NCBI GenBank assembly: GCA_024277115.1
Contig: JAJRVW010000203.1
Coordinates: 1 to 54,201 of the forward strand
Origin: Calditrichota bacterium
Lineage (GTDB): Bacteria > Calditrichota > Calditrichia > Calditrichales > J004
Direction of reading: 5' to 3'
Length of the DNA: 54,201 nucleotides
Below are positions 1 through 54,201 of the stretch, in pieces (position 1 is the stretch's first letter; every line of letters begins with the position of its first letter). The notes beneath the pieces were generated by a model. That model did not search any database. It had not been told where the DNA came from and saw nothing but the letters and a program-made list of their open reading frames with translations. The translations under genes were made by a program, and so were the position numbers.

Positions 1-345
1 TAATTAGGTTCTTAATCTGTGAATTCGTGGCTGATGTTAAACCCTTTGCCTTGGTCTATTAGTAACTTTTTTTTGCCACGGATTCACAAATTATAAAAAA
101 AGTTTAAGTTTTATGTTTTTAATCTGTAGCCCATTTTAACTGTTATTCACAGACTCCAAAATATTTCAATTCATACAGCAGGTTCACTAATTGTAAAAAT
201 TATAAATTAATTAGGTTCTTAATCTGTGAATTCATGGCTGATGTTTACCCCATGTTGCCTTCGTTTACAAGTAACTTTTTTTTTGCCACAGATTCACGAA
301 TTAAAACTTAAATTAATATAAGTCCTTAATCTTTGAATTCGTAAC
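1..345. repeat. Tandem noncoding repeats with inverted arms
   Basis: This gene-free stretch holds a degenerate unit of about 207-210 bases. The arm AATCTGTGAATTCGTGGC occurs at 14-31, recurs at 221-238 with one change and again, more diverged, at 328-345. Its near reverse complement GCCACGGATTCACAAATT occurs at 75-92 and recurs at 285-302 with two changes. Each unit is thus an imperfect inverted repeat whose arms are about 60 bases apart, and each right arm is preceded by a T-run. I see no ORF, promoter or terminator here. The arrangement looks like a miniature noncoding repeat family, but its genome-wide copy number cannot be judged from this window. Confidence 0.7.
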
Positions 346-419
346 TGGGGTTTAATTTTATTGCCTAAACTTTCATGGTTTCATTAAAAATGAAAATTGC
401 GTTATTTATCTATCAATTT

Positions 420-938
420 TTAGTTGGTAGTTAAGCCTTTGATTTTAATAAGAACCTGGTTCTGGGTAACTGTATCGGATTCCTTAACTGCGATTTCCAA
501 CACCTCGCAATCGTACGGTGCTTTTATTATATTTTCCATTTTCATTGCCTCAAGAATTAACAACCCATCACCTTCCTTGATAATATCCCCGACGGCCGAT
601 TGAACTTTTATAACAAGGCCGGGGATTGGCGCCTTTATTGTTTTCTCACCATGCCCGCCTGAAGCTGCTTTTACTAATTCCTTTACTTTACGGGTACGCT
701 CGTCTTCCACCTGTACATGAAAAAGGTCACCGGCAACCCGCACCTGATAACCATCATCATTTTTACTAATATTGACAATATAAGGCATATTATCTTTGAT
801 AAGGGAATAACGGCCATCACCTAGCGCAACAAGCTCCACATCCAGGCGTTTGCCATCTTTAGCCAAATAGCTTTCACCGTTTTGTTCGATCCAATCGAAA
901 CTAAATTCATTCTTTTTAGTATTGGCAAATATTTTCAT
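420..938 (-). CDS. Biotin carboxyl carrier protein subunit of acyl-CoA carboxylase
   Basis: This 172-residue protein carries biotin, which ferries CO2 from the biotin carboxylase to a carboxyltransferase. The C-terminal biotinyl-lipoyl domain spans roughly residues 98-168 and contains the EAMKME signature, with Lys133 as the biotinylated lysine. The N-terminal 90 residues resemble the extension found on carriers of propionyl- or methylmalonyl-CoA-type carboxylases. An AGAGG ribosome binding site precedes the ATG. It lies 34 bases downstream of the biotin carboxylase gene on the same strand, so the two are very likely co-transcribed. No carboxyltransferase gene is in the window, so the acyl-CoA substrate (acetyl, propionyl or other) is undetermined. 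Confidence 0.9.
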   Translation of the reverse strand: MKIFANTKKNEFSFDWIEQNGESYLAKDGKRLDVELVALGDGRYSLIKDNMPYIVNISKNDDGYQVRVAGDLFHVQVEDERTRKVKELVKAASGGHGEKTIKAPIPGLVIKVQSAVGDIIKEGDGLLILEAMKMENIIKAPYDCEVLEIAVKESDTVTQNQVLIKIKGLTTN

Positions 939-972
939 TTAACCTCTTCATCCATTTAATTTAACAATTAAC

Positions 973-2469
973 TTATCGATTTACTATCCGGTGTACCGAT
1001 TTCCACTGTGATAGCTGATGGCCATTTGGCTTGTCATTCATCAGGTTTACTTTTTTCTTCTCTTCTATCTCGCCAAGAATTCCGGCAAGTGCGGCAATCT
1101 CCGCAAATTCATCTGGTTCGCCAAATAGGTCATCCGCATATTCCTCAATAAATTTTGTAGTAAAATCACCCGATTGAAATTTTGGATGGTCGAATACACG
1201 GATCAAAAAAGGGATGGACGTTTTTATCCCACCAATCTGATATTCTCTTAAGGCCCGCTTCATACGTTTGATGGCCTGTTCCCTATCTGTTCCCCAGGCG
1301 CACAGTTTTGAAATCATCGGGTCGTAATAAAGGGATATTTCACTGCCCATGGTTACGCCGCTATCTTCCCGGATTCCTGGCCCATCTGCCGGGTTTAGGA
1401 ACTCGATAATGCCCGGCGAAGGCGCCCAATTATTGTCCGGGTCTTCTGCATACAAGCGGCATTCAAAAGCATGCCCCCAAAACTTTAAGCTGCTTTGCTT
1501 AACCCTCAACTTCTCCCCTGCGGCAATACGGATTTGTTCTTCCACCAAATCCAGGCCATTCACCATTTCAGTAACAGGATGCTCCACCTGCAAACGTGTA
1601 TTCATCTCTAAAAAATAGAAATTGCGGTTTTTATCCACCAAAAATTCAATCGTGCCTGCATTTTGATAATTGCATGCTTTGGCCGTATTTATTGCCGCTT
1701 CGCCCATCTTTTTTCGGAGCGCGTCATCCAGCAAAGAAGATGGCGCTTCCTCAATCACTTTTTGATGGCGGCGTTGTATGGAACACTCACGTTCACCCAG
1801 GTGCACCACATTGCCAAAAGCATCGGCCAAAATCTGGAACTCGATATGGCGTGGTTCTTCAACAAATTTTTCGATATAAACCGATCCGTCATTGAATGCT
1901 GCTTTGGCTTCCCGCGCCGCCCCTTCAACCGCCCCAAGGAACTCCTCATCCTTTTCAACAAGACGCATCCCTTTGCCACCTCCACCGGCTGCCGCTTTTA
2001 CCAAAACAGGATAGCCAATCTTTTGGGCCACTTTTTGTGCCTCAAGGTGATCGGTGATAGCATCTTCGGTTCCGGGAACGGTTGGAACCTTATTGGCAAT
2101 CATCAATTTACGCGCGGCTGTTTTATTGCCCATTGTACGGATGGCTTCTGCTTTGGGCCCAATAAAAACCAGGCCGGCCTTTTCCACGGCTTCAGCAAAC
2201 TCGGCATTTTCGGACATGAAACCATAACCCGGGTGAATAGCTTCAGCACCACATTTTTTTGCAATCTCCAAAATCCTTGCCCATTGTAAATAACTTTCCT
2301 GAGAGGTTTTTCCGCCAAGGGCATAGGCTTCGTAAGCACTATAAACGAAAGGACTCTTGCGGTCTATATCCGAATAAACCGCGACCGATTTTATCCCCAT
2401 TTCCGTACAAGTACGAATGATACGCAAGGCGATTTCTCCGCGATTGGCAATCAATATTTTTTTAAACAT
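973..2469 (-). CDS. accC: Biotin carboxylase subunit of acyl-CoA carboxylase
   Basis: This 498-residue ATP-grasp enzyme carboxylates biotin on its carrier using ATP and bicarbonate. The N-terminal domain starts with KILIANRGEIA. The ATP-binding glycine loop AAAGGGGKGMR sits near residues 159-169, and the catalytic segment MNTRLQVEHPVTE near residue 290. It is about 50 residues longer than E. coli AccC. The extra C-terminal tail is rich in Glu, Ala and Lys, as in alpha subunits of propionyl-CoA-type carboxylases. It is the first gene of a two-gene unit with the carrier protein downstream. Whether it serves fatty acid synthesis or a propionyl-CoA pathway cannot be told without the carboxyltransferase. 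Confidence 0.9.
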   Translation of the reverse strand: MFKKILIANRGEIALRIIRTCTEMGIKSVAVYSDIDRKSPFVYSAYEAYALGGKTSQESYLQWARILEIAKKCGAEAIHPGYGFMSENAEFAEAVEKAGLVFIGPKAEAIRTMGNKTAARKLMIANKVPTVPGTEDAITDHLEAQKVAQKIGYPVLVKAAAGGGGKGMRLVEKDEEFLGAVEGAAREAKAAFNDGSVYIEKFVEEPRHIEFQILADAFGNVVHLGERECSIQRRHQKVIEEAPSSLLDDALRKKMGEAAINTAKACNYQNAGTIEFLVDKNRNFYFLEMNTRLQVEHPVTEMVNGLDLVEEQIRIAAGEKLRVKQSSLKFWGHAFECRLYAEDPDNNWAPSPGIIEFLNPADGPGIREDSGVTMGSEISLYYDPMISKLCAWGTDREQAIKRMKRALREYQIGGIKTSIPFLIRVFDHPKFQSGDFTTKFIEEYADDLFGEPDEFAEIAALAGILGEIEEKKKVNLMNDKPNGHQLSQWKSVHRIVNR

Positions 2470-2638
2470 TTATTTCCGGCTCCATTTTAGGCTATATATT
2501 CTTTATTTTTTCATTGCTACTAATTTGTTTATCTTTTACACAATGAAAATAGGCCTGCGTTAAAATATTTTTATTTTTATAGAAACTTAAATGCTTTTGA
2601 AATATACAAAAAGTTAAAAATTGTAAAAACTATTTTCT

Positions 2639-2658
2639 TCAACTTTGAGCGAAGTTGA
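2639..2658. other. Inverted repeat in divergent intergenic region
   Basis: The 279-base region 2470-2748 separates the minus-strand carboxylase operon from the plus-strand DUF302 gene and should hold both promoters. It is very AT-rich and I cannot assign a convincing -35/-10 pair. The only structured site is a perfect 7-base inverted repeat, TCAACTT and AAGTTGA around a 6-base spacer. It could be an operator for the divergent pair, but that is speculation. Confidence 0.25.
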
Positions 2659-2748
2659 TACACGCTAATAATGATCGAGATAAATAATTCTGTCACTATT
2701 TACAATTAAGACCATCAAAACCCCAAACTATAAAAACGGAGGCATATA

Positions 2749-3132
2749 ATGAGTTATTATTTTTCAAAAATGTTAAATACAGGGTTCGACGAGACCATCG
2801 ACAATGTAACCGAGGCTTTACAAAAAGAAGGCTTTGGTATTCTTACCGAAATTGACGTACAGGCAACTTTAAAGAAAAAGCTGGATGTTGACTTTAAGCC
2901 GTACAGGATTCTCGGGGCTTGCAACCCGCCTTTTGCTTATGAGGCAGTAAAAAACGAAGACAAGGTCGGCGTAATGCTGCCATGTAATGTTGTTGTCATC
3001 CAGCAAGAAGGTGGTGTTGAAGTAAATATTGTTGATCCTATTGCTTCGATGCAGGCAATAAATAATGAGAACCTAAGAGGCATAGCCGAGCAGATTCAGC
3101 AAAAACTAAAAAAAGTACTCGACAGTTTATAA
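2749..3132 (+). CDS. DUF302 family protein
   Basis: This 127-residue soluble protein matches the DUF302 family by its overall pattern: a start resembling the phrase FDETIDNVTEALQKEGFGIL, a central GACNPPFAYEAV and VGVMLPCNVVV segment, and a terminal helix. Cys98 or its neighbours in the MLPCNV segment are typical of the family. No enzymatic function is established for it. An excellent GGAGG ribosome binding site lies 7 bases before the ATG. It is the only convincing plus-strand gene in the window and is transcribed divergently from the carboxylase operon, with no obvious link to it. Confidence 0.85.
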   Translation: MSYYFSKMLNTGFDETIDNVTEALQKEGFGILTEIDVQATLKKKLDVDFKPYRILGACNPPFAYEAVKNEDKVGVMLPCNVVVIQQEGGVEVNIVDPIASMQAINNENLRGIAEQIQQKLKKVLDSL

Positions 3133-3135
3133 CTG

Positions 3136-3175
3136 AAAAAAGCGGCATCTTTCCTAAATGGAATAATGCCGCTTT
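3136..3175 (-). terminator. Rho-independent terminator between convergent genes
   Basis: The stem AAAGCGGCAT (3139-3148) pairs perfectly with ATGCCGCTTT (3166-3175) across a 17-base loop. Read on the minus strand, the stem is followed by six T residues (3141-3136), so it should terminate the secreted repeat-protein gene that ends at 3211. On the plus strand the T-run is weaker, but the hairpin may also serve the DUF302 gene ending at 3132. Confidence 0.75.
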
Positions 3176-3210
3176 AATAAGTTTTGATGATATACTTCAA
3201 CCACACAAAA

Positions 3211-5649
3211 TTATTTTAACAAAACAAATTTCTTTGATGAAGTAAATCCATTGGATAATTGAAGTTGAAAATAGTAAACCCCGCTCGATAATCCCTCTGC
3301 ATTAAAAGTAATTTTATATCTCCCCGCTTTTTGGCTTTCATTTACCAAAACCCGCACTTCCTGGCCAAGCATATCATAAACAATCAGTTTAACATTAATT
3401 TTATTTTTCAACTCGTATTTAATAGTCGTTTGCGGATTAAAAGGATTAGGATAATTATTATAGAGAACCGGGCTTGAGGGTATTTCACCTTGATTCTCCC
3501 CGGCAATACCAACGGTTGTAACATTTTCGTACCAGGCTATTTTTGCATCATTTTTTGAAGCAGAAAGGACATCCGGTTTCCCATCGCCATCGATGTCTGC
3601 AACAAAAACGGACCGTGCGCCATTGGCATTATCAGCAATAGTGACGGGTGTAAACTGCTCACTTCCATTGTTTTCAAACAGCATAATTTTCCGGTCATTT
3701 ACAGAGGCTGAAAAAATATCCACATCACCATCACCATCGATATCGGCGGCATAAACAGAACGTGCGCCGTCTACGCTGTCACTAAGCACATGGGTTGTAA
3801 AAACCTCGCTGCCATCATTCTCATACCAGGCAATTTTATCATCGTTCCTCGAGGCCGAAAGCACATCAACATCGCCATCGCCATCCACATCCAAGGCAAA
3901 AACCGAGTAAGCCCCGTTTGCGCTATCACTGATCGTGTGAGCGGTAAAAGTTTCATTGCCATCATTTTCATACCAGGCAATTTTATCATCATAGCGTGAT
4001 GCAGAAAGCACGTCAACGTCACCATCGCCATCTACATCGGCGGCATAAACACCACGCGCACCATCCGCTGTAAGTGTAATGGTATGCGAGGTAAAGCCTT
4101 CACTGCCGTCATTCTCGTACCAGGCAACCTTATCTTCACCGGAGGAAGCAGACAGTACATCCACGTCACCATCACCGTCCACATCAATGGCAAAAACCAT
4201 CTTTGCCGTAGAAAGTGTGTTTGTTATGATTCGCTGTGTAAAATTTTGGTCGCCATCGTTCTCGTACCAGGCGATTTTGTCATCGCTTTCCGAAGCGGAA
4301 AGAACGTCCATATCGCCGTCGCCATCCACATCCAAGGCAAAAACCGACCGAGCGCCGTCTGCACTGTCACTTATAGTATGCCGGGCAAAGGTCGTACTAC
4401 CGTCATTTTCGTACCAAATAATCCGGTTATCTTTTATTGAGGCAGAAAGAATGTCCGTATCGTTATCACCATCCACATCGGCAGCATAAACTGAATAGGC
4501 CCCGGCCGCGCCGTAAGTAAGGGCATGAGTTGCAAAGTTCTCGCTGCCATCATTTTCGTACCAGGCTATTTTGTCATCGTCAAATGAAGCGGAGACCACA
4601 TCCATATCATTATCGCTGTCCACATCAATGGCATAAACAGCACGGGCGCTTAAGGCATGCATGCTAATAATATGTGTCGTAAAATTTTCACTGCCATCAT
4701 TTTCATACCAGGCGATTTTATCATCACTTTCCGAGGCGGACAGCACATCCAAATCCCCATCGCCATCCATGTCTTTGGCGTAAACCGAATAAACAAAATC
4801 AGCATTGGCCGAGATTACAAAAGCTGAAAAATTTTGACTGCCGTCATTTTTATACCAAGCGACCGTATCGTCCCTAATCGAACCGGACAAAACATCCATA
4901 TCGCCGTCACCATCTATATCCGCGGCATAAACAGAACGCGCACCATCGGCATTTAAAGTTATAAAACTCGAGGTAAAATTTTCATTGCCGTCATTTTCGT
5001 ACCAGGCAATTTTATCATCATTATATGAGGCGGAAAGCACATCGATATCACCATCACCGTCCAAATCGGTCGCATAAACAGAGCGGGCGCTGTTGGCATT
5101 TGTTGTAATTGTATGCGCAGAAAAGTTTTCACTGCCATCGTTCTCGTACCAGGCAATTTTATCGTCTGTACGTGATGCGGAGAGTACATCGATATCACCA
5201 TCGCCGTCAACATCAATGGCAAAAACCGAGTACGGCGCATCCACGCTATGCGTAATTGTATGGGCCGTAAAATTTTGACTGCCATAATTTTCGTACCAGG
5301 CAATTTTATCATCCGCTTTGGAGGCCGAGAGCAAATCCATATCGCCATCGCCATCCACATCAATGGCAAAAACCGAGCGGGCTTCGTGTGCTTCATCGGT
5401 AACCGTGTGGATAGTAAACTCCTCGCTGCCATTATTTTCCAACCAGGCTATCCGGTCATCGCTTTCCGAACCGGAAAGAATATCAATATCCCCGTCGCCA
5501 TCAACATCTGCGGCATAGACGGAGTAGGCGCCGCCCGCTGCAGTCTCGCCGCCAAAAACCGTATGCGGGTTAAATTGAACCTGTGCAAAGCTTATGCTCG
5601 CAAACAAAAAGAAATATGCGGTTCGCGTTGTAATTTTCTGAACAGACAT
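3211..5649 (-). CDS. Secreted FG-GAP/VCBS repeat protein with T9SS sorting domain
   Basis: This 812-residue secreted protein starts with a signal peptide (residues 1-22, cleavage after SFA or nearby). Residues 44-709 are thirteen complete copies and one partial copy of a 49-residue repeat. Each has a calcium-binding-like DxDGDGDxD loop followed by DVLSAS, DDKIAWYEN and a variable strand. This is the FG-GAP/VCBS pattern and should fold as one or two beta-propellers. Residues 730-812 carry the YPNPFNP motif and a terminal beta-sandwich ending GVYYFQL...KKFVLLK, typical of type IX secretion C-terminal domains. An excellent GGAGG ribosome binding site precedes the ATG. It is monocistronic, with a strong terminator downstream. 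A surface or adhesion role is inferred; no enzymatic domain is visible. Confidence 0.88.
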   Translation of the reverse strand: MSVQKITTRTAYFFLFASISFAQVQFNPHTVFGGETAAGGAYSVYAADVDGDGDIDILSGSESDDRIAWLENNGSEEFTIHTVTDEAHEARSVFAIDVDGDGDMDLLSASKADDKIAWYENYGSQNFTAHTITHSVDAPYSVFAIDVDGDGDIDVLSASRTDDKIAWYENDGSENFSAHTITTNANSARSVYATDLDGDGDIDVLSASYNDDKIAWYENDGNENFTSSFITLNADGARSVYAADIDGDGDMDVLSGSIRDDTVAWYKNDGSQNFSAFVISANADFVYSVYAKDMDGDGDLDVLSASESDDKIAWYENDGSENFTTHIISMHALSARAVYAIDVDSDNDMDVVSASFDDDKIAWYENDGSENFATHALTYGAAGAYSVYAADVDGDNDTDILSASIKDNRIIWYENDGSTTFARHTISDSADGARSVFALDVDGDGDMDVLSASESDDKIAWYENDGDQNFTQRIITNTLSTAKMVFAIDVDGDGDVDVLSASSGEDKVAWYENDGSEGFTSHTITLTADGARGVYAADVDGDGDVDVLSASRYDDKIAWYENDGNETFTAHTISDSANGAYSVFALDVDGDGDVDVLSASRNDDKIAWYENDGSEVFTTHVLSDSVDGARSVYAADIDGDGDVDIFSASVNDRKIMLFENNGSEQFTPVTIADNANGARSVFVADIDGDGKPDVLSASKNDAKIAWYENVTTVGIAGENQGEIPSSPVLYNNYPNPFNPQTTIKYELKNKINVKLIVYDMLGQEVRVLVNESQKAGRYKITFNAEGLSSGVYYFQLQLSNGFTSSKKFVLLK
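3523..5520 (-). repeat. 14-copy 147-bp coding repeat
   Basis: At DNA level the repeats of the secreted protein form a 147-base tandem array in exact phase (49 codons), with thirteen full units and a final shortened one. The core encoding DDKIAWYENDG is the best conserved; the inter-core strands vary. No unit changes length, so copy number could change by recombination without breaking the frame. Confidence 0.85.
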
Positions 5650-5866
5650 AGACTATCCTCCAAAATTAGACTGGTTAAAATATCAGTGGCCATTTAGACA
5701 CGTTTTAAAAAGAAGAAGGCAAAATCGATTTATATATGGCGCATTCTTTTTGAATTATTTTAAAAAGACAATTTGAATGCTCGTCAATGAACTATGAAGA
5801 TTTAACAAAAATTTTTATATAAATATTCTGAGTTGTTCGGCATAAAGCAGAAAAAATATTCTTGGG

Positions 5867-7234
5867 TCAGGCAGAAAGCTGTAACAGTTGGGCAGCTTTC
5901 TCTTCATCACCCATTTTTAAATAGAGGCCGGCAAGCCTGCGGCCAACGTTTTGATTATTGGTCGAAAAGGTATAAAGCTTCTCGTAAACCTTAATTGCTT
6001 CCGGGAAGTTTTGTTGTTTCATATAAATGACGCCTAGGGTATCCATCGCATCCTGACGGGCAGGATTAATTTGGATTAGTTTATTAAGGCAGTAAATTGC
6101 TTCGGGAATTCGCGAAAGTTTTAGGGCCAGGGGAATCGCTTTATTTAAAACATCTTCGCCTCCAAATGTTTTATTTATCAACTTAAACAGGATACCAAAC
6201 GCAGCTGAATTATCCCCTAATTTTTCCAAAAGAACCGCTTTCGTATAGTTCAGCTTGTCTTCATCAATTATAACATCTGTAGAAATCTGCCAACCATTTT
6301 TTTGTAAAAGTTGTCCATTTGTAATCATCTTTTCCACGGCATCAATGGCAGCTTTATAATCGCCTTCAATTTCGGCAACACGATAGAGCATATAATATGC
6401 GCCAACCTGGTTTTTTACTTTTTGCAAGGACTCTTGCGCATTTATTTTAGCCATACGATAATCTTTTTGCTTAAAAAAGGACTCGGCCAAAACATTTAAA
6501 AGCGAAGCAGTCATGGCATTGTCGAACTGGTTCAATTTTTTTGCTTCAATAAAATGGGCGATGGCCAGGTGATGTTCGTTATTCAAACTAAACTGCTGGC
6601 CAAGGGTATAATGCGCATAAGCGCTGGAGGGGTTTTCCTCAACCGTTTTTTGGAGTAACCTGAGGTTGCGTTCGCTTTTTTCAGATTTTAACTCCCCTTC
6701 TACCGCATAACCCAAATGCTCGATGACTAATTTTGACCGACGGGTTTCTGGCCTTGGATAATTTGGGTCATGTGCCAATTGTTCATGTATCCGTCCTTTA
6801 AAGGCTATGCCCTTATTATTTGTAAACAGACGGTAGGCCGTGGAAATATAAGCGCTGGCCGCATCATTTGTTTTGTTGTTGATTTGAACCTGGTAAATGA
6901 TCGGCTTTTTAGTGGAAATTATTTCTTTCCGTATTTGCAGTTTTGAATCCGGTGCTAATCGTTCATCGGCATCCAACCATAAAATCCAATCGGATGTGGC
7001 ATGTTTTATTGATTCATTTCTGGCTACTGAAAAATCATCACACCAATTAAAATAATGGATTTCAGCGCCATATCGTTTTGCAATATTAACAGTTTGATCG
7101 GTAGAACCTGTATCCAAAATTATGATTTGATCAACCACATTTTTTACGCTCTCGAGACAATCAGCAAGAAACTCTTGCTCGTTTTTTACAATCATACACA
7201 AAGAGAGTGTTTGTCTTTTTTGTTTATTTTTCAT
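5867..7234 (-). CDS. Family 2 glycosyltransferase with TPR domain
   Basis: The 455-residue protein begins with a compact GT-A domain. The donor-binding segment LSLCMIVKNE is at residues 10-19, DTGSTD at 41-46, and the metal-binding DxD within LDAD at 87-90. The second half (about 190-455) consists of tetratricopeptide-like helical repeats, which usually bind protein. This combination resembles the SunS/WaaE-type transferases found near flagellar or surface-protein modification loci. It is four bases downstream of a second, double-domain homologue, so the two are co-transcribed. Its sugar and acceptor cannot be deduced; flagellin is suggested by the neighbouring flagellar operon. Confidence 0.85.
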   Translation of the reverse strand: MKNKQKRQTLSLCMIVKNEQEFLADCLESVKNVVDQIIILDTGSTDQTVNIAKRYGAEIHYFNWCDDFSVARNESIKHATSDWILWLDADERLAPDSKLQIRKEIISTKKPIIYQVQINNKTNDAASAYISTAYRLFTNNKGIAFKGRIHEQLAHDPNYPRPETRRSKLVIEHLGYAVEGELKSEKSERNLRLLQKTVEENPSSAYAHYTLGQQFSLNNEHHLAIAHFIEAKKLNQFDNAMTASLLNVLAESFFKQKDYRMAKINAQESLQKVKNQVGAYYMLYRVAEIEGDYKAAIDAVEKMITNGQLLQKNGWQISTDVIIDEDKLNYTKAVLLEKLGDNSAAFGILFKLINKTFGGEDVLNKAIPLALKLSRIPEAIYCLNKLIQINPARQDAMDTLGVIYMKQQNFPEAIKVYEKLYTFSTNNQNVGRRLAGLYLKMGDEEKAAQLLQLSA

Positions 7235-7238
7235 CTTT

Positions 7239-9446
7239 TTAATTCAACACTTTCTCTGCAGGTTTTACCGCTTCAAATACTTGTAAAAGACGGTCAACTT
7301 CAGATAAATCCAGTTTATGGATATGTTGGGTCTTTTTTAATTCCTGAAATAATTTTATAGCTTTTTCGGTATTGCCATCATACATAATCGTTATGGCCAA
7401 AATATATTTAGCCATCGCATTTTTTGCATTAAAGCGTAGACAGGCGGATGCATATTTTTGTGCCGCCGGGTGGTTATCACGCGCCAACTCAATTTGCCCA
7501 AGCCGCAGATAAATTATTTCCTTAATTTCATTGGTGATATTTCCCTGCGGATTGCTGATTGCTTTAGTCAAAAACTCGGCTGCTTTGTCCCATTGTTTCA
7601 GCGCCTTATAGGTTTCTCCCGTTTTAAAAAGCAGATAGGCATCTTGGGGCGTTTCCCGCAATTCGTCTTCCAAAAGATTTAAATTCCGCTTTGCGCGGGC
7701 TTCATTATTTGCCTGATAGCCATAATGATTTATAATAATCTCACTCTCAGAAAATTTACCGGAATGCTCTGCAATGGACGGGATTATTTGTTCATGCACT
7801 TTGTTTTGATAGCGATGGTCCGCTTTATTTAAAAAGAGCCTTACCTGTTTTTCATCTAAAAATGTTACCATATCCTCTTCGGGTTGATAATTGCGCAATA
7901 CAACATTTATGGCATCAGCCTCGGTTTCTTTTACCTGGACCCGCAACCGGTTAAGCGAACTTTTATCCAACTCTTCATCGGCATCCAAATGCAGGATCCA
8001 TTTGCCTTTTGCCTGTTCCAGGGCAATATTACGCGCATCGGAAAAGCTGCCATTCCATACAAATTTAATAATGGTTGCCCCAAAGGACTGGGCAACTTTT
8101 AACGTATCATCTTCAGAACCGGTATCAACGATGATAATTTCATCCACCACATCTTTAACGCTATTCAAGCAACGCTTTAAATCTACTTCCTCATTCTTTA
8201 CGATCATACATAAAGAAACAAGCGGGCCGGTATATGCGGGTTGTTGCTCTTTCCCCAAGTCGCCGAGCTGGTTTTTTTGATCCGGATTCAGCAAAAGGTA
8301 AGCCGCTTCAAACAGTTCTTGATCATATTGTTTTATAAAGCCTAAAACGGAAGTTAAATCTAAATTTGTTTTTTCTAATAATTCAGGAAGATTATCAATT
8401 AGCTGGACAAACTCCGCTGCTGTTTTCTGAGAATTTACTAATTTTAATAACTGAAAAAATGGGGAAATCCGCTCTTCCCTGCCAAGCACAACATGGCTTG
8501 GCGCGATCCCGCTTTTGATACATTTTGTGAGGTCGTCGATGGCCTTGTCATAATTTTTGTTCATAATCGAAATTTTTACATAAGGCCACACAAGGCGGAT
8601 ATCGTTCCATTTTGTTTTCTCGTTGATGATTGCAGCGCCGTTATAAAACTTTTCTACCGAATCTGTATTACTGCCCAAAATTACCCAGTCGCCAAACATA
8701 CCCCATATCCCAACAATTGCTTCGGTTAAGGGCGGATTCTTTTTCTCGACCCGATAAACGGCATTTAATAAATTTTCGCTAAATCGCTTGTCTCCGAGCG
8801 CTTTTAAGGTTAATAAAAGTTTAAACCAGTAATGAAAGTTATCATCCTCTTTTTTAGTTGCAGCTTGTAAAAGCTTAAGATTCCGCAAAAGTTTATTTTC
8901 TGTATCCATGTGCCCGGAATGGTTTAACCAGCACTCCGCCAGTGAGCCAAATGGCACTGTAATATTATTTTTAGTGGCATATTCACGGATAGATTTTAAC
9001 GGATGCTCATGGATGATGCCTTCATATTTAAATCCCAGGTTATTTCTAAACAACAAAAGCCGGTCTAATGACTGGTATTTGTCAGCAGAAATATATGAGC
9101 GCTCGTCAATCATCATACCAAGATATTTTGTTCCGCTTAATTGGTGTTTTATCGATAGCTCCGGGTGCATGGATAAAATATGATCTGCGTCGAGATTAAA
9201 TATCCACTCTTTTGTGGCTTGCTGAATGGCAAAATTTCGGGCGGCAGAGAAATCATCGTTCCACACATAGTGATAAATGACTGCGCCAAATTCCCTGGCA
9301 ATTTTTACCGTATCATCAGTGGAACCCGTATCAACAATAATAATTTCATCTACATGTTTACGGATGGAACCAAGGGCGAGGGCGAGGTTTTCTTCCTCAT
9401 TTTTAACGATCATGCATAGCGAAATTGTAACGGCATTATTTTTCAT
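7239..9446 (-). CDS. Tandem double GT2 glycosyltransferase with TPR
   Basis: This 735-residue protein holds two family 2 glycosyltransferase modules in tandem. The first starts at about residue 8 (SLCMIVKNEE) with DxD at 86-88. The second starts at about 410 with the same SLCMIVKNEE signature and DxD at 488-490. A helical region separates them (about 180-400) and TPR-like repeats follow the second module (about 590-720). Both modules keep the DTGS(T/E)DDT donor-site motif, so both appear competent. The modules are closely related to each other and to the single-domain protein downstream, indicating duplication and fusion. Sugar and acceptor are unknown. Confidence 0.85.
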   Translation of the reverse strand: MKNNAVTISLCMIVKNEEENLALALGSIRKHVDEIIIVDTGSTDDTVKIAREFGAVIYHYVWNDDFSAARNFAIQQATKEWIFNLDADHILSMHPELSIKHQLSGTKYLGMMIDERSYISADKYQSLDRLLLFRNNLGFKYEGIIHEHPLKSIREYATKNNITVPFGSLAECWLNHSGHMDTENKLLRNLKLLQAATKKEDDNFHYWFKLLLTLKALGDKRFSENLLNAVYRVEKKNPPLTEAIVGIWGMFGDWVILGSNTDSVEKFYNGAAIINEKTKWNDIRLVWPYVKISIMNKNYDKAIDDLTKCIKSGIAPSHVVLGREERISPFFQLLKLVNSQKTAAEFVQLIDNLPELLEKTNLDLTSVLGFIKQYDQELFEAAYLLLNPDQKNQLGDLGKEQQPAYTGPLVSLCMIVKNEEVDLKRCLNSVKDVVDEIIIVDTGSEDDTLKVAQSFGATIIKFVWNGSFSDARNIALEQAKGKWILHLDADEELDKSSLNRLRVQVKETEADAINVVLRNYQPEEDMVTFLDEKQVRLFLNKADHRYQNKVHEQIIPSIAEHSGKFSESEIIINHYGYQANNEARAKRNLNLLEDELRETPQDAYLLFKTGETYKALKQWDKAAEFLTKAISNPQGNITNEIKEIIYLRLGQIELARDNHPAAQKYASACLRFNAKNAMAKYILAITIMYDGNTEKAIKLFQELKKTQHIHKLDLSEVDRLLQVFEAVKPAEKVLN

Positions 9447-9556
9447 TTATTCTTTTCTGTAAAAGTAGTATCCAGTCAATAATAAAATGTCGGTTTCGTC
9501 ATACCCACAAACCTTGTCGGGACATAAACAGAATTATTTCGGAATCCCTAAGGATA

Positions 9557-9579
9557 CTGATCCCGCCTTGGCGGGACAG
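9557..9579. repeat. GC-rich palindromic hairpin in intergenic spacer
   Basis: TCCCGCC (9561-9567) pairs perfectly with GGCGGGA (9570-9576) across two T residues. A flanking CTG/CAG pairing around one bulged A extends the stem to ten pairs. The surrounding 184-base spacer (9447-9630) is unusually GC-rich for the region and contains a related fragment, CCTTGTCGGGACA, at about 9513-9525. The composition suggests an inserted intergenic repeat of the small palindromic type. No T-run follows on the minus strand, so it is not a classical terminator. Confidence 0.55.
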
Positions 9580-9630
9580 CATGATAGCCTGACACGACAA
9601 TAGGTTCACTATCAGATTTTACTTATTGCG

Positions 9631-9969
9631 CTATTCGACGCTTTCAAGATTGCTTTGTACAAGTTTTTGCAGACCTAAGGCGCTTTCGTTATCCGGCTCA
9701 ACTTTTAGTGCGGCCGTTATAAAGTTTTCTGCCTGTTGCCAGCGTTCGATCTCACAATAAAATCCGGTTAAGATTATTAAGGTCTCTACATCTTCGGGAT
9801 TATTTTTTATTATCTTATCGAAAACCGCAATTCCGTTCTGAAAATCAGCTAATTCGATCAAACTTAAACCATAATTACGCTGGGCTTCAAGTAGTGCAGC
9901 GTCTTTCTCGATGGCCGTGGCAAAAAATCCTTTGGCATTCTCAAATTCGCCATTTCGATAATTGACCAT
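9631..9969 (-). CDS. C-terminal TPR fragment of the giant glycosyltransferase
   Basis: These 112 residues form about three TPR-like repeats (for example NYRNGEFENAKGFFATAIEK and ENFITAALKVEPDNESALGL). The same frame is open upstream beyond the first ATG, reading WPDYAAAYNQLGMVNYRNGE, a textbook TPR helix pair. That shows the fragment is the displaced C-terminus of the gene overlapping it in another frame. It is unlikely to be an independent gene: no ribosome binding site precedes the ATG and the fold would be cut mid-repeat. Confidence 0.55.
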   Translation of the reverse strand: MVNYRNGEFENAKGFFATAIEKDAALLEAQRNYGLSLIELADFQNGIAVFDKIIKNNPEDVETLIILTGFYCEIERWQQAENFITAALKVEPDNESALGLQKLVQSNLESVE

Positions 9970-12900
9970 CCCGAGTTGATTATAGGCAGCTGCGTAATCC
10001 GGCCATTTTCGATAAGCCTATTCAAGGTATTTACGGTTTTAATTTCCTGATTTTTTTGGAAGGCACAAAGCGCTGTCCCAAACAAGGCATCCGCATTTTC
10101 GAAAAGGTCAAAACTTTGCTGAAATTTTTCTTGGGCTTCGTCGATTTTATATACGTCCAATAATGCAAATCCCTCATCATTAACCTTTTGATACAAATCG
10201 GTAGACTGTGTTTGAGAAATATCTTGCCCCGGTTGACCAAGAATGGCCTGTGCTATCTCATTTTGCGGATCAAGTTCCAGCGCTTTAGTCGCGAATGAGT
10301 TTGCTTTATCAATTTGTCCAATCTCAGCATAAAGCTCCGCCATATAAACGATGGAACCAATATCTTCAGGATTTGAATCCAAAATTTCTACGAAGATATT
10401 CACTCCTTTTTCATACTGCTCATTTTCGATTAACGCCTGGCCATAATTTCGTTTTACATCAAGAAAACTACCATCAAGGTTTAAGGCCTGCTCAAAATAA
10501 GTTAATGCTTCTTCTTTGTTGCCTTCCATAAATGCCATAAGTCCCATCTGGTTGAGTACAGCGGCATTATCAGGGAAATGTTGATAGGCGCGTTGCAGGT
10601 ATTGTGCGGCCTGCCCATTTTCTCCTAAAGACCGATATGCCAGGGTTATTCCCAACAAAGCTTCGCCGGAAAGGGGATTAACAGCTAATATCTCAGAAAA
10701 TATTTCTGCGGCCTGTTCAGCATCGCCCTGTTCAAAAACAGCCGTTGCCTCATCAATCATTTTAGGGTGTAAATCATGCAAGGGATTTTTCATCTCAAGC
10801 AATTCCTGATAATCCACATCCGGCCATTTTTTCTTGAAGATTTTTTCATTCTCACGCAGGGAAGCAAGTAAATCAATATTATTGGCTTTAAAAGAGCTGC
10901 TGCCAAAATGATGAATATAGGTACCATCATGTACCATCAGCGCATAACCCGCCTGCCTTATTTTTAAGCTTATATCATCATCTTCATAATTGCCCAGGCC
11001 ATAAATTTCATCAAAACCATCAATCTCATTAAAAATATTTTTTGATGTGAGCAACACAAAACCGGCAAGACGACGGCGAGGTGTCACCTGGCCACGATGC
11101 TGCTTACGCCACGATTTTGCAAAGGGGAAAAACCCTTCATCATCACTATAAGGCACATTTTCCAATAGCTGAAATCCACTGGCATTATTCGTTAATGCGC
11201 TCACCATACCAATTTTTTCATCACGGTCAAAAGCAGAAATTAAATCTTCCAGCCACCCATCGCCAACAAGCACATCATTATTTAAAAGACAAATATATTC
11301 ACCACTGGCAATCGCAACGCCCTGATTGTTTCCGGCAGAAAATCCTTTATTCTCTTTATTTAAAATCAGCCGTACATTATCCAGTTTTTTATCCAGCTTT
11401 TTTAACCAGTCGATCGTACCATCGGTTGATCCGTTGTCCACCAAAATCAACTCATAGGGCCAATCGGTATTATCAACAATCGAGTCGATCGTTTTCTTGG
11501 TCATGCCAAGTGCATTAAAAGTGAGCATAACGATGGAAGCCAGCGGTCTGCTTTCTCCCTGGCTTTGCGGCGTTGTTTCGGCGTGCTCATCCAACACTGT
11601 TTGACCTGTTTCCGGTGGTGCGTAAAAATTTATCGGGCTACTAAGTTGAACGGCCTCGCCGGATTGTTCCAATCGGAAATCAGGTTGAATCTTCCCCAAC
11701 CAACGGGTGTGCAGGCGTTGAATATTTTCGGCCACTTTAACAAACCGTTCCGGCCCGCTTTTTGATTCGTGATGGATCAGTTCTGCATGCGGTTGATAAA
11801 TAATTTTATATCCTTCTTCCCGAATTCTGAAACAGAGGTCGACATCTTCGTAACCGTTAAAATAACCTTCATCAAAACCATTTAATTCATCTGCTAAAAA
11901 TTTAGGCATAAGCATACAGGCTGCCGTAACCGCCTGAAATTCAATCATCAAATTTGCCTGCGGGAAATCCTTTGGACGCCCGGAGAGAATATGCTGCCCG
12001 AGAAGCGGATCGCCGTTTTTCAAATCTTCCACGATGGCCACGCCCGCGTGCTGGATTGTTTCATCCGGGTAAAGCAGTTTGGCGCCGACCGCTCCGACAA
12101 AACCATCATTTTTAGCGATGGCCAACATGGCTTCCAGCCAATGGGCGCGCGGCTCCGTATCATTATTCAGGAATACGACCCACTCGCCTTTTGCCTGCTT
12201 AAGAGCCTGATTATTGGCACGGGAGAACCCGATATTTTCTTTATTACGAATTATCTGAATATTGTCTTTTTTATTTGCAAGTCCGCTGATAAAATCGGCT
12301 GTCCCGTCTGTAGAAGCATTGTCCACAAAAACAATCTCATAATTAATACCCTGTGTGTTTTCCTCCAAAGCATCAAAACATTTTCGGGTATACTCAACTT
12401 TATTATAAAGCGGGATAATAATCGATACTTCGTATGAATGTTTTGGCTGAACATCGGTTGGTGCAACAAATTTAACAAGCTGATTATATGCCTCCAACCA
12501 ATTATTAAGATTGTTTTTTAATAAGTATTTTTCAGCGATTTCCTTCTTTGCATTTTGCGCCATTTTCATACGCTCATTCGGATGCTCGATCATCCATTTA
12601 ATCGCCCGGTACCAGGCCTTATTTGTATTATTTGCCAGCAGGCCATTTTCTTTATCGACTAAAGTATCCTTATAAGCGGCAACATTGGAGTAGACTCCGG
12701 CAATCCCCGAGCGGCTATATTCCAGCCATTTGATGTCCGATTTGGCATTATTAAACGGCGATTCTTCCAATGGTACTAAGGCAAAATCTATTTCGAGGTT
12801 TTGCAATTGTTGTGCATAGTCAGCATAAACCGAGGTGAACTCAGGGCCGCGTTTTACATTGGGCAGCTTAGTCAGCTCAACCAGTTCATTGCCCCATAAA

Positions 12901-14045
12901 ACCAATTCAACTTTATCTTTGTATTCTTTTAAGATTTTTTCAAGCGGCTTTAAAATTATCGCCAGATCCTTTAAATGCGTTGGCGTCCCGGAGAAAAGGA
13001 TGCGAACCGGGCCATCATGCAATTCAGGTTCTTTGGCTTGCCATAATTGTTCATCCAACACATTTGGAATAATTTGTACATTCTCATTTAAGCCCAGAAC
13101 ATATTTTTCAATAGCCTTGGTTGAAACGGTCACTAAGTCTGCCTGCCTTAAATATTTTTCCAGTTGCGGGCGCATTTTGGCATAATAATCATAAGCGAGA
13201 TGTCCCTTTGGGATAGTCCAGAAGGCATCATCAAACTCGTAGACCATTTTAATATTATTCTTTTCTATATATGGTTTTAACGTTTCGTACGGAATTTGCC
13301 CGGGTACATTGCGCTGGATTATTAAAATATCCGTTTCGTCAAGTCGCGCCTCAAGATTTCCCGCATTCTCCAGATGAATAAACCGGTAATCAATATGCCC
13401 TGCGCCTTGTAAATTAGTTAACGATTTATGTAAACGGATGTACGGACAAGCCCGGTTATACTGTTCGCTGCTTAATACAGTTATACGCGGCAAACTATTT
13501 GTTTGATTTTGCGGGCCATTTTGAGCGACCATCTTTGTTTCTGTTTTTGGGTAATAGCCGGCCCAAAACGCAACGTCTTCATCAAGCGTCATTATTTTTG
13601 TTTCAACCGCTGCTGCCCCCTGCACTAATTGAGGATCATCAACCAGATTTTGCATTATTTGTTTTAGCTGGTTTTCATCAAACGGATTAAATAACCAACC
13701 ATTTTCACCATCGTTTACAACGTCTAAAATCCCACCTACAGCAGCAGCTATTACAGGCGTCTGTGCCATTAATGCTTCACGGGCCACAAGGGAATAACTT
13801 TCTATTTTGGAAGGTAAAACCACAACGTCCACCTGGCTCAAGATATCAGCAAGTTGTTCCGGCGTATACGTTCCAAGGTATTCCGCCCGTTTCTCGGTAG
13901 CACAAAACTGGTTTAAGGCCTGTAATTCCGCGGGCAATCCATTACCCCATATTTTTAGTTTTACATCACCGTTCAGCTTGCTGAAAGCGTTGTACAAAAC
14001 CGTTGGATTTTTTAAACCGGTAAAATTGCCAAGAAATCCAAACAC
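9864..14045 (-). CDS. Multidomain GT4-GT2-GT2-TPR protein, downstream part of broken gene
   Basis: The 1,393 residues begin in the middle of a GT4 fold: residues 1-170 are the nucleotide-sugar-binding half, with VVVLPSKIESYSLVAREALM containing the donor-site Glu. A second GT4-like transferase follows (about 190-530), then two GT2 domains (about 545-800, FVDNASTDGT and LNNDTE; about 840-1080, LVDNGSTDGT and LNNDV), then TPRs (about 1090-1350). The nominal GTG start has no ribosome binding site. The frame is open upstream to the TAA at 14166, so the N-terminus belongs to the preceding ORF. The last 30 or so residues are out-of-frame readthrough after the frameshift near 10006 and do not resemble a TPR. 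Confidence 0.7.
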   Translation of the reverse strand: MFGFLGNFTGLKNPTVLYNAFSKLNGDVKLKIWGNGLPAELQALNQFCATEKRAEYLGTYTPEQLADILSQVDVVVLPSKIESYSLVAREALMAQTPVIAAAVGGILDVVNDGENGWLFNPFDENQLKQIMQNLVDDPQLVQGAAAVETKIMTLDEDVAFWAGYYPKTETKMVAQNGPQNQTNSLPRITVLSSEQYNRACPYIRLHKSLTNLQGAGHIDYRFIHLENAGNLEARLDETDILIIQRNVPGQIPYETLKPYIEKNNIKMVYEFDDAFWTIPKGHLAYDYYAKMRPQLEKYLRQADLVTVSTKAIEKYVLGLNENVQIIPNVLDEQLWQAKEPELHDGPVRILFSGTPTHLKDLAIILKPLEKILKEYKDKVELVLWGNELVELTKLPNVKRGPEFTSVYADYAQQLQNLEIDFALVPLEESPFNNAKSDIKWLEYSRSGIAGVYSNVAAYKDTLVDKENGLLANNTNKAWYRAIKWMIEHPNERMKMAQNAKKEIAEKYLLKNNLNNWLEAYNQLVKFVAPTDVQPKHSYEVSIIIPLYNKVEYTRKCFDALEENTQGINYEIVFVDNASTDGTADFISGLANKKDNIQIIRNKENIGFSRANNQALKQAKGEWVVFLNNDTEPRAHWLEAMLAIAKNDGFVGAVGAKLLYPDETIQHAGVAIVEDLKNGDPLLGQHILSGRPKDFPQANLMIEFQAVTAACMLMPKFLADELNGFDEGYFNGYEDVDLCFRIREEGYKIIYQPHAELIHHESKSGPERFVKVAENIQRLHTRWLGKIQPDFRLEQSGEAVQLSSPINFYAPPETGQTVLDEHAETTPQSQGESRPLASIVMLTFNALGMTKKTIDSIVDNTDWPYELILVDNGSTDGTIDWLKKLDKKLDNVRLILNKENKGFSAGNNQGVAIASGEYICLLNNDVLVGDGWLEDLISAFDRDEKIGMVSALTNNASGFQLLENVPYSDDEGFFPFAKSWRKQHRGQVTPRRRLAGFVLLTSKNIFNEIDGFDEIYGLGNYEDDDISLKIRQAGYALMVHDGTYIHHFGSSSFKANNIDLLASLRENEKIFKKKWPDVDYQELLEMKNPLHDLHPKMIDEATAVFEQGDAEQAAEIFSEILAVNPLSGEALLGITLAYRSLGENGQAAQYLQRAYQHFPDNAAVLNQMGLMAFMEGNKEEALTYFEQALNLDGSFLDVKRNYGQALIENEQYEKGVNIFVEILDSNPEDIGSIVYMAELYAEIGQIDKANSFATKALELDPQNEIAQAILGQPGQDISQTQSTDLYQKVNDEGFALLDVYKIDEAQEKFQQSFDLFENADALFGTALCAFQKNQEIKTVNTLNRLIENGRITQLPIINSGWSIIEMANLRMPKDFLPRPSRKTLHYLKPSVIMV

Positions 14046-14165
14046 ACGTGTTTTTTTAGATGTCGTTTTTGGTAATTTTTCTATTTTCTTTAAGCCGAGT
14101 GGCTTTACTTCAATCTTGTCTTTTTCGACAAATCCTTTTTCTTCAAAATTTTCTTTAACAAATAA

Positions 14166-17100
14166 TTATGGCGCTGTAACCTTCCGTGCGCCCGCTAATA
14201 GTTCTTTTGCCCGATTATTTCTTTCGCATAAAGCTTGTTTAACTAAACCATGTTGCCCGTCTTCCGGCTCTTTTTGGAAGAGATGAAATAAACAATCCGT
14301 ACATTTGCCGGGTTCAGGCCCCTCACAGATATTATCACTTGGATAATGGAAAAGATGATTTCTATGGCACATAAAAGTAAAATCATGCAGCGTAACAGCA
14401 TAGGGGATTTCTAACTTTTGCAGAATAGAGCCGATGGCAAAAGGGACATTTTGCGCATGCTGAATATGTACAAATGTGTAATTATTGGCTTTAAAGAATT
14501 CGGTTAATAAATGCTGGATCGGGGCACCACCTGAATCCATGTACTGATTAAATGTGGTAGGATCGTACCACATCTGGATGGTACGAATCCCCTGAAAAGA
14601 TTTTACACGTAATTCCGGTGCAACCTGGTCATTATCAATATGAGGAAAAAGGACGTGGACATCCTGGCCTTTGGCTTGCAACCCTTTTACAAGTTCCAGC
14701 ACATAATTTTCCGTGCCGCCATACCAAAAAGGTGGGAAATTATGTACAACATATAAAACCATATTGTTGTTTTCATTTGTGATTGTAGCATCGGCAGGCA
14801 GAATATATTCCCCTGCGATTTTTTTGTAGGCTTCTTTGTAGTTGGCCCGCACCTGTCCCGCTTCAATTATAGGCACATCGCCCCGCCGTGAAACAGTCTC
14901 ATCACTCAAATAATACAGCCCGATAAATTCATTTAAATGAATAAAATCATGGTTTAAGGCAGCGCGTAACCAAAATTCCCAATCTGCCGCGTAAGTTAGT
15001 TTTGTATCAAAATAGCCCAGCTCATCATGCAATGATTTACGCCAAACCGGATGCGGGCCCATATAACACCAGGAGTGCATGGTACGACGATCAAAATCCG
15101 GCCAGATTAAATCTTCTGTACCATCCGAGCTGTTGTTTTCAAAAGTCTCATTAGGCTGCTTGGTAACAAGGGAGTTTCCATAAGCCAAAACTTTATCGGG
15201 ATTCTTTTCCAGCAGATTAACCAGCTTTTCAATAGCATCATCTTTTAAGCGGTCATCGGTATTGGCATTGGTGATATATTTCCCGGATGCCATCTTGATT
15301 CCACGGTTCCATGCTTGATAAACCGTTTCCCGCTCTTCAGTCCGCATAAATTTAATATGATCAAAATTTTGCTGAAATTCTTTTACGATCGATTGTTCGT
15401 CCTGCGGGCTGTTGGCGTCAATAACTATAATCTCTAATTTACCTTGTTTATACAAAGTTTGCTTTACAAGCCCATCCAAACAGCCCCGGATAAATCTTTC
15501 TGAAGCATACGTGGAAACAATGGCGCTGGCTATAATGGGATTCTCCACTTTATTCAGAATATCATTTCCTTGAGCGATAACATCACTTTGAGTGATGGTA
15601 TCGGTTTGAGTACCTGGATTTGTCATTGTATTTAAAGGAACAACATTGTTTGGCTTGGGCGCCTCCAGGTAAGGCATTAAAAGCGGCTCGATGGCGATTA
15701 ACTGTTGCGGTGTAAATTTAAAAGCGGTCAGCATTGCACTGATTTCTTCCTGGGATGGATTTTCGCTCTCTGTCTTAATTGATTTTAAATCACCCAAAAG
15801 TTGATTATAATCATAGCCCAGTTGTCCTATAATTTTCGGCCCGGTCAAATCAATTAAAATTTCAGCCAGTAATTTATAGATAGGTTCTGTAAATGTAGTT
15901 TTCCATTTTTCCAAACTTGAAAGTGCAGGCTTTTGATGTTGTTGTACACCTTGCGTATCGCCCATTGAACCTTTTGGCGTATCAAAAGAGCCATAATTTA
16001 AAATAGCCTCCTCAAAACCAACCTTAAAACCATTTAAAAGCGCATGTAAGTTAGTTTGCGGATTCTGAACAAAATCTTCATACGAAATGATTTGCAATTT
16101 GTCGCCATAGTTTTCTATGGCCTGCGCTAATAATTGTGGCGCTTGCAGCAGATCATTTATATGTAATTGGAGACGTGCCCAATCATTGTTAACCCAAGTT
16201 TTTAAAATGGAACTAAGTACGGCAAGTGGGTTGCGCAACAAAATCACATATTTTGCTTCGGGTAATGTTTCAATCAGCTCTGGGATGATGTTATAATAAC
16301 GTGGCGTTTTATCCAGAAATAATGACTTGCCACTTCCCTGTAACGCGCGGTTATACCATGTACCGGCCATAGCGCGGATACCGTCGAGGTAATCTTCGCG
16401 GCCATTGGGCAGGTTGGCCATAAAATCTTTTAGCCCGATTTGCGCGTCAACAGCACTAAATTCGGCTTGACCACCCTGCTCTTTTAAAGCATATAATGGC
16501 TGAAGCATAATCCACGGCTCGGCCAGTGTATGGATTTTACTATGGCTGCCCAATATGCGTTGTAACATTGTAGAACCTGCCCGCGGTTGTGAGATGAGGA
16601 AAATCAGGTTTTCACCTAAATATATTTCTGCTGTTCTTTTGCTTTTACTCTTTGGGTTTTCCATATTGATTTCCTCTGTAGTACTCTCAGCCAAATTAAC
16701 AATATCATCAAGGCTGAATTTTTTAGCCCGGACATGAGCCATGTTTGAAAGATGAATAAGTTGGGAGTTTAAATTTTCAATCACAAAGCTTTGTTCTTGA
16801 ACAGAACGGTTTTTTAAAAGATGTATATTTTTTTCGATAACCATTTTCAAAGAATTATAAAGCTTGTCTCCCAGCTGATGATGTATACCACCGCTATGGT
16901 CACGGTACTGCACATACGCACCATCGGAATAGGCCACCTGATATTTTGCGGCAAGCCGTATTTTAAGGTCCCAGTCCACATGAACTTTTATATTTTCATC
17001 GCCATAACCTACTTCACGCATAACATCGGTATAAATAAGTTGATTGCGGTAAACGCTTCTACTATTCGGGAAAAGACGTTTTGCAAAAACAGGTATGAAA

Positions 17101-17582
17101 ATATCGCCCGAGGGCATTTCTGTTTGTTGTGCATCCAACCAACTACCAATAAGTTTTCCATTTTCATTTATTACATTTACGTTGGAATAAGCCACTTTTG
17201 CTTTTGGATTTTTTTTCAGGGCCAACCATTCTTTTTCCAGTTTACCGGGCAACCAATAATCGTCTCCATCGATTATTGAAACCAGCGTACCTTTAACCTG
17301 ATCTTTACCAAAAACACCATTTTTAACATGGCCGATGTTTTCTTTATGACGGTATGCCCGAATCAATGTGGGGAAACGTTGTTTAAATTCTTGAATAATT
17401 TCCCAGGATTTGTCCGTGGAGCAATCATCGCATACAATAATTTCGTACGGTTGCAGGGTTTGGTCCAAAATACTTTGCAAGCATTGGGCAATAAATTTTT
17501 CAAAATTATATGAAAATACGACCACGCTAATTTTTGGATTTGGGAGCGGTTTATTTGTGCTTTTCTTTTTTCGCTTTGCCAT
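14166..17582 (-). CDS. Multidomain GT2-sulfotransferase-GT2-GT4 protein, upstream part of broken gene
   Basis: The 1,138 residues contain four modules: a GT2 domain (about 16-230, DDCSTD and DGDD at 105-108), a sulfotransferase (about 330-620, PAPS-binding loop SQPRAGSTMLQRILG and a second site LLRNPLAVLSS), another GT2 (about 688-930, IDANSPQDE and NANTDD), and the N-terminal half of a GT4 transferase (from about 958, VVHNFPPFWYGGTENY). The last ends abruptly at ARKVTAP before a TAA where the family normally has a conserved Ser. GAGG lies six bases before the ATG. The gene follows a separate sulfotransferase-like gene by eight bases. Fusing sulfation to sugar transfer suggests assembly of a sulfated glycan; substrate unknown. 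Confidence 0.75.
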   Translation of the reverse strand: MAKRKKKSTNKPLPNPKISVVVFSYNFEKFIAQCLQSILDQTLQPYEIIVCDDCSTDKSWEIIQEFKQRFPTLIRAYRHKENIGHVKNGVFGKDQVKGTLVSIIDGDDYWLPGKLEKEWLALKKNPKAKVAYSNVNVINENGKLIGSWLDAQQTEMPSGDIFIPVFAKRLFPNSRSVYRNQLIYTDVMREVGYGDENIKVHVDWDLKIRLAAKYQVAYSDGAYVQYRDHSGGIHHQLGDKLYNSLKMVIEKNIHLLKNRSVQEQSFVIENLNSQLIHLSNMAHVRAKKFSLDDIVNLAESTTEEINMENPKSKSKRTAEIYLGENLIFLISQPRAGSTMLQRILGSHSKIHTLAEPWIMLQPLYALKEQGGQAEFSAVDAQIGLKDFMANLPNGREDYLDGIRAMAGTWYNRALQGSGKSLFLDKTPRYYNIIPELIETLPEAKYVILLRNPLAVLSSILKTWVNNDWARLQLHINDLLQAPQLLAQAIENYGDKLQIISYEDFVQNPQTNLHALLNGFKVGFEEAILNYGSFDTPKGSMGDTQGVQQHQKPALSSLEKWKTTFTEPIYKLLAEILIDLTGPKIIGQLGYDYNQLLGDLKSIKTESENPSQEEISAMLTAFKFTPQQLIAIEPLLMPYLEAPKPNNVVPLNTMTNPGTQTDTITQSDVIAQGNDILNKVENPIIASAIVSTYASERFIRGCLDGLVKQTLYKQGKLEIIVIDANSPQDEQSIVKEFQQNFDHIKFMRTEERETVYQAWNRGIKMASGKYITNANTDDRLKDDAIEKLVNLLEKNPDKVLAYGNSLVTKQPNETFENNSSDGTEDLIWPDFDRRTMHSWCYMGPHPVWRKSLHDELGYFDTKLTYAADWEFWLRAALNHDFIHLNEFIGLYYLSDETVSRRGDVPIIEAGQVRANYKEAYKKIAGEYILPADATITNENNNMVLYVVHNFPPFWYGGTENYVLELVKGLQAKGQDVHVLFPHIDNDQVAPELRVKSFQGIRTIQMWYDPTTFNQYMDSGGAPIQHLLTEFFKANNYTFVHIQHAQNVPFAIGSILQKLEIPYAVTLHDFTFMCHRNHLFHYPSDNICEGPEPGKCTDCLFHLFQKEPEDGQHGLVKQALCERNNRAKELLAGARKVTAP

Positions 17583-17590
17583 AACAGCCT

Positions 17591-18490
17591 CTAAATTTCT
17601 AAAAATGAAAAATCGTAACCCATATCTTCGTATGCACCCTGAAGATTATATTTATTAAAGAAGTAACTAAATGTCTCTTTTTGCCACCCGGAAAATTTAA
17701 TATAACGCGCTTCTGCATTGGTTTTATTGGCATCATTTTTATGCTGGTTTACTACACCCGTCGTGTAAACCTTTTCAAGATATTCCGGTGTAGCAAGGAT
17801 GCCCTCCCCGGAAAGAATTTTTATACTTTCTGCCAAGACGTGTGGTTTTTTCGTTATGTCTTCCATCTTTACATGGCCTTTAAAAAACACATTGGGCGTG
17901 CCCCGCATATTGTCCAGTCCATCAAGGTCCAATTTTAAACTTCCTAATACCGCGCATGCCCCGATAAAAGAAAGGTTTTCCAAATCACCCGGATACAAAT
18001 CATATTTATGGCTAAGGTGATAAATAAAATCTTTTGCCTCTCTTAGCACTTTGCCCGTTGTCCAATACAGTTCGTTCAGGTCATATCGGAATAAATCTTT
18101 AAATTGCCCATACCCGGACCACACCAGGGAAACAGGATGCCGAACCAGGTTTTGAACCTGAAAGGTACGGTCTGGGGAACCGTATTTTTCGACAATAACA
18201 GGAATATCCCGCAAACGAAAAACATGTACTGAGCCATAAAGACGGGCTTGCCCAAGCTTTTCAATTTCAACGAAGGTTTCATCTAAAGAACGGTTCTGGC
18301 GCGAGACATAACCTTCGTGTAAATCCTTCAAATTCTTTTTTAGACTGTCATTGCTGTTCATATCGGTTTTATTGGCAAGAATATTTCGCGCACTGTGTGT
18401 GCAAAGAATATCTTCATGTAAATTTAAAGCATAAGCCAGCCAATTACTTGCACTCCAGCCATGTGATGTAAAAATAAAATTCTGCTTCAT
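17591..18490 (-). CDS. Sulfotransferase-like P-loop protein
   Basis: A 299-residue protein with features of the PAPS-dependent sulfotransferase superfamily. An N-terminal strand-loop, IFTSHGWSASNWLAYAL (residues 6-22), corresponds to the 5'-phosphosulfate loop, although the usual Arg/Lys-Ser/Gly-Thr pattern is modified. Near residue 115, NLVRHPVSLVWSGYGQF matches the 3'-phosphate site. The start overlaps the upstream gene's stop (ATGA), implying translational coupling. Neighbours are a glycosidase-like propeller gene upstream and the giant glycosyltransferase downstream. Sulfation of a sugar or flagellar glycan is inferred; with the altered loop, activity is not certain. Confidence 0.65.
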   Translation of the reverse strand: MKQNFIFTSHGWSASNWLAYALNLHEDILCTHSARNILANKTDMNSNDSLKKNLKDLHEGYVSRQNRSLDETFVEIEKLGQARLYGSVHVFRLRDIPVIVEKYGSPDRTFQVQNLVRHPVSLVWSGYGQFKDLFRYDLNELYWTTGKVLREAKDFIYHLSHKYDLYPGDLENLSFIGACAVLGSLKLDLDGLDNMRGTPNVFFKGHVKMEDITKKPHVLAESIKILSGEGILATPEYLEKVYTTGVVNQHKNDANKTNAEARYIKFSGWQKETFSYFFNKYNLQGAYEDMGYDFSFLEI

Positions 18491-19419
18491 CGTTCAAGCT
18501 CCGCATAACCAAATCCTGACCTGCCAAAACCATTGCCATTATAAAACATATAGATTTTAGTTTTGTAGCGAAAAACATAAGGATACGCAATCATCTCACT
18601 ATCCCAGCCCGTTTTAGACGTATAGATTCCGGCCAAACTATCCTTCCGGTTCCAATTTTTTCCATCTTTCGACTCGGCATAACCTATTTTATAACTCTCC
18701 TTTTCATCGTTGCGATAGTCACCCAGGCCACGCACCGAATACCACATTTTATAGAAACCGTTTTCAAAAATAACAGACGGGCAGGCAATCCCGCCTTCGT
18801 TTTTTTGTAATCCTATCGAGGTAATATCAGGACGCATCCAATACATGCCGTCTTCCGACTCGGCATATTTTATTTCATAAAAAGGTTCCATTATACCGGC
18901 ACGGGCTTGCCATTTTTTGTAAGACATATACCACGTTTTCCATTTTCCATCCTTAACCAATATGCTTTGGCAGGATACGCCGACAGGGTCATTTAATGAA
19001 CGGTCCATAACCGGGCCTGTGGCAATTTTTTTAAATGCGCCAGCTTCTTCATCCCAAATTGCCAACCCGAGCGCCGTACGGTAGCGCGCTGTATTTCCGG
19101 TATTCCATCCCACATAAAAAAAATATTTTTTTCCATTGTGGTTAATTATCTCCGATGGCATCACGCCGCTGTCATCAAAAAAACCGGCGGCGCCCAGTTT
19201 TAAAACGGGTTGATCGTGTTCATATAATATTTTTACCGGATTGTTTGCATCCACCTCAATAAAGGATGTTAATGTCCGGTTTTGCTCATCCCTTGTGCCA
19301 TAATAAATACGCCAAACATCTTTTTTGATTAGTTCGACGAGCGGCACCTGGGCATGGCTTAGAGACCAGCATTTATTTCCGGCAGGTTTAAAGATTAACC
19401 CTTTTTTTATCCATCTCAT
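18487..19419 (-). CDS. Glycosidase-like five-bladed beta-propeller protein
   Basis: About 310 residues with the repeating Trp/Tyr-rich blades of the GH43/GH32/GH130-type five-bladed propeller fold (for example VWRIYYGTRD, KYFFYVGW, WKTWYMSYKKW, FYKMWYSVRG, IYMFYNGNGFG). Blade motifs such as YAESEDGMYW and YAESKDGKNW recur. Proteins of this type are common in surface-glycan gene clusters and are often annotated as glycosyl hydrolases; a catalytic triad cannot be assigned by eye. I place the start at 19419, where the ATG overlaps the upstream TGA as ATGA. The frame also opens upstream to 19464, but those 15 residues lie inside the previous gene. A role in trimming or binding the island's sugar is inferred. 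Confidence 0.7.
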   Translation of the reverse strand: MRWIKKGLIFKPAGNKCWSLSHAQVPLVELIKKDVWRIYYGTRDEQNRTLTSFIEVDANNPVKILYEHDQPVLKLGAAGFFDDSGVMPSEIINHNGKKYFFYVGWNTGNTARYRTALGLAIWDEEAGAFKKIATGPVMDRSLNDPVGVSCQSILVKDGKWKTWYMSYKKWQARAGIMEPFYEIKYAESEDGMYWMRPDITSIGLQKNEGGIACPSVIFENGFYKMWYSVRGLGDYRNDEKESYKIGYAESKDGKNWNRKDSLAGIYTSKTGWDSEMIAYPYVFRYKTKIYMFYNGNGFGRSGFGYAELER

Positions 19420-20378
19420 GCGATTGTTTCCATCCCCTGAACAGGCGTATTTTCTTTCGCCCAAAAAGTTATCATTTCACGGATGCCTTCTTTTAAGGAT
19501 ATCTGCGCTTCAAAACCGGTCTCATCGTATAATTTAGAGCTGTCCAGAAGAAAGCTGTTTTCCCTGGCGCGTGGCGGTAGCATTTCTATTTTGACGGGGC
19601 ATGTTAGCTGGCGCTTAATTTCCTGTGCAATCTCACCAATCGATGGATTTATCGCACCCGTATTGAAAACCTTCCCACTAATTTTATCTACCTCAATCTC
19701 CACCATCTTTATAAACAGCCGGCTTAAATCTTTTATATGAATTTGTGGGCGTTTCTGCCCGCCTCCCAATACTTGGATCCGCCCTTTTTGCAGGGCATTT
19801 TTCGTCATACGGTTAACAATAAAATCATCGCGCATTTTTAGTGAAGAACCAAAAACCATCGCTATCCTTAGGCAGACAACACAAAAACCCGGGTCACCTT
19901 CCTCAAGCAAAAATCTTTCTGCTTCCAGCTTTGATGCCGAATATGGCTCTTCCGGGATTGGCTCCAAATTCTCTGTTAAAGGGGCGGTGTAAGAACTTCC
20001 ATAAACCCCAAATGTCGAGGCAAAAATAATCCGTTCGCATCCAGCCGCGTTGGCCAGTTTTACAAATTTTTTAAAATAGGTATAATTGACCCTGTTTGTA
20101 TGTCCGGGATTTTCCTTACCCATCCTACCATCAGAAACCCCGGCCAGGTAGATCACAGTCGATACATCTGCCAAGCTGGCCCGTACAAGCGCGACATCAT
20201 TTATACCACCCTTATAAACTTTTAGGAACGGCTCTGTATACGTTGCGGGCAATGACACATTTCCACGTAAAAACAAATCGAGTATATTAACCCGGTGTCC
20301 CTTCTCCAATAGGTTTAAAAGTAATCGGGAACCAATATATCCGGCGCCACCGGTTATTAGAATCCTTTTATTTACCAC
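19416..20378 (-). CDS. NAD-dependent sugar epimerase/dehydratase
   Basis: This 320-residue extended short-chain dehydrogenase begins with the Rossmann loop ILITGGAGYIG (residues 6-16). It has the active-site Ser/Thr (FASTFGVYG, about 119-127) and the YSASK catalytic pair Tyr146/Lys150. It is the right size for a nucleotide-sugar 4-epimerase or 4,6-dehydratase. It starts with GTG one base after the preceding stop, with a GGGACGG-like ribosome binding site. Within the island it should modify a nucleotide sugar that the glycosyltransferases then use. The exact sugar cannot be told from sequence. Confidence 0.85.
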   Translation of the reverse strand: MVNKRILITGGAGYIGSRLLLNLLEKGHRVNILDLFLRGNVSLPATYTEPFLKVYKGGINDVALVRASLADVSTVIYLAGVSDGRMGKENPGHTNRVNYTYFKKFVKLANAAGCERIIFASTFGVYGSSYTAPLTENLEPIPEEPYSASKLEAERFLLEEGDPGFCVVCLRIAMVFGSSLKMRDDFIVNRMTKNALQKGRIQVLGGGQKRPQIHIKDLSRLFIKMVEIEVDKISGKVFNTGAINPSIGEIAQEIKRQLTCPVKIEMLPPRARENSFLLDSSKLYDETGFEAQISLKEGIREMITFWAKENTPVQGMETIA

Positions 20379-20379
20379 T

Positions 20380-20940
20380 TTAACCGTCCCAATAGTGATT
20401 TGTTTTTATCAGGTCAAAATAGTCTTCACGGGTAACTCCAACTATTATTTTGTCCCAAAATTTATTTTTACGGAAATACCATTTTCTTTGAACGCCTTCT
20501 TCTTTCCAGCCACACTTTTGGCAGTATACCGCCAATGATGCCTTGTTATATTCAATCATCGAGCCATCCAGCCTTTGCAGGCCAAGCTCCTCAAAAGCAT
20601 AGCGCATCACCGCCATAATCGTGTCTTTGCCATAGCCTTTTCCACGAATATCGACTGGTCCTAACATCATACCATGAAAAGCATTGCGGTCTTTCCAGTT
20701 TATTTCCACCAGGTTTGCCGTACCTATTAGCCCCACATTGGGTGCTTCGACGGCAAAGCGTTGGTTTAGTGAATTTGCCGAAATATTTTCAAACCATATT
20801 TTCTGATCTTTTTCTGTAACAGGGAAATGCCAGGTACCCAGCATCGGCCAGATATCCGGATCGTTCGCCCATTGTAAAAGGAGTTTTTGATCCGATTCTG
20901 TTATGGCGCGCAAAAGGACATTTTTACCTTTAAAATTCAT
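20380..20940 (-). CDS. GNAT family N-acetyltransferase
   Basis: A 186-residue RimJ/RimL-type acetyltransferase. The acetyl-CoA-binding motif RGKGYGKDTIMAVM sits about two thirds in, followed by LQRLDGSMIEYNKASL and YCQKCGWKEEG, the usual motif B. It overlaps the upstream aminotransferase by ATGA. This pairing is the same as in pathways for N-acetylated amino sugars (for example pseudaminic- or Qui3NAc/Fuc3NAc-type), where the transferase makes the amine and the GNAT acetylates it. That pathway role is inferred from context. Confidence 0.85.
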   Translation of the reverse strand: MNFKGKNVLLRAITESDQKLLLQWANDPDIWPMLGTWHFPVTEKDQKIWFENISANSLNQRFAVEAPNVGLIGTANLVEINWKDRNAFHGMMLGPVDIRGKGYGKDTIMAVMRYAFEELGLQRLDGSMIEYNKASLAVYCQKCGWKEEGVQRKWYFRKNKFWDKIIVGVTREDYFDLIKTNHYWDG

Positions 20941-22136
20941 ACAATTTCCATTTCTTTATAAGCATGATTTTCATAAACATTTTTGATTTCCGTGCAAACC
21001 CGTTCAACTTGTTCTTCACCCAGGTCGCAATAAAGCGGAAGGCAGATAACTTGTTTGGACATGTGTTCGGCAACAGGAAGCTTTTCTGCCAATGCCGAAG
21101 GTAATCCCCGGTACATGGGAAAATGGCTTATAAGCGGATAAAAATAGCGGCGTGCATAGATTTCTTGCTGTTTTAGGTTTTCATATAAAACATCCCGCGC
21201 ATGCCCAAACTTATTCTCATCGATAAAAATGGGGAAATAGGCATAATTGTGGTCCACATTATCAAATTCCGTTAAACAAGAAATTCCAGGCACACCGGAC
21301 AATAAATTTTTATACAGCCGGGTCAGCATTTTTCGTTTTTCAATACGCTCATCAATATATTTTAACTGCACCAACCCCAGCGCTGCTTGCATTTCGTTCA
21401 TTTTTCCATTTATGCCTGGCGCTATTACCGTGGTTTCATCGGCAAAACCAAAATTTTTAAGATAGTCAATTCGTTTCTTTAGTTTTTCATCATTCGTAAC
21501 AATTGCGCCACCTTCCATAGTCGTAAATATTTTAGTTGCATGGAAGCTGAGAACAGAGAGGTCACCAAAATTTAAAATGCTATCGCTCCCTTTTTTAACG
21601 CCAAAAGCATGGGCGGCATCATAAATAATTTTCAAACCGTAGGTATCGGCAATTTGCCCGATTTTTTCTACATCGCAGGGATTACCATACACATGTACCG
21701 GAAGGATTGCCGAGGTTTGTGGCGTTATCAGTTTTTCAATTTTATCAGGATCAAGGTTTAAAGTCAGCGGATCGATATCACAGAAAACAGGTTCGATGCC
21801 ATTCCAGTTTAAGGCGTGGGTAGTGGCCACAAAACTATAAGGCGTGGTGATCACCTCTCCCGAGAGACGCAATACCTGCGTAGCGACCACCAATGCCAAA
21901 GTCCCATTGGAAAAAAGGCTAACATATTTCACACCAAGGTACTTTGCTAAAGCTTCTTCAAATTGCTGGTGAAACAGCCCGTTATTTGTTACCCAACGCC
22001 TTTGCCATATTTTTTCCAGATATTCGGTAAATTCATCCAATGGCGGCAAATCAGGGCGGGTTACAAAGATATGCCCGTTTTCTTTATGTGCTGCCTCAAA
22101 TGTGTTCAGGCTTTTTGCAAAAAGGTCCGGGTTCAT
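20937..22136 (-). CDS. DegT/DnrJ/EryC1-type sugar aminotransferase
   Basis: The 399-residue protein is a fold-type I PLP aminotransferase of the nucleotide-sugar family. Asp173 in IYDAAHAFGV contacts the PLP pyridine nitrogen, and Lys202 in SFHATKIFTTMEGG forms the Schiff base. The N-terminal segment RRWVTNNGLFHQQFEEALA is typical of the family. It probably installs an amino group on a keto-sugar such as a dTDP- or UDP-4-keto-6-deoxy hexose. ATGA overlaps at both ends tie it to the acyltransferase genes on either side, so acylation of the resulting amine is a reasonable inference. Confidence 0.88.
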   Translation of the reverse strand: MNPDLFAKSLNTFEAAHKENGHIFVTRPDLPPLDEFTEYLEKIWQRRWVTNNGLFHQQFEEALAKYLGVKYVSLFSNGTLALVVATQVLRLSGEVITTPYSFVATTHALNWNGIEPVFCDIDPLTLNLDPDKIEKLITPQTSAILPVHVYGNPCDVEKIGQIADTYGLKIIYDAAHAFGVKKGSDSILNFGDLSVLSFHATKIFTTMEGGAIVTNDEKLKKRIDYLKNFGFADETTVIAPGINGKMNEMQAALGLVQLKYIDERIEKRKMLTRLYKNLLSGVPGISCLTEFDNVDHNYAYFPIFIDENKFGHARDVLYENLKQQEIYARRYFYPLISHFPMYRGLPSALAEKLPVAEHMSKQVICLPLYCDLGEEQVERVCTEIKNVYENHAYKEMEIV

Positions 22137-23104
22137 AAAGCCCCTTCTAAGATCGGGACATCTTGTTTAATATCTTTTTTTGTTGCCATAATATTTCCGG
22201 GTGCCCTGTACAAAGGAAAATAGCTGTTTGCCCTGTCCAACTTTTTTGTCAGCTCCCCATAAAGTTCTTTATTGAAAACTGTGCCACAAAACCACGCGGT
22301 TCGTTCCTCAGATGCCCAGCCTTTTTTAAAACGGGCCAGCCCATCATTTGCAGTTTCTATTAATCCTGCCCCGGCACCCAGATTGAGATATGTTTTACCG
22401 GCATTTGAAAAATCTTTGATTGCCCGCAAAAAGATCCCGAAGGAAGCGTTTTGTTTATATCCCATTTCGCTATAAGCGCCCAGGTGATAGTAAACTACCT
22501 CGTCCATTTCATAAAACAGAACCATTCCGATTATTTCATCATTTAAAGTTGCATTATAAACAGATAATCCCGGTGTCTCAAACATCCCCTTAAAAGCTTT
22601 TTTTGAAAATTTTGTGATTCCGGTAATCTGGTGCCGGTTTATCAAATTTGTGTACAAACCATTCCACACATCTATAAAATTTAACGGGCTCTCAACACGC
22701 TCAATCTTTATTGTCCTGATGGCATTTCGGGCTTTTAGAAAATGAGTCTTATCAATAAAAGTTTGCCAATCATCTTGCAACTTTACAATAAAGTGATTTT
22801 TAAATGGCATTACTTTCTCATTAAAAATTGTTTTTAGTTTTTCTTCATTCGTATCGTGAAAGGGGTCTGTCACAATCGAAAAACTCACCCAGTCATTTCT
22901 TTTATTGTAAATATCATCGGCCAGACCATCCCAGTTGCTGCAGCAAAATAACGGATAGCAACCCATGGCATCCTTATAATCCGTTCCGGGAATTGCCCTT
23001 TCTAAAATCCATGCGCCACTCTCCTGTAAATAAACGGGCGTTCCAACCCCACTTAATGAAAAGGCATACGCCCTACTTAGATAACCATTTGAGGAAAAAA
23101 TTAT
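22133..23104 (-). CDS. FemAB/GNAT-like acyltransferase with non-AUG start
   Basis: The protein belongs to the acyltransferases of the FemAB/Acetyltransf_6 type: the LKARNAIRTIK region, a typical FYEMDEVVYYHLGAYSE strand and a C-terminal YLNLGAGAG...FKKGWASEER motif. The first ATG is at 22966 (277 residues), but the frame reads as coding for 46 more codons (SSNGYLSRAYAFSLSG, then GVGTPVYLQESGAWILERA) up to an ATA at 23104 with GGGAG seven bases upstream. No ATG, GTG or TTG lies in between. The start was probably ATG and is now ATA, or ATA/ATT is used. An AAGGA before the ATG at 22966 could allow a shortened product. It overlaps the aminotransferase by ATGA; N-acylation of the amino sugar is inferred. 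Confidence 0.65.
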   Translation of the reverse strand: MIFSSNGYLSRAYAFSLSGVGTPVYLQESGAWILERAIPGTDYKDAMGCYPLFCCSNWDGLADDIYNKRNDWVSFSIVTDPFHDTNEEKLKTIFNEKVMPFKNHFIVKLQDDWQTFIDKTHFLKARNAIRTIKIERVESPLNFIDVWNGLYTNLINRHQITGITKFSKKAFKGMFETPGLSVYNATLNDEIIGMVLFYEMDEVVYYHLGAYSEMGYKQNASFGIFLRAIKDFSNAGKTYLNLGAGAGLIETANDGLARFKKGWASEERTAWFCGTVFNKELYGELTKKLDRANSYFPLYRAPGNIMATKKDIKQDVPILEGAL

Positions 23105-23211
23105 GATGAAACTCCCAATTTGTCTCTTTGTCGGATTTCTAATGGAATGTTAATTTCAAAAATTATGCCACGATTAAAAGGGCTGGCAAGGCTTATAAAA
23201 TAGGGGATTGA
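23101..23211 (-). other. Short coding-like remnant without start codon
   Basis: The spacer between the two aminotransferase-island genes contains 36 codons that read like protein (including ISLASPFNRGIIFEINIPLE) and end at a TAA overlapping the probable start of the acyltransferase. There is no start codon in the frame and a stop lies directly upstream. It may be the tail of a decayed gene or chance; I do not recognise it. Confidence 0.2.
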
Positions 23212-23258
23212 TTAAAAAGAGTTTGGACCGGGACGAACAGGTAGGAAAGGATTGCAGC

Positions 23259-24293
23259 TTATGAGGAAGAATTTACCTCAAGTTCTTCAGGTAATTTATT
23301 TATGGGCAGGTGATTGTCGGTGTGCCTGTTTTTATCTAAAAACGATTCGATGAGCTCAACAATAATTTTCATTTCCGGCATGGAATAGCGTTGGTCAATC
23401 GGAAGCGGGCATAATTTATTGGCCATTAAATATTCAAATGAACCCGGCTCACTTCTAAAAGAAACCTCAGGCCAATATTGAGAAACATGGATTTTGTTTT
23501 GGATTAGATATTTCCTTAAATCATCATGTGCGCATAAAAAGGGATAAATCATCGGCCCATGAACGGATCGTAAATTTATTTTTAGCCAGTTTATCTTTTT
23601 TAAATTTTTATGTAAATACTTAAAATTGTCTTCACGTTTCTCCCAAACTTCATCATAATGGATCGAGGATAATATTTTTTGTGTCAACGTGGACATCCGT
23701 CTGATTTTCGCCCGGTTTAAAAGCTCTTCTGTGTTCCTAAAAAGGAAACTACCTGCCTCTGCCCCACCATCAATCCGTACGAGTCGCGCCATATAACGCT
23801 GTGTGGAGTCATCCTGGATAACCTTTTCGACTTCAAGGTTATCAGCATAAATATAACCGCCATCGGCCACACCAAAAAATTTACGCGGTGAATAAAAAGT
23901 AGTAATCCCCGGTTCTGGATTTGAGAAAAACGCCTGGGTATTATCACATATAACATTTGTGAATTTTTTACAACTATCCTGAATAACTTTTTCACATATC
24001 CCAAAGAAATTTATAAGTAAGACATACGTTTGCCCAACTTTCTCAGGATCAAGAATGGGATGGAAATTTTCATCTAATTTATAAAACTGAATTTTTGTTT
24101 TACTTTGTTTAATGGCAAGAAGAACACTGTCGCTAATATAGGATGGAACATAAAGCTCTCCCACTTGCTTCTGAATCAGAAAAAAACTGAGGGAATTACG
24201 GGCAGTATTAAATCGTAGGGCATTTGTATGATATTCGGTTCCTTTGGGAAGCTCTAACTCAAAATACCCACCAATTTCTTCATTTTCTTTCAT
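23259..24293 (-). CDS. DegT-like PLP aminotransferase homologue
   Basis: About 344 residues with the fold of the DegT family in a divergent form. ICDNTQAFF supplies the pyridine-binding Asp (residue 123 if counted from 24311), and YSPRKFFGVADGG supplies the Schiff-base Lys (144 in that count). The protein lacks the standard N-terminal start of the family and has a hydrophilic C-terminal tail. I prefer the ATG at 24293; a TTG six codons upstream (24311) has no better ribosome binding site. Proteins with this RKFFGV-x-DGG pattern occur in surface-polysaccharide clusters. The substrate is unknown. Confidence 0.7.
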   Translation of the reverse strand: MKENEEIGGYFELELPKGTEYHTNALRFNTARNSLSFFLIQKQVGELYVPSYISDSVLLAIKQSKTKIQFYKLDENFHPILDPEKVGQTYVLLINFFGICEKVIQDSCKKFTNVICDNTQAFFSNPEPGITTFYSPRKFFGVADGGYIYADNLEVEKVIQDDSTQRYMARLVRIDGGAEAGSFLFRNTEELLNRAKIRRMSTLTQKILSSIHYDEVWEKREDNFKYLHKNLKKINWLKINLRSVHGPMIYPFLCAHDDLRKYLIQNKIHVSQYWPEVSFRSEPGSFEYLMANKLCPLPIDQRYSMPEMKIIVELIESFLDKNRHTDNHLPINKLPEELEVNSSS

Positions 24294-24349
24294 ATTCAAA
24301 TCTTTTCCCAAAAAGGATATTATAAATTTTTTCTTAAAATCCAGTTACG

Positions 24350-25360
24350 TTATTTGGGTTTTATATCGTCACCAAAAAGTGAATAATAAGCGGCGGCTAT
24401 CCTATCTGCGTCTTTCTGGTCTACAATTTGTCGATTTGTATTCTCAAAAGAATCAGACCCATCATATTTTTTGTGAAGGGTAAACCCGAGTTTGTTAAAG
24501 CGGTTGTTCAATTCTGTCCAAATATTTACCGGGTCAAAACAGATATCTTCATAATTAATAATTATTTTTTGCTTATCCGGAATTTTATTTATGCCCTTTT
24601 CGATCACCCTATTTGTAAAATGAATTTGCCCGGATACCTTTTTATAAATATTTAAATTATTAAGTTTGTTTTGTTCCGGTGGCTTGTAGGTTTGCCATTT
24701 TTCATTTAATGATTTTAAGGTGCGTATTTGTAAAAACAACGATTGGATATTATAAAATGGTTCGCGTTTAATATACAGAAATATTGCATTTGGAATATAT
24801 TTAAATAAAGACAAAATATGGCCATTTAATACACCTGCCTTCACTACAATTGGCTTTTTATTAACAGATTCGAATGCAGCCAGCTCTGCATTTAGTATTA
24901 ACCAGTCTGTTTTTATTTGATTTTTCAACCCATTTTCAGAAATTCCTTCAAGATAAAAAAATCTTTGCCAAAAAGGTATAAACTCATTAGGTGAAAATAA
25001 TCCCGTCGTTTTTCCACGTATGGATTTAAACCGACTACCCCCATTTATTTTACCAAAATTAACATCCCCCTCCATCACAGAATCCAGACTGGATAGCATC
25101 TTTTGTATGCCTGCCCCAATACAGGGCGTCATATAAAAACGGGTAATCAGGTTGCTCGGGAAACAAAACGCATTGCTTGCCGCCAGCCACTGAAACAGGA
25201 GTGTTGCCCCACTGCGCGGTGCGCCAATGATAAAGCAAATCGGTAATGATGGATTTGGTTCGCATTTGGAGATAACATCGATTTCAGCATTTGTTAATAT
25301 TTTATTTAAATCGTATTCAGTAGATTTTTTTGGCAGGGTTTCTAAACGGTTCTTAGCCAT
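24350..25360 (-). CDS. Sulfotransferase family protein
   Basis: A 336-residue P-loop sulfotransferase. IIGAPRSGATLLFQWLAA (about residues 44-61) is the PAPS 5'-phosphosulfate loop. YIKREPFYNIQSLFLQIR corresponds to the 3'-phosphate site, though the usual Ser is shifted. It is the first gene of the island after flgL, 67 bases downstream. It is the third sulfotransferase-type domain in the region. Sulfation of flagellin glycan or another surface sugar is inferred from position; no acceptor is visible. Confidence 0.8.
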   Translation of the reverse strand: MAKNRLETLPKKSTEYDLNKILTNAEIDVISKCEPNPSLPICFIIGAPRSGATLLFQWLAASNAFCFPSNLITRFYMTPCIGAGIQKMLSSLDSVMEGDVNFGKINGGSRFKSIRGKTTGLFSPNEFIPFWQRFFYLEGISENGLKNQIKTDWLILNAELAAFESVNKKPIVVKAGVLNGHILSLFKYIPNAIFLYIKREPFYNIQSLFLQIRTLKSLNEKWQTYKPPEQNKLNNLNIYKKVSGQIHFTNRVIEKGINKIPDKQKIIINYEDICFDPVNIWTELNNRFNKLGFTLHKKYDGSDSFENTNRQIVDQKDADRIAAAYYSLFGDDIKPK

Positions 25361-25427
25361 CTAAATTGATCCAGTTTTTTGGGGGAGGATGTTGTGGTTA
25401 TGTGCCATAGTTTTTCATTTTACCCTA

Positions 25428-26306
25428 TTATAAAAATTGCATAATATTCATTTGCATGGCCTTAGCTGTAGCTTGCAAAGCAGCTTCGTACGCAAATTCT
25501 TCGGCTTTAAATTTTACAATTTCCTCATCAAGGCGTGCATCGCGTTCATTCGATAAATACCTTTGCAAATCAAAATTATATTGCTCCAAACGCGAGCGGA
25601 TAAGTGAAACATTTTTAGAACGCGCACCCATATCCGATGTAAGCGCTACGATGTCTTCTGAAGCCGATTTCAGTGTATCGATTTGTGCCCGGATTGTTGG
25701 TTCATCATTTGCATTTAACGCATTTAATAAATCCGTCATTGCACTAAACATACCTGTATCCATAATATCCTGCCCGGTCGTATTAATAGCAACATCGACC
25801 AATTCGGAATAGGAGCGGGTCATTTCATCATCATTTCCAATATAAGAAACGACACCTGCTGAATATACAAATGGATTGGCTGTTTTTGTATCTGTTCCGG
25901 CAAAAACACTTTTTCCAAGATATTGTGCATTCGTTAATGAAAGCATCTCGTTGATCAATGCTTCAAGCTGGCCGGCAAGCGTTGTCCGTACACCGGCATC
26001 CGATTGTCCATCGGCGCCTTTTGTGGCTATATCCTTTGCCTGCAAGGAAATATCCGACATTTGCTCCAGTAAAGAAACGGAATTATTCATCCAGCTATCG
26101 GCGGATTTTATCTTATTCAAATACTGTTCATTTTCAGTTAAGGCAGCCTTATAGCGCGCTGCATTTGCAAAAGCGGTAGGGTCATCGGATGCACGGTTAA
26201 CTTTTTTACCGGTTACAATACGTTCCTGAATACTAGCCATATTGCTACGATTTCGGTTTACACGTATTAAAGCGTTCCGGGTGATCATTGCCTGTGTTAC
26301 ACGCAT
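25428..26306 (-). CDS. flgL: Flagellar hook-filament junction protein FlgL
   Basis: A 292-residue flagellin-like protein forming the second hook-filament junction ring. The N-terminus (MRVTQAMITRNALIRVNRNR and the following ERIVTGKKVNRASDDPTAFA) is the flagellin D0/D1 coiled-coil signature. The C-terminal helix ends EAALQATAKAMQMNIMQFL. It is close to the usual 300 residues, with a short central domain. AAGGA lies upstream of the ATG. It follows flgK by 58 bases and is the last flagellar gene before the glycan island. No flagellin gene is in the window. Confidence 0.95.
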   Translation of the reverse strand: MRVTQAMITRNALIRVNRNRSNMASIQERIVTGKKVNRASDDPTAFANAARYKAALTENEQYLNKIKSADSWMNNSVSLLEQMSDISLQAKDIATKGADGQSDAGVRTTLAGQLEALINEMLSLTNAQYLGKSVFAGTDTKTANPFVYSAGVVSYIGNDDEMTRSYSELVDVAINTTGQDIMDTGMFSAMTDLLNALNANDEPTIRAQIDTLKSASEDIVALTSDMGARSKNVSLIRSRLEQYNFDLQRYLSNERDARLDEEIVKFKAEEFAYEAALQATAKAMQMNIMQFL

Positions 26307-26364
26307 ATTTTTTTCCTTACTTTTAAATCGAAGTTATCTACTTCCACTTCTGCCAATGTATAAA

Positions 26365-27720
26365 TTATGTCAACTGCAACACTGTATTGATCATGTCATT
26401 TACAGTCTGTATAATTTTTGCAGCCGCCTGGTATCCTTGTTCGTATTGAACAAGTTTTGTCATTTCTTCATCAAGTGATACGCCGCTAACCTGATCTTTC
26501 TGGTTTTGTAATTGCTGGGTTATCAACTCGCTACTATACCTTAAAAAGCTAGCGTCATCAATTTCCGAGCCAATTTCAGTCACTAGCGAAACATAAAAAT
26601 CTGAGGGCGTCTCATTGGCAATAATTGTATCGAATTGTAAACTAAAAATTGATTCTGCAACGGAATTTGCCCCAACGCCTTCTGTAGCGCCACGTGTTGC
26701 AATTAATGTTGGGTTGTTCACCACAGCCTGGTTCATTGTAAAATTTGAAGCGCCGGTACTATTGCTACTAAAAAAATTTACACCGGTGGTCCCTGCAAGG
26801 TTATATCCTGCAGAATGCGCGGCATTCACCTGGCTGGAAAGGTTATCGGCAAGCGTATCCAACTGGTCTAAATAATTTGGGATTTTATCATTAAAAACAT
26901 CTAATACGCCCGCAAGGCTCCCGCCTTCAATTTCCGGTTCATAATTGCTGTCTTTAAATTTAATAGCAGAAGTCCGTATATTATTTGTCCGGTCGATAGA
27001 AACCTCGATCGTGTTTGCTTTATTTTCGGATATGAGAATATGGCCGCCTGTCAATACGCTTACCTCACCATTCTCCTTTTCACGCACATCGATATTTATT
27101 ATCTTGGAGAGCTCTGTAATCAATTCATCACGCCGGTCCATTAAATCCGGCGAATTGCCCAGGCGCAATTGCTGGTTAATATCGAGGAGTTGTGTGCTAA
27201 TATCGTTTATTACCTTAACCGATTCATAGATTTCCGGCTCAATTTGACGTTGCAAACCCACAACACGCGAATACGTGTTCTGAAAAGAGTTTGTTAGCAA
27301 CTGGCCCTTGTTTTTTACCAATGTCCTCAACGAGTTACTTTCAGGATCTGATGCAAGGTCGTTCCAGGAATTCCAAAATTCCGCCATAACATTTTGGAGG
27401 GACCCTTCGCTGTCATCACCAAAAATTGACTCAATCTGTTTTAACAAGGACTCCGTTTTTTCATATTTGCCCAAATTATTGTTTTCCCGCCAAAGCGAAA
27501 GCTCGGCAAACTTCTGGCGCATACGGTCCAGGCCATTGGAATCCATTCCTGAGCCAAATCCGGCAAATCCGCTAACACTGGTCAAATTTCGCATATCAAC
27601 ACGGCGCCGGGTGTAGCCTTCATTATTTGCGTTGGCAATATTATTGGATGTTGTATCTATCGCACTTTGGAAACCGGATAGGGAACGACGGCCCATCTCG
27701 AACAGTGAGGATATTGACAT
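26365..27720 (-). CDS. flgK: Flagellar hook-associated protein FlgK
   Basis: A 451-residue junction protein between hook and filament. The N-terminal signature (SLSGFQSAIDTTSNNIANAN, then EGYTRRRVDM) and the C-terminal VSLDEEMTKLVQYEQGYQAA are diagnostic of FlgK. The length is near the low end of the family, so the middle domain is reduced. It lies 114 bases after flgN and before flgL, the conserved order in which the chaperone precedes its clients. Confidence 0.95.
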   Translation of the reverse strand: MSISSLFEMGRRSLSGFQSAIDTTSNNIANANNEGYTRRRVDMRNLTSVSGFAGFGSGMDSNGLDRMRQKFAELSLWRENNNLGKYEKTESLLKQIESIFGDDSEGSLQNVMAEFWNSWNDLASDPESNSLRTLVKNKGQLLTNSFQNTYSRVVGLQRQIEPEIYESVKVINDISTQLLDINQQLRLGNSPDLMDRRDELITELSKIINIDVREKENGEVSVLTGGHILISENKANTIEVSIDRTNNIRTSAIKFKDSNYEPEIEGGSLAGVLDVFNDKIPNYLDQLDTLADNLSSQVNAAHSAGYNLAGTTGVNFFSSNSTGASNFTMNQAVVNNPTLIATRGATEGVGANSVAESIFSLQFDTIIANETPSDFYVSLVTEIGSEIDDASFLRYSSELITQQLQNQKDQVSGVSLDEEMTKLVQYEQGYQAAAKIIQTVNDMINTVLQLT

Positions 27721-27834
27721 AATTTTTTCTTCTCTTTTGTTTTATCTACAAAACCGTTTAGCCTATTACTTTTTCAAGTTTCAGAATGTTGTTTTAAATC
27801 CCTCTATCGAATCATTTTTCCGTAATTATGATGA

Positions 27835-28347
27835 CTAAACCCCGCAATCAACAACAGATTTTTTTTGGGATTCCGTTTTTCCTTCTCGAGTATAAATCCT
27901 GGAATCCGTTTCATTTTTAGGATAATATAAATTAATCAGTCCCTGAATAAATCGAACCGAAGTTTTTAAAAGAAGGGAGTTCTCTTTATTTATACGTTTA
28001 ATATTATTTAACACACCGATCAATTGAGTTTCTTTATGCACCCACTCTTTGTTCTCTTCCAGGTTATTTAGTGCCATAAATGAAGCGAGGGACAAAATTT
28101 TCTTTTTAGGCCCCTCCGCATTATCTGAGGTCATGCCCAGCCTCTTCGAGGTAAGATTATTGCCTTTTCGGACAAAAGCGTGTTCCAGTCCGGTGTACTT
28201 GGACAAAGATTTTAAATCATTGTTTAAAATAGCCTCTTGTTTATTACGGGCTGTCTCGGCCAGGTCCTCATAAAGGGCAATCTCATCTGTTAGTGTTATG
28301 AGGATTTCATTTAACAGTTTCTGATTTCTCTTTTTTAAACTACTCAT
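27835..28347 (-). CDS. flgN: FlgN-like export chaperone
   Basis: A helical 170-residue protein with heptad-rich N-terminus (IALYEDLAETARNKQEAIL) and a central long helix, consistent with FlgN, the cytoplasmic chaperone of FlgK and FlgL. Sequence in this family is weakly conserved, and the assignment also rests on position between flgJ and flgK. I choose the ATG at 28347 with GGGAG six bases upstream; it overlaps flgJ by eight bases, suggesting coupling. No flgM gene lies next to it. Confidence 0.75.
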   Translation of the reverse strand: MSSLKKRNQKLLNEILITLTDEIALYEDLAETARNKQEAILNNDLKSLSKYTGLEHAFVRKGNNLTSKRLGMTSDNAEGPKKKILSLASFMALNNLEENKEWVHKETQLIGVLNNIKRINKENSLLLKTSVRFIQGLINLYYPKNETDSRIYTREGKTESQKKSVVDCGV

Positions 28348-28741
28348 CAAAATCTCCCATCATGGTTGGAGCATAAAAAGGATTATATGCGCCCATTTCT
28401 GACATTTTGTTTATTGACTCCATACCATTTTCTTTTAATGATTGATAGATAAAATCTGCCAGGCCGATGCCGCCATTTTCTGACATCTGTTGCCCCATTA
28501 CAGAACTAAACATCATTGTGGCCATACTTTGCTTTTTATCGTCTTTTGGGATTGTATTTTCCATCGACTTTATAAGCTGCGATAAAAACTGACCTTCAAG
28601 TTTTTTACTTGCTTCCCGTAATTTTAATTCTTCTTTGTCACTTTCCGGAGTAGTCAGCTTGTTTGAAACATTTTTATCTGCGGAAACTTTTTTTTGCAAT
28701 TCCGAAATTTGACGCTGAATGCTGGATGCTTGAATTTTCAT
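28340..28741 (-). CDS. flgJ: FlgJ-type rod-binding protein
   Basis: A 133-residue protein corresponding to the N-terminal rod-binding domain of FlgJ: KKLEGQFLSQLIKSMENTIP, then MATMMFSSVMGQQMSENGGI and GLADFIYQSL. The C-terminal peptidoglycan hydrolase domain of gammaproteobacterial FlgJ is absent, as in many other phyla, so cell-wall cutting must come from another protein. It overlaps flgN. A 164-base spacer separates it from flgI. Confidence 0.9.
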   Translation of the reverse strand: MKIQASSIQRQISELQKKVSADKNVSNKLTTPESDKEELKLREASKKLEGQFLSQLIKSMENTIPKDDKKQSMATMMFSSVMGQQMSENGGIGLADFIYQSLKENGMESINKMSEMGAYNPFYAPTMMGDFDE

Positions 28742-28905
28742 TTTTATAACCTTAATCTAAAATATTTTTTAATTTCAATTCTCAACCTAATTCGTGCTTA
28801 CCCATAAAGTTACCAGGAACCGTTATGCTAAAAAATGCCATTAGATGTTTCGGGAAAGAACCTCTCTGCATGACAAAGAAAAATTTCCTACTTTATTAAC
28901 GCCTA

Positions 28906-30045
28906 CTAGTTAATTATCAGCCTTGCCCTTAAAGCGCCAGCTTGTTTGATTGCCTGAAATACTGCAATGACATCACGTGGTTTTAGACCAATAGTGTTTA
29001 GGGCCAAGGCTAGCTCAGTCACCGTCGTAGTTTCATTTATTACAGCGCTGGAGGCATCTTGCTCGTCTGCCACGGTATTGGTAACTTGCGCCACAACCGT
29101 CTGCCCACCTGTACTAAATGCATTGGGTTGGGAAATTACCGGTACACTACGCGTGTGGATAGTTAAGTTTCCATGCGAAATCATTACTTCCCCAATCTTT
29201 ACGGCGCCACCGGCCACTACGGTACCGGTACGTTCGTTTATTACCACCCGCGCTTCCACATCGGCAACAACCGGCAGCACCTCGATTGCAGAGATATAAT
29301 TTATGGCCTCATACAGTGTTTTAAAAGAATCGGGGAAACTGACCGTTACAATGCCCGGCCCTATTGCCTGTGCGGCTTTAACACTATCCTGTGCCGAGAA
29401 ATTATTGATGGCCTCAGCGATCCGGCTTGCTGTGGAAAAGTCGGGTTCAATAAGAAAAAGATTTAAAGGTTTGCGTATATCCAGGGAATTCTTTGCCGGT
29501 AAGCTCGTTAATGTTCCTCCGTTTGGTACCCGCCCGGTAAGCGCATGGTTTTTACGCAATTGTTCCCCGGCCTTGGTTTCAATATTGTATCCACCGATAG
29601 AAAGCGGGCCTTGCGACATGGCAAAGTTATTGCCCGCTGTATCCATTAACGGTGTTGGTAGTAAAACGCCCCCTTCAAGGCTATTTGCATCGCCCAGAGA
29701 CCCGACGGTCACATCAAATTGTGACCCGACAATACTGAATGGCCGTATCTTTGCCGTGACCATTACTGCCGCTACGTTTCTGGTTCGTAATTGCTCTTTA
29801 GGTACGGTAATGCCAAATCGCTCCAGCATATTGCTGATGGTTTGGATGGTAAATACCGCGCCACGATTGCTGGATGAACGGTCGCCTGTTCCGCCCAACC
29901 CAACAACCAAACCGTACCCGACAAGAGCCGTTTGTTGTGAATTCTCAACAGTGATAATATCTTTTATCCTGACCTGGCCAAAGACTGCTTGGGCCAATAG
30001 GCCAATCATTAATAATAGTTTAGATAAGTTCTTTGTATTTCTCAT
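28906..30045 (-). CDS. flgI: Flagellar P-ring protein FlgI
   Basis: A 379-residue periplasmic protein with a signal peptide (MRNTKNLSKLLLMIGLLAQA) and the highly conserved FlgI core: VRIKDIITVENSQQTALVGY, then LVVGLGGTGDRSS, GGVLLPTPL, NERTGTVVAGG and the C-terminal LNTIGLKPRDVIAVFQAIKQ. It forms the ring around the rod in the peptidoglycan layer. The length is normal and I see no lesion. It follows flgH after 169 bases and is consistent with a Gram-negative envelope. Confidence 0.95.
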   Translation of the reverse strand: MRNTKNLSKLLLMIGLLAQAVFGQVRIKDIITVENSQQTALVGYGLVVGLGGTGDRSSSNRGAVFTIQTISNMLERFGITVPKEQLRTRNVAAVMVTAKIRPFSIVGSQFDVTVGSLGDANSLEGGVLLPTPLMDTAGNNFAMSQGPLSIGGYNIETKAGEQLRKNHALTGRVPNGGTLTSLPAKNSLDIRKPLNLFLIEPDFSTASRIAEAINNFSAQDSVKAAQAIGPGIVTVSFPDSFKTLYEAINYISAIEVLPVVADVEARVVINERTGTVVAGGAVKIGEVMISHGNLTIHTRSVPVISQPNAFSTGGQTVVAQVTNTVADEQDASSAVINETTTVTELALALNTIGLKPRDVIAVFQAIKQAGALRARLIIN

Positions 30046-30162
30046 AATTTTAGTGATCCTTGGTTCTGGATACTGGCTCTGGTTGACGGCAATTCCTTTT
30101 ATATTTCGTTCTCTGCCCTTACATTTTCCTTATTCCTAAATCTTTCAATCTTAAGGTCTTCT

Positions 30163-30181
30163 CCCGATAGAGAACATCGGG
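30163..30181. other. Small hairpin in flgH-flgI spacer
   Basis: CCCGAT (30163-30168) and ATCGGG (30176-30181) form a six-pair stem with a seven-base loop in the 169-base spacer between flgH and flgI. No T-run follows on the minus strand, so I read it as a possible mRNA-stabilising or processing structure rather than a terminator. Confidence 0.3.
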
Positions 30182-30214
30182 TGTCTCGTAAAGTACACTC
30201 AAAAAGCTACAATT

Positions 30215-30811
30215 TTATTTTAATGCCAAATATCCCAAAGACGAAGCAACCATTACTAATCCGACTACTTTTACAAAAATATTCCCGAAGAAGCCATCAT
30301 TGACAATATTTGTAATCCCACCTTTTTTATAAGTTATTTGCGCATTGGCCACGTTATAAGAAAAAACCGAATTGTTTGTTGAAATATCCCTTGGGCGGAC
30401 AAACCCGTTCAATTCCATCACATTCTCTTCGCCATTTACATTCAAAGTCCGTTCACCCTCAATTTTATACATGCCCCCCTCGGTCTTCTCAGTGATGCGT
30501 ACTGTTATCCGCCCGGTCAATTTTTCCTTTTGTTCTGTACCATCGCCACCATTATAAGATGAAGAGAGAGAACTGCCACCACCAAAAACAGGTAAAAATG
30601 AGGCAATATTTCCTTTGGCCGAGGCATCCACTTTCATATCACTATTGGATTTACTTTGAGAGCTTGATGCACGGCTGGCATTGGCATTTTCTACTATAAC
30701 CACAGAAAGGATATCGCCAATGGCATGGGCTTTAATATCGCTGTATAAAGACTGTGCCATAGCGCTATTAAAGAAAAATATGGTAAAAATTACTGAAAAA
30801 AAACTCTTCAT
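30215..30811 (-). CDS. flgH: Flagellar L-ring protein FlgH
   Basis: A 198-residue outer-membrane ring protein. The conserved core is clear: AHAIGDILSVVIVENANASR, then LTGRITVRITE, YKIEGERTLNVNGEEN, LNGFVRPRDIS. The N-terminal signal peptide ends AMAQS with no Cys, so unlike enteric FlgH it has no lipobox. The C-terminus carries a hydrophobic helix (KVVGLVMVASSLGYLALK). A GGAG site in the tail of flgA precedes the ATG, three bases after the flgA stop. Confidence 0.92.
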   Translation of the reverse strand: MKSFFSVIFTIFFFNSAMAQSLYSDIKAHAIGDILSVVIVENANASRASSSQSKSNSDMKVDASAKGNIASFLPVFGGGSSLSSSYNGGDGTEQKEKLTGRITVRITEKTEGGMYKIEGERTLNVNGEENVMELNGFVRPRDISTNNSVFSYNVANAQITYKKGGITNIVNDGFFGNIFVKVVGLVMVASSLGYLALK

Positions 30812-30814
30812 GGT

Positions 30815-31516
30815 TTACTCCTGTAGCACAATTACTAGATTTTTTGAGGCAACAACACCCCGGATAATTTTGCCGGTTTTATCAAGACGAAGTTTTATCT
30901 CGTCGTCCTTTGCGCCATTTTGTTTGGCCGTCCCTTTTGTAGATATTGTAAGGTTCCCACTGCGGATCTGAATATTTACCTGTTGGCCACTGTGGACCAA
31001 TTGCGGTTCGATAACCATCCTGCGGGTCAAGAGAACCCCCTTTTTTATAAGTTGTTTTGACTCCGCACCAAGTACATCTTCTTTCTTAAAAAAATACCGG
31101 TCCCAATCTTTGCCCAACCTTCTTCTTTCCAAGAGCAGATTATTATAAGAAAACGCCCTTCCACGATTTATCCGTTCTCCTGCAACGACTACATCCTTAA
31201 TAACGGTAACAGTTATATTAAGCGGAAGCTTTTTTACAGTTTTCCCTGATCGGCTAAACTGAGCCCAAACTGCCTGTGTACCCGGTTTAACAATCCTTTT
31301 TTGCGAATAAACTTTAACACTGCTGTTTTTATATTTCTCAAGGTTTTTTGGTACCCGGTTAAATGTTATTTCCAATTCAGACCGCTCAAGGTTTAGCTCT
31401 TCGAGAAAAAGATTGGTGGTCCTCTCTTTTAATTGAGCGAACATATTCTGAGCTTGCAGAAATGAAAGTCCCAAAAGAAAAATGCTAAAAATAATTTTAA
31501 TTCCAATTGTTCTCAT
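30815..31516 (-). CDS. flgA: Flagellar P-ring assembly chaperone FlgA
   Basis: A 233-residue periplasmic chaperone of FlgI. It has a signal peptide (residues 1-23), an SAF domain starting at about residue 105 (VVVAGERINRGRAFSYNNLL) and a terminal SAF-like strand pattern (VHSGQQVNIQIRSGNLTIST, VVASKNLVIV). FlgA is weakly conserved; the context between flgG and flgH supports the call. It lies 19 bases after flgG. I see no clear ribosome binding site, suggesting translational coupling. Confidence 0.88.
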   Translation of the reverse strand: MRTIGIKIIFSIFLLGLSFLQAQNMFAQLKERTTNLFLEELNLERSELEITFNRVPKNLEKYKNSSVKVYSQKRIVKPGTQAVWAQFSRSGKTVKKLPLNITVTVIKDVVVAGERINRGRAFSYNNLLLERRRLGKDWDRYFFKKEDVLGAESKQLIKKGVLLTRRMVIEPQLVHSGQQVNIQIRSGNLTISTKGTAKQNGAKDDEIKLRLDKTGKIIRGVVASKNLVIVLQE

Positions 31517-31535
31517 TTTTATACCGGTTTAATAA

Positions 31536-32321
31536 TTACCGTTTCAGGTTATTGGCCATGGACATCAATTCATCCGCCGTTTTTACTGCCTTTGCATTAA
31601 TCTCGTAAGCCCGTTGTGCCACAATCAAATTGATCATTTCTGTTGCAACGTCCACGTTAGATTTTTCCAGGTAACCTTGATAAAGCAAACCCAAACCATC
31701 TTCGCCTGGTGCACCGTACAAAGGCTCTCCCGAAGCCTCAGTAGCGACATAAAGGTTTCCGCCAGTGGCTTCCAATCCGGCCGGGTTCATAAAAGAGGCC
31801 AACTCTATCTGCCCTATTTCCTGTGATTCCACCTCACCGTTAAACAGAACAGAGACGATTCCATTTTGGCTGATATTGATGCCCTTTACATTTTCAGGAA
31901 TGTTAATATCCGGTGAAATCCTTACACCGGAGTTTGTAACCAATGAGCCTTCTGCATTTACTTTTAAAGATCCATCACGGGTGTAGGCCAAATTTCCATC
32001 GGCAAGTTCCACCTGGAGAAAACCTTTACCTGTAATGGCCACATCAAGCGAGTTGCCTGTCTCTGCAATTGTCCCTTCAGAAAAAGAACGAAAGGTTGCA
32101 ATAGGCCTGTTCCCTAAACCAATCTGAATACCCGATGGATTTTCATTTCCCTTGCGCCCATCACGGTTGCCTGTTTGCATGGTTTCGTACAACAAATCCT
32201 GAAACTCAATTGTTGTCTTTTTATAACCTGTCGTATTAACGTTGGCCAGGTTATTGGCAATCACATCCACATTTAACTGTTGCGCTGTCATGCCCAATGC
32301 CGCTGTTTTTAATGCCCGCAT
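31536..32321 (-). CDS. flgG: Flagellar distal rod protein FlgG
   Basis: A 261-residue axial protein. It begins MRALKTAALGMTAQQLNVDV and continues NNLANVNTTGYKKTTIEFQD; the C-terminus reads NVDVATEMINLIVAQRAYEI. Both ends are the canonical FlgG patterns and the length is standard. It forms the distal rod crossing the periplasm. An AAGGAAAA site precedes the ATG. It is 52 bases downstream of flgF. Confidence 0.97.
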   Translation of the reverse strand: MRALKTAALGMTAQQLNVDVIANNLANVNTTGYKKTTIEFQDLLYETMQTGNRDGRKGNENPSGIQIGLGNRPIATFRSFSEGTIAETGNSLDVAITGKGFLQVELADGNLAYTRDGSLKVNAEGSLVTNSGVRISPDINIPENVKGINISQNGIVSVLFNGEVESQEIGQIELASFMNPAGLEATGGNLYVATEASGEPLYGAPGEDGLGLLYQGYLEKSNVDVATEMINLIVAQRAYEINAKAVKTADELMSMANNLKR

Positions 32322-32373
32322 AGTTTTTCCTTTTTAAGTTGATTTTTCTATCAAAAGATAATGGATTAATGAA

Positions 32374-33099
32374 TTACTGCGTGGTCCTGTACTGCCCTAC
32401 TTGTGTTACCGCTTTTTTGTATACATCGTCCAATGCACGTACCATGCGCTGGATACCCTCAAAATTACGTTGAATTTCCACCAGCTCAATCATCTCACTT
32501 GCCGGGTTTACGTTAGAGCTCTCCAGAAACCCCTGGCGGATCGAAGGTATTTCTATTTGGTATTCTATCGCATTTCTATTTGCTTTAAACAAGCTGCCTC
32601 CTACTTTTTCAAGTACGTTGGGATTTTCAAAATCACTAATAAGGATTCTATCCAGGATAACCCCATCAGCAAAAACTTCGCCACTTTCGCTAATTTTTAC
32701 CTCGTTGGGTGTACCAAATTCTGAAATAATATTTATCCAGCCGCCTTCACCCATAATCGGTAAATTGGACTTATTTTTTAAGATACCATCTTCATCAATA
32801 TGCAATGCGCCGTCACGCGTAAAGGCCGTCTCACCATTCTCCATTTCCACAGAGAAGAACCCTTTGCCGGAAATTGCTAAATCGAATGGGTTGCCGGTCT
32901 CCTGCAAGTGGCCTTGCTCAAAACTGGTCGATTTGGTCATACTTTTACTGATGTCCAGTTCATCCGACAAGGTTTGGAAAAACATCTGGTCTTTTTTAAA
33001 ACCTGTTGTCCCGATATTGGACAAATTATTTGCCGTAAGATTGTTGCGGTCCACCTGGGCCATCATGGCCTGTTTCAGTTTGGTTAGTTCAAACTGCAT
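32374..33099 (-). CDS. flgF: Flagellar proximal rod protein FlgF
   Basis: A 241-residue rod protein. It has the axial-family N-terminus (NNLTANNLSNIGTTGFKKDQ) and C-terminus (SNVNPASEMIELVEIQRNFE), with the shorter middle typical of FlgF. It heads the flgF-flgG-flgA-flgH-flgI-flgJ-flgN-flgK-flgL run. GGAG lies about six bases before the ATG and a sigma-54-like promoter about 40 bases upstream. FlgF and the related FlgG differ in the central region, which supports two separate genes. Confidence 0.9.
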   Translation of the reverse strand: MQFELTKLKQAMMAQVDRNNLTANNLSNIGTTGFKKDQMFFQTLSDELDISKSMTKSTSFEQGHLQETGNPFDLAISGKGFFSVEMENGETAFTRDGALHIDEDGILKNKSNLPIMGEGGWINIISEFGTPNEVKISESGEVFADGVILDRILISDFENPNVLEKVGGSLFKANRNAIEYQIEIPSIRQGFLESSNVNPASEMIELVEIQRNFEGIQRMVRALDDVYKKAVTQVGQYRTTQ

Positions 33100-33138
33100 A
33101 AATTCTCCATAATTGTTCTATTCTGCACAGGGCATTAT

Positions 33139-33155
33139 TACAATAATGGTGCCAG
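33139..33155 (-). promoter_or_regulatory. Sigma-54-type promoter upstream of flgF
   Basis: Read on the minus strand, CTGGCACCATTATTGTA has the -24 element TGGCAC and a -12 element TTGT at the correct five-base spacing; only the final C of TTGC is changed. It lies about 40 bases upstream of flgF in a 202-base gap that breaks the otherwise tight gene packing. A histidine-kinase-like gene of the flagellar regulatory type is nearby, but no sigma-54 activator is in the window. Confidence 0.45.
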
Positions 33156-33301
33156 TTTTGGAAAAATCTATTTAAAGTGCTGTTTTTATAAGGGTTGAAG
33201 TCTTGACTTTAGAAAGAGGATATTTACGAAAAAAATGGAAAGAGGAAAGAATTTTCAGTTTTCAGGAAGAAATTACCAATACGCCCAATACTGTTTTTAG
33301 T

Positions 33302-34840
33302 TTATTCTTGATATACTTTAAAGGATTCGTTAAACATCTGGAACGGGTTTTCAAGTTTGCCATGTACCTCAACTTCCAGGTGAAGATGGGCGTAACCATA
33401 TTGGGCATCATTTGCGGGAATATTACCGGTTGTACCAACTGTTGCCAAAGGCGCCAATGTACTTATCCAAAAAGGGCCTTCATTACGGAAACGGGCTAAA
33501 GTCCGCTCCCAAATTCGGTCGTCTTTCAAGTGAGAATACAAAGAGACAATTCTATTGTCATGAATAATTTTAATATGATTGCCATGGCCGTTGCGCTTAT
33601 TGCCCACATAAATTACAAAACCATCTTTAACGGGATAAATTGGCGTTCCTTCGTCGGCGATTAAATCAATCCCTTTGTGTTTATAGAGACGGCCATAAGA
33701 TGATTTACGACGCGCACCAAACAGGCCGACATTTTTTACTTCCAGCGGCATGTGCAATGGGTTATACAAACGGATTATTTTATCCCACAGGTCCAGTTTT
33801 TTATAGACACGGTTATTATACTTAAAGGTCGATACAAAATTCTCAACCCCCGCGTAATTTTCATTATCTGTTAAGCCTTTATATTTACGCCCTTTGGATG
33901 CAAAATAGTTTTTCCCTTTATAGTCGCCGACGAGCCAACCAAATACATCTTGCGGACGTTTTGTCTTGTACTCTTTTCCAAGAAACACCTGAAACAATCC
34001 AAGCCTGAGGTTAAGCTCCTGTTCTTTTTCCCGCAGCTGTTGCTCCAGGGCCAATTCGTCTTCTATCAAAACCTGATTGGTTGAAAAAATTGTGGCCAGT
34101 TCTGTTCTCAGTTCATCGCGGCCAAGTTCGTTCTTCCCTTTTTTCAGTAAGATATGCTTAGCGATGTCCTGAACATCTTCAGCAAAAGGTTCGCGCATTT
34201 TTTGTTTAAATTGTATTTTGAGATCGGCAATTTCATCACTTAATTTTTTAAAGATGGGATTATAATAGGCGCTAAAAACCTGTGACGCACTTGTCTTATT
34301 ATAAAGCCAATGCTCCAAAGATTGCGTGTTATCGTCACTAAAAGGCCGTTTAAGATGAGACAAATCACTATAATCTAATCCCGAAATTGTGACATGTGTG
34401 TAAAGGTAGCGCTCGTCACGCAGGGAAAGTTTATAGGCATTGCCATAAAAATCGTTATTCAATTTATGGATCAGATAAGCATATTTGGTTTCATCCGTAA
34501 GTGATTCATTTTTAGGCAGGTCCAGCCCACTAAAATAATTTATTGGTACCAAATCCATCGATGCTGTTTTTATGGAGGCGGCATCTTCGGTAAGTAAAAA
34601 ATCCACATCGCTCATAGCAAGTGAATTTATGAAATCGATGACTTCACCCTTATAGATTATCGCAGATGTGAGTATACCGAGAAAAACAAAAACAAGGAAG
34701 AAGCGACGGCGTAAGCTATCCCAAATTTTCCGTTTTGTAATATAATTATCTACCTGTTGCTGGATGATCTCAAACGAATCTTCTTCACTTTGTTTATGAT
34801 CCAGCGTATTATGTAAGTTCGGGGATTGATTCTTCTTCAT
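33302..34840 (-). CDS. Membrane-anchored M23 peptidase
   Basis: A 512-residue protein with a cytoplasmic N-terminus, one membrane helix (about residues 47-63), a coiled-coil-rich middle (about 190-285) and a C-terminal M23/LytM domain (about 381-500). The zinc ligands are all present: His388 and Asp392 in KHKGIDLIAD, His487 in YAHLHLEVEV, with His485 and His437 as the usual catalytic residues. It should cut peptide cross-links in peptidoglycan. It overlaps the ParA-type gene by 32 bases. FlgJ here lacks a hydrolase domain, so this enzyme may open the wall for the rod or the motor; that is inference. Confidence 0.85.
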   Translation of the reverse strand: MKKNQSPNLHNTLDHKQSEEDSFEIIQQQVDNYITKRKIWDSLRRRFFLVFVFLGILTSAIIYKGEVIDFINSLAMSDVDFLLTEDAASIKTASMDLVPINYFSGLDLPKNESLTDETKYAYLIHKLNNDFYGNAYKLSLRDERYLYTHVTISGLDYSDLSHLKRPFSDDNTQSLEHWLYNKTSASQVFSAYYNPIFKKLSDEIADLKIQFKQKMREPFAEDVQDIAKHILLKKGKNELGRDELRTELATIFSTNQVLIEDELALEQQLREKEQELNLRLGLFQVFLGKEYKTKRPQDVFGWLVGDYKGKNYFASKGRKYKGLTDNENYAGVENFVSTFKYNNRVYKKLDLWDKIIRLYNPLHMPLEVKNVGLFGARRKSSYGRLYKHKGIDLIADEGTPIYPVKDGFVIYVGNKRNGHGNHIKIIHDNRIVSLYSHLKDDRIWERTLARFRNEGPFWISTLAPLATVGTTGNIPANDAQYGYAHLHLEVEVHGKLENPFQMFNESFKVYQE

Positions 34841-35726
34841 TTTTAAATAAACTCATAATTTTTTCTAGCGGGCTTTTTTTATACTTATACCCGATTTCAT
34901 TATTGGTTTCCAGCCCTAAAAAAAACTCGGCGATTTCCTTATAACATTTGGCCATCTCGCTTGTGGGATAGGCTTCACTAATCGGTGTATGATACTCAGA
35001 ATAGGAACGGCCTACCAATTTATAATCTGCCGGTACATTTCCCAAAAAACGTGGCTTTATTTGTACACCATCATTTGAGCGGGTTACTTCTGCAGCACGC
35101 CGTACACCACTAAAAATACTATTGGCAACATTCTGTTTTGATTTATTAAATATAAAAAAGGGTGCAAATTGATGGATGCGTACATGATCGCGGCTTTTTT
35201 CGCTTAAGCGGATTTCATTTTCGTTTAAACGCTCGGCCACAGCTTTTGCACAGCCATAGCCGGTTTGGATATCTTCCGGGGTTGTTACGATGGTTGTGTA
35301 ATCTGCACTCAGGGCAAAATCCAAAGTAACACGGTCTATGCCGGCGCCTAAATCAAGGATTGTATAATCATAGTTTTGTGAGACTTCTTTAAAGGCCCTG
35401 ATGAATTTCAACTTTTGCACATAATTTATATTGGCAAATTTAAAATTCCCCCCAGCTCCCGGGATCAGGTCAAAATGATGAATACGCTTTATAAGGCCAG
35501 TAAGACTTTTCTCTTTCTTCTCAAAGAAATCGAGCAAAGTAAGGTCATTTCTCAGTTTTAATTTAATCGAGATATCACCCGTATTAAGGTCTGTATCAAT
35601 CAGCAAAACCTTTTTACGCGCCTTACCAAGCAAATTGGCCATCTCAATGGAGGAGATGGTTTTACCCACGCCGCCTTTATTGGATATGGTGCTTATAATT
35701 TTCCCGAGTGGTTTGTTTTTTATCAT
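34809..35726 (-). CDS. Second ParA/MinD-type ATPase of the flagellar cluster
   Basis: A 305-residue deviant-Walker ATPase. SNKGGVGKT (15-23) has the signature Lys, LLIDTDLNTGD is the Walker A' region and YTILDLGAGI the switch. A C-terminal extension (about 265-305) is highly charged. It is a paralogue of the FlhG encoded 3 kb upstream but clearly distinct (family identity low by eye). It lies between a kinase-like gene and a peptidase gene in the same transcription direction. Such ATPases position complexes on the membrane or DNA; positioning of the peptidase or the flagellar basal body is inferred. Confidence 0.8.
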   Translation of the reverse strand: MIKNKPLGKIISTISNKGGVGKTISSIEMANLLGKARKKVLLIDTDLNTGDISIKLKLRNDLTLLDFFEKKEKSLTGLIKRIHHFDLIPGAGGNFKFANINYVQKLKFIRAFKEVSQNYDYTILDLGAGIDRVTLDFALSADYTTIVTTPEDIQTGYGCAKAVAERLNENEIRLSEKSRDHVRIHQFAPFFIFNKSKQNVANSIFSGVRRAAEVTRSNDGVQIKPRFLGNVPADYKLVGRSYSEYHTPISEAYPTSEMAKCYKEIAEFFLGLETNNEIGYKYKKSPLEKIMSLFKNEEESIPELT

Positions 35727-35770
35727 TTTACAACTATTAAATTATGGCTATTCGCATTTAGTTTTGCATT

Positions 35771-36934
35771 CTATACATCATGAAAAAGTTCTATCATATT
35801 TCTCAACTGCGCACGCTCGTCATCGGTATCAATTGGGATGCGCATCGAAAAAATAAATCCATTATTTGCCTGGGGATACCAGTTAAAATCCCCACCGAGT
35901 GTCTCGGATATAAGTTTAACAACTTTTAAGTCCAGTTCATACGATTCGTGCATATCCGCTTCGTTGACTTCCGGAATATAATTTTTTTCCTTATAATCAC
36001 AATGCGCCGTTACTAAAATCCCCAACCATTTTGATTGATTATCAGAAATTTTTATAACAATTTTCCGTTTGCCTTTTGCTGAGCTTGTTGTGACGAGGTG
36101 CCGCATCTGCATCCGAAAAAGTGTCACAAAAACTTGTTGCAAGGTTATCGGGTTGGCCATCACCGAATAATCATCATTAGCAATTTCGCTAATAATTTCA
36201 ATATCATTTTCCGTGAACTCGTAACTCATTTGTTCCAGGGCGTGGTTCAGATTTTCTCTTAAAGAGATTATTTTAAATGTTTCGTCTTCGGTCTGGATGG
36301 CAAAGCGCCGTGCATTTTCAATGGTAGAATCTACGACATCCAGAAGTTGCGCCATCTTGCTCACATGTGTCTCAACTTTATTTTTATTTAAATTTTCACG
36401 ATTTATTTCACGCTGTAATAATTCCAGTTTTAAGCGAAGCGATGTTAACGGCTGGCTAAGGTTATGAACCATATTAACGGTGAGTTCGCCCATTTCTTTA
36501 AAACGGCTCTTGGACATGGCCATCATTTGTTTCTGGTTAAAGATACGCTCCATCTCTTTACGCCAGCTAATATCACGCGCACTGGCCACAATATAGCTGG
36601 TCTTTCCATCACCATTTTTTATGGCCCCAAAACTTAATGAAACGGGAATGGTTAAATTTTTTGAGCTAAACTCAATTTCCACCTCATTAAATGTGCCCTC
36701 TTCAATTTCTTTAAGTACAGCCCTACTTTCTTCTTTTCCATCTACAAACGAATTTATTGTTTTGTTATTTAACTCTAATAAATTTGTGCCCAACAGGTCC
36801 AGCGCCGATTGGTTTGCGTACTCAATTTTCCCTTTGTTACTGAGAATAAAAATGGCATCGGTTAAGTGCTCCAGAATAGTGATCGTCGCAGAATAATCCT
36901 GTACCTGTGCGTTATTAGTGTTAATCGTGTTCAT
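35771..36934 (-). CDS. PAS-domain histidine kinase-like protein with degraded ATPase domain
   Basis: A 387-residue soluble protein. Residues about 13-125 form a PAS domain, followed by a kinase dimerisation helix with the phospho-acceptor His157 in NMVHNLSQPLTSLRLKL. The C-terminal ATP-binding domain keeps the overall length and a GGDFNWYP...GFIFSMRIP ending. However, the N-box Asn is missing (QQVFVTLFRMQMRHL) and there is no DxGxG motif. It is therefore probably unable to bind ATP in the usual way. It resembles the FlgS/FlrB class of flagellar kinases in position and layout. No response regulator is in the window. Confidence 0.75.
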   Translation of the reverse strand: MNTINTNNAQVQDYSATITILEHLTDAIFILSNKGKIEYANQSALDLLGTNLLELNNKTINSFVDGKEESRAVLKEIEEGTFNEVEIEFSSKNLTIPVSLSFGAIKNGDGKTSYIVASARDISWRKEMERIFNQKQMMAMSKSRFKEMGELTVNMVHNLSQPLTSLRLKLELLQREINRENLNKNKVETHVSKMAQLLDVVDSTIENARRFAIQTEDETFKIISLRENLNHALEQMSYEFTENDIEIISEIANDDYSVMANPITLQQVFVTLFRMQMRHLVTTSSAKGKRKIVIKISDNQSKWLGILVTAHCDYKEKNYIPEVNEADMHESYELDLKVVKLISETLGGDFNWYPQANNGFIFSMRIPIDTDDERAQLRNMIELFHDV

Positions 36935-37029
36935 CTATTGTTTTATACTTTAATATCCATAGAGCCACCGTGTAAGGGCCTTTTTCTTTCCGGCGGCAAA
37001 ATTTTCAGTTTTAAAATCGGTTCGATTTC

Positions 37030-37305
37030 TTATACGGAAACAATAACCTCGTCAAAGCGCTCAAATTTCATAGTAGAGTGCATGATATAATTATTTCCCA
37101 AAAAACGGATCAAAAATTTGGATTTTGATAAGACAAGCACAATACGGGCATCTAATTTTTTTCCTTTTTCCAGCCGCCCTTTTAACATGCTCAGGTCAGC
37201 CCGGACATAATATGTATTTCCCGTCGATTGTTGAAAATGTGAGCTCTCGTTTTTTTTGTACGGATTATACGAGCCCAATTCTGTACTTGTATTAATTTTT
37301 TCCAT
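37030..37305 (-). CDS. Small conserved flagellar-cluster protein
   Basis: A 91-residue protein without signal peptide or membrane helix. The second half (KLDARIVLVLSKSKFLIRFL, then GNNYIMHSTMKFERFDEVIV) has the alternating pattern seen in the small beta-barrel-like domain in the middle of FliK-type proteins. I do not recognise the family with confidence. The start codon overlaps the fliA stop as TAATG, so it is translationally coupled to sigma-28. It precedes the kinase-like gene by 95 bases. Confidence 0.6.
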   Translation of the reverse strand: MEKINTSTELGSYNPYKKNESSHFQQSTGNTYYVRADLSMLKGRLEKGKKLDARIVLVLSKSKFLIRFLGNNYIMHSTMKFERFDEVIVSV

Positions 37306-38072
37306 TATAAAAACCTGGCTTTTATATCCACTAAAGTTTTGTTCAAAATTTGTGATATACGCGCCTCGCTCAAACCCAATATACGTGCGATATCGGCAAG
37401 AATAAGTTCTTCATAAAAATAGAGGGCCAGTATAAGCCGTTCACGCTCGGGCAAGGCATTTAGCACATGTTTAAGGCGCATTTTCAAATTATCTTTTTCT
37501 ACAATTTGCTCGGGGTTCATCTGATCAGAATCCTCCAAAGTATCAACCTTGTACACGCTTGTTCCTTCATCGTCAGCAACGGTGGAGTAAAGCGATGTTG
37601 TGTAGGTCATATGCGAAATATTTAAGATAGAATAATACTCTTTGTCTGTAATTTCCAAGAGCTCGCAAACCTCGTGCATGGCAGGTTCCCGGCCATTTTT
37701 TGCCTGCAAGTCCTTAATACATTTTTCTAATTTTTTCACCTTCTCATACATATCGCGACCGATCAAACCTTCACGGCGTAAGGCATCGATCACTTCGCCA
37801 TGGATGCGTTTATACACATACCCTTTAAAGGGGACGTTCATCTCAATTTTATAGCGGTCCAAAGCTTTTAGCAGACCTAAAATACCAAATTGGTATAAAT
37901 CATCTAAGGACATTGTAACCGAATATTTTACATTAAAACGGCCAATAATATGTTTTACTAACGGTCCATAAGATGTTACAATTTTATCTTTGATAATTGG
38001 GCTCTTGGTTTTCAAATATTCCCGGACGAGGTCCTCGCCCACTTGTACCCTGTCAACTACAGCTTGAGTCAT
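37305..38072 (-). CDS. fliA: RNA polymerase sigma-28 factor FliA
   Basis: A 255-residue sigma-70 family factor of the FliA/WhiG group. Region 2 reads SLDDLYQFGILGLLKALDRY with FKGYVYKRIHGEVIDALR. Region 3 is present and region 4 ends with the helix-turn-helix LADIARILGLSEARISQILN. It should direct late flagellar genes such as flagellin and hook-associated proteins. The start and stop both overlap neighbouring genes as TAATG. I could not identify convincing sigma-28 promoters in the window, and its usual anti-sigma factor FlgM is not seen. Confidence 0.93.
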   Translation of the reverse strand: MTQAVVDRVQVGEDLVREYLKTKSPIIKDKIVTSYGPLVKHIIGRFNVKYSVTMSLDDLYQFGILGLLKALDRYKIEMNVPFKGYVYKRIHGEVIDALRREGLIGRDMYEKVKKLEKCIKDLQAKNGREPAMHEVCELLEITDKEYYSILNISHMTYTTSLYSTVADDEGTSVYKVDTLEDSDQMNPEQIVEKDNLKMRLKHVLNALPERERLILALYFYEELILADIARILGLSEARISQILNKTLVDIKARFL

Positions 38073-38386
38073 TATTTGTTTTCACCAATTAATTGATTTT
38101 CGGCTTTATTTTCTTTCAATCCGTTTTTCATTTTCTTTACAAGTTCTCCGCGCATTTCTTTTTCTTTCTCCGATTCTTCCGCGTGTTGCTCGATGATCGT
38201 AGTAGAAGCAATTGCCCAACGCATAATATTAAGGAAAACGATAAACAGAAGAAGTGTCCCTAAAAACACCAGGCCCGCTCGGATAAGCGTTGTCATAATC
38301 GAAACACCATTTAGCAAAGCGCCAACAACGGATAATATGCTGACAAATATTGCAAATTTATATATAAAACGATGCATTAATCCCAT
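38072..38386 (-). CDS. Small membrane protein in flhG-fliA interval
   Basis: A 104-residue protein with two predicted membrane helices (about 9-28 and 33-56) and a charged, helical C-terminal tail rich in Glu and Lys. It has no motif I recognise. The first ATG at 38386 may not be the true start: an internal ATG at 38377 overlaps the flhG stop as TAATG, the junction used elsewhere in this cluster. Position between flhG and fliA suggests a flagellar accessory role only by association. Confidence 0.65.
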   Translation of the reverse strand: MGLMHRFIYKFAIFVSILSVVGALLNGVSIMTTLIRAGLVFLGTLLLFIVFLNIMRWAIASTTIIEQHAEESEKEKEMRGELVKKMKNGLKENKAENQLIGENK

Positions 38387-39258
38387 TCGAATTTTATCTT
38401 CTTATTTGAAATGAAACGGTCAAGAACATTTTTTTTATCGCCCTGTTTTTTCTTATCCATTTGTAAGATTCGTTTTGTCAAAATGCGGATCGTATTTGTT
38501 GCCGTTGCATTTGGGCTATGGATAACAAAGGGTTTTTGTACTTTAATGGAATGTGATATGATCTCGTCTTTTAAGACGGTCCCGGCAAATTCAATATCCG
38601 ATTTAAGAAAACGACGGATCATCAGGCTCATTCTTTTATATAAACTTTCACCCGCCTCAAGGCTGGGCATCATGTTAGAGATTAACATGATTGGAATATC
38701 TAAATCATTACGTTTGATAATTTTTATAACCGCATAAGCATCTGTTATGGATGCTGGATCGGAAGTAATTACCAGCACAATTTTATCCGCGCCTAATAAA
38801 AATGAAAGTACAGACTGTGCCACACCTGCACCTGTATCAACAATTATATAATCATAGTTATTTTCTATACTTTTGAAAGACGTTGCCAGCCTCTTAAGAA
38901 AAACATCTTCCATCTCAAGCATTTTACCAGAAGCCGAAGCCGCAGGTAAAATATCTATATTTGATGGCCCTGTTACAATTATATCACTCAAATCTATGCC
39001 ATCATTTAATACATCAGCTAATGTGTATTCGGTGCGTACGCCCATTATCAAATCAATATTTCCGAGGTGAATATCGGCATCGATGATGAGAACTTTTTTA
39101 CGCATATTTTGCAGCATCAGCGACATATTTACACTAATAGAAGATTTGCCTACACCACCTTTTCCACTGGTGATGGCAATTATCTCTGGTTTTTTCCTAC
39201 CCTGCTTTAAATCAGGTTCCCTGCGGATACCTATTTCTTTTCCTAATCCGGTTACCAT
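38377..39258 (-). CDS. flhG: Flagellar number regulator FlhG (MinD-like ATPase)
   Basis: A 293-residue MinD/ParA ATPase. The deviant Walker A is SGKGGVGKS (31-39), followed by VLIIDADIHLGNIDLIMGV and IIVDTGAGVAQSVLSFLLGA. It has the usual FlhG partner position, immediately after flhF (TAATG overlap), and a short N-terminal extension that in homologues stimulates FlhF GTPase. It controls where and how many flagella form. The gene is intact, whereas its partner flhF is interrupted. Confidence 0.93.
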   Translation of the reverse strand: MVTGLGKEIGIRREPDLKQGRKKPEIIAITSGKGGVGKSSISVNMSLMLQNMRKKVLIIDADIHLGNIDLIMGVRTEYTLADVLNDGIDLSDIIVTGPSNIDILPAASASGKMLEMEDVFLKRLATSFKSIENNYDYIIVDTGAGVAQSVLSFLLGADKIVLVITSDPASITDAYAVIKIIKRNDLDIPIMLISNMMPSLEAGESLYKRMSLMIRRFLKSDIEFAGTVLKDEIISHSIKVQKPFVIHSPNATATNTIRILTKRILQMDKKKQGDKKNVLDRFISNKKIKFEWD

Positions 39259-40352
39259 TATGCTTCCTCTACCTTGCTGTCAAAAATTTTATCGTACATA
39301 TATTGTGGGTTGCCTCTTTCTATATCTATAAAAATACGTTTACCATCACCAAAACAAGCCACGGGCAGGCTTATTACATCTAAAATCGAGAATACTTTTC
39401 CCGGTTGTGTCGTCTCGTCAAATTTTGTAAAAACAATCCCCGATGGTTTTAATAAAAGGTAGTTAGCGCATAGCAGGACTAAATCTTTCAGATCGGATCC
39501 AACACTTAACACCAAAAAAATATCGGTTGGTTTTAATCTTTTTATAAAGGCCTCCATTTTGCCAAGCTGGTTGGGTGCGAAGGGGCTTTGTCCCGGTGTA
39601 TCCACAATCAACACGTCGCTACTTTTATATTTTTCGAGCATCGCCTCGGTCTGGTCAATATCTTTTTCCTCATGGATTTGTGTCCCGCTCATGCGTGAAA
39701 AAGATTTTAAGGCCTCTGTTGGCCCATAAGGATCGGTGGAAATGATCGTTACTTTTTTATTGCCATAAATCTCAGGATGGGCGGCAAGTTTCATCGCCAT
39801 CGTTGTTTTTCCAACGCCTGTCGGGCCAAGTAATAAAATAACTTTGTGTTTTTTACTTTTTAGCTGCCGCTCAAAGTTAAATGGTTTTAACAAATAGTCC
39901 ATCTCGGTTTTGATGAGCGTAACAATTTCATTTTTCTCAACAATTGCCTTGCCATCCAGCAATAAATAAGCTTCTTTGATGAGTGCGTAGGCCATATCAT
40001 CCTGAATGCCATTTTCACTGAGCATCTCTCTTAGTTCATCATAAACGGCAGGGAACTCGGCCAAGCCTTGTGATTGATTTGCCCCCAGATCAGATTTTTT
40101 TCCAAGGTCTTTTATCTCTTTACGTAAAAGTGAAATTTCATCTAAAATATCTTTTTCCTTGTTCAACTCTTGCGGTTTACGGGTCAGGATATCGCTGATC
40201 AGGTTATCGAACTGGCTTGTTTTTTTTGCGGGTTTTTCCTTTTTTTCTTCCGGAGGCATCATATTTTTAGCCGCATTATATTTTTTGTCAACTCCGGATA
40301 AGTCTGCTTCTTTTTGGGCTTCTTTCCAGAATCGACCGTTGGGGGCACCCAT
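39258..40352 (-). CDS. flhF: FlhF GTPase region (downstream part)
   Basis: The 364-residue part contains the helical B/N region (about 60-170) and the SRP-type GTPase domain. G1 is GPTGVGKTT (176-184), followed by STDPYGPTEA, G3 DTPGQSP and G4 TKFDET. Motifs are intact, so the domain was functional recently. FlhF sets the polar site of the flagellum with FlhG. The nominal ATG at 40352 lies in an A-rich run without Shine-Dalgarno sequence, and the family N-terminus is encoded in the overlapping frame upstream. Confidence 0.75.
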   Translation of the reverse strand: MGAPNGRFWKEAQKEADLSGVDKKYNAAKNMMPPEEKKEKPAKKTSQFDNLISDILTRKPQELNKEKDILDEISLLRKEIKDLGKKSDLGANQSQGLAEFPAVYDELREMLSENGIQDDMAYALIKEAYLLLDGKAIVEKNEIVTLIKTEMDYLLKPFNFERQLKSKKHKVILLLGPTGVGKTTMAMKLAAHPEIYGNKKVTIISTDPYGPTEALKSFSRMSGTQIHEEKDIDQTEAMLEKYKSSDVLIVDTPGQSPFAPNQLGKMEAFIKRLKPTDIFLVLSVGSDLKDLVLLCANYLLLKPSGIVFTKFDETTQPGKVFSILDVISLPVACFGDGKRIFIDIERGNPQYMYDKIFDSKVEEA

Positions 40353-40537
40353 TTTTTAATTTTTTTGGCCTTTTGTTTTTCCAGCCCTACCGTTGCCTGG
40401 ATCATTCTTTGGCCTGGATAATCAGGATGGTTGATTACATTTTTTGTTTCCAATATCACAATGTCGCTGCCCAGTTCTGATTTGGCTTTTACCAACGCTT
40501 TGGGAAGTGATTCGGCTAAATACTTTCTAACTTGCAT
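40259..40537 (-). CDS. flhF: FlhF N-terminal region (upstream part)
   Basis: The 92-residue product starts with the conserved FlhF beginning MQVRKYLAESLPKALVKAKS and ELGSDIVILETK. After about residue 61 (KQKAKKIKK) the reading frame leaves the family: the Lys-rich tail ending NIMRLKI reads over the start of the GTPase part in the wrong register. It overlaps the last 11 bases of flhA. Alone it is too short to act as FlhF. Confidence 0.65.
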   Translation of the reverse strand: MQVRKYLAESLPKALVKAKSELGSDIVILETKNVINHPDYPGQRMIQATVGLEKQKAKKIKKWVPPTVDSGKKPKKKQTYPELTKNIMRLKI

Positions 40538-40910
40538 TTGGGTATCCTATTGATCCAACTGATTTGACTTCGGTATCGGGCGTTAATTCCATGTAAGAGA
40601 TTACCAGTGCATTGGAGAAAACTGATTCCAGAAATTTGCGCACGGCCCGCCTTATTTGCGGAGAAACTAAGATGGCCGGGCGTAACCCCATTACATTTAT
40701 TTCTTCTATTTTATCGGCTATATCCTGAAATAATACACTAACCTGTTCGGGCGACAATCCCAGGTTTTGGGCTAATCCATTTGTTTTTAGCGAATTCATT
40801 ATGTGGTCTTCAAGTACAGGATCAAACATCGCCACAGTGGTAGTGCCCTCATCATTTTTTAACATATCGGTGATTGTTTCCGCGAGGGACTGACGTACAT
40901 ATTCGGTCAA
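40527..40910 (-). CDS. flhA: FlhA C-terminal subdomain (third part)
   Basis: These 127 residues are the end of the FlhA cytoplasmic domain (VLTEYVRQSLAETI and ILVSPQIRRAVRKFLESVF, then ALVISYMELTPDTEVKSVG). This region docks export chaperones. It follows the second in-frame TAA directly and its nominal TTG start at 40910 has no Shine-Dalgarno sequence. The GTC-TTG-ACC-GAA codons after the stop align with the family's xLTEYVR segment. Confidence 0.65.
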   Translation of the reverse strand: MTEYVRQSLAETITDMLKNDEGTTTVAMFDPVLEDHIMNSLKTNGLAQNLGLSPEQVSVLFQDIADKIEEINVMGLRPAILVSPQIRRAVRKFLESVFSNALVISYMELTPDTEVKSVGSIGYPNAS

Positions 40911-40913
40911 GAC

Positions 40914-41807
40914 TTAAGAATCTTTCGAAAAGGCTGAATTATCGGCAATAGTTTCCAATATTATTACCAAGTTGCGGATCGGGATTTTCTCGCGTAACAG
41001 GTTCTTTAATACTTTTTGGATTGTTCCCAAAGGCAGGATGTCCGGTACGAGGCCTTCTACCAAGGCAGAATGTGTCTCTTTAAGATCGGTTAACATTTTT
41101 TGTGTTTCCTGCCTGTCCAGAAGTTTATAACAGTTTCCACGTAATATTTCCATAAGGTGCGTGGCAATTACCGCAGGCGCCTCAACCACAGTATTGCCCA
41201 TCACTTCGGCCTTTTCCCGTTCCTGTTCCGAAACCCAAATCGCCGGCAGGCCAAAGGTAGGTTCGGTCATTTCAATCCCGGTCAGCTCAAGACGTTCATC
41301 CGGGTTTACGACCATAAAATAATCCAGCATCACTTCGCCCCGCGCTACTTCGATGCCATAAATCTTAAATATATACTCACTCGCTTTTAGCTGAATATTA
41401 TCCCGGATACGAATGGCCGGCACCAGAATACCCATTTCTATGGCCAGGCTTTTACGAATGGTTGTAATGCGGTTTAACAAGTTACCGCCCTGGTTTTCAT
41501 CAACGAGGGGAATAAGGCCGTAACCAATCTCGATCTCAAAAGCATCGGGATGTAGAAAAGATTCAATCTTTTCCACTTCTTCAACTTCTTCGCCCTCTTC
41601 TTCCTGGGCTTCCTCGGCCTCCTTATCATCTTTTTCCTGCTGTAAATATTTAGTCACATATTGCCCTAAAAAGAACAGGCCGACCGCTAAAATAGTAAAT
41701 GGCAAAAATGGCAGGCCGGGCAATATGCCCATTAAACCAATAACAAGGGATGCAGAGTAAATTGCTCTGGGCTGTCCAACAACCTGCTTGGCTATATCAC
41801 CGCCCAA
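40914..41807 (-). CDS. flhA: FlhA last membrane helices and linker/cytoplasmic part (second part)
   Basis: The 297 residues contain the last two membrane helices (SLVIGLMGILPGLPFLPFTI), an acidic linker of Glu-rich residues (about 60-82) and most of the cytoplasmic domain (IEIGYGLIPLVDENQGGNLL, IRIRDNIQLKASEYIFKIYG). The nominal start is TTG with no ribosome binding site. The sequence ends at a TAA just before the conserved LTEYVR segment. Confidence 0.7.
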   Translation of the reverse strand: MGGDIAKQVVGQPRAIYSASLVIGLMGILPGLPFLPFTILAVGLFFLGQYVTKYLQQEKDDKEAEEAQEEEGEEVEEVEKIESFLHPDAFEIEIGYGLIPLVDENQGGNLLNRITTIRKSLAIEMGILVPAIRIRDNIQLKASEYIFKIYGIEVARGEVMLDYFMVVNPDERLELTGIEMTEPTFGLPAIWVSEQEREKAEVMGNTVVEAPAVIATHLMEILRGNCYKLLDRQETQKMLTDLKETHSALVEGLVPDILPLGTIQKVLKNLLREKIPIRNLVIILETIADNSAFSKDS

Positions 41808-41810
41808 TGT

Positions 41811-42620
41811 TTAAACAGACGAGGCACGCGTAATAACAATACCGGCAGCCGTCGAAATAATCAAAGCAGGAATTTGAGCTACGAGGCCATCACCAACAGT
41901 TAACAAAGTATATAACCCGGCGGCTTCCCCTGCCGGTAACCCTTTTTGTAATATGCCGATCAACAGGCCACCGACCATATTTACAGCTGTAATCAACAAT
42001 CCCGCAATAGCATCGCCACGCACAAATTTACTGGCACCATCCATCGCCCCGTAAAAATCGGCCTCTTGAGCAATGGCTTGCCGCCGCGCCTGGGCTTTTA
42101 AGTCATCAATCAAGCCCGCGTTCAAATCGGCATCGATGGCCATTTGTTTTCCTGGCATGGCATCCAAAGTAAAACGGGCCGAAACTTCGGCAATACGTGT
42201 AGCGCCTTTGGTAATAACCACAAAATTTATAATGACAAGAATTAGGAAAATAACCGTGCCAACCGCATAATTGCCCTGCACAACAAAATTGCCAAAGGCC
42301 TCGATTATTTCACCGGCATAAGCTTCGCCTAAAATGAGCCGTGTCGACGCTACGTTTAACGAAAGCCGGAACAAGGTAATAATCAGCAATAAACCGGGAA
42401 AAACTGAAAAATCCATTGGCCGTAAAACAAACAAAGTCACAAAAAGAATAACCAATGCGCTGGTCAGGTTCATGGCCATCAGAATATCAAGGAAGAACGA
42501 TGGCAAGGGCAAGATCATTATCCCAAGAATCATTACAATCCCGGCAGTAAGGATTAAATTGCTGTTTTGTGACATCGATGAAACCTTTAAGGTTTCAACT
42601 GCACTTGCGCTATCAGCCAT
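41811..42620 (-). CDS. flhA: FlhA N-terminal membrane region (first part)
   Basis: The 269 residues carry the first six membrane helices and the FHIPEP-type signature region: [19 protein letters not shown] and [19 protein letters not shown]. The protein ends at IVITRASSV followed by TAA; the family normally continues through two more helices and the cytoplasmic domain. It overlaps flhB by eight bases. The start ATG is well supported. Without the cytoplasmic part the product cannot act as the export gate. Confidence 0.75.
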
Positions 42621-43713
42621 TTATCGAACCCCTGATATCATTATATTTTTTTTGGTTACTTCTAAATACCTCACTTAAAATCTCCGCAACGGTCTGGTAT
42701 AGCGCCATCGGTATTTCGCTGCCAATTTCGCAGGATGCAAATAAACTGCGTGCCAGCGGCTTGTTTTCAATAATTGGCACATCATGTTGGCTGGCAATTT
42801 CTTTTATTTTTTGTGCAATTAAATTTTTACCTTTTGCCACAATTTTGGGGGCATCTGATTTATCCAACGGATCATATTTTAAGGCGACAGCAAAATGTGT
42901 CGGGTTTGTTACGACCACCGTTGCAGTTGGCACATCTGTCATCATTCTCTGGCGGGCAATTTCTTGCTGCTTTGCTTTAATCTTGCCTTTTAATTTAGGA
43001 TCGCCTTCCGATTGTTTTGTTTCATCTTTGGCCTCATCTTTTGTCATCTTTAGTTTTTGGAGGTGCTCATATTTTTGGTAGGCAAAGTCTGCAACAGCCA
43101 TTACAAACAAGGCAATTACAACCTTAAAGGTCATCTCAAGAATTACATCAGAAAGTAGTTCACTTATTTGTAAAATAGAACGGTGCGAGAGAATTAAGAA
43201 GTCATCAAAATGGCTGCTAACAACAAAATAACCAATCGAGGCAATGATAATAATTTTTAAGATCCCTTTGGCCAACTCTACTAATGACCGAGTTGAAAAC
43301 ATTTTTTTAAACCCGGCCATGGGGCTTACTTTTTTAAAATCCGGGATAAGCGCTTTACTGGCAAAAATAAATCCGATCTGCCCCACATTGCTAATAACGG
43401 CAAAAAGAATAATCCCCAACATTACCGGACCAACCACACCCGCAAATGCTGTTAGAGCCAATTCCATAATCTGCGGAACGGTAGTTGCGTTTACCGTAAT
43501 AAGTGAAGAATTTTGATAAAAGTATCCCATCATTTCCTGTAAGTTTTTCCCCATAAATCCGGAGTAGTATTTAAAAACCAATAAGACCGCAATAATTACG
43601 GCGACAGAGTTTAACTCCTGGCTTTTAGGTACATCTCCTTTTTCTATGGATTCTTCCAGCCGCTTCGCACTCGGCTGTTCGGTTTTCTCCTGGCCATTTT
43701 CATTTTCTGCCAT
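42613..43713 (-). CDS. flhB: Flagellar export switch protein FlhB
   Basis: A 366-residue protein with four membrane helices, starting with the conserved [20 protein letters not shown]. The autocleavage motif Asn270-Pro-Thr-His273 ([17 protein letters not shown]) is present, as is the C-terminal domain that sets substrate specificity. The length is normal. It begins one base after fliR and overlaps flhA. The gene is intact. Confidence 0.95.
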
Positions 43714-43714
43714 A

Positions 43715-44503
43715 TCAGGCGCCCTTTATTCCCGCTATTATATCCAGCGTTAGACCTTCAAAATTGTTATAGATAAATCCAAACATGGTTTGAAATATTT
43801 TTAAAGAAATCAAAATCATAAAAATACCGATCCCCAATTTCATGGGCAGGCTTATAAAAAAGATATTTAGCTGTGGCATAACACGTGCGGCGAATGCAAT
43901 GGCCACATCATTTATAAGCATTAAAACCATCATGGGCGCTGCAAAACGGACAGCAAGTTCATAAATTAACGAACCGGCATTTACAAGGGTTTGCCCGGCA
44001 ACAGGATCAAATTTAGCTTCGGTTAAGGGAATAGCCGTAAAATTGAAAAAGAGTACTTCCATTAAGAAATGATGGCTGTTTGTAACAAGAAAAAACATAA
44101 TTAAAACCAAAAGCCAAAAATTGCCAATAACAGGAGCATTACTGCCACTATTAGGGTCAACAATATTTATCATGGAAAGACCCATCTGAAAACTGACAAA
44201 GCCCCCGGCCAGTGTAAATGCTTCAAAAATAAGACGTGCGCCAAAACCAACAAATAAACCAATCATCAGTTCACGCATTATATCAACAACCAAAACAGCT
44301 AAAGAGCTGTATTCTGTAGTAAAATTTTCGCCAACACTTGGGGCAATAATCAAAGTTAAAATCAGCGCCATCGCAATGCGGATGCGCCCGGCTACTGTAG
44401 AGAACCCCAAAATAGGCATCGTGGTCATCATCGCCGAGAGGCGCACAAAGACCAGCATAGTAAAGGGGAGCCAATGTTGTATTTGATCTGGAAGTCCGAA
44501 CAT
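43715..44503 (-). CDS. fliR: Flagellar export gate protein FliR
   Basis: A 262-residue membrane protein with about six helices. Family features include an N-terminal LVFVRLSAMMTTMPILGF and VPSVG-like loops, then FVGFGARLIFEAFTLAGGFV and a C-terminal MLINDVAIAFAARVMPQLN. It forms the core of the export gate with FliP and FliQ. The gap to fliQ is 43 bases; it is one base from flhB. Confidence 0.93.
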   Translation of the reverse strand: MFGLPDQIQHWLPFTMLVFVRLSAMMTTMPILGFSTVAGRIRIAMALILTLIIAPSVGENFTTEYSSLAVLVVDIMRELMIGLFVGFGARLIFEAFTLAGGFVSFQMGLSMINIVDPNSGSNAPVIGNFWLLVLIMFFLVTNSHHFLMEVLFFNFTAIPLTEAKFDPVAGQTLVNAGSLIYELAVRFAAPMMVLMLINDVAIAFAARVMPQLNIFFISLPMKLGIGIFMILISLKIFQTMFGFIYNNFEGLTLDIIAGIKGA

Positions 44504-44546
44504 GATAATTTTTTTGGTTATTGATTATTGTTAATTTTAATTTTTT

Positions 44547-44816
44547 TTAGTGCGCCATTAAAGCCACATGGGCAAAAATCTCCCGCGTAAAAGCCATAAG
44601 CAGGTCCATAAACCAGGGAAGAAGAATAAAAATCACTAAAAATACTGAAATAATTTTTGGTACAAAACTAAGGGTCATTTCGTTTATTTGGGTTGTGGCC
44701 TGAAAAATCCCGACAATCAAACCAATCACCAAACCTGTCCCGAGGATAGGCATTAAAATATACAGTCCGGTAATCAGCGCTTCCCTGGCAATATAAATTA
44801 CAAAATCAATATTCAT
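44547..44816 (-). CDS. fliQ: Flagellar export gate protein FliQ
   Basis: An 89-residue protein with two membrane helices: YIAREALITGLYILMPILGT and the second IISVFLVIFILLPWFMDLLM, joined by the conserved GIFQATTQINEMTLSFVPKI. The length is exactly that of the family. It starts two bases after fliP ends. Confidence 0.95.
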   Translation of the reverse strand: MNIDFVIYIAREALITGLYILMPILGTGLVIGLIVGIFQATTQINEMTLSFVPKIISVFLVIFILLPWFMDLLMAFTREIFAHVALMAH

Positions 44817-44818
44817 TT

Positions 44819-45583
44819 TTAAAACCCCTTTACTAAAGATTCCACAACAAGGTGCCAGCCATCCACCAAAACAAATAAAAGCAGTTTAAATGGCGAGGCA
44901 ATCATCACCGGTGGCAACATCATCATACCCATGGAGAGCAACACGCTTCCTACAATTAAATCGATTAGTAACATGGGCAGGTACAGTAAAAACCCAATCT
45001 GGAACGATGTTTTTAATTCACTGATAATGAATGCCGGTATTAATGTACTTAGAGGAATATCATTGACTGTTTTTGGTTCTTTCCGGTCTTTACGCAAATC
45101 CAGAAATAGAAGCAGGTCGGCTTCGCGTGTTTGTTTTAACATAAAGACCCGGATTGGTTTGGCCGCGTTATCCATTGCTTCAACTTGGGTAATATCGTCA
45201 TTTAAATAGGGCTGTAAGGCCGTATCATTTATTTCATCAATTACCGGGCGCATAATAAAAAAGGAAATAAAAAGCGCCATGCCTACTAATATCTGGTTAG
45301 AAGGAACGGTTTGTGTATTTAAACTTTGTCTTAAAAAATGTAGCACCACCACAATCCGGGTAAAGGACGTCATCATAATTAAAATAGAGGGCGCCAGGCT
45401 GAGGATGGTGAGCATAAAAACGATTTGCAGCGTAGGGACTAAATCTTGCGGCTTATCCGATTGCTCCAACCCGATTGTTAAATTTGGCAAAACATTCTGC
45501 GCATGTAGCGTATTAAATCCTGCCAGGGCAATAAAAAGGAAAAGTGCAATTATAAAATATTTTTTGTTCATTGGTCGCCTCAC
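44819..45583 (-). CDS. fliP: Flagellar export gate protein FliP
   Basis: A 250-254-residue membrane protein with signal-like N-terminal helix and the FliP core: LSLAPSILIMMTSFTRIVVV, LHFLRQSLNTQTVPSNQILV, SELKTSFQIGFLLYLPMLLI and DLIVGSVLLSMGMMMLPPVM. A GTG at 45583 overlaps the fliO stop (GTGA), but I favour the ATG at 45571. The latter has GAGG six bases upstream and begins MNKKYFIIALF. Confidence 0.95.
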   Translation of the reverse strand: MRRPMNKKYFIIALFLFIALAGFNTLHAQNVLPNLTIGLEQSDKPQDLVPTLQIVFMLTILSLAPSILIMMTSFTRIVVVLHFLRQSLNTQTVPSNQILVGMALFISFFIMRPVIDEINDTALQPYLNDDITQVEAMDNAAKPIRVFMLKQTREADLLLFLDLRKDRKEPKTVNDIPLSTLIPAFIISELKTSFQIGFLLYLPMLLIDLIVGSVLLSMGMMMLPPVMIASPFKLLLFVLVDGWHLVVESLVKGF

Positions 45584-46077
45584 CCTTTGCCGGTAACTTT
45601 TTTTAAGATTTGTGCAAAGCCCGGTTTTAAATTTTGTATATCAAGCGGCTCATTCTCATCTGCTTCGCCAAGCTCTGAGATCAGGTTTACCTGATGCTCG
45701 GTAACCCCAAGGGCAAATTTTTTGTTTTGGATATTTACAATCACGATGGATTGTTTTGGCGATAAACTCTGGCGGGCAACAATTTTGATCGCCGTATTAA
45801 CGGTAATATCGGTTTTTAAGACAAATTTATTATAGAGGTACAGGCTGCCAATAAGAAAAACAAGCATAATAAAAATGACCAATACCACTTTATACATATA
45901 ACTTCCCGCATCAATTTGAGTAGCAGGCAGGCTGCTACGAAGTGAATCGGAATAACTTGTTTTTTTTGCATTGGACAGAAATGAGGAATCAGGCATAGAT
46001 TTTCTTGCTACATCCGTGGTAGTTTGCGCTGCAACCGGCACAACCGACAATGTAAAAATAAGTATAAGAACCTTCAT
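45580..46077 (-). CDS. fliO: Flagellar biosynthesis protein FliO
   Basis: A 165-residue protein with an N-terminal signal-like segment, one membrane helix (about residues 62-83, YKVVLVIFIMLVFLIGSLYL) and a small cytoplasmic beta domain (IKIVARQSLSPKQSIVIVNI, KKFALGVTEHQVNLISEL) typical of FliO. FliO assists assembly of FliP. It overlaps both neighbours by a few bases. Sequence conservation in the family is low; position before fliP confirms it. Confidence 0.88.
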   Translation of the reverse strand: MKVLILIFTLSVVPVAAQTTTDVARKSMPDSSFLSNAKKTSYSDSLRSSLPATQIDAGSYMYKVVLVIFIMLVFLIGSLYLYNKFVLKTDITVNTAIKIVARQSLSPKQSIVIVNIQNKKFALGVTEHQVNLISELGEADENEPLDIQNLKPGFAQILKKVTGKG

Positions 46078-47012
46078 CAGATTGCTTTTCCCAGGCTCTT
46101 AACACGTTCTTTCGGGCTGATTAGCTGGGTAACACGGATACCAAATTTATCATCTACAACCACCACCTCACCCTCAGCAAATTTGCGCCCGTTTACATAA
46201 ACGTCCAGTGGCTCGCCAGCCGATTTATCCATCTCCACAATTGAGCCTTTGCCCAGTTTCAATAAATCTGAAACAAGTATTTTTTTTCGATCGATTTCCA
46301 CACGGATTTCCAACTCTACATCGAGTAGCATAGATACATTTTGTGGATCGCCGGGCGTACTGCCAGAGTGGGAAATATTTCCAAATTCCGCGGATTGAAT
46401 ATCAACTGGGCTTTCTGTAGGAAAATCGTCTATCATAGCGGGCGCTTGCTCCATTGTATTTGATTGATCAATAAATTGCTCCGGGTGTTCCGGCCACATG
46501 TATTGGGTTATGGTAAAAGTTTCACCCTCCGAAGCCAACGAGTAAGTACAGAAGGAACCACTCCCTTCTAAAACAAACTCATTAACTGCATCAAAAGTCT
46601 CGGCAGAGAAGGCATCCAGTCCGTTCACATTAAAATTGCCCTTCTCATCGGCAACGGCCATTTTAAGCTGTCCAATCACCTGCTCCAATCCTTCTTTCAA
46701 ACCATCAAAATGATCATCCGATATTTCCGCTGACGGTTCGTCCATTAACATCCAGGCATAAAACTTCAACAGAAATTCCGGTTCGACTAATAGAATATGT
46801 CTAATAGTTTTAGGTTCCGGGCCGGAAACAAACGTAACGGCAACCTTGGGAAAAGCTTCTCCGGTTATAAGCGGATTAATTTCTTTTTCGGGTGAGAATT
46901 CTATTGAAAGTTCGAACTCCCGGTTTAAAATTTGGTTGAGGGCAGTATTTATTACAGATTTTACATCATTTAAGTTCTGTTCAACTTTGCCCTGAAAATA
47001 ATTATTCGCCAT
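46077..47012 (-). CDS. fliN: Flagellar motor switch protein FliN/FliY
   Basis: A 311-residue protein. The C-terminal SpoA domain (about 230-305: LLDVELEIRVEIDRKKILVS, LGKGSIVEMDKSAGEPLDVY, VNGRKFAEGEVVVVDDKFGI) is the FliN surface of the C ring. The N-terminal 200 residues resemble the CheC-like domain of FliY rather than the short FliN of enterics, with a low-complexity linker (about 180-225). It overlaps fliM by 11 bases and fliO by one. Confidence 0.9.
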   Translation of the reverse strand: MANNYFQGKVEQNLNDVKSVINTALNQILNREFELSIEFSPEKEINPLITGEAFPKVAVTFVSGPEPKTIRHILLVEPEFLLKFYAWMLMDEPSAEISDDHFDGLKEGLEQVIGQLKMAVADEKGNFNVNGLDAFSAETFDAVNEFVLEGSGSFCTYSLASEGETFTITQYMWPEHPEQFIDQSNTMEQAPAMIDDFPTESPVDIQSAEFGNISHSGSTPGDPQNVSMLLDVELEIRVEIDRKKILVSDLLKLGKGSIVEMDKSAGEPLDVYVNGRKFAEGEVVVVDDKFGIRVTQLISPKERVKSLGKAI

Positions 47013-47985
47013 ATTTTTTTTCCTCGGGTACTCTATCTAAAATGCGCACCGCATAGCGTTTTTTATGTACGCCTACGATTGAATTATACATGTGTTTATT
47101 ATTGGCATATAATGGCAGGGCCTGGTCGGTCCGCGTGCCAAGTTTAATTACGTCGCCGCTTTTGAGATTTATAAATTCATCTACTGATACTTTGCCGGTC
47201 CCTAAAAGGGATTTTAAATCTATGGGCGAGTTTACAAGATTAAATTTAACCAGATCGGTTTCTTCGGGGCTTGGCTCTTTTGCGCCGAAAAGTATTTTTT
47301 CCTGCACTTCCGGCGTAGAAAGGATATTTGAAATCATCATGTATGGATAACAAATATTCATCAGGGTAGAGTTGCCATGAATTTTCACTTCCATCGATGC
47401 CACAACAACGGGTTCACTCGCAGGTACTATCTGCACAAACTCCGGGTTGCTCTCGAAGCGCTTTACCTCACAATTAAAGGGCGCTATATTTTGCCAGTTT
47501 TTATTGATTTCTGTTCCGATACGGTCAATGACCCGGCTCATAATCTTTTGCTCAATTATAGAAATTGGCCTAACAGTAGAAACAAAACCGCCACGTCCGC
47601 CAAATAATCTTTCCACAATAAAAATGGATAGGGTTGGGTTCACCTCCAGCACAAACGAAGCATCCGTACCTCGTTTATTCATAACATAAATACAACTTGG
47701 CGGGGCGATGGACATTACAAATTCGGAATACATAATTTGGTCAATCGCCAGTAAATTCATTTCCACAATCATCCGTAATTGTGCAGAAAGGAATACACCA
47801 AAATTACGACAAACCCCTTCATGAATATTTTCGAGCAAACGCATCTGCTCTTTTGAAACAAGGTTTGGATGCTTAAAATCATAGAGGGAAATCTTCTGGC
47901 CATGCTCAATATCCAAGTCTTCTTCTTCACCGGATACATTGGATAGTAACGCATCGATTTCATCTTGGGATAATATTTTTGCCAT
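47002..47985 (-). CDS. fliM: Flagellar motor switch protein FliM
   Basis: A 327-residue C-ring protein. The N-terminal CheY-P-binding segment ILSQDEIDALLSNV is intact, followed by the CheC-like middle (ERLFGGRGG, MIVEMNLLAIDQIMYSEFVM) and the SpoA domain (LLGTGKVSVDEFINLKSGDV, PLYANNKHMYNSIVGVHKKR). It receives chemotaxis signals to reverse rotation. AGGA lies nine bases before the ATG. It begins 16 bases after fliL. Confidence 0.96.
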   Translation of the reverse strand: MAKILSQDEIDALLSNVSGEEEDLDIEHGQKISLYDFKHPNLVSKEQMRLLENIHEGVCRNFGVFLSAQLRMIVEMNLLAIDQIMYSEFVMSIAPPSCIYVMNKRGTDASFVLEVNPTLSIFIVERLFGGRGGFVSTVRPISIIEQKIMSRVIDRIGTEINKNWQNIAPFNCEVKRFESNPEFVQIVPASEPVVVASMEVKIHGNSTLMNICYPYMMISNILSTPEVQEKILFGAKEPSPEETDLVKFNLVNSPIDLKSLLGTGKVSVDEFINLKSGDVIKLGTRTDQALPLYANNKHMYNSIVGVHKKRYAVRILDRVPEEKKYGE

Positions 47986-48001
47986 CTATCTTTAATCCTG
48001 A

Positions 48002-48538
48002 TTATTGAAGTACAAATTGAGTAAAATACACGTTATGAACCAATTTACTACCAAGTACATTATTGGCAATATTCGATATGTCCGTTTTTAGCGAGTCAAG
48101 CAGAGAGTCATTTGATAGTTCCTTCATACTCCTGTGCCTGAAATAGGCTATATAATTATCTATAAGCACTGTTTTATATTTATCGAGCATGGCAACTTCT
48201 TCCTCGCTCGGAACTTCCAGCGAAAACTCAAATACAGCAAAACGCATACCACGCGAGCCTTTTGGGTTAACCGTTAAGTTTTCAATTTTATACATTACAC
48301 CCGGTTCAGTTAATTCAGGTACTTCTTCCTCTTCCCCGTCCTTATCCACATTTCCGGATGCGGCCTTGTTTAACTCCGTCACTTCATTGTATTCCGGCAT
48401 AACATATTTCCAGATGAGAAAACCCGCCACAAGTAACTGGATTACAATAATACCAATATACAAACCAGCCTTACTGGATTTTTTCTCCGGTTCCTTACTT
48501 TCTACAACCTCTTCTTTGCCTTCAGCTTCATCAGCCAT
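48002..48538 (-). CDS. fliL: Flagellar basal body-associated protein FliL
   Basis: A 178-residue protein with an acidic N-terminus, one membrane helix (about 24-46) and the FliL periplasmic domain (YKIENLTVNPKGSRGMRFAV, FEFSLEVPSEEEVAMLDKYK, VHNVYFTQFVLQ). It stabilises the stator near the MS ring. An AAGGA site precedes the ATG. It begins a new stretch 287 bases downstream of motB, with a candidate promoter in that gap. Confidence 0.93.
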   Translation of the reverse strand: MADEAEGKEEVVESKEPEKKSSKAGLYIGIIVIQLLVAGFLIWKYVMPEYNEVTELNKAASGNVDKDGEEEEVPELTEPGVMYKIENLTVNPKGSRGMRFAVFEFSLEVPSEEEVAMLDKYKTVLIDNYIAYFRHRSMKELSNDSLLDSLKTDISNIANNVLGSKLVHNVYFTQFVLQ

Positions 48539-48617
48539 ATCTTTTTCCTTTTATATCTTGTTTTAAACAGGGAATAGAATTATTTATAAATTGTCTAAAT
48601 ATATATGCCAACAATTA

Positions 48618-48632
48618 TCAATTTTTATGCCA
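48618..48632 (-). promoter_or_regulatory. Possible sigma-54-type promoter upstream of fliL
   Basis: On the minus strand, TGGCATAAAAATTGA lies about 80 bases before fliL, in the 287-base gap after motB. The -24 half TGGCA is good and the spacing is right, but the -12 half is TTGA rather than TTGC. It is weaker than the site before flgF; together they hint that flagellar units here use sigma-54. Confidence 0.25.
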
Positions 48633-48825
48633 AGAGCTTTTTAAGTGATTTTATTATTTTCAGAAAGAAAACAAACGAAGGAATAGTATTGTTTTTATTG
48701 AACTTGAGTAGGGTTAAGTACACGAGTTGTGAAAGCGGGAGGAATGTATGTTGGAAATTTATTTCTTGATAATAGGGAAAGTTTTTCCTGTTATATTTTA
48801 TAATCTTCCTGCATAGAAATTTCAG

Positions 48826-49527
48826 TTACATTTTGAAGAAGATTTCTACGCGGCGGTTTTTTGCCCGGTTTGCCTTACTGTTATTTGGTACAAGCGGTCT
48901 GTGTTCACCGTGCCCCACTGCCGTAAGTTGGCGAGGAGGGATGTGTCCTTTTTTATTCAGGTATTTTATAACACTCATAGAGCGCGCCCCGGAAAGTTCC
49001 CAGTTTGAAGGAAACCGTGAGCTTTTTATAGGCACATTATCTGTGTGGCCTTCCACATAAATATCTTTGAATTTGCCTTTAAAAGCTTGCAGCACAATAT
49101 CGATAATCGGTAATGCCTGGTTTTTAATTTTTGCCCTGCCACTGTCAAAAAGTAAATCGTCGCCCATGCGTACCATAACGCCCTCACCTGTAAATTCAAT
49201 ATCCACCATTTCAGAAAGACCCATTTTTTCAAGTATTTCCTCAACGTCGTTCATCGTTTCAATAATTTCCTGGCGGGTTTTGGACTCTTCATCTTTATAG
49301 TTGGGCTTAGGCTTTTTATAGGTACTGATATTTTCCGGTAAAACGCCTAAAGCCCCTTTCATGGAACTCATAGCGCCTTTAAATTTCTCCAGCTGGATGG
49401 TAGAGAACGACAAGATTAAAATAAAAAACACCATTAACAGCGTAACCATGTCACTAAAAGTAACCAGCCAAAACGGGGCCGTCGGTTCTTCTAAAACCGG
49501 TTTTTCTCTTTCTTCGTCGTCAGCCAT
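48826..49527 (-). CDS. motB: Flagellar stator protein MotB
   Basis: A 233-residue stator subunit. The single membrane helix carries the proton-accepting Asp26 (FWLVTFSDMVTLLMVFFILI), followed by a linker with the plug region and the OmpA-like peptidoglycan-binding domain (VEGHTDNVPIKSSRFPSNWE, LSGARSMSVIKYLNKKGHIP, NRAKNRRVEIFFKM). All key residues are present. There is no recognisable ribosome binding site: a heptanucleotide microsatellite begins seven bases before the ATG. Confidence 0.95.
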   Translation of the reverse strand: MADDEEREKPVLEEPTAPFWLVTFSDMVTLLMVFFILILSFSTIQLEKFKGAMSSMKGALGVLPENISTYKKPKPNYKDEESKTRQEIIETMNDVEEILEKMGLSEMVDIEFTGEGVMVRMGDDLLFDSGRAKIKNQALPIIDIVLQAFKGKFKDIYVEGHTDNVPIKSSRFPSNWELSGARSMSVIKYLNKKGHIPPRQLTAVGHGEHRPLVPNNSKANRAKNRRVEIFFKM

Positions 49528-49533
49528 AATTTA

Positions 49534-49581
49534 TTTCAAGTTTCAAGTTTCAAGTTTCAAGTTTCAAGTTTCAAGTTTCAA
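49534..49581. repeat. Heptanucleotide tandem repeat between motA and motB
   Basis: TTTCAAG is repeated six times and then TTTCAA (6.9 copies, without mismatch), ending only seven bases from the motB start codon. The unit is 7 bases, so changes in copy number alter the spacing of anything upstream of motB by multiples of seven. It lies in the 128-base motA-motB gap, a place where most bacteria have the two genes overlapping or adjacent. Confidence 0.9.
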
Positions 49582-49655
49582 AATTTGTATTCATCTTACC
49601 AGACATGTCAAATCGTTTTTCTAATTCCAAGCCCTCCCCTATGTCTCTTGCTCTG

Positions 49656-50429
49656 CTACTTTCCTTCTTCGCTATAACCTTCCCGTACTTTGGGTGGAAT
49701 AAAATTGAGCAGTTTTTTGCTGATCGTATTGGGATGTTCACCAAACTGAATGGCCAAAACTCCTTCAATAATCATCTCTTTTTCTAAGATTTCGCTACTG
49801 GACATATTGGATAATTTTGTGGCCATAGGTAAAAATACAAGGTTGGAAATTAGTGCTCCGTAAAATGTTGTAATAAGGGCAACCGCCATACCCGGGCCAA
49901 TTGCCGCAGGATCATCCAAATTTTGAAGCATGGCGATTAAACCAATCAATGTTCCAATCATGCCAAATGCGGGTGCATAGGCGCCGAGAGTACTGTAAAG
50001 TGCCTGCCCTTTTGCATGGCGATCCATCAAATACGAAAGCTCGGTGTTCATTACTTTTTTAATCAGGTCGGGTTCCGTGCCGTCCACAACCATCTCCATA
50101 CCGCCTTTTAAAAAATCGTTTTCAATTTTATTTACTTCTTTATCCACGGCCAGCAATCCTTCGCGACGGGCTTTTTTTGCAAGATCAACAACAACTTCAA
50201 CAACATTAACATAGTCAATTTTTCTACCAAAAAATGCATTTTTGGTTATGTTGCCAAGCGCTAAAACATCGCCAAAAGGAATCGCCACAAATGTGGCGGC
50301 AATCGCTCCGCCAATTACTACAAGAAAAGATGGCAGGTCAATAAAGGACATCATCTCCCCACCAAGAAAAATGGTGGTAAAAACGAGTAGAAAACCACTA
50401 ATTAAGCCAACAATCGTACCCAGTTCCAA
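49656..50429 (-). CDS. motA: Flagellar stator protein MotA
   Basis: A 257-residue protein with four membrane helices and the conserved loops: FLGGEMMSFIDLPSFLVVIG, YAPAFGMIGTLIGLIAMLQN, PAAIGPGMAVALITTFYGAL, NLVFLPMATKLSNMSSSEIL. It forms the ion channel with MotB. The start is TTG at 50429, supported by GAGGT about eight bases upstream. It follows flgE by 68 bases, a gap with a hairpin. Confidence 0.95.
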   Translation of the reverse strand: MELGTIVGLISGFLLVFTTIFLGGEMMSFIDLPSFLVVIGGAIAATFVAIPFGDVLALGNITKNAFFGRKIDYVNVVEVVVDLAKKARREGLLAVDKEVNKIENDFLKGGMEMVVDGTEPDLIKKVMNTELSYLMDRHAKGQALYSTLGAYAPAFGMIGTLIGLIAMLQNLDDPAAIGPGMAVALITTFYGALISNLVFLPMATKLSNMSSSEILEKEMIIEGVLAIQFGEHPNTISKKLLNFIPPKVREGYSEEGK

Positions 50430-50457
50430 GTGAATACCTCTTTTTTTTGATTAATAT

Positions 50458-50486
50458 AAAGGCCATCCCGGATGAGGATGACCTTT
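50458..50486 (-). terminator. Hairpin between flgE and motA
   Basis: An 11-pair stem (AAAGGCCATCC at 50458-50468 with GGATGACCTTT at 50476-50486, one G-U pair) and a seven-base loop lies between the flgE stop and the motA start. The minus-strand sequence after it is TTTATATT, a poor T-run. It could attenuate or stabilise the mRNA so that hook and stator genes are expressed at different levels. Confidence 0.5.
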
Positions 50487-50497
50487 ATTTATGTTAT

Positions 50498-52495
50498 TTA
50501 TCGTTTTAACCGGATTACTTCGTCAAGAATGGAATCGGCCGTTGTAATAATTTTCGCATTTGCCTGAAACCCTCTTTGTGCTGTAATCAGTTCAGTGAAT
50601 TCATTGGCTAAATCCACATTAGACATTTCCAAAGCACCTGAGACGATCGAAGATGTTGCCGCTGCACTTGGGTCTAATATTTGTGGATCACCAGATGCTA
50701 TACTCGTAGCATATAGGCCATCACCTAAGTCGCTAAGACCAATATTATTTGGAAATTGCGCCAAAGCGATTTTTGCCATACTGCTAATATCACCGTTACT
50801 AAAAGAGCCGGAGATCACGCCACCACGATCGATGGTTATTCCAATCAAAGTACCGGTCGATTTCCCATCCTGATCCCTAACATTTAGCGAGGAAACAGCA
50901 TCAAATTGTGAAAGTCCGCTAAACTCGTCCGAGCTTTCCGCATGTAACAACATATCTACCTGATCCGCACCATTACCGGGATTTAAGGTTAACTGGCTCA
51001 CACCGCCATCATAACTGAAAGATGTCATGGAACCGTTTTCATCAAACGTGACACGCCCTGCCCCACCACTGGCAATACTTGCATCGCCTGTTGTGGAAGC
51101 TTGCCATGTCCATTCATTGGCATTTTCCGTGTTTGTGAATTCTATGATTACATTATGACTGGCCCCGAGCGAATCATAAACAAGTACAGAAGTTGTTGCT
51201 GTGCCCGTATTACCGGGAGTAGTATTTGTAAACCCAGGAAATGTTACACTACCTGTGTTGTTGGAACCATTGGCAAGGTTAACTGTGGTGGAGCTGTCTC
51301 CGGCAACATTATCTGTAACAACAAGGGAACCGGATTCCACTGTAACCGTCACGCCGCTATAGCTACTTTGAATTACGGCAGCTAATTCACCTAAAGTTGT
51401 ACCATCATTTGCAGCGCCATAGGTAAATGTAGATGTAACCACCGAACCATCTGGGTTGGTGCCGGATATTTCTATGGTATCACCAGCAACCATAGATTCA
51501 GAGAAGGTGCTTACACCTAACAGGCTATTTAATGGTGTCGTCCCATCCGCAATCGCAGCTGTATCGCTATCACCATTGGTAAAACCAATTGAGGCCAACG
51601 CGCTATTTGTACCGTCATTAAGTGTTATTGTAGTTGTTTCCACACCATTTAATTGCTGAAACTGCAATGTCCCGCCATTATTTACGGCTTCAACCCGTGT
51701 ACTGATATTTGGTGTTGCGGCAATCTGGATATTAATTTGGGTAACCAACGCATCTAAATCAGCATAGGAGCCTGCTGCTAAGGTTATATCTCCGGATATT
51801 GTAGATGTTGCATTATCCTGAATATTCACTGTAAGGTCATCATTGGTGCCGGCTGTTATAACTAATGGAAACGCAGGGGCAGCAGCAGTACCGGAAACAA
51901 TCGCTTTATCTGCAAAAGCACTTGGTGACTGCCAGATTTCCGCAATTGTTCTGTTGCCTGCATTAATATTTCCACTAAGATAAATATTTTGTGTGGCTTC
52001 CGCTGGAGAAACATAACCGGTATCAATAATCAGGTCCTCGGTATTGCCAACACCCAAACCGCCTACAGCTTGCTGGCCGTTAAGCATCCAACCTTGTACG
52101 GCCATACCTTTTTGGTTTACCAATTTACCATCCGCATTAAAGAAAAAGTTTCCGGCACGGGTATATAAATCACTGTCACCGCTTTTTACCATAAAAAAGC
52201 CATCACCTTCAAGCGCCAGGTCTGTAATCACGCCTGTATTCTCCAGACCGCCTTGTGTAAATACATTTTCAATAGATGATGTGTTCATTCCCAGGCCCAC
52301 TTGCATAGGGTTGATAAACCCCGTGCCAACGCCGGGCGTTGCATTTTGCAGGGTTTGGTTTAGCGCTTCAGAAAACATGATCCGTCCACCTTTAAAACCG
52401 ACAGTATTAACATTGGCAATATTATTACCCAATACATCAATTTTCATTTGATGGTTTCTTAATCCGGAAACACCGGAATTCAATGCCTTTAACAT
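50498..52495 (-). CDS. flgE: Flagellar hook protein FlgE
   Basis: A 665-residue hook protein. The N-terminus (NIANVNTVGFKGGRIMFSEA) and the C-terminus (NVDLANEFTELITAQRGFQA) are the canonical axial signatures. The middle is large (about residues 180-560), low-complexity and rich in Thr, Ser, Gly and Asn. The protein is well above the 400 residues of enteric FlgE, as in other phyla with long surface-exposed hook domains. AAGGAG precedes the ATG. Confidence 0.95.
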   Translation of the reverse strand: MLKALNSGVSGLRNHQMKIDVLGNNIANVNTVGFKGGRIMFSEALNQTLQNATPGVGTGFINPMQVGLGMNTSSIENVFTQGGLENTGVITDLALEGDGFFMVKSGDSDLYTRAGNFFFNADGKLVNQKGMAVQGWMLNGQQAVGGLGVGNTEDLIIDTGYVSPAEATQNIYLSGNINAGNRTIAEIWQSPSAFADKAIVSGTAAAPAFPLVITAGTNDDLTVNIQDNATSTISGDITLAAGSYADLDALVTQINIQIAATPNISTRVEAVNNGGTLQFQQLNGVETTTITLNDGTNSALASIGFTNGDSDTAAIADGTTPLNSLLGVSTFSESMVAGDTIEISGTNPDGSVVTSTFTYGAANDGTTLGELAAVIQSSYSGVTVTVESGSLVVTDNVAGDSSTTVNLANGSNNTGSVTFPGFTNTTPGNTGTATTSVLVYDSLGASHNVIIEFTNTENANEWTWQASTTGDASIASGGAGRVTFDENGSMTSFSYDGGVSQLTLNPGNGADQVDMLLHAESSDEFSGLSQFDAVSSLNVRDQDGKSTGTLIGITIDRGGVISGSFSNGDISSMAKIALAQFPNNIGLSDLGDGLYATSIASGDPQILDPSAAATSSIVSGALEMSNVDLANEFTELITAQRGFQANAKIITTADSILDEVIRLKR

Positions 52496-52615
52496 AATAT
52501 TTCTCCTTGATTTTTCCGCCTCATTCAGTCAGCGGATTCCAAGGGCTTCCCTACGGTTTATCCGATTATCGGGTCCAGCCCATTTTATTAATTATTGTAA
52601 AATTTCTATTCTTAT

Positions 52616-53026
52616 TTAAACAAATGCCACACTATCGATATTTGTGAACACATTACTGGCTGTAAGTGTTTTATCGATTGCCGTTATGACTGTTTTATTG
52701 CGTACACTTACTACAAAGGCTGTGTCATCCACCATAATTAAAGAGTTTTTCCCTCCCTTGGCATCCACTTGTTTAACACCCTTATTAAGGCGTTCTATAT
52801 CGTTCGATGTCATTTGCAGGGATCGTTCTTCCAGCCTTTTTATGGCATGGGCAGAAAACTGTACCGTGCTATTCTCTTCAATATTTTTTTGTAAAATATC
52901 GGCGAAGTTAATTCCGGCCTGTGCCGGGTTAAGCGCTGCCTCGCCTTTAGAGATATTAGCCTGGCGTACCTTATCATTCTGCAACGGGTACATATTTGCC
53001 CGCATTTGAAGATCAGCGACTTTCAT
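52616..53026 (-). CDS. Flagellar operon protein (TIGR02530 family)
   Basis: A 136-residue protein of the family found between flgD and flgE in many non-enteric phyla. Core features are INFADILQKN, VQFSAHAIKRLEERSLQM, LNKGVKQVDAKGGKNSLIMV and AFVVSVRNKTVITAID. Its molecular role is unknown. AGGAG lies about six bases before the ATG, one base after flgD ends. A 120-base spacer precedes flgE. Confidence 0.88.
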   Translation of the reverse strand: MKVADLQMRANMYPLQNDKVRQANISKGEAALNPAQAGINFADILQKNIEENSTVQFSAHAIKRLEERSLQMTSNDIERLNKGVKQVDAKGGKNSLIMVDDTAFVVSVRNKTVITAIDKTLTASNVFTNIDSVAFV

Positions 53027-53027
53027 A

Positions 53028-53714
53028 TTACACTCCTACTCCACTGGAGATTTCTAAAACATCACCAAATAGCACTTCTAAATTACCTATTTTAAATAAC
53101 GCTGTCCCACCCTGATATTGAAGCGAGTCCGCAATACCGCGGATGAGCTCCTGAACGGTTATATCATTGCCTGTTTTACCCGTGGCCGTTACTTCAAATG
53201 TGTAGGTTCCTTCTGGCAGGGACTCGCCATCTTTACTAATGCCGTCCCATTCGATAGAATTAATACCTTTTTCAAGATTGCTGGTATCGAGTGTCCGTAC
53301 AATATTGCCGGCAGCGTCCATCACATTAATACTTACATCCTGCGCATAACCTCCTAGCTCAAAATAAAGGTTAACGGGGCTGTCCTCTTTCAGCTCAACC
53401 TGATTTCCTACAGCAGTAATCTGTTTGCCAATCAATGTGGTTGCTAGTGTATTATTTATCGTCTGGCTTAAAATAAGATCGGTATTAATGCTCTTTTCGA
53501 TATTGCCGTCAATACTTGTCAGTTGCTCTACCGAACTAAATTGTGCCAGTTGGGAAGCAAACTCCTGCCCTTCCATTGGGTTTAATGGGTCCTGGTTTTG
53601 CAATTGTGCTACCAGTAAGTTTAAAAACTCTTCCTTTCCCAAGTCATTCTGAAGAACATTGGAAAGGTTATCCGGGGTAGGCGGAGTAAAACCTGCTATT
53701 GGTGAATTTTCCAT
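53028..53714 (-). CDS. flgD: Flagellar hook cap assembly protein FlgD
   Basis: A 228-residue hook cap. The N-terminal signature is LGKEEFLNLLVAQLQNQDP followed by PMEGQEFASQLAQFSSVEQL. The C-terminal Ig-like domain (LEKGINSIEWDGISKDGESL, PEGTYTFEVTA) is complete. It guides polymerisation of FlgE. AAGGA precedes the ATG. Confidence 0.95.
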   Translation of the reverse strand: MENSPIAGFTPPTPDNLSNVLQNDLGKEEFLNLLVAQLQNQDPLNPMEGQEFASQLAQFSSVEQLTSIDGNIEKSINTDLILSQTINNTLATTLIGKQITAVGNQVELKEDSPVNLYFELGGYAQDVSINVMDAAGNIVRTLDTSNLEKGINSIEWDGISKDGESLPEGTYTFEVTATGKTGNDITVQELIRGIADSLQYQGGTALFKIGNLEVLFGDVLEISSGVGV

Positions 53715-53770
53715 TTTGTATCCTTTTAGTAATTATAAACGGGTAGTAAACAGTATGCTTTTCTACCCAA

Positions 53771-54201
53771 TTATGCGATTATGTCCATGGTGTTATAACC
53801 ATAGAACCGTTTTGAATTTAGGGCGGTGTTTTGTTCATTATCTGCCTCCGTTGTTTGTACATATTTTTGTTTTGAACCATTTTTCTTTTCTTGCTGTTTG
53901 TTATTTTTGTCCCACGTTTGCCCCACATCGATATTTACAGCGCTAATATTTACACCTTTGGCCTGAAGGTTTTCAACAAGGTGTGGGATGAGCCGTGCCA
54001 TCTCGGTTTTTATTGTATCATTCTCTACAAAAATCATAATAGCCTGGCGCGAAGAGCTTTTATTGAGACGGATATCCAATTTACCCATTTCGCTCGTTTC
54101 CACAAGAACCTGGCTTTGCGTAAAAGCCTGGTTAAGTGTGTCATAATATTTATTTATTATGCCGGATATATATTTTACCGGGGCAACCATTTTGGGTGTA
54201 A
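53771..54201 (-). CDS. fliK: FliK-like hook-length protein, C-terminal part (runs off the window)
   Basis: At least 139 residues. The first 90 match the C-terminal domain of FliK (TSEMGKLDIRLNKSSSRQAI, MIFVENDTIKTEMARLIPHL, ENLQAKGVNISAVNIDVGQT), which switches export from hook to filament substrates; a Lys/Gln-rich tail follows. The frame remains open to the edge of the window, upstream of the ATG at 54190, and FliK is usually several hundred residues, so this is most likely the 3' end of a longer gene. Position before flgD fits. Confidence 0.75.
   Translation of the reverse strand, partial: TPKMVAPVKYISGIINKYYDTLNQAFTQSQVLVETSEMGKLDIRLNKSSSRQAIMIFVENDTIKTEMARLIPHLVENLQAKGVNISAVNIDVGQTWDKNNKQQEKKNGSKQKYVQTTEADNEQNTALNSKRFYGYNTMDIIA

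Follow-up and report, generated by a model that had tools for sequence, protein, structure and literature searches.

Flagellin glycosylation, fused glycosyltransferases and flagellin transferases guided by tetratricopeptide repeats (TPRs) are all known. The flagellin O-glycosyltransferase FlmG of Caulobacter crescentus binds flagellin through its TPR domain, which confers specificity (PMC7591256). In the Fap1 pathway of Streptococcus parasanguinis, the fused bifunctional glycosyltransferase dGT1 acts in stepwise cytoplasmic O-glycosylation (PMC5207161, PMC5063993). In the literature cited here, the synthesis of flagellin glycans is the work of separate, small enzymes. Here we analyzed a stretch of 54,201 nt from a Calditrichota bacterium (GCA_024277115.1, contig JAJRVW010000203.1), in the following termed the window, with all positions given for the forward strand. 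Where a flagellar gene cluster ends, it carries a giant gene encoding glycosyltransferase (GT), sulfotransferase and TPR modules, whose protein most likely decorates the flagellum with a sulfated chain of sugars.

Results

An interrupted giant gene

The giant gene occupies positions 9631..17582 on the minus strand (read 17582→9634), as delimited by frame scan, Pfam search and orthologues. It spans 7952 nt, corresponding to about 2,650 codons, and is present in a single copy in its genome. From 17582 to 9867, a TAA at 14168-14166 is the sole break in frame 0; the remaining two frames contain dozens of stops. At the position of this TAA (14166..14168, within the fourth module), the orthologues carry a serine in the consensus TAPS. 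Somewhere between about 10007 and 9970 the reading frame breaks off; the C-terminus continues in another frame, in a 112-aa open reading frame at 9969-9634 that is 67% identical to residues 2758-2868 of the orthologue in the same-genus genome G001. The frame scan thus confirms a frame of some 2,650 codons with two lesions, as given in a preliminary description of this DNA, and identifies them as one TAA and one frame shift. The window contains zero N bases.

A second gene of the same contig, flhA, carries two in-frame TAAs, which correspond to Ser and Glu in the intact copy of G001. Outside of these two codons, flhA is 89% identical to its G001 counterpart, which argues for sequencing errors or very recent lesions and against old decay. 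If they arose by single-base changes, all three nonsense codons in the two genes fit G:C to T:A transversions, a pattern that would suit DNA damage or sequence error and a very recent loss of motility alike. Together, the lesions in the giant gene and flhA indicate that the flagellar system may be dead in this genome, or that the sequence is faulty, and we counted them against a flagellar role of the giant gene. Reassignment of TAA as a sense codon was also considered. TAA terminates 31 of the 48 listed open reading frames of the window, many of them with tightly packed neighbours, so recoding is not indicated.

The lesions in both genes could be taken as a sign that assembly has created the fusion artificially, or that separate genes have decayed into a pseudogene. 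We regard this as very improbable, given the state of flhA apart from its nonsense codons and the existence of intact orthologues of 2636-2882 aa in independently assembled genomes. Unbroken proteins with the same module order are encoded in G001 (2868 aa, same genus), G003 (2636 aa, same family) and G016 (2882 aa, same taxonomic order), and the catalytic-type motifs are kept in them. The order is thus shared beyond chance, and on the sequences compared we regard the fusion as certain and not an artefact. Homologues always existing as separate genes had been named in the preliminary description as what would expose the fusion as artefactual; the relatives are instead fused, which rules out an origin as separate genes. 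In one further genome, G009, an apparent split of the gene falls at unknown bases.

Module architecture of the giant protein

The Pfam search returned the order GT2–sulfotransferase–GT2–GT4–GT4-like–GT2–GT2–TPR, exactly as previously read from the sequence. On the piece before the TAA, matches covered a GT2 domain (residues 19-144), Sulfotransfer_3 (327-524), a second GT2 and the N-domain of a GT4 enzyme (954-1070). On the piece after the TAA, they covered Glycos_transf_1 (35-180), PF13524 (413-557), GT2 domains at 581-703 and about 874-1080, and TPRs at 1138-1309 and onward. The four GT2 domains belong to PF00535, with E values of 3e-52 and 1.6e-59 for the two pieces, and each contains an acidic metal-binding motif.

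In order of translation, M1 (17540 to 16704; 16704..17540) is a GT2 domain with a DGDD motif. It is followed by the sulfotransferase M2 (15753..16625), which matches PF13469 with 89.2 bits against a cut-off of 27 and contains both the 5'-phosphosulfate loop (SQPRAGST) and the 3'-phosphate motif (RNPLAVLSS); M2 is accordingly predicted to be a PAPS-dependent enzyme. M3 (14808..15539) is a GT2 domain with an NTDD motif and shows the highest conservation of all modules (74-81% to orthologues). M4 (13566..14771), which carries the in-frame TAA, is a GT4 enzyme of the GT-B type that matches PF13439 and PF00534 and contains the EX7E motif ESYSLVARE. The GT4-like M5 (12456..13496) matches PF13524 (Glyco_trans_1_2) only; it contains the stretch AKSDIKWLEY, and an EX7E motif is not clear. 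M6 (11616..12440) and M7 (10776..11564) are GT2 domains with NNDT and ED motifs and with NND and EDDD motifs, respectively. The TPR tail (9634..10763), in which the frame change at about 10007-9970 lies, was recognized by Pfam, orthologue alignment and fold model; it is C-terminal and abuts a GT2 domain of the GT-A type.

The giant gene and the flagellar cluster

All genes with coordinates in this section lie on the minus strand. The flgL and flgK genes (25428..27720) form the downstream end of a flagellar cluster that extends to about 52.5 kb and includes genes for FlgN, FlgI, FlgH, FlgA, FlgG/F, a FliA-type sigma factor and FlhF/FlhG-like proteins as well as FlhA, FlhB, FliP, FliL, MotA and FlgE-like proteins. 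They are followed by sugar-nucleotide and sulfotransferase genes and then by the giant gene. These intervening genes encode a second sulfotransferase (PF13469; 24350..25360), a conserved protein of unassigned family (23259..24311; 68% in G001), a GNAT-like acyltransferase (PF13480; 22133..22966), a DegT sugar aminotransferase (20937..22136) and the four proteins of a cassette that we call type A. The latter comprise a PseH-like GNAT acetyltransferase (20380..20940), an NAD-dependent sugar epimerase (19416..20378), a glycoside phosphorylase/hydrolase-like protein (18487..19464) and a sulfotransferase-like protein (17591..18490), for which there was no Pfam match and a TSHGWSASNWL loop was recognized by eye. 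On the other side of the giant gene lie two conserved neighbours, a GT2-TPR gene (5867..7234) and a GT2-TPR/GT2-TPR gene (7239..9446), identified by Pfam and NCBIfam searches. The nearest NCBIfam match of the latter is of the SunS type, under the cut-off. SunS is a peptide glycosyltransferase.

As in flagellin-glycosylation loci, glycosyltransferase genes are thus linked to flagellar structural genes and accompanied by DegT, PseH-like GNAT and epimerase genes, with SDR, AMP-ligase and NeuD genes in G001/G003. Flagellin genes are present in the same genome on another contig. Two genes of the APS-kinase family were also found, so PAPS can probably be made. Matches to the NeuB family of the nonulosonic acid pathway were weak and partial and located elsewhere in the genome. 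The Maf profile PF01973 gave zero matches in this genome; in controls, it matched archaea only.

Ten genomes have the giant gene beside flgL/flgK (its own, G000, and G001, G003, G004, G006, G007, G010, G015, G024 and G027). In the single-contig genome G006, a shorter version directly follows flgL. Among 40 Calditrichota genomes, 21 contained both the giant gene (strong matches at E 1e-40, some less than full-length) and FlgI and 14 contained neither, with five discordant genomes, four with the giant gene only and one with FlgI only. Fisher's exact test yields p=1.7e-6, a value that is too small because the 40 genomes are related and not independent. The four genomes with the giant gene only are all multi-contig; two are <75% complete, and one has the giant gene beside flgKL.

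Variants of roughly 1,000–3,000 residues occur throughout the phylum. Matches in named genomes, from a scan limited to two peptide motifs taken from the GT4-like module, place the family in Calditrichota; relatives of the C-terminal GT2-TPR part were also found outside of it, and viral contigs contained no relative of the giant gene. In a genome of a second phylum (G367), the gene order is flgK-flgL-rmlC-epimerase-rmlD, followed by a 1656-aa protein with methyltransferase/GT/GT4-like/GT2/TPR modules, two GT2-TPR genes and two flagellin genes. This row also includes a gene for a cyclic-nucleotide-binding protein.

The gene content by itself would also suit a synthase of oligosaccharides for lipopolysaccharide, the S-layer or exopolysaccharide that is merely adjacent to the flagellar cluster. 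O-antigen loci commonly hold GT2, GT4, DegT, GNAT and epimerase genes, and the NCBIfam matches are exopolysaccharide and cell-wall glycosyltransferases, all far under cut-off. However, Wzx, Wzy and an initiating transferase are not among the typed genes of the window, and neither the phylum-wide co-occurrence with FlgI, nor the repeated adjacency to flgL, nor the position of the second-phylum relative between flgKL and flagellin genes would be expected from such a role, which we consider quite unlikely. Genes just outside of a flagellar cluster can be co-located without a shared function, a point that we counted against the flagellar reading.

Fold models of the two halves

The giant protein was folded as two halves with nine alignment rows each. 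The models reached a mean pLDDT of 68 and 76 and a pTM of 0.36 and 0.41; with nine rows per half, the domains are usable and the inter-domain arrangement is not reliable. This modest model confidence was likewise counted against the flagellar reading. The N-terminal half matches GT-A enzymes including TarS and the CgT domain of dGT1 (5hea). The C-terminal half best matches K4 chondroitin polymerase (2z86/2z87, E 5.8e-21) and heparosan synthase 2, and also polypeptide GalNAc-transferases and the TPR domain of OGT.

The latter half, together with the embedded sulfotransferase, could point to a bifunctional polymerase, in which the C-terminal GT2 pair alternates as in the K4 enzyme and builds a glycosaminoglycan-like polymer that is then sulfated, the flagellar neighbourhood being incidental or the polymer coating the flagellum. 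Yet any tandem GT2 pair is expected to match the K4 enzyme, and such polymerases contain neither a TPR tail nor the additional GT2 and GT4 domains. Given also that the gene is linked with flagellar genes across many genomes, a polymerase appears unlikely.

Mosaicism and exchange of modules with sugar cassettes

Module profiles revealed that the C-terminal GT2+TPR tail is constant, whereas the N-terminal parts vary. G001 and G016 encode an additional Sulfotransfer_1-type domain after the first GT2, the G007 protein is without a sulfotransferase, the 1860-aa protein of G006 has two, and the G367 protein carries the methyltransferase. Within the window protein, M3–M5 and the TPR tail are closest to same-genus G001. 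For M6 and M7, in contrast, identity to G001 is 54% and 58%, as compared to 72% and 74% to G003/G004, which belong to another genus.

The two same-genus genomes G003 and G004 share 98.3% DNA identity from the middle of M1 onward and 84% over the stretch that begins at DegT and takes in the flagellar genes. Between these blocks lies a cassette without DNA similarity, measuring 4.05 kb versus about 7.5 kb. The breakpoint is located inside M1, where identity is about 52% over residues 16–205 and 97% thereafter. By this comparison, the putative donor-binding half of M1 (the N-terminal part, about residues 16-205) is replaced together with the adjacent sugar-supply cassette. The type of M1 agreed with the type of the cassette in 6/6 readable genomes (type A in the window, G004 and G020; type B in G001, G003 and G002), and in both same-genus contrasts, window/G001 and G003/G004, the two switch together. 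Most simply, this joint switching would mean that the adjacent cassette supplies the sugar for which the N-terminal half of M1 is selective.

Discussion

We propose that the giant protein is a modular synthase that acts in the cytoplasm and builds a flagellar glycan, with a flagellar protein, presumably flagellin, as its substrate, a reading that we consider probable. The preliminary description had missed the flagellar context and read the protein as a potential synthase of a sulfated oligosaccharide on one scaffold. The fusion on which this was based is genuine. From its position at the end of the flagellar cluster, however, a flagellar protein is the probable scaffold, and a free oligosaccharide is less likely. 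The neighbouring genes would make unusual aminated and acylated sugar nucleotides. The first sugar may be placed on flagellin (or FlgK/FlgL) by the two GT2-TPR neighbours or by the giant protein itself. The TPR tail would hold the unassembled protein during glycosylation. Chain elongation would fall to the six GT domains and sulfation of one sugar to the embedded PAPS-dependent sulfotransferase, prior to export by the flagellar secretion system. We infer this acceptor, the order of the steps, the sulfation of the glycan and the role of the tail from domain content and gene linkage. TPRs are generic, which we also counted against a flagellar role.

Evolution would swap domains or donor-binding halves along with matching sugar genes, so the type of glycan could change while the scaffold stays unbroken. 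The assembly line suggested earlier, if read strictly as each domain adding one unit in order, would carry this scheme further. In such a colinear megasynthase, the order and identity of the domains would specify the sulfated flagellin glycan, the TPR tail would hold the growing glycoprotein, and exchange of half-domains and cassettes would change the glycan; we put this forward as a tentative idea that is rather doubtful at present.

Our literature search found no measured glycan or flagellin modification for any Calditrichota. Caldithrix abyssi is in culture and has a full flagellar gene set, with tumbling motility sometimes seen (PMC5317091), which makes the idea of a flagellar glycan testable. 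Phylum-wide fusions of 1,000–3,000 residues with swappable modules would in addition allow the assignment of domains to sugars by use of natural variants.

Comparison with known systems

The giant protein resembles FlmG in combining TPRs and glycosyltransferase activity in one cytoplasmic protein, its flagellar function being predicted. FlmG, however, has 596 residues, an N-terminal TPR and one GT-B domain (PMC7591256), whereas the giant protein has a C-terminal TPR, six GT domains of both GT-A and GT-B types and a sulfotransferase, and is thus not of the FlmG type. With dGT1 it shares fused GT domains that would catalyze successive steps on a protein-bound glycan, and the match of its N-terminal half to the CgT fold; dGT1 differs in that it has two GT domains, modifies a serine-rich adhesin and lacks a sulfotransferase and TPRs. 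K4 chondroitin polymerase and heparosan synthase 2 likewise carry tandem GT-A domains in one chain, but these are two alternating domains with a polymer product and without GT4, TPR or sulfotransferase parts.

At the level of the locus, the Aeromonas flagella glycosylation islands also combine sugar-supply genes with several glycosyltransferases and yield a heterogeneous flagellin glycan, but the enzymes are separate and small, e.g., Fgi-1 (327 aa), and sulfation is not mentioned (PMC7874193). Halobacterium salinarum has a sulfated protein-bound glycan and dedicated sulfotransferases, with the differences that it is an N-glycan made by separate enzymes in an archaeon (PMC11980604). Our searches of open-licence papers yielded no description of a flagellar protein that unites six GT domains with a sulfotransferase and TPRs, or of cassette-linked swapping of donor halves within such a protein. 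As far as our searches reach, this would be the first case in a bacterial flagellar system of a transferase that incorporates a sulfotransferase.

Possible exchange of the synthase and state of the flagellar genes

The giant transferase genes of G003 and G004, two genomes of one genus within Calditrichota, were compared (DNA stretches L029/L038 and L033/L040, respectively). They share 98% identity, whereas the upstream flagellar genes reach 84%, which suggests that the synthase itself was exchanged recently.

In the window, two conserved genes without a Pfam match lie between the giant gene and flgL (17591-18490 and 23259-24311); judged by eye, the product of the former has a sulfotransferase-like appearance. 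The flhA gene (40527-42620, minus strand) carries in-frame TAA codons at 41816-41814 and 40916-40914 and, despite both, is 89% identical to an intact copy from the same genus. A G:C to T:A change fits all three TAA codons, the two in flhA and the one in the giant gene. These codons may reflect a recent loss of motility, or else damage or assembly error. Adjoining the cluster, an 812-aa protein (3211-5649) combines FG-GAP repeats with a C-terminal Por_Secre_tail sorting signal of the type IX secretion type.

Relatives outside Calditrichota

In G367, a genome of a second phylum, giant transferase and GT2-TPR genes flank a cyclic-nucleotide-binding-domain protein (L112, 12008-13003), and regulation by this protein is possible. 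A distant relative comes from the betaproteobacterium Azoarcus indigens (L053, 9983-13756), whose 1257-aa protein contains two GT4-like domains of the module 5 (M5) type and one GT2 domain.
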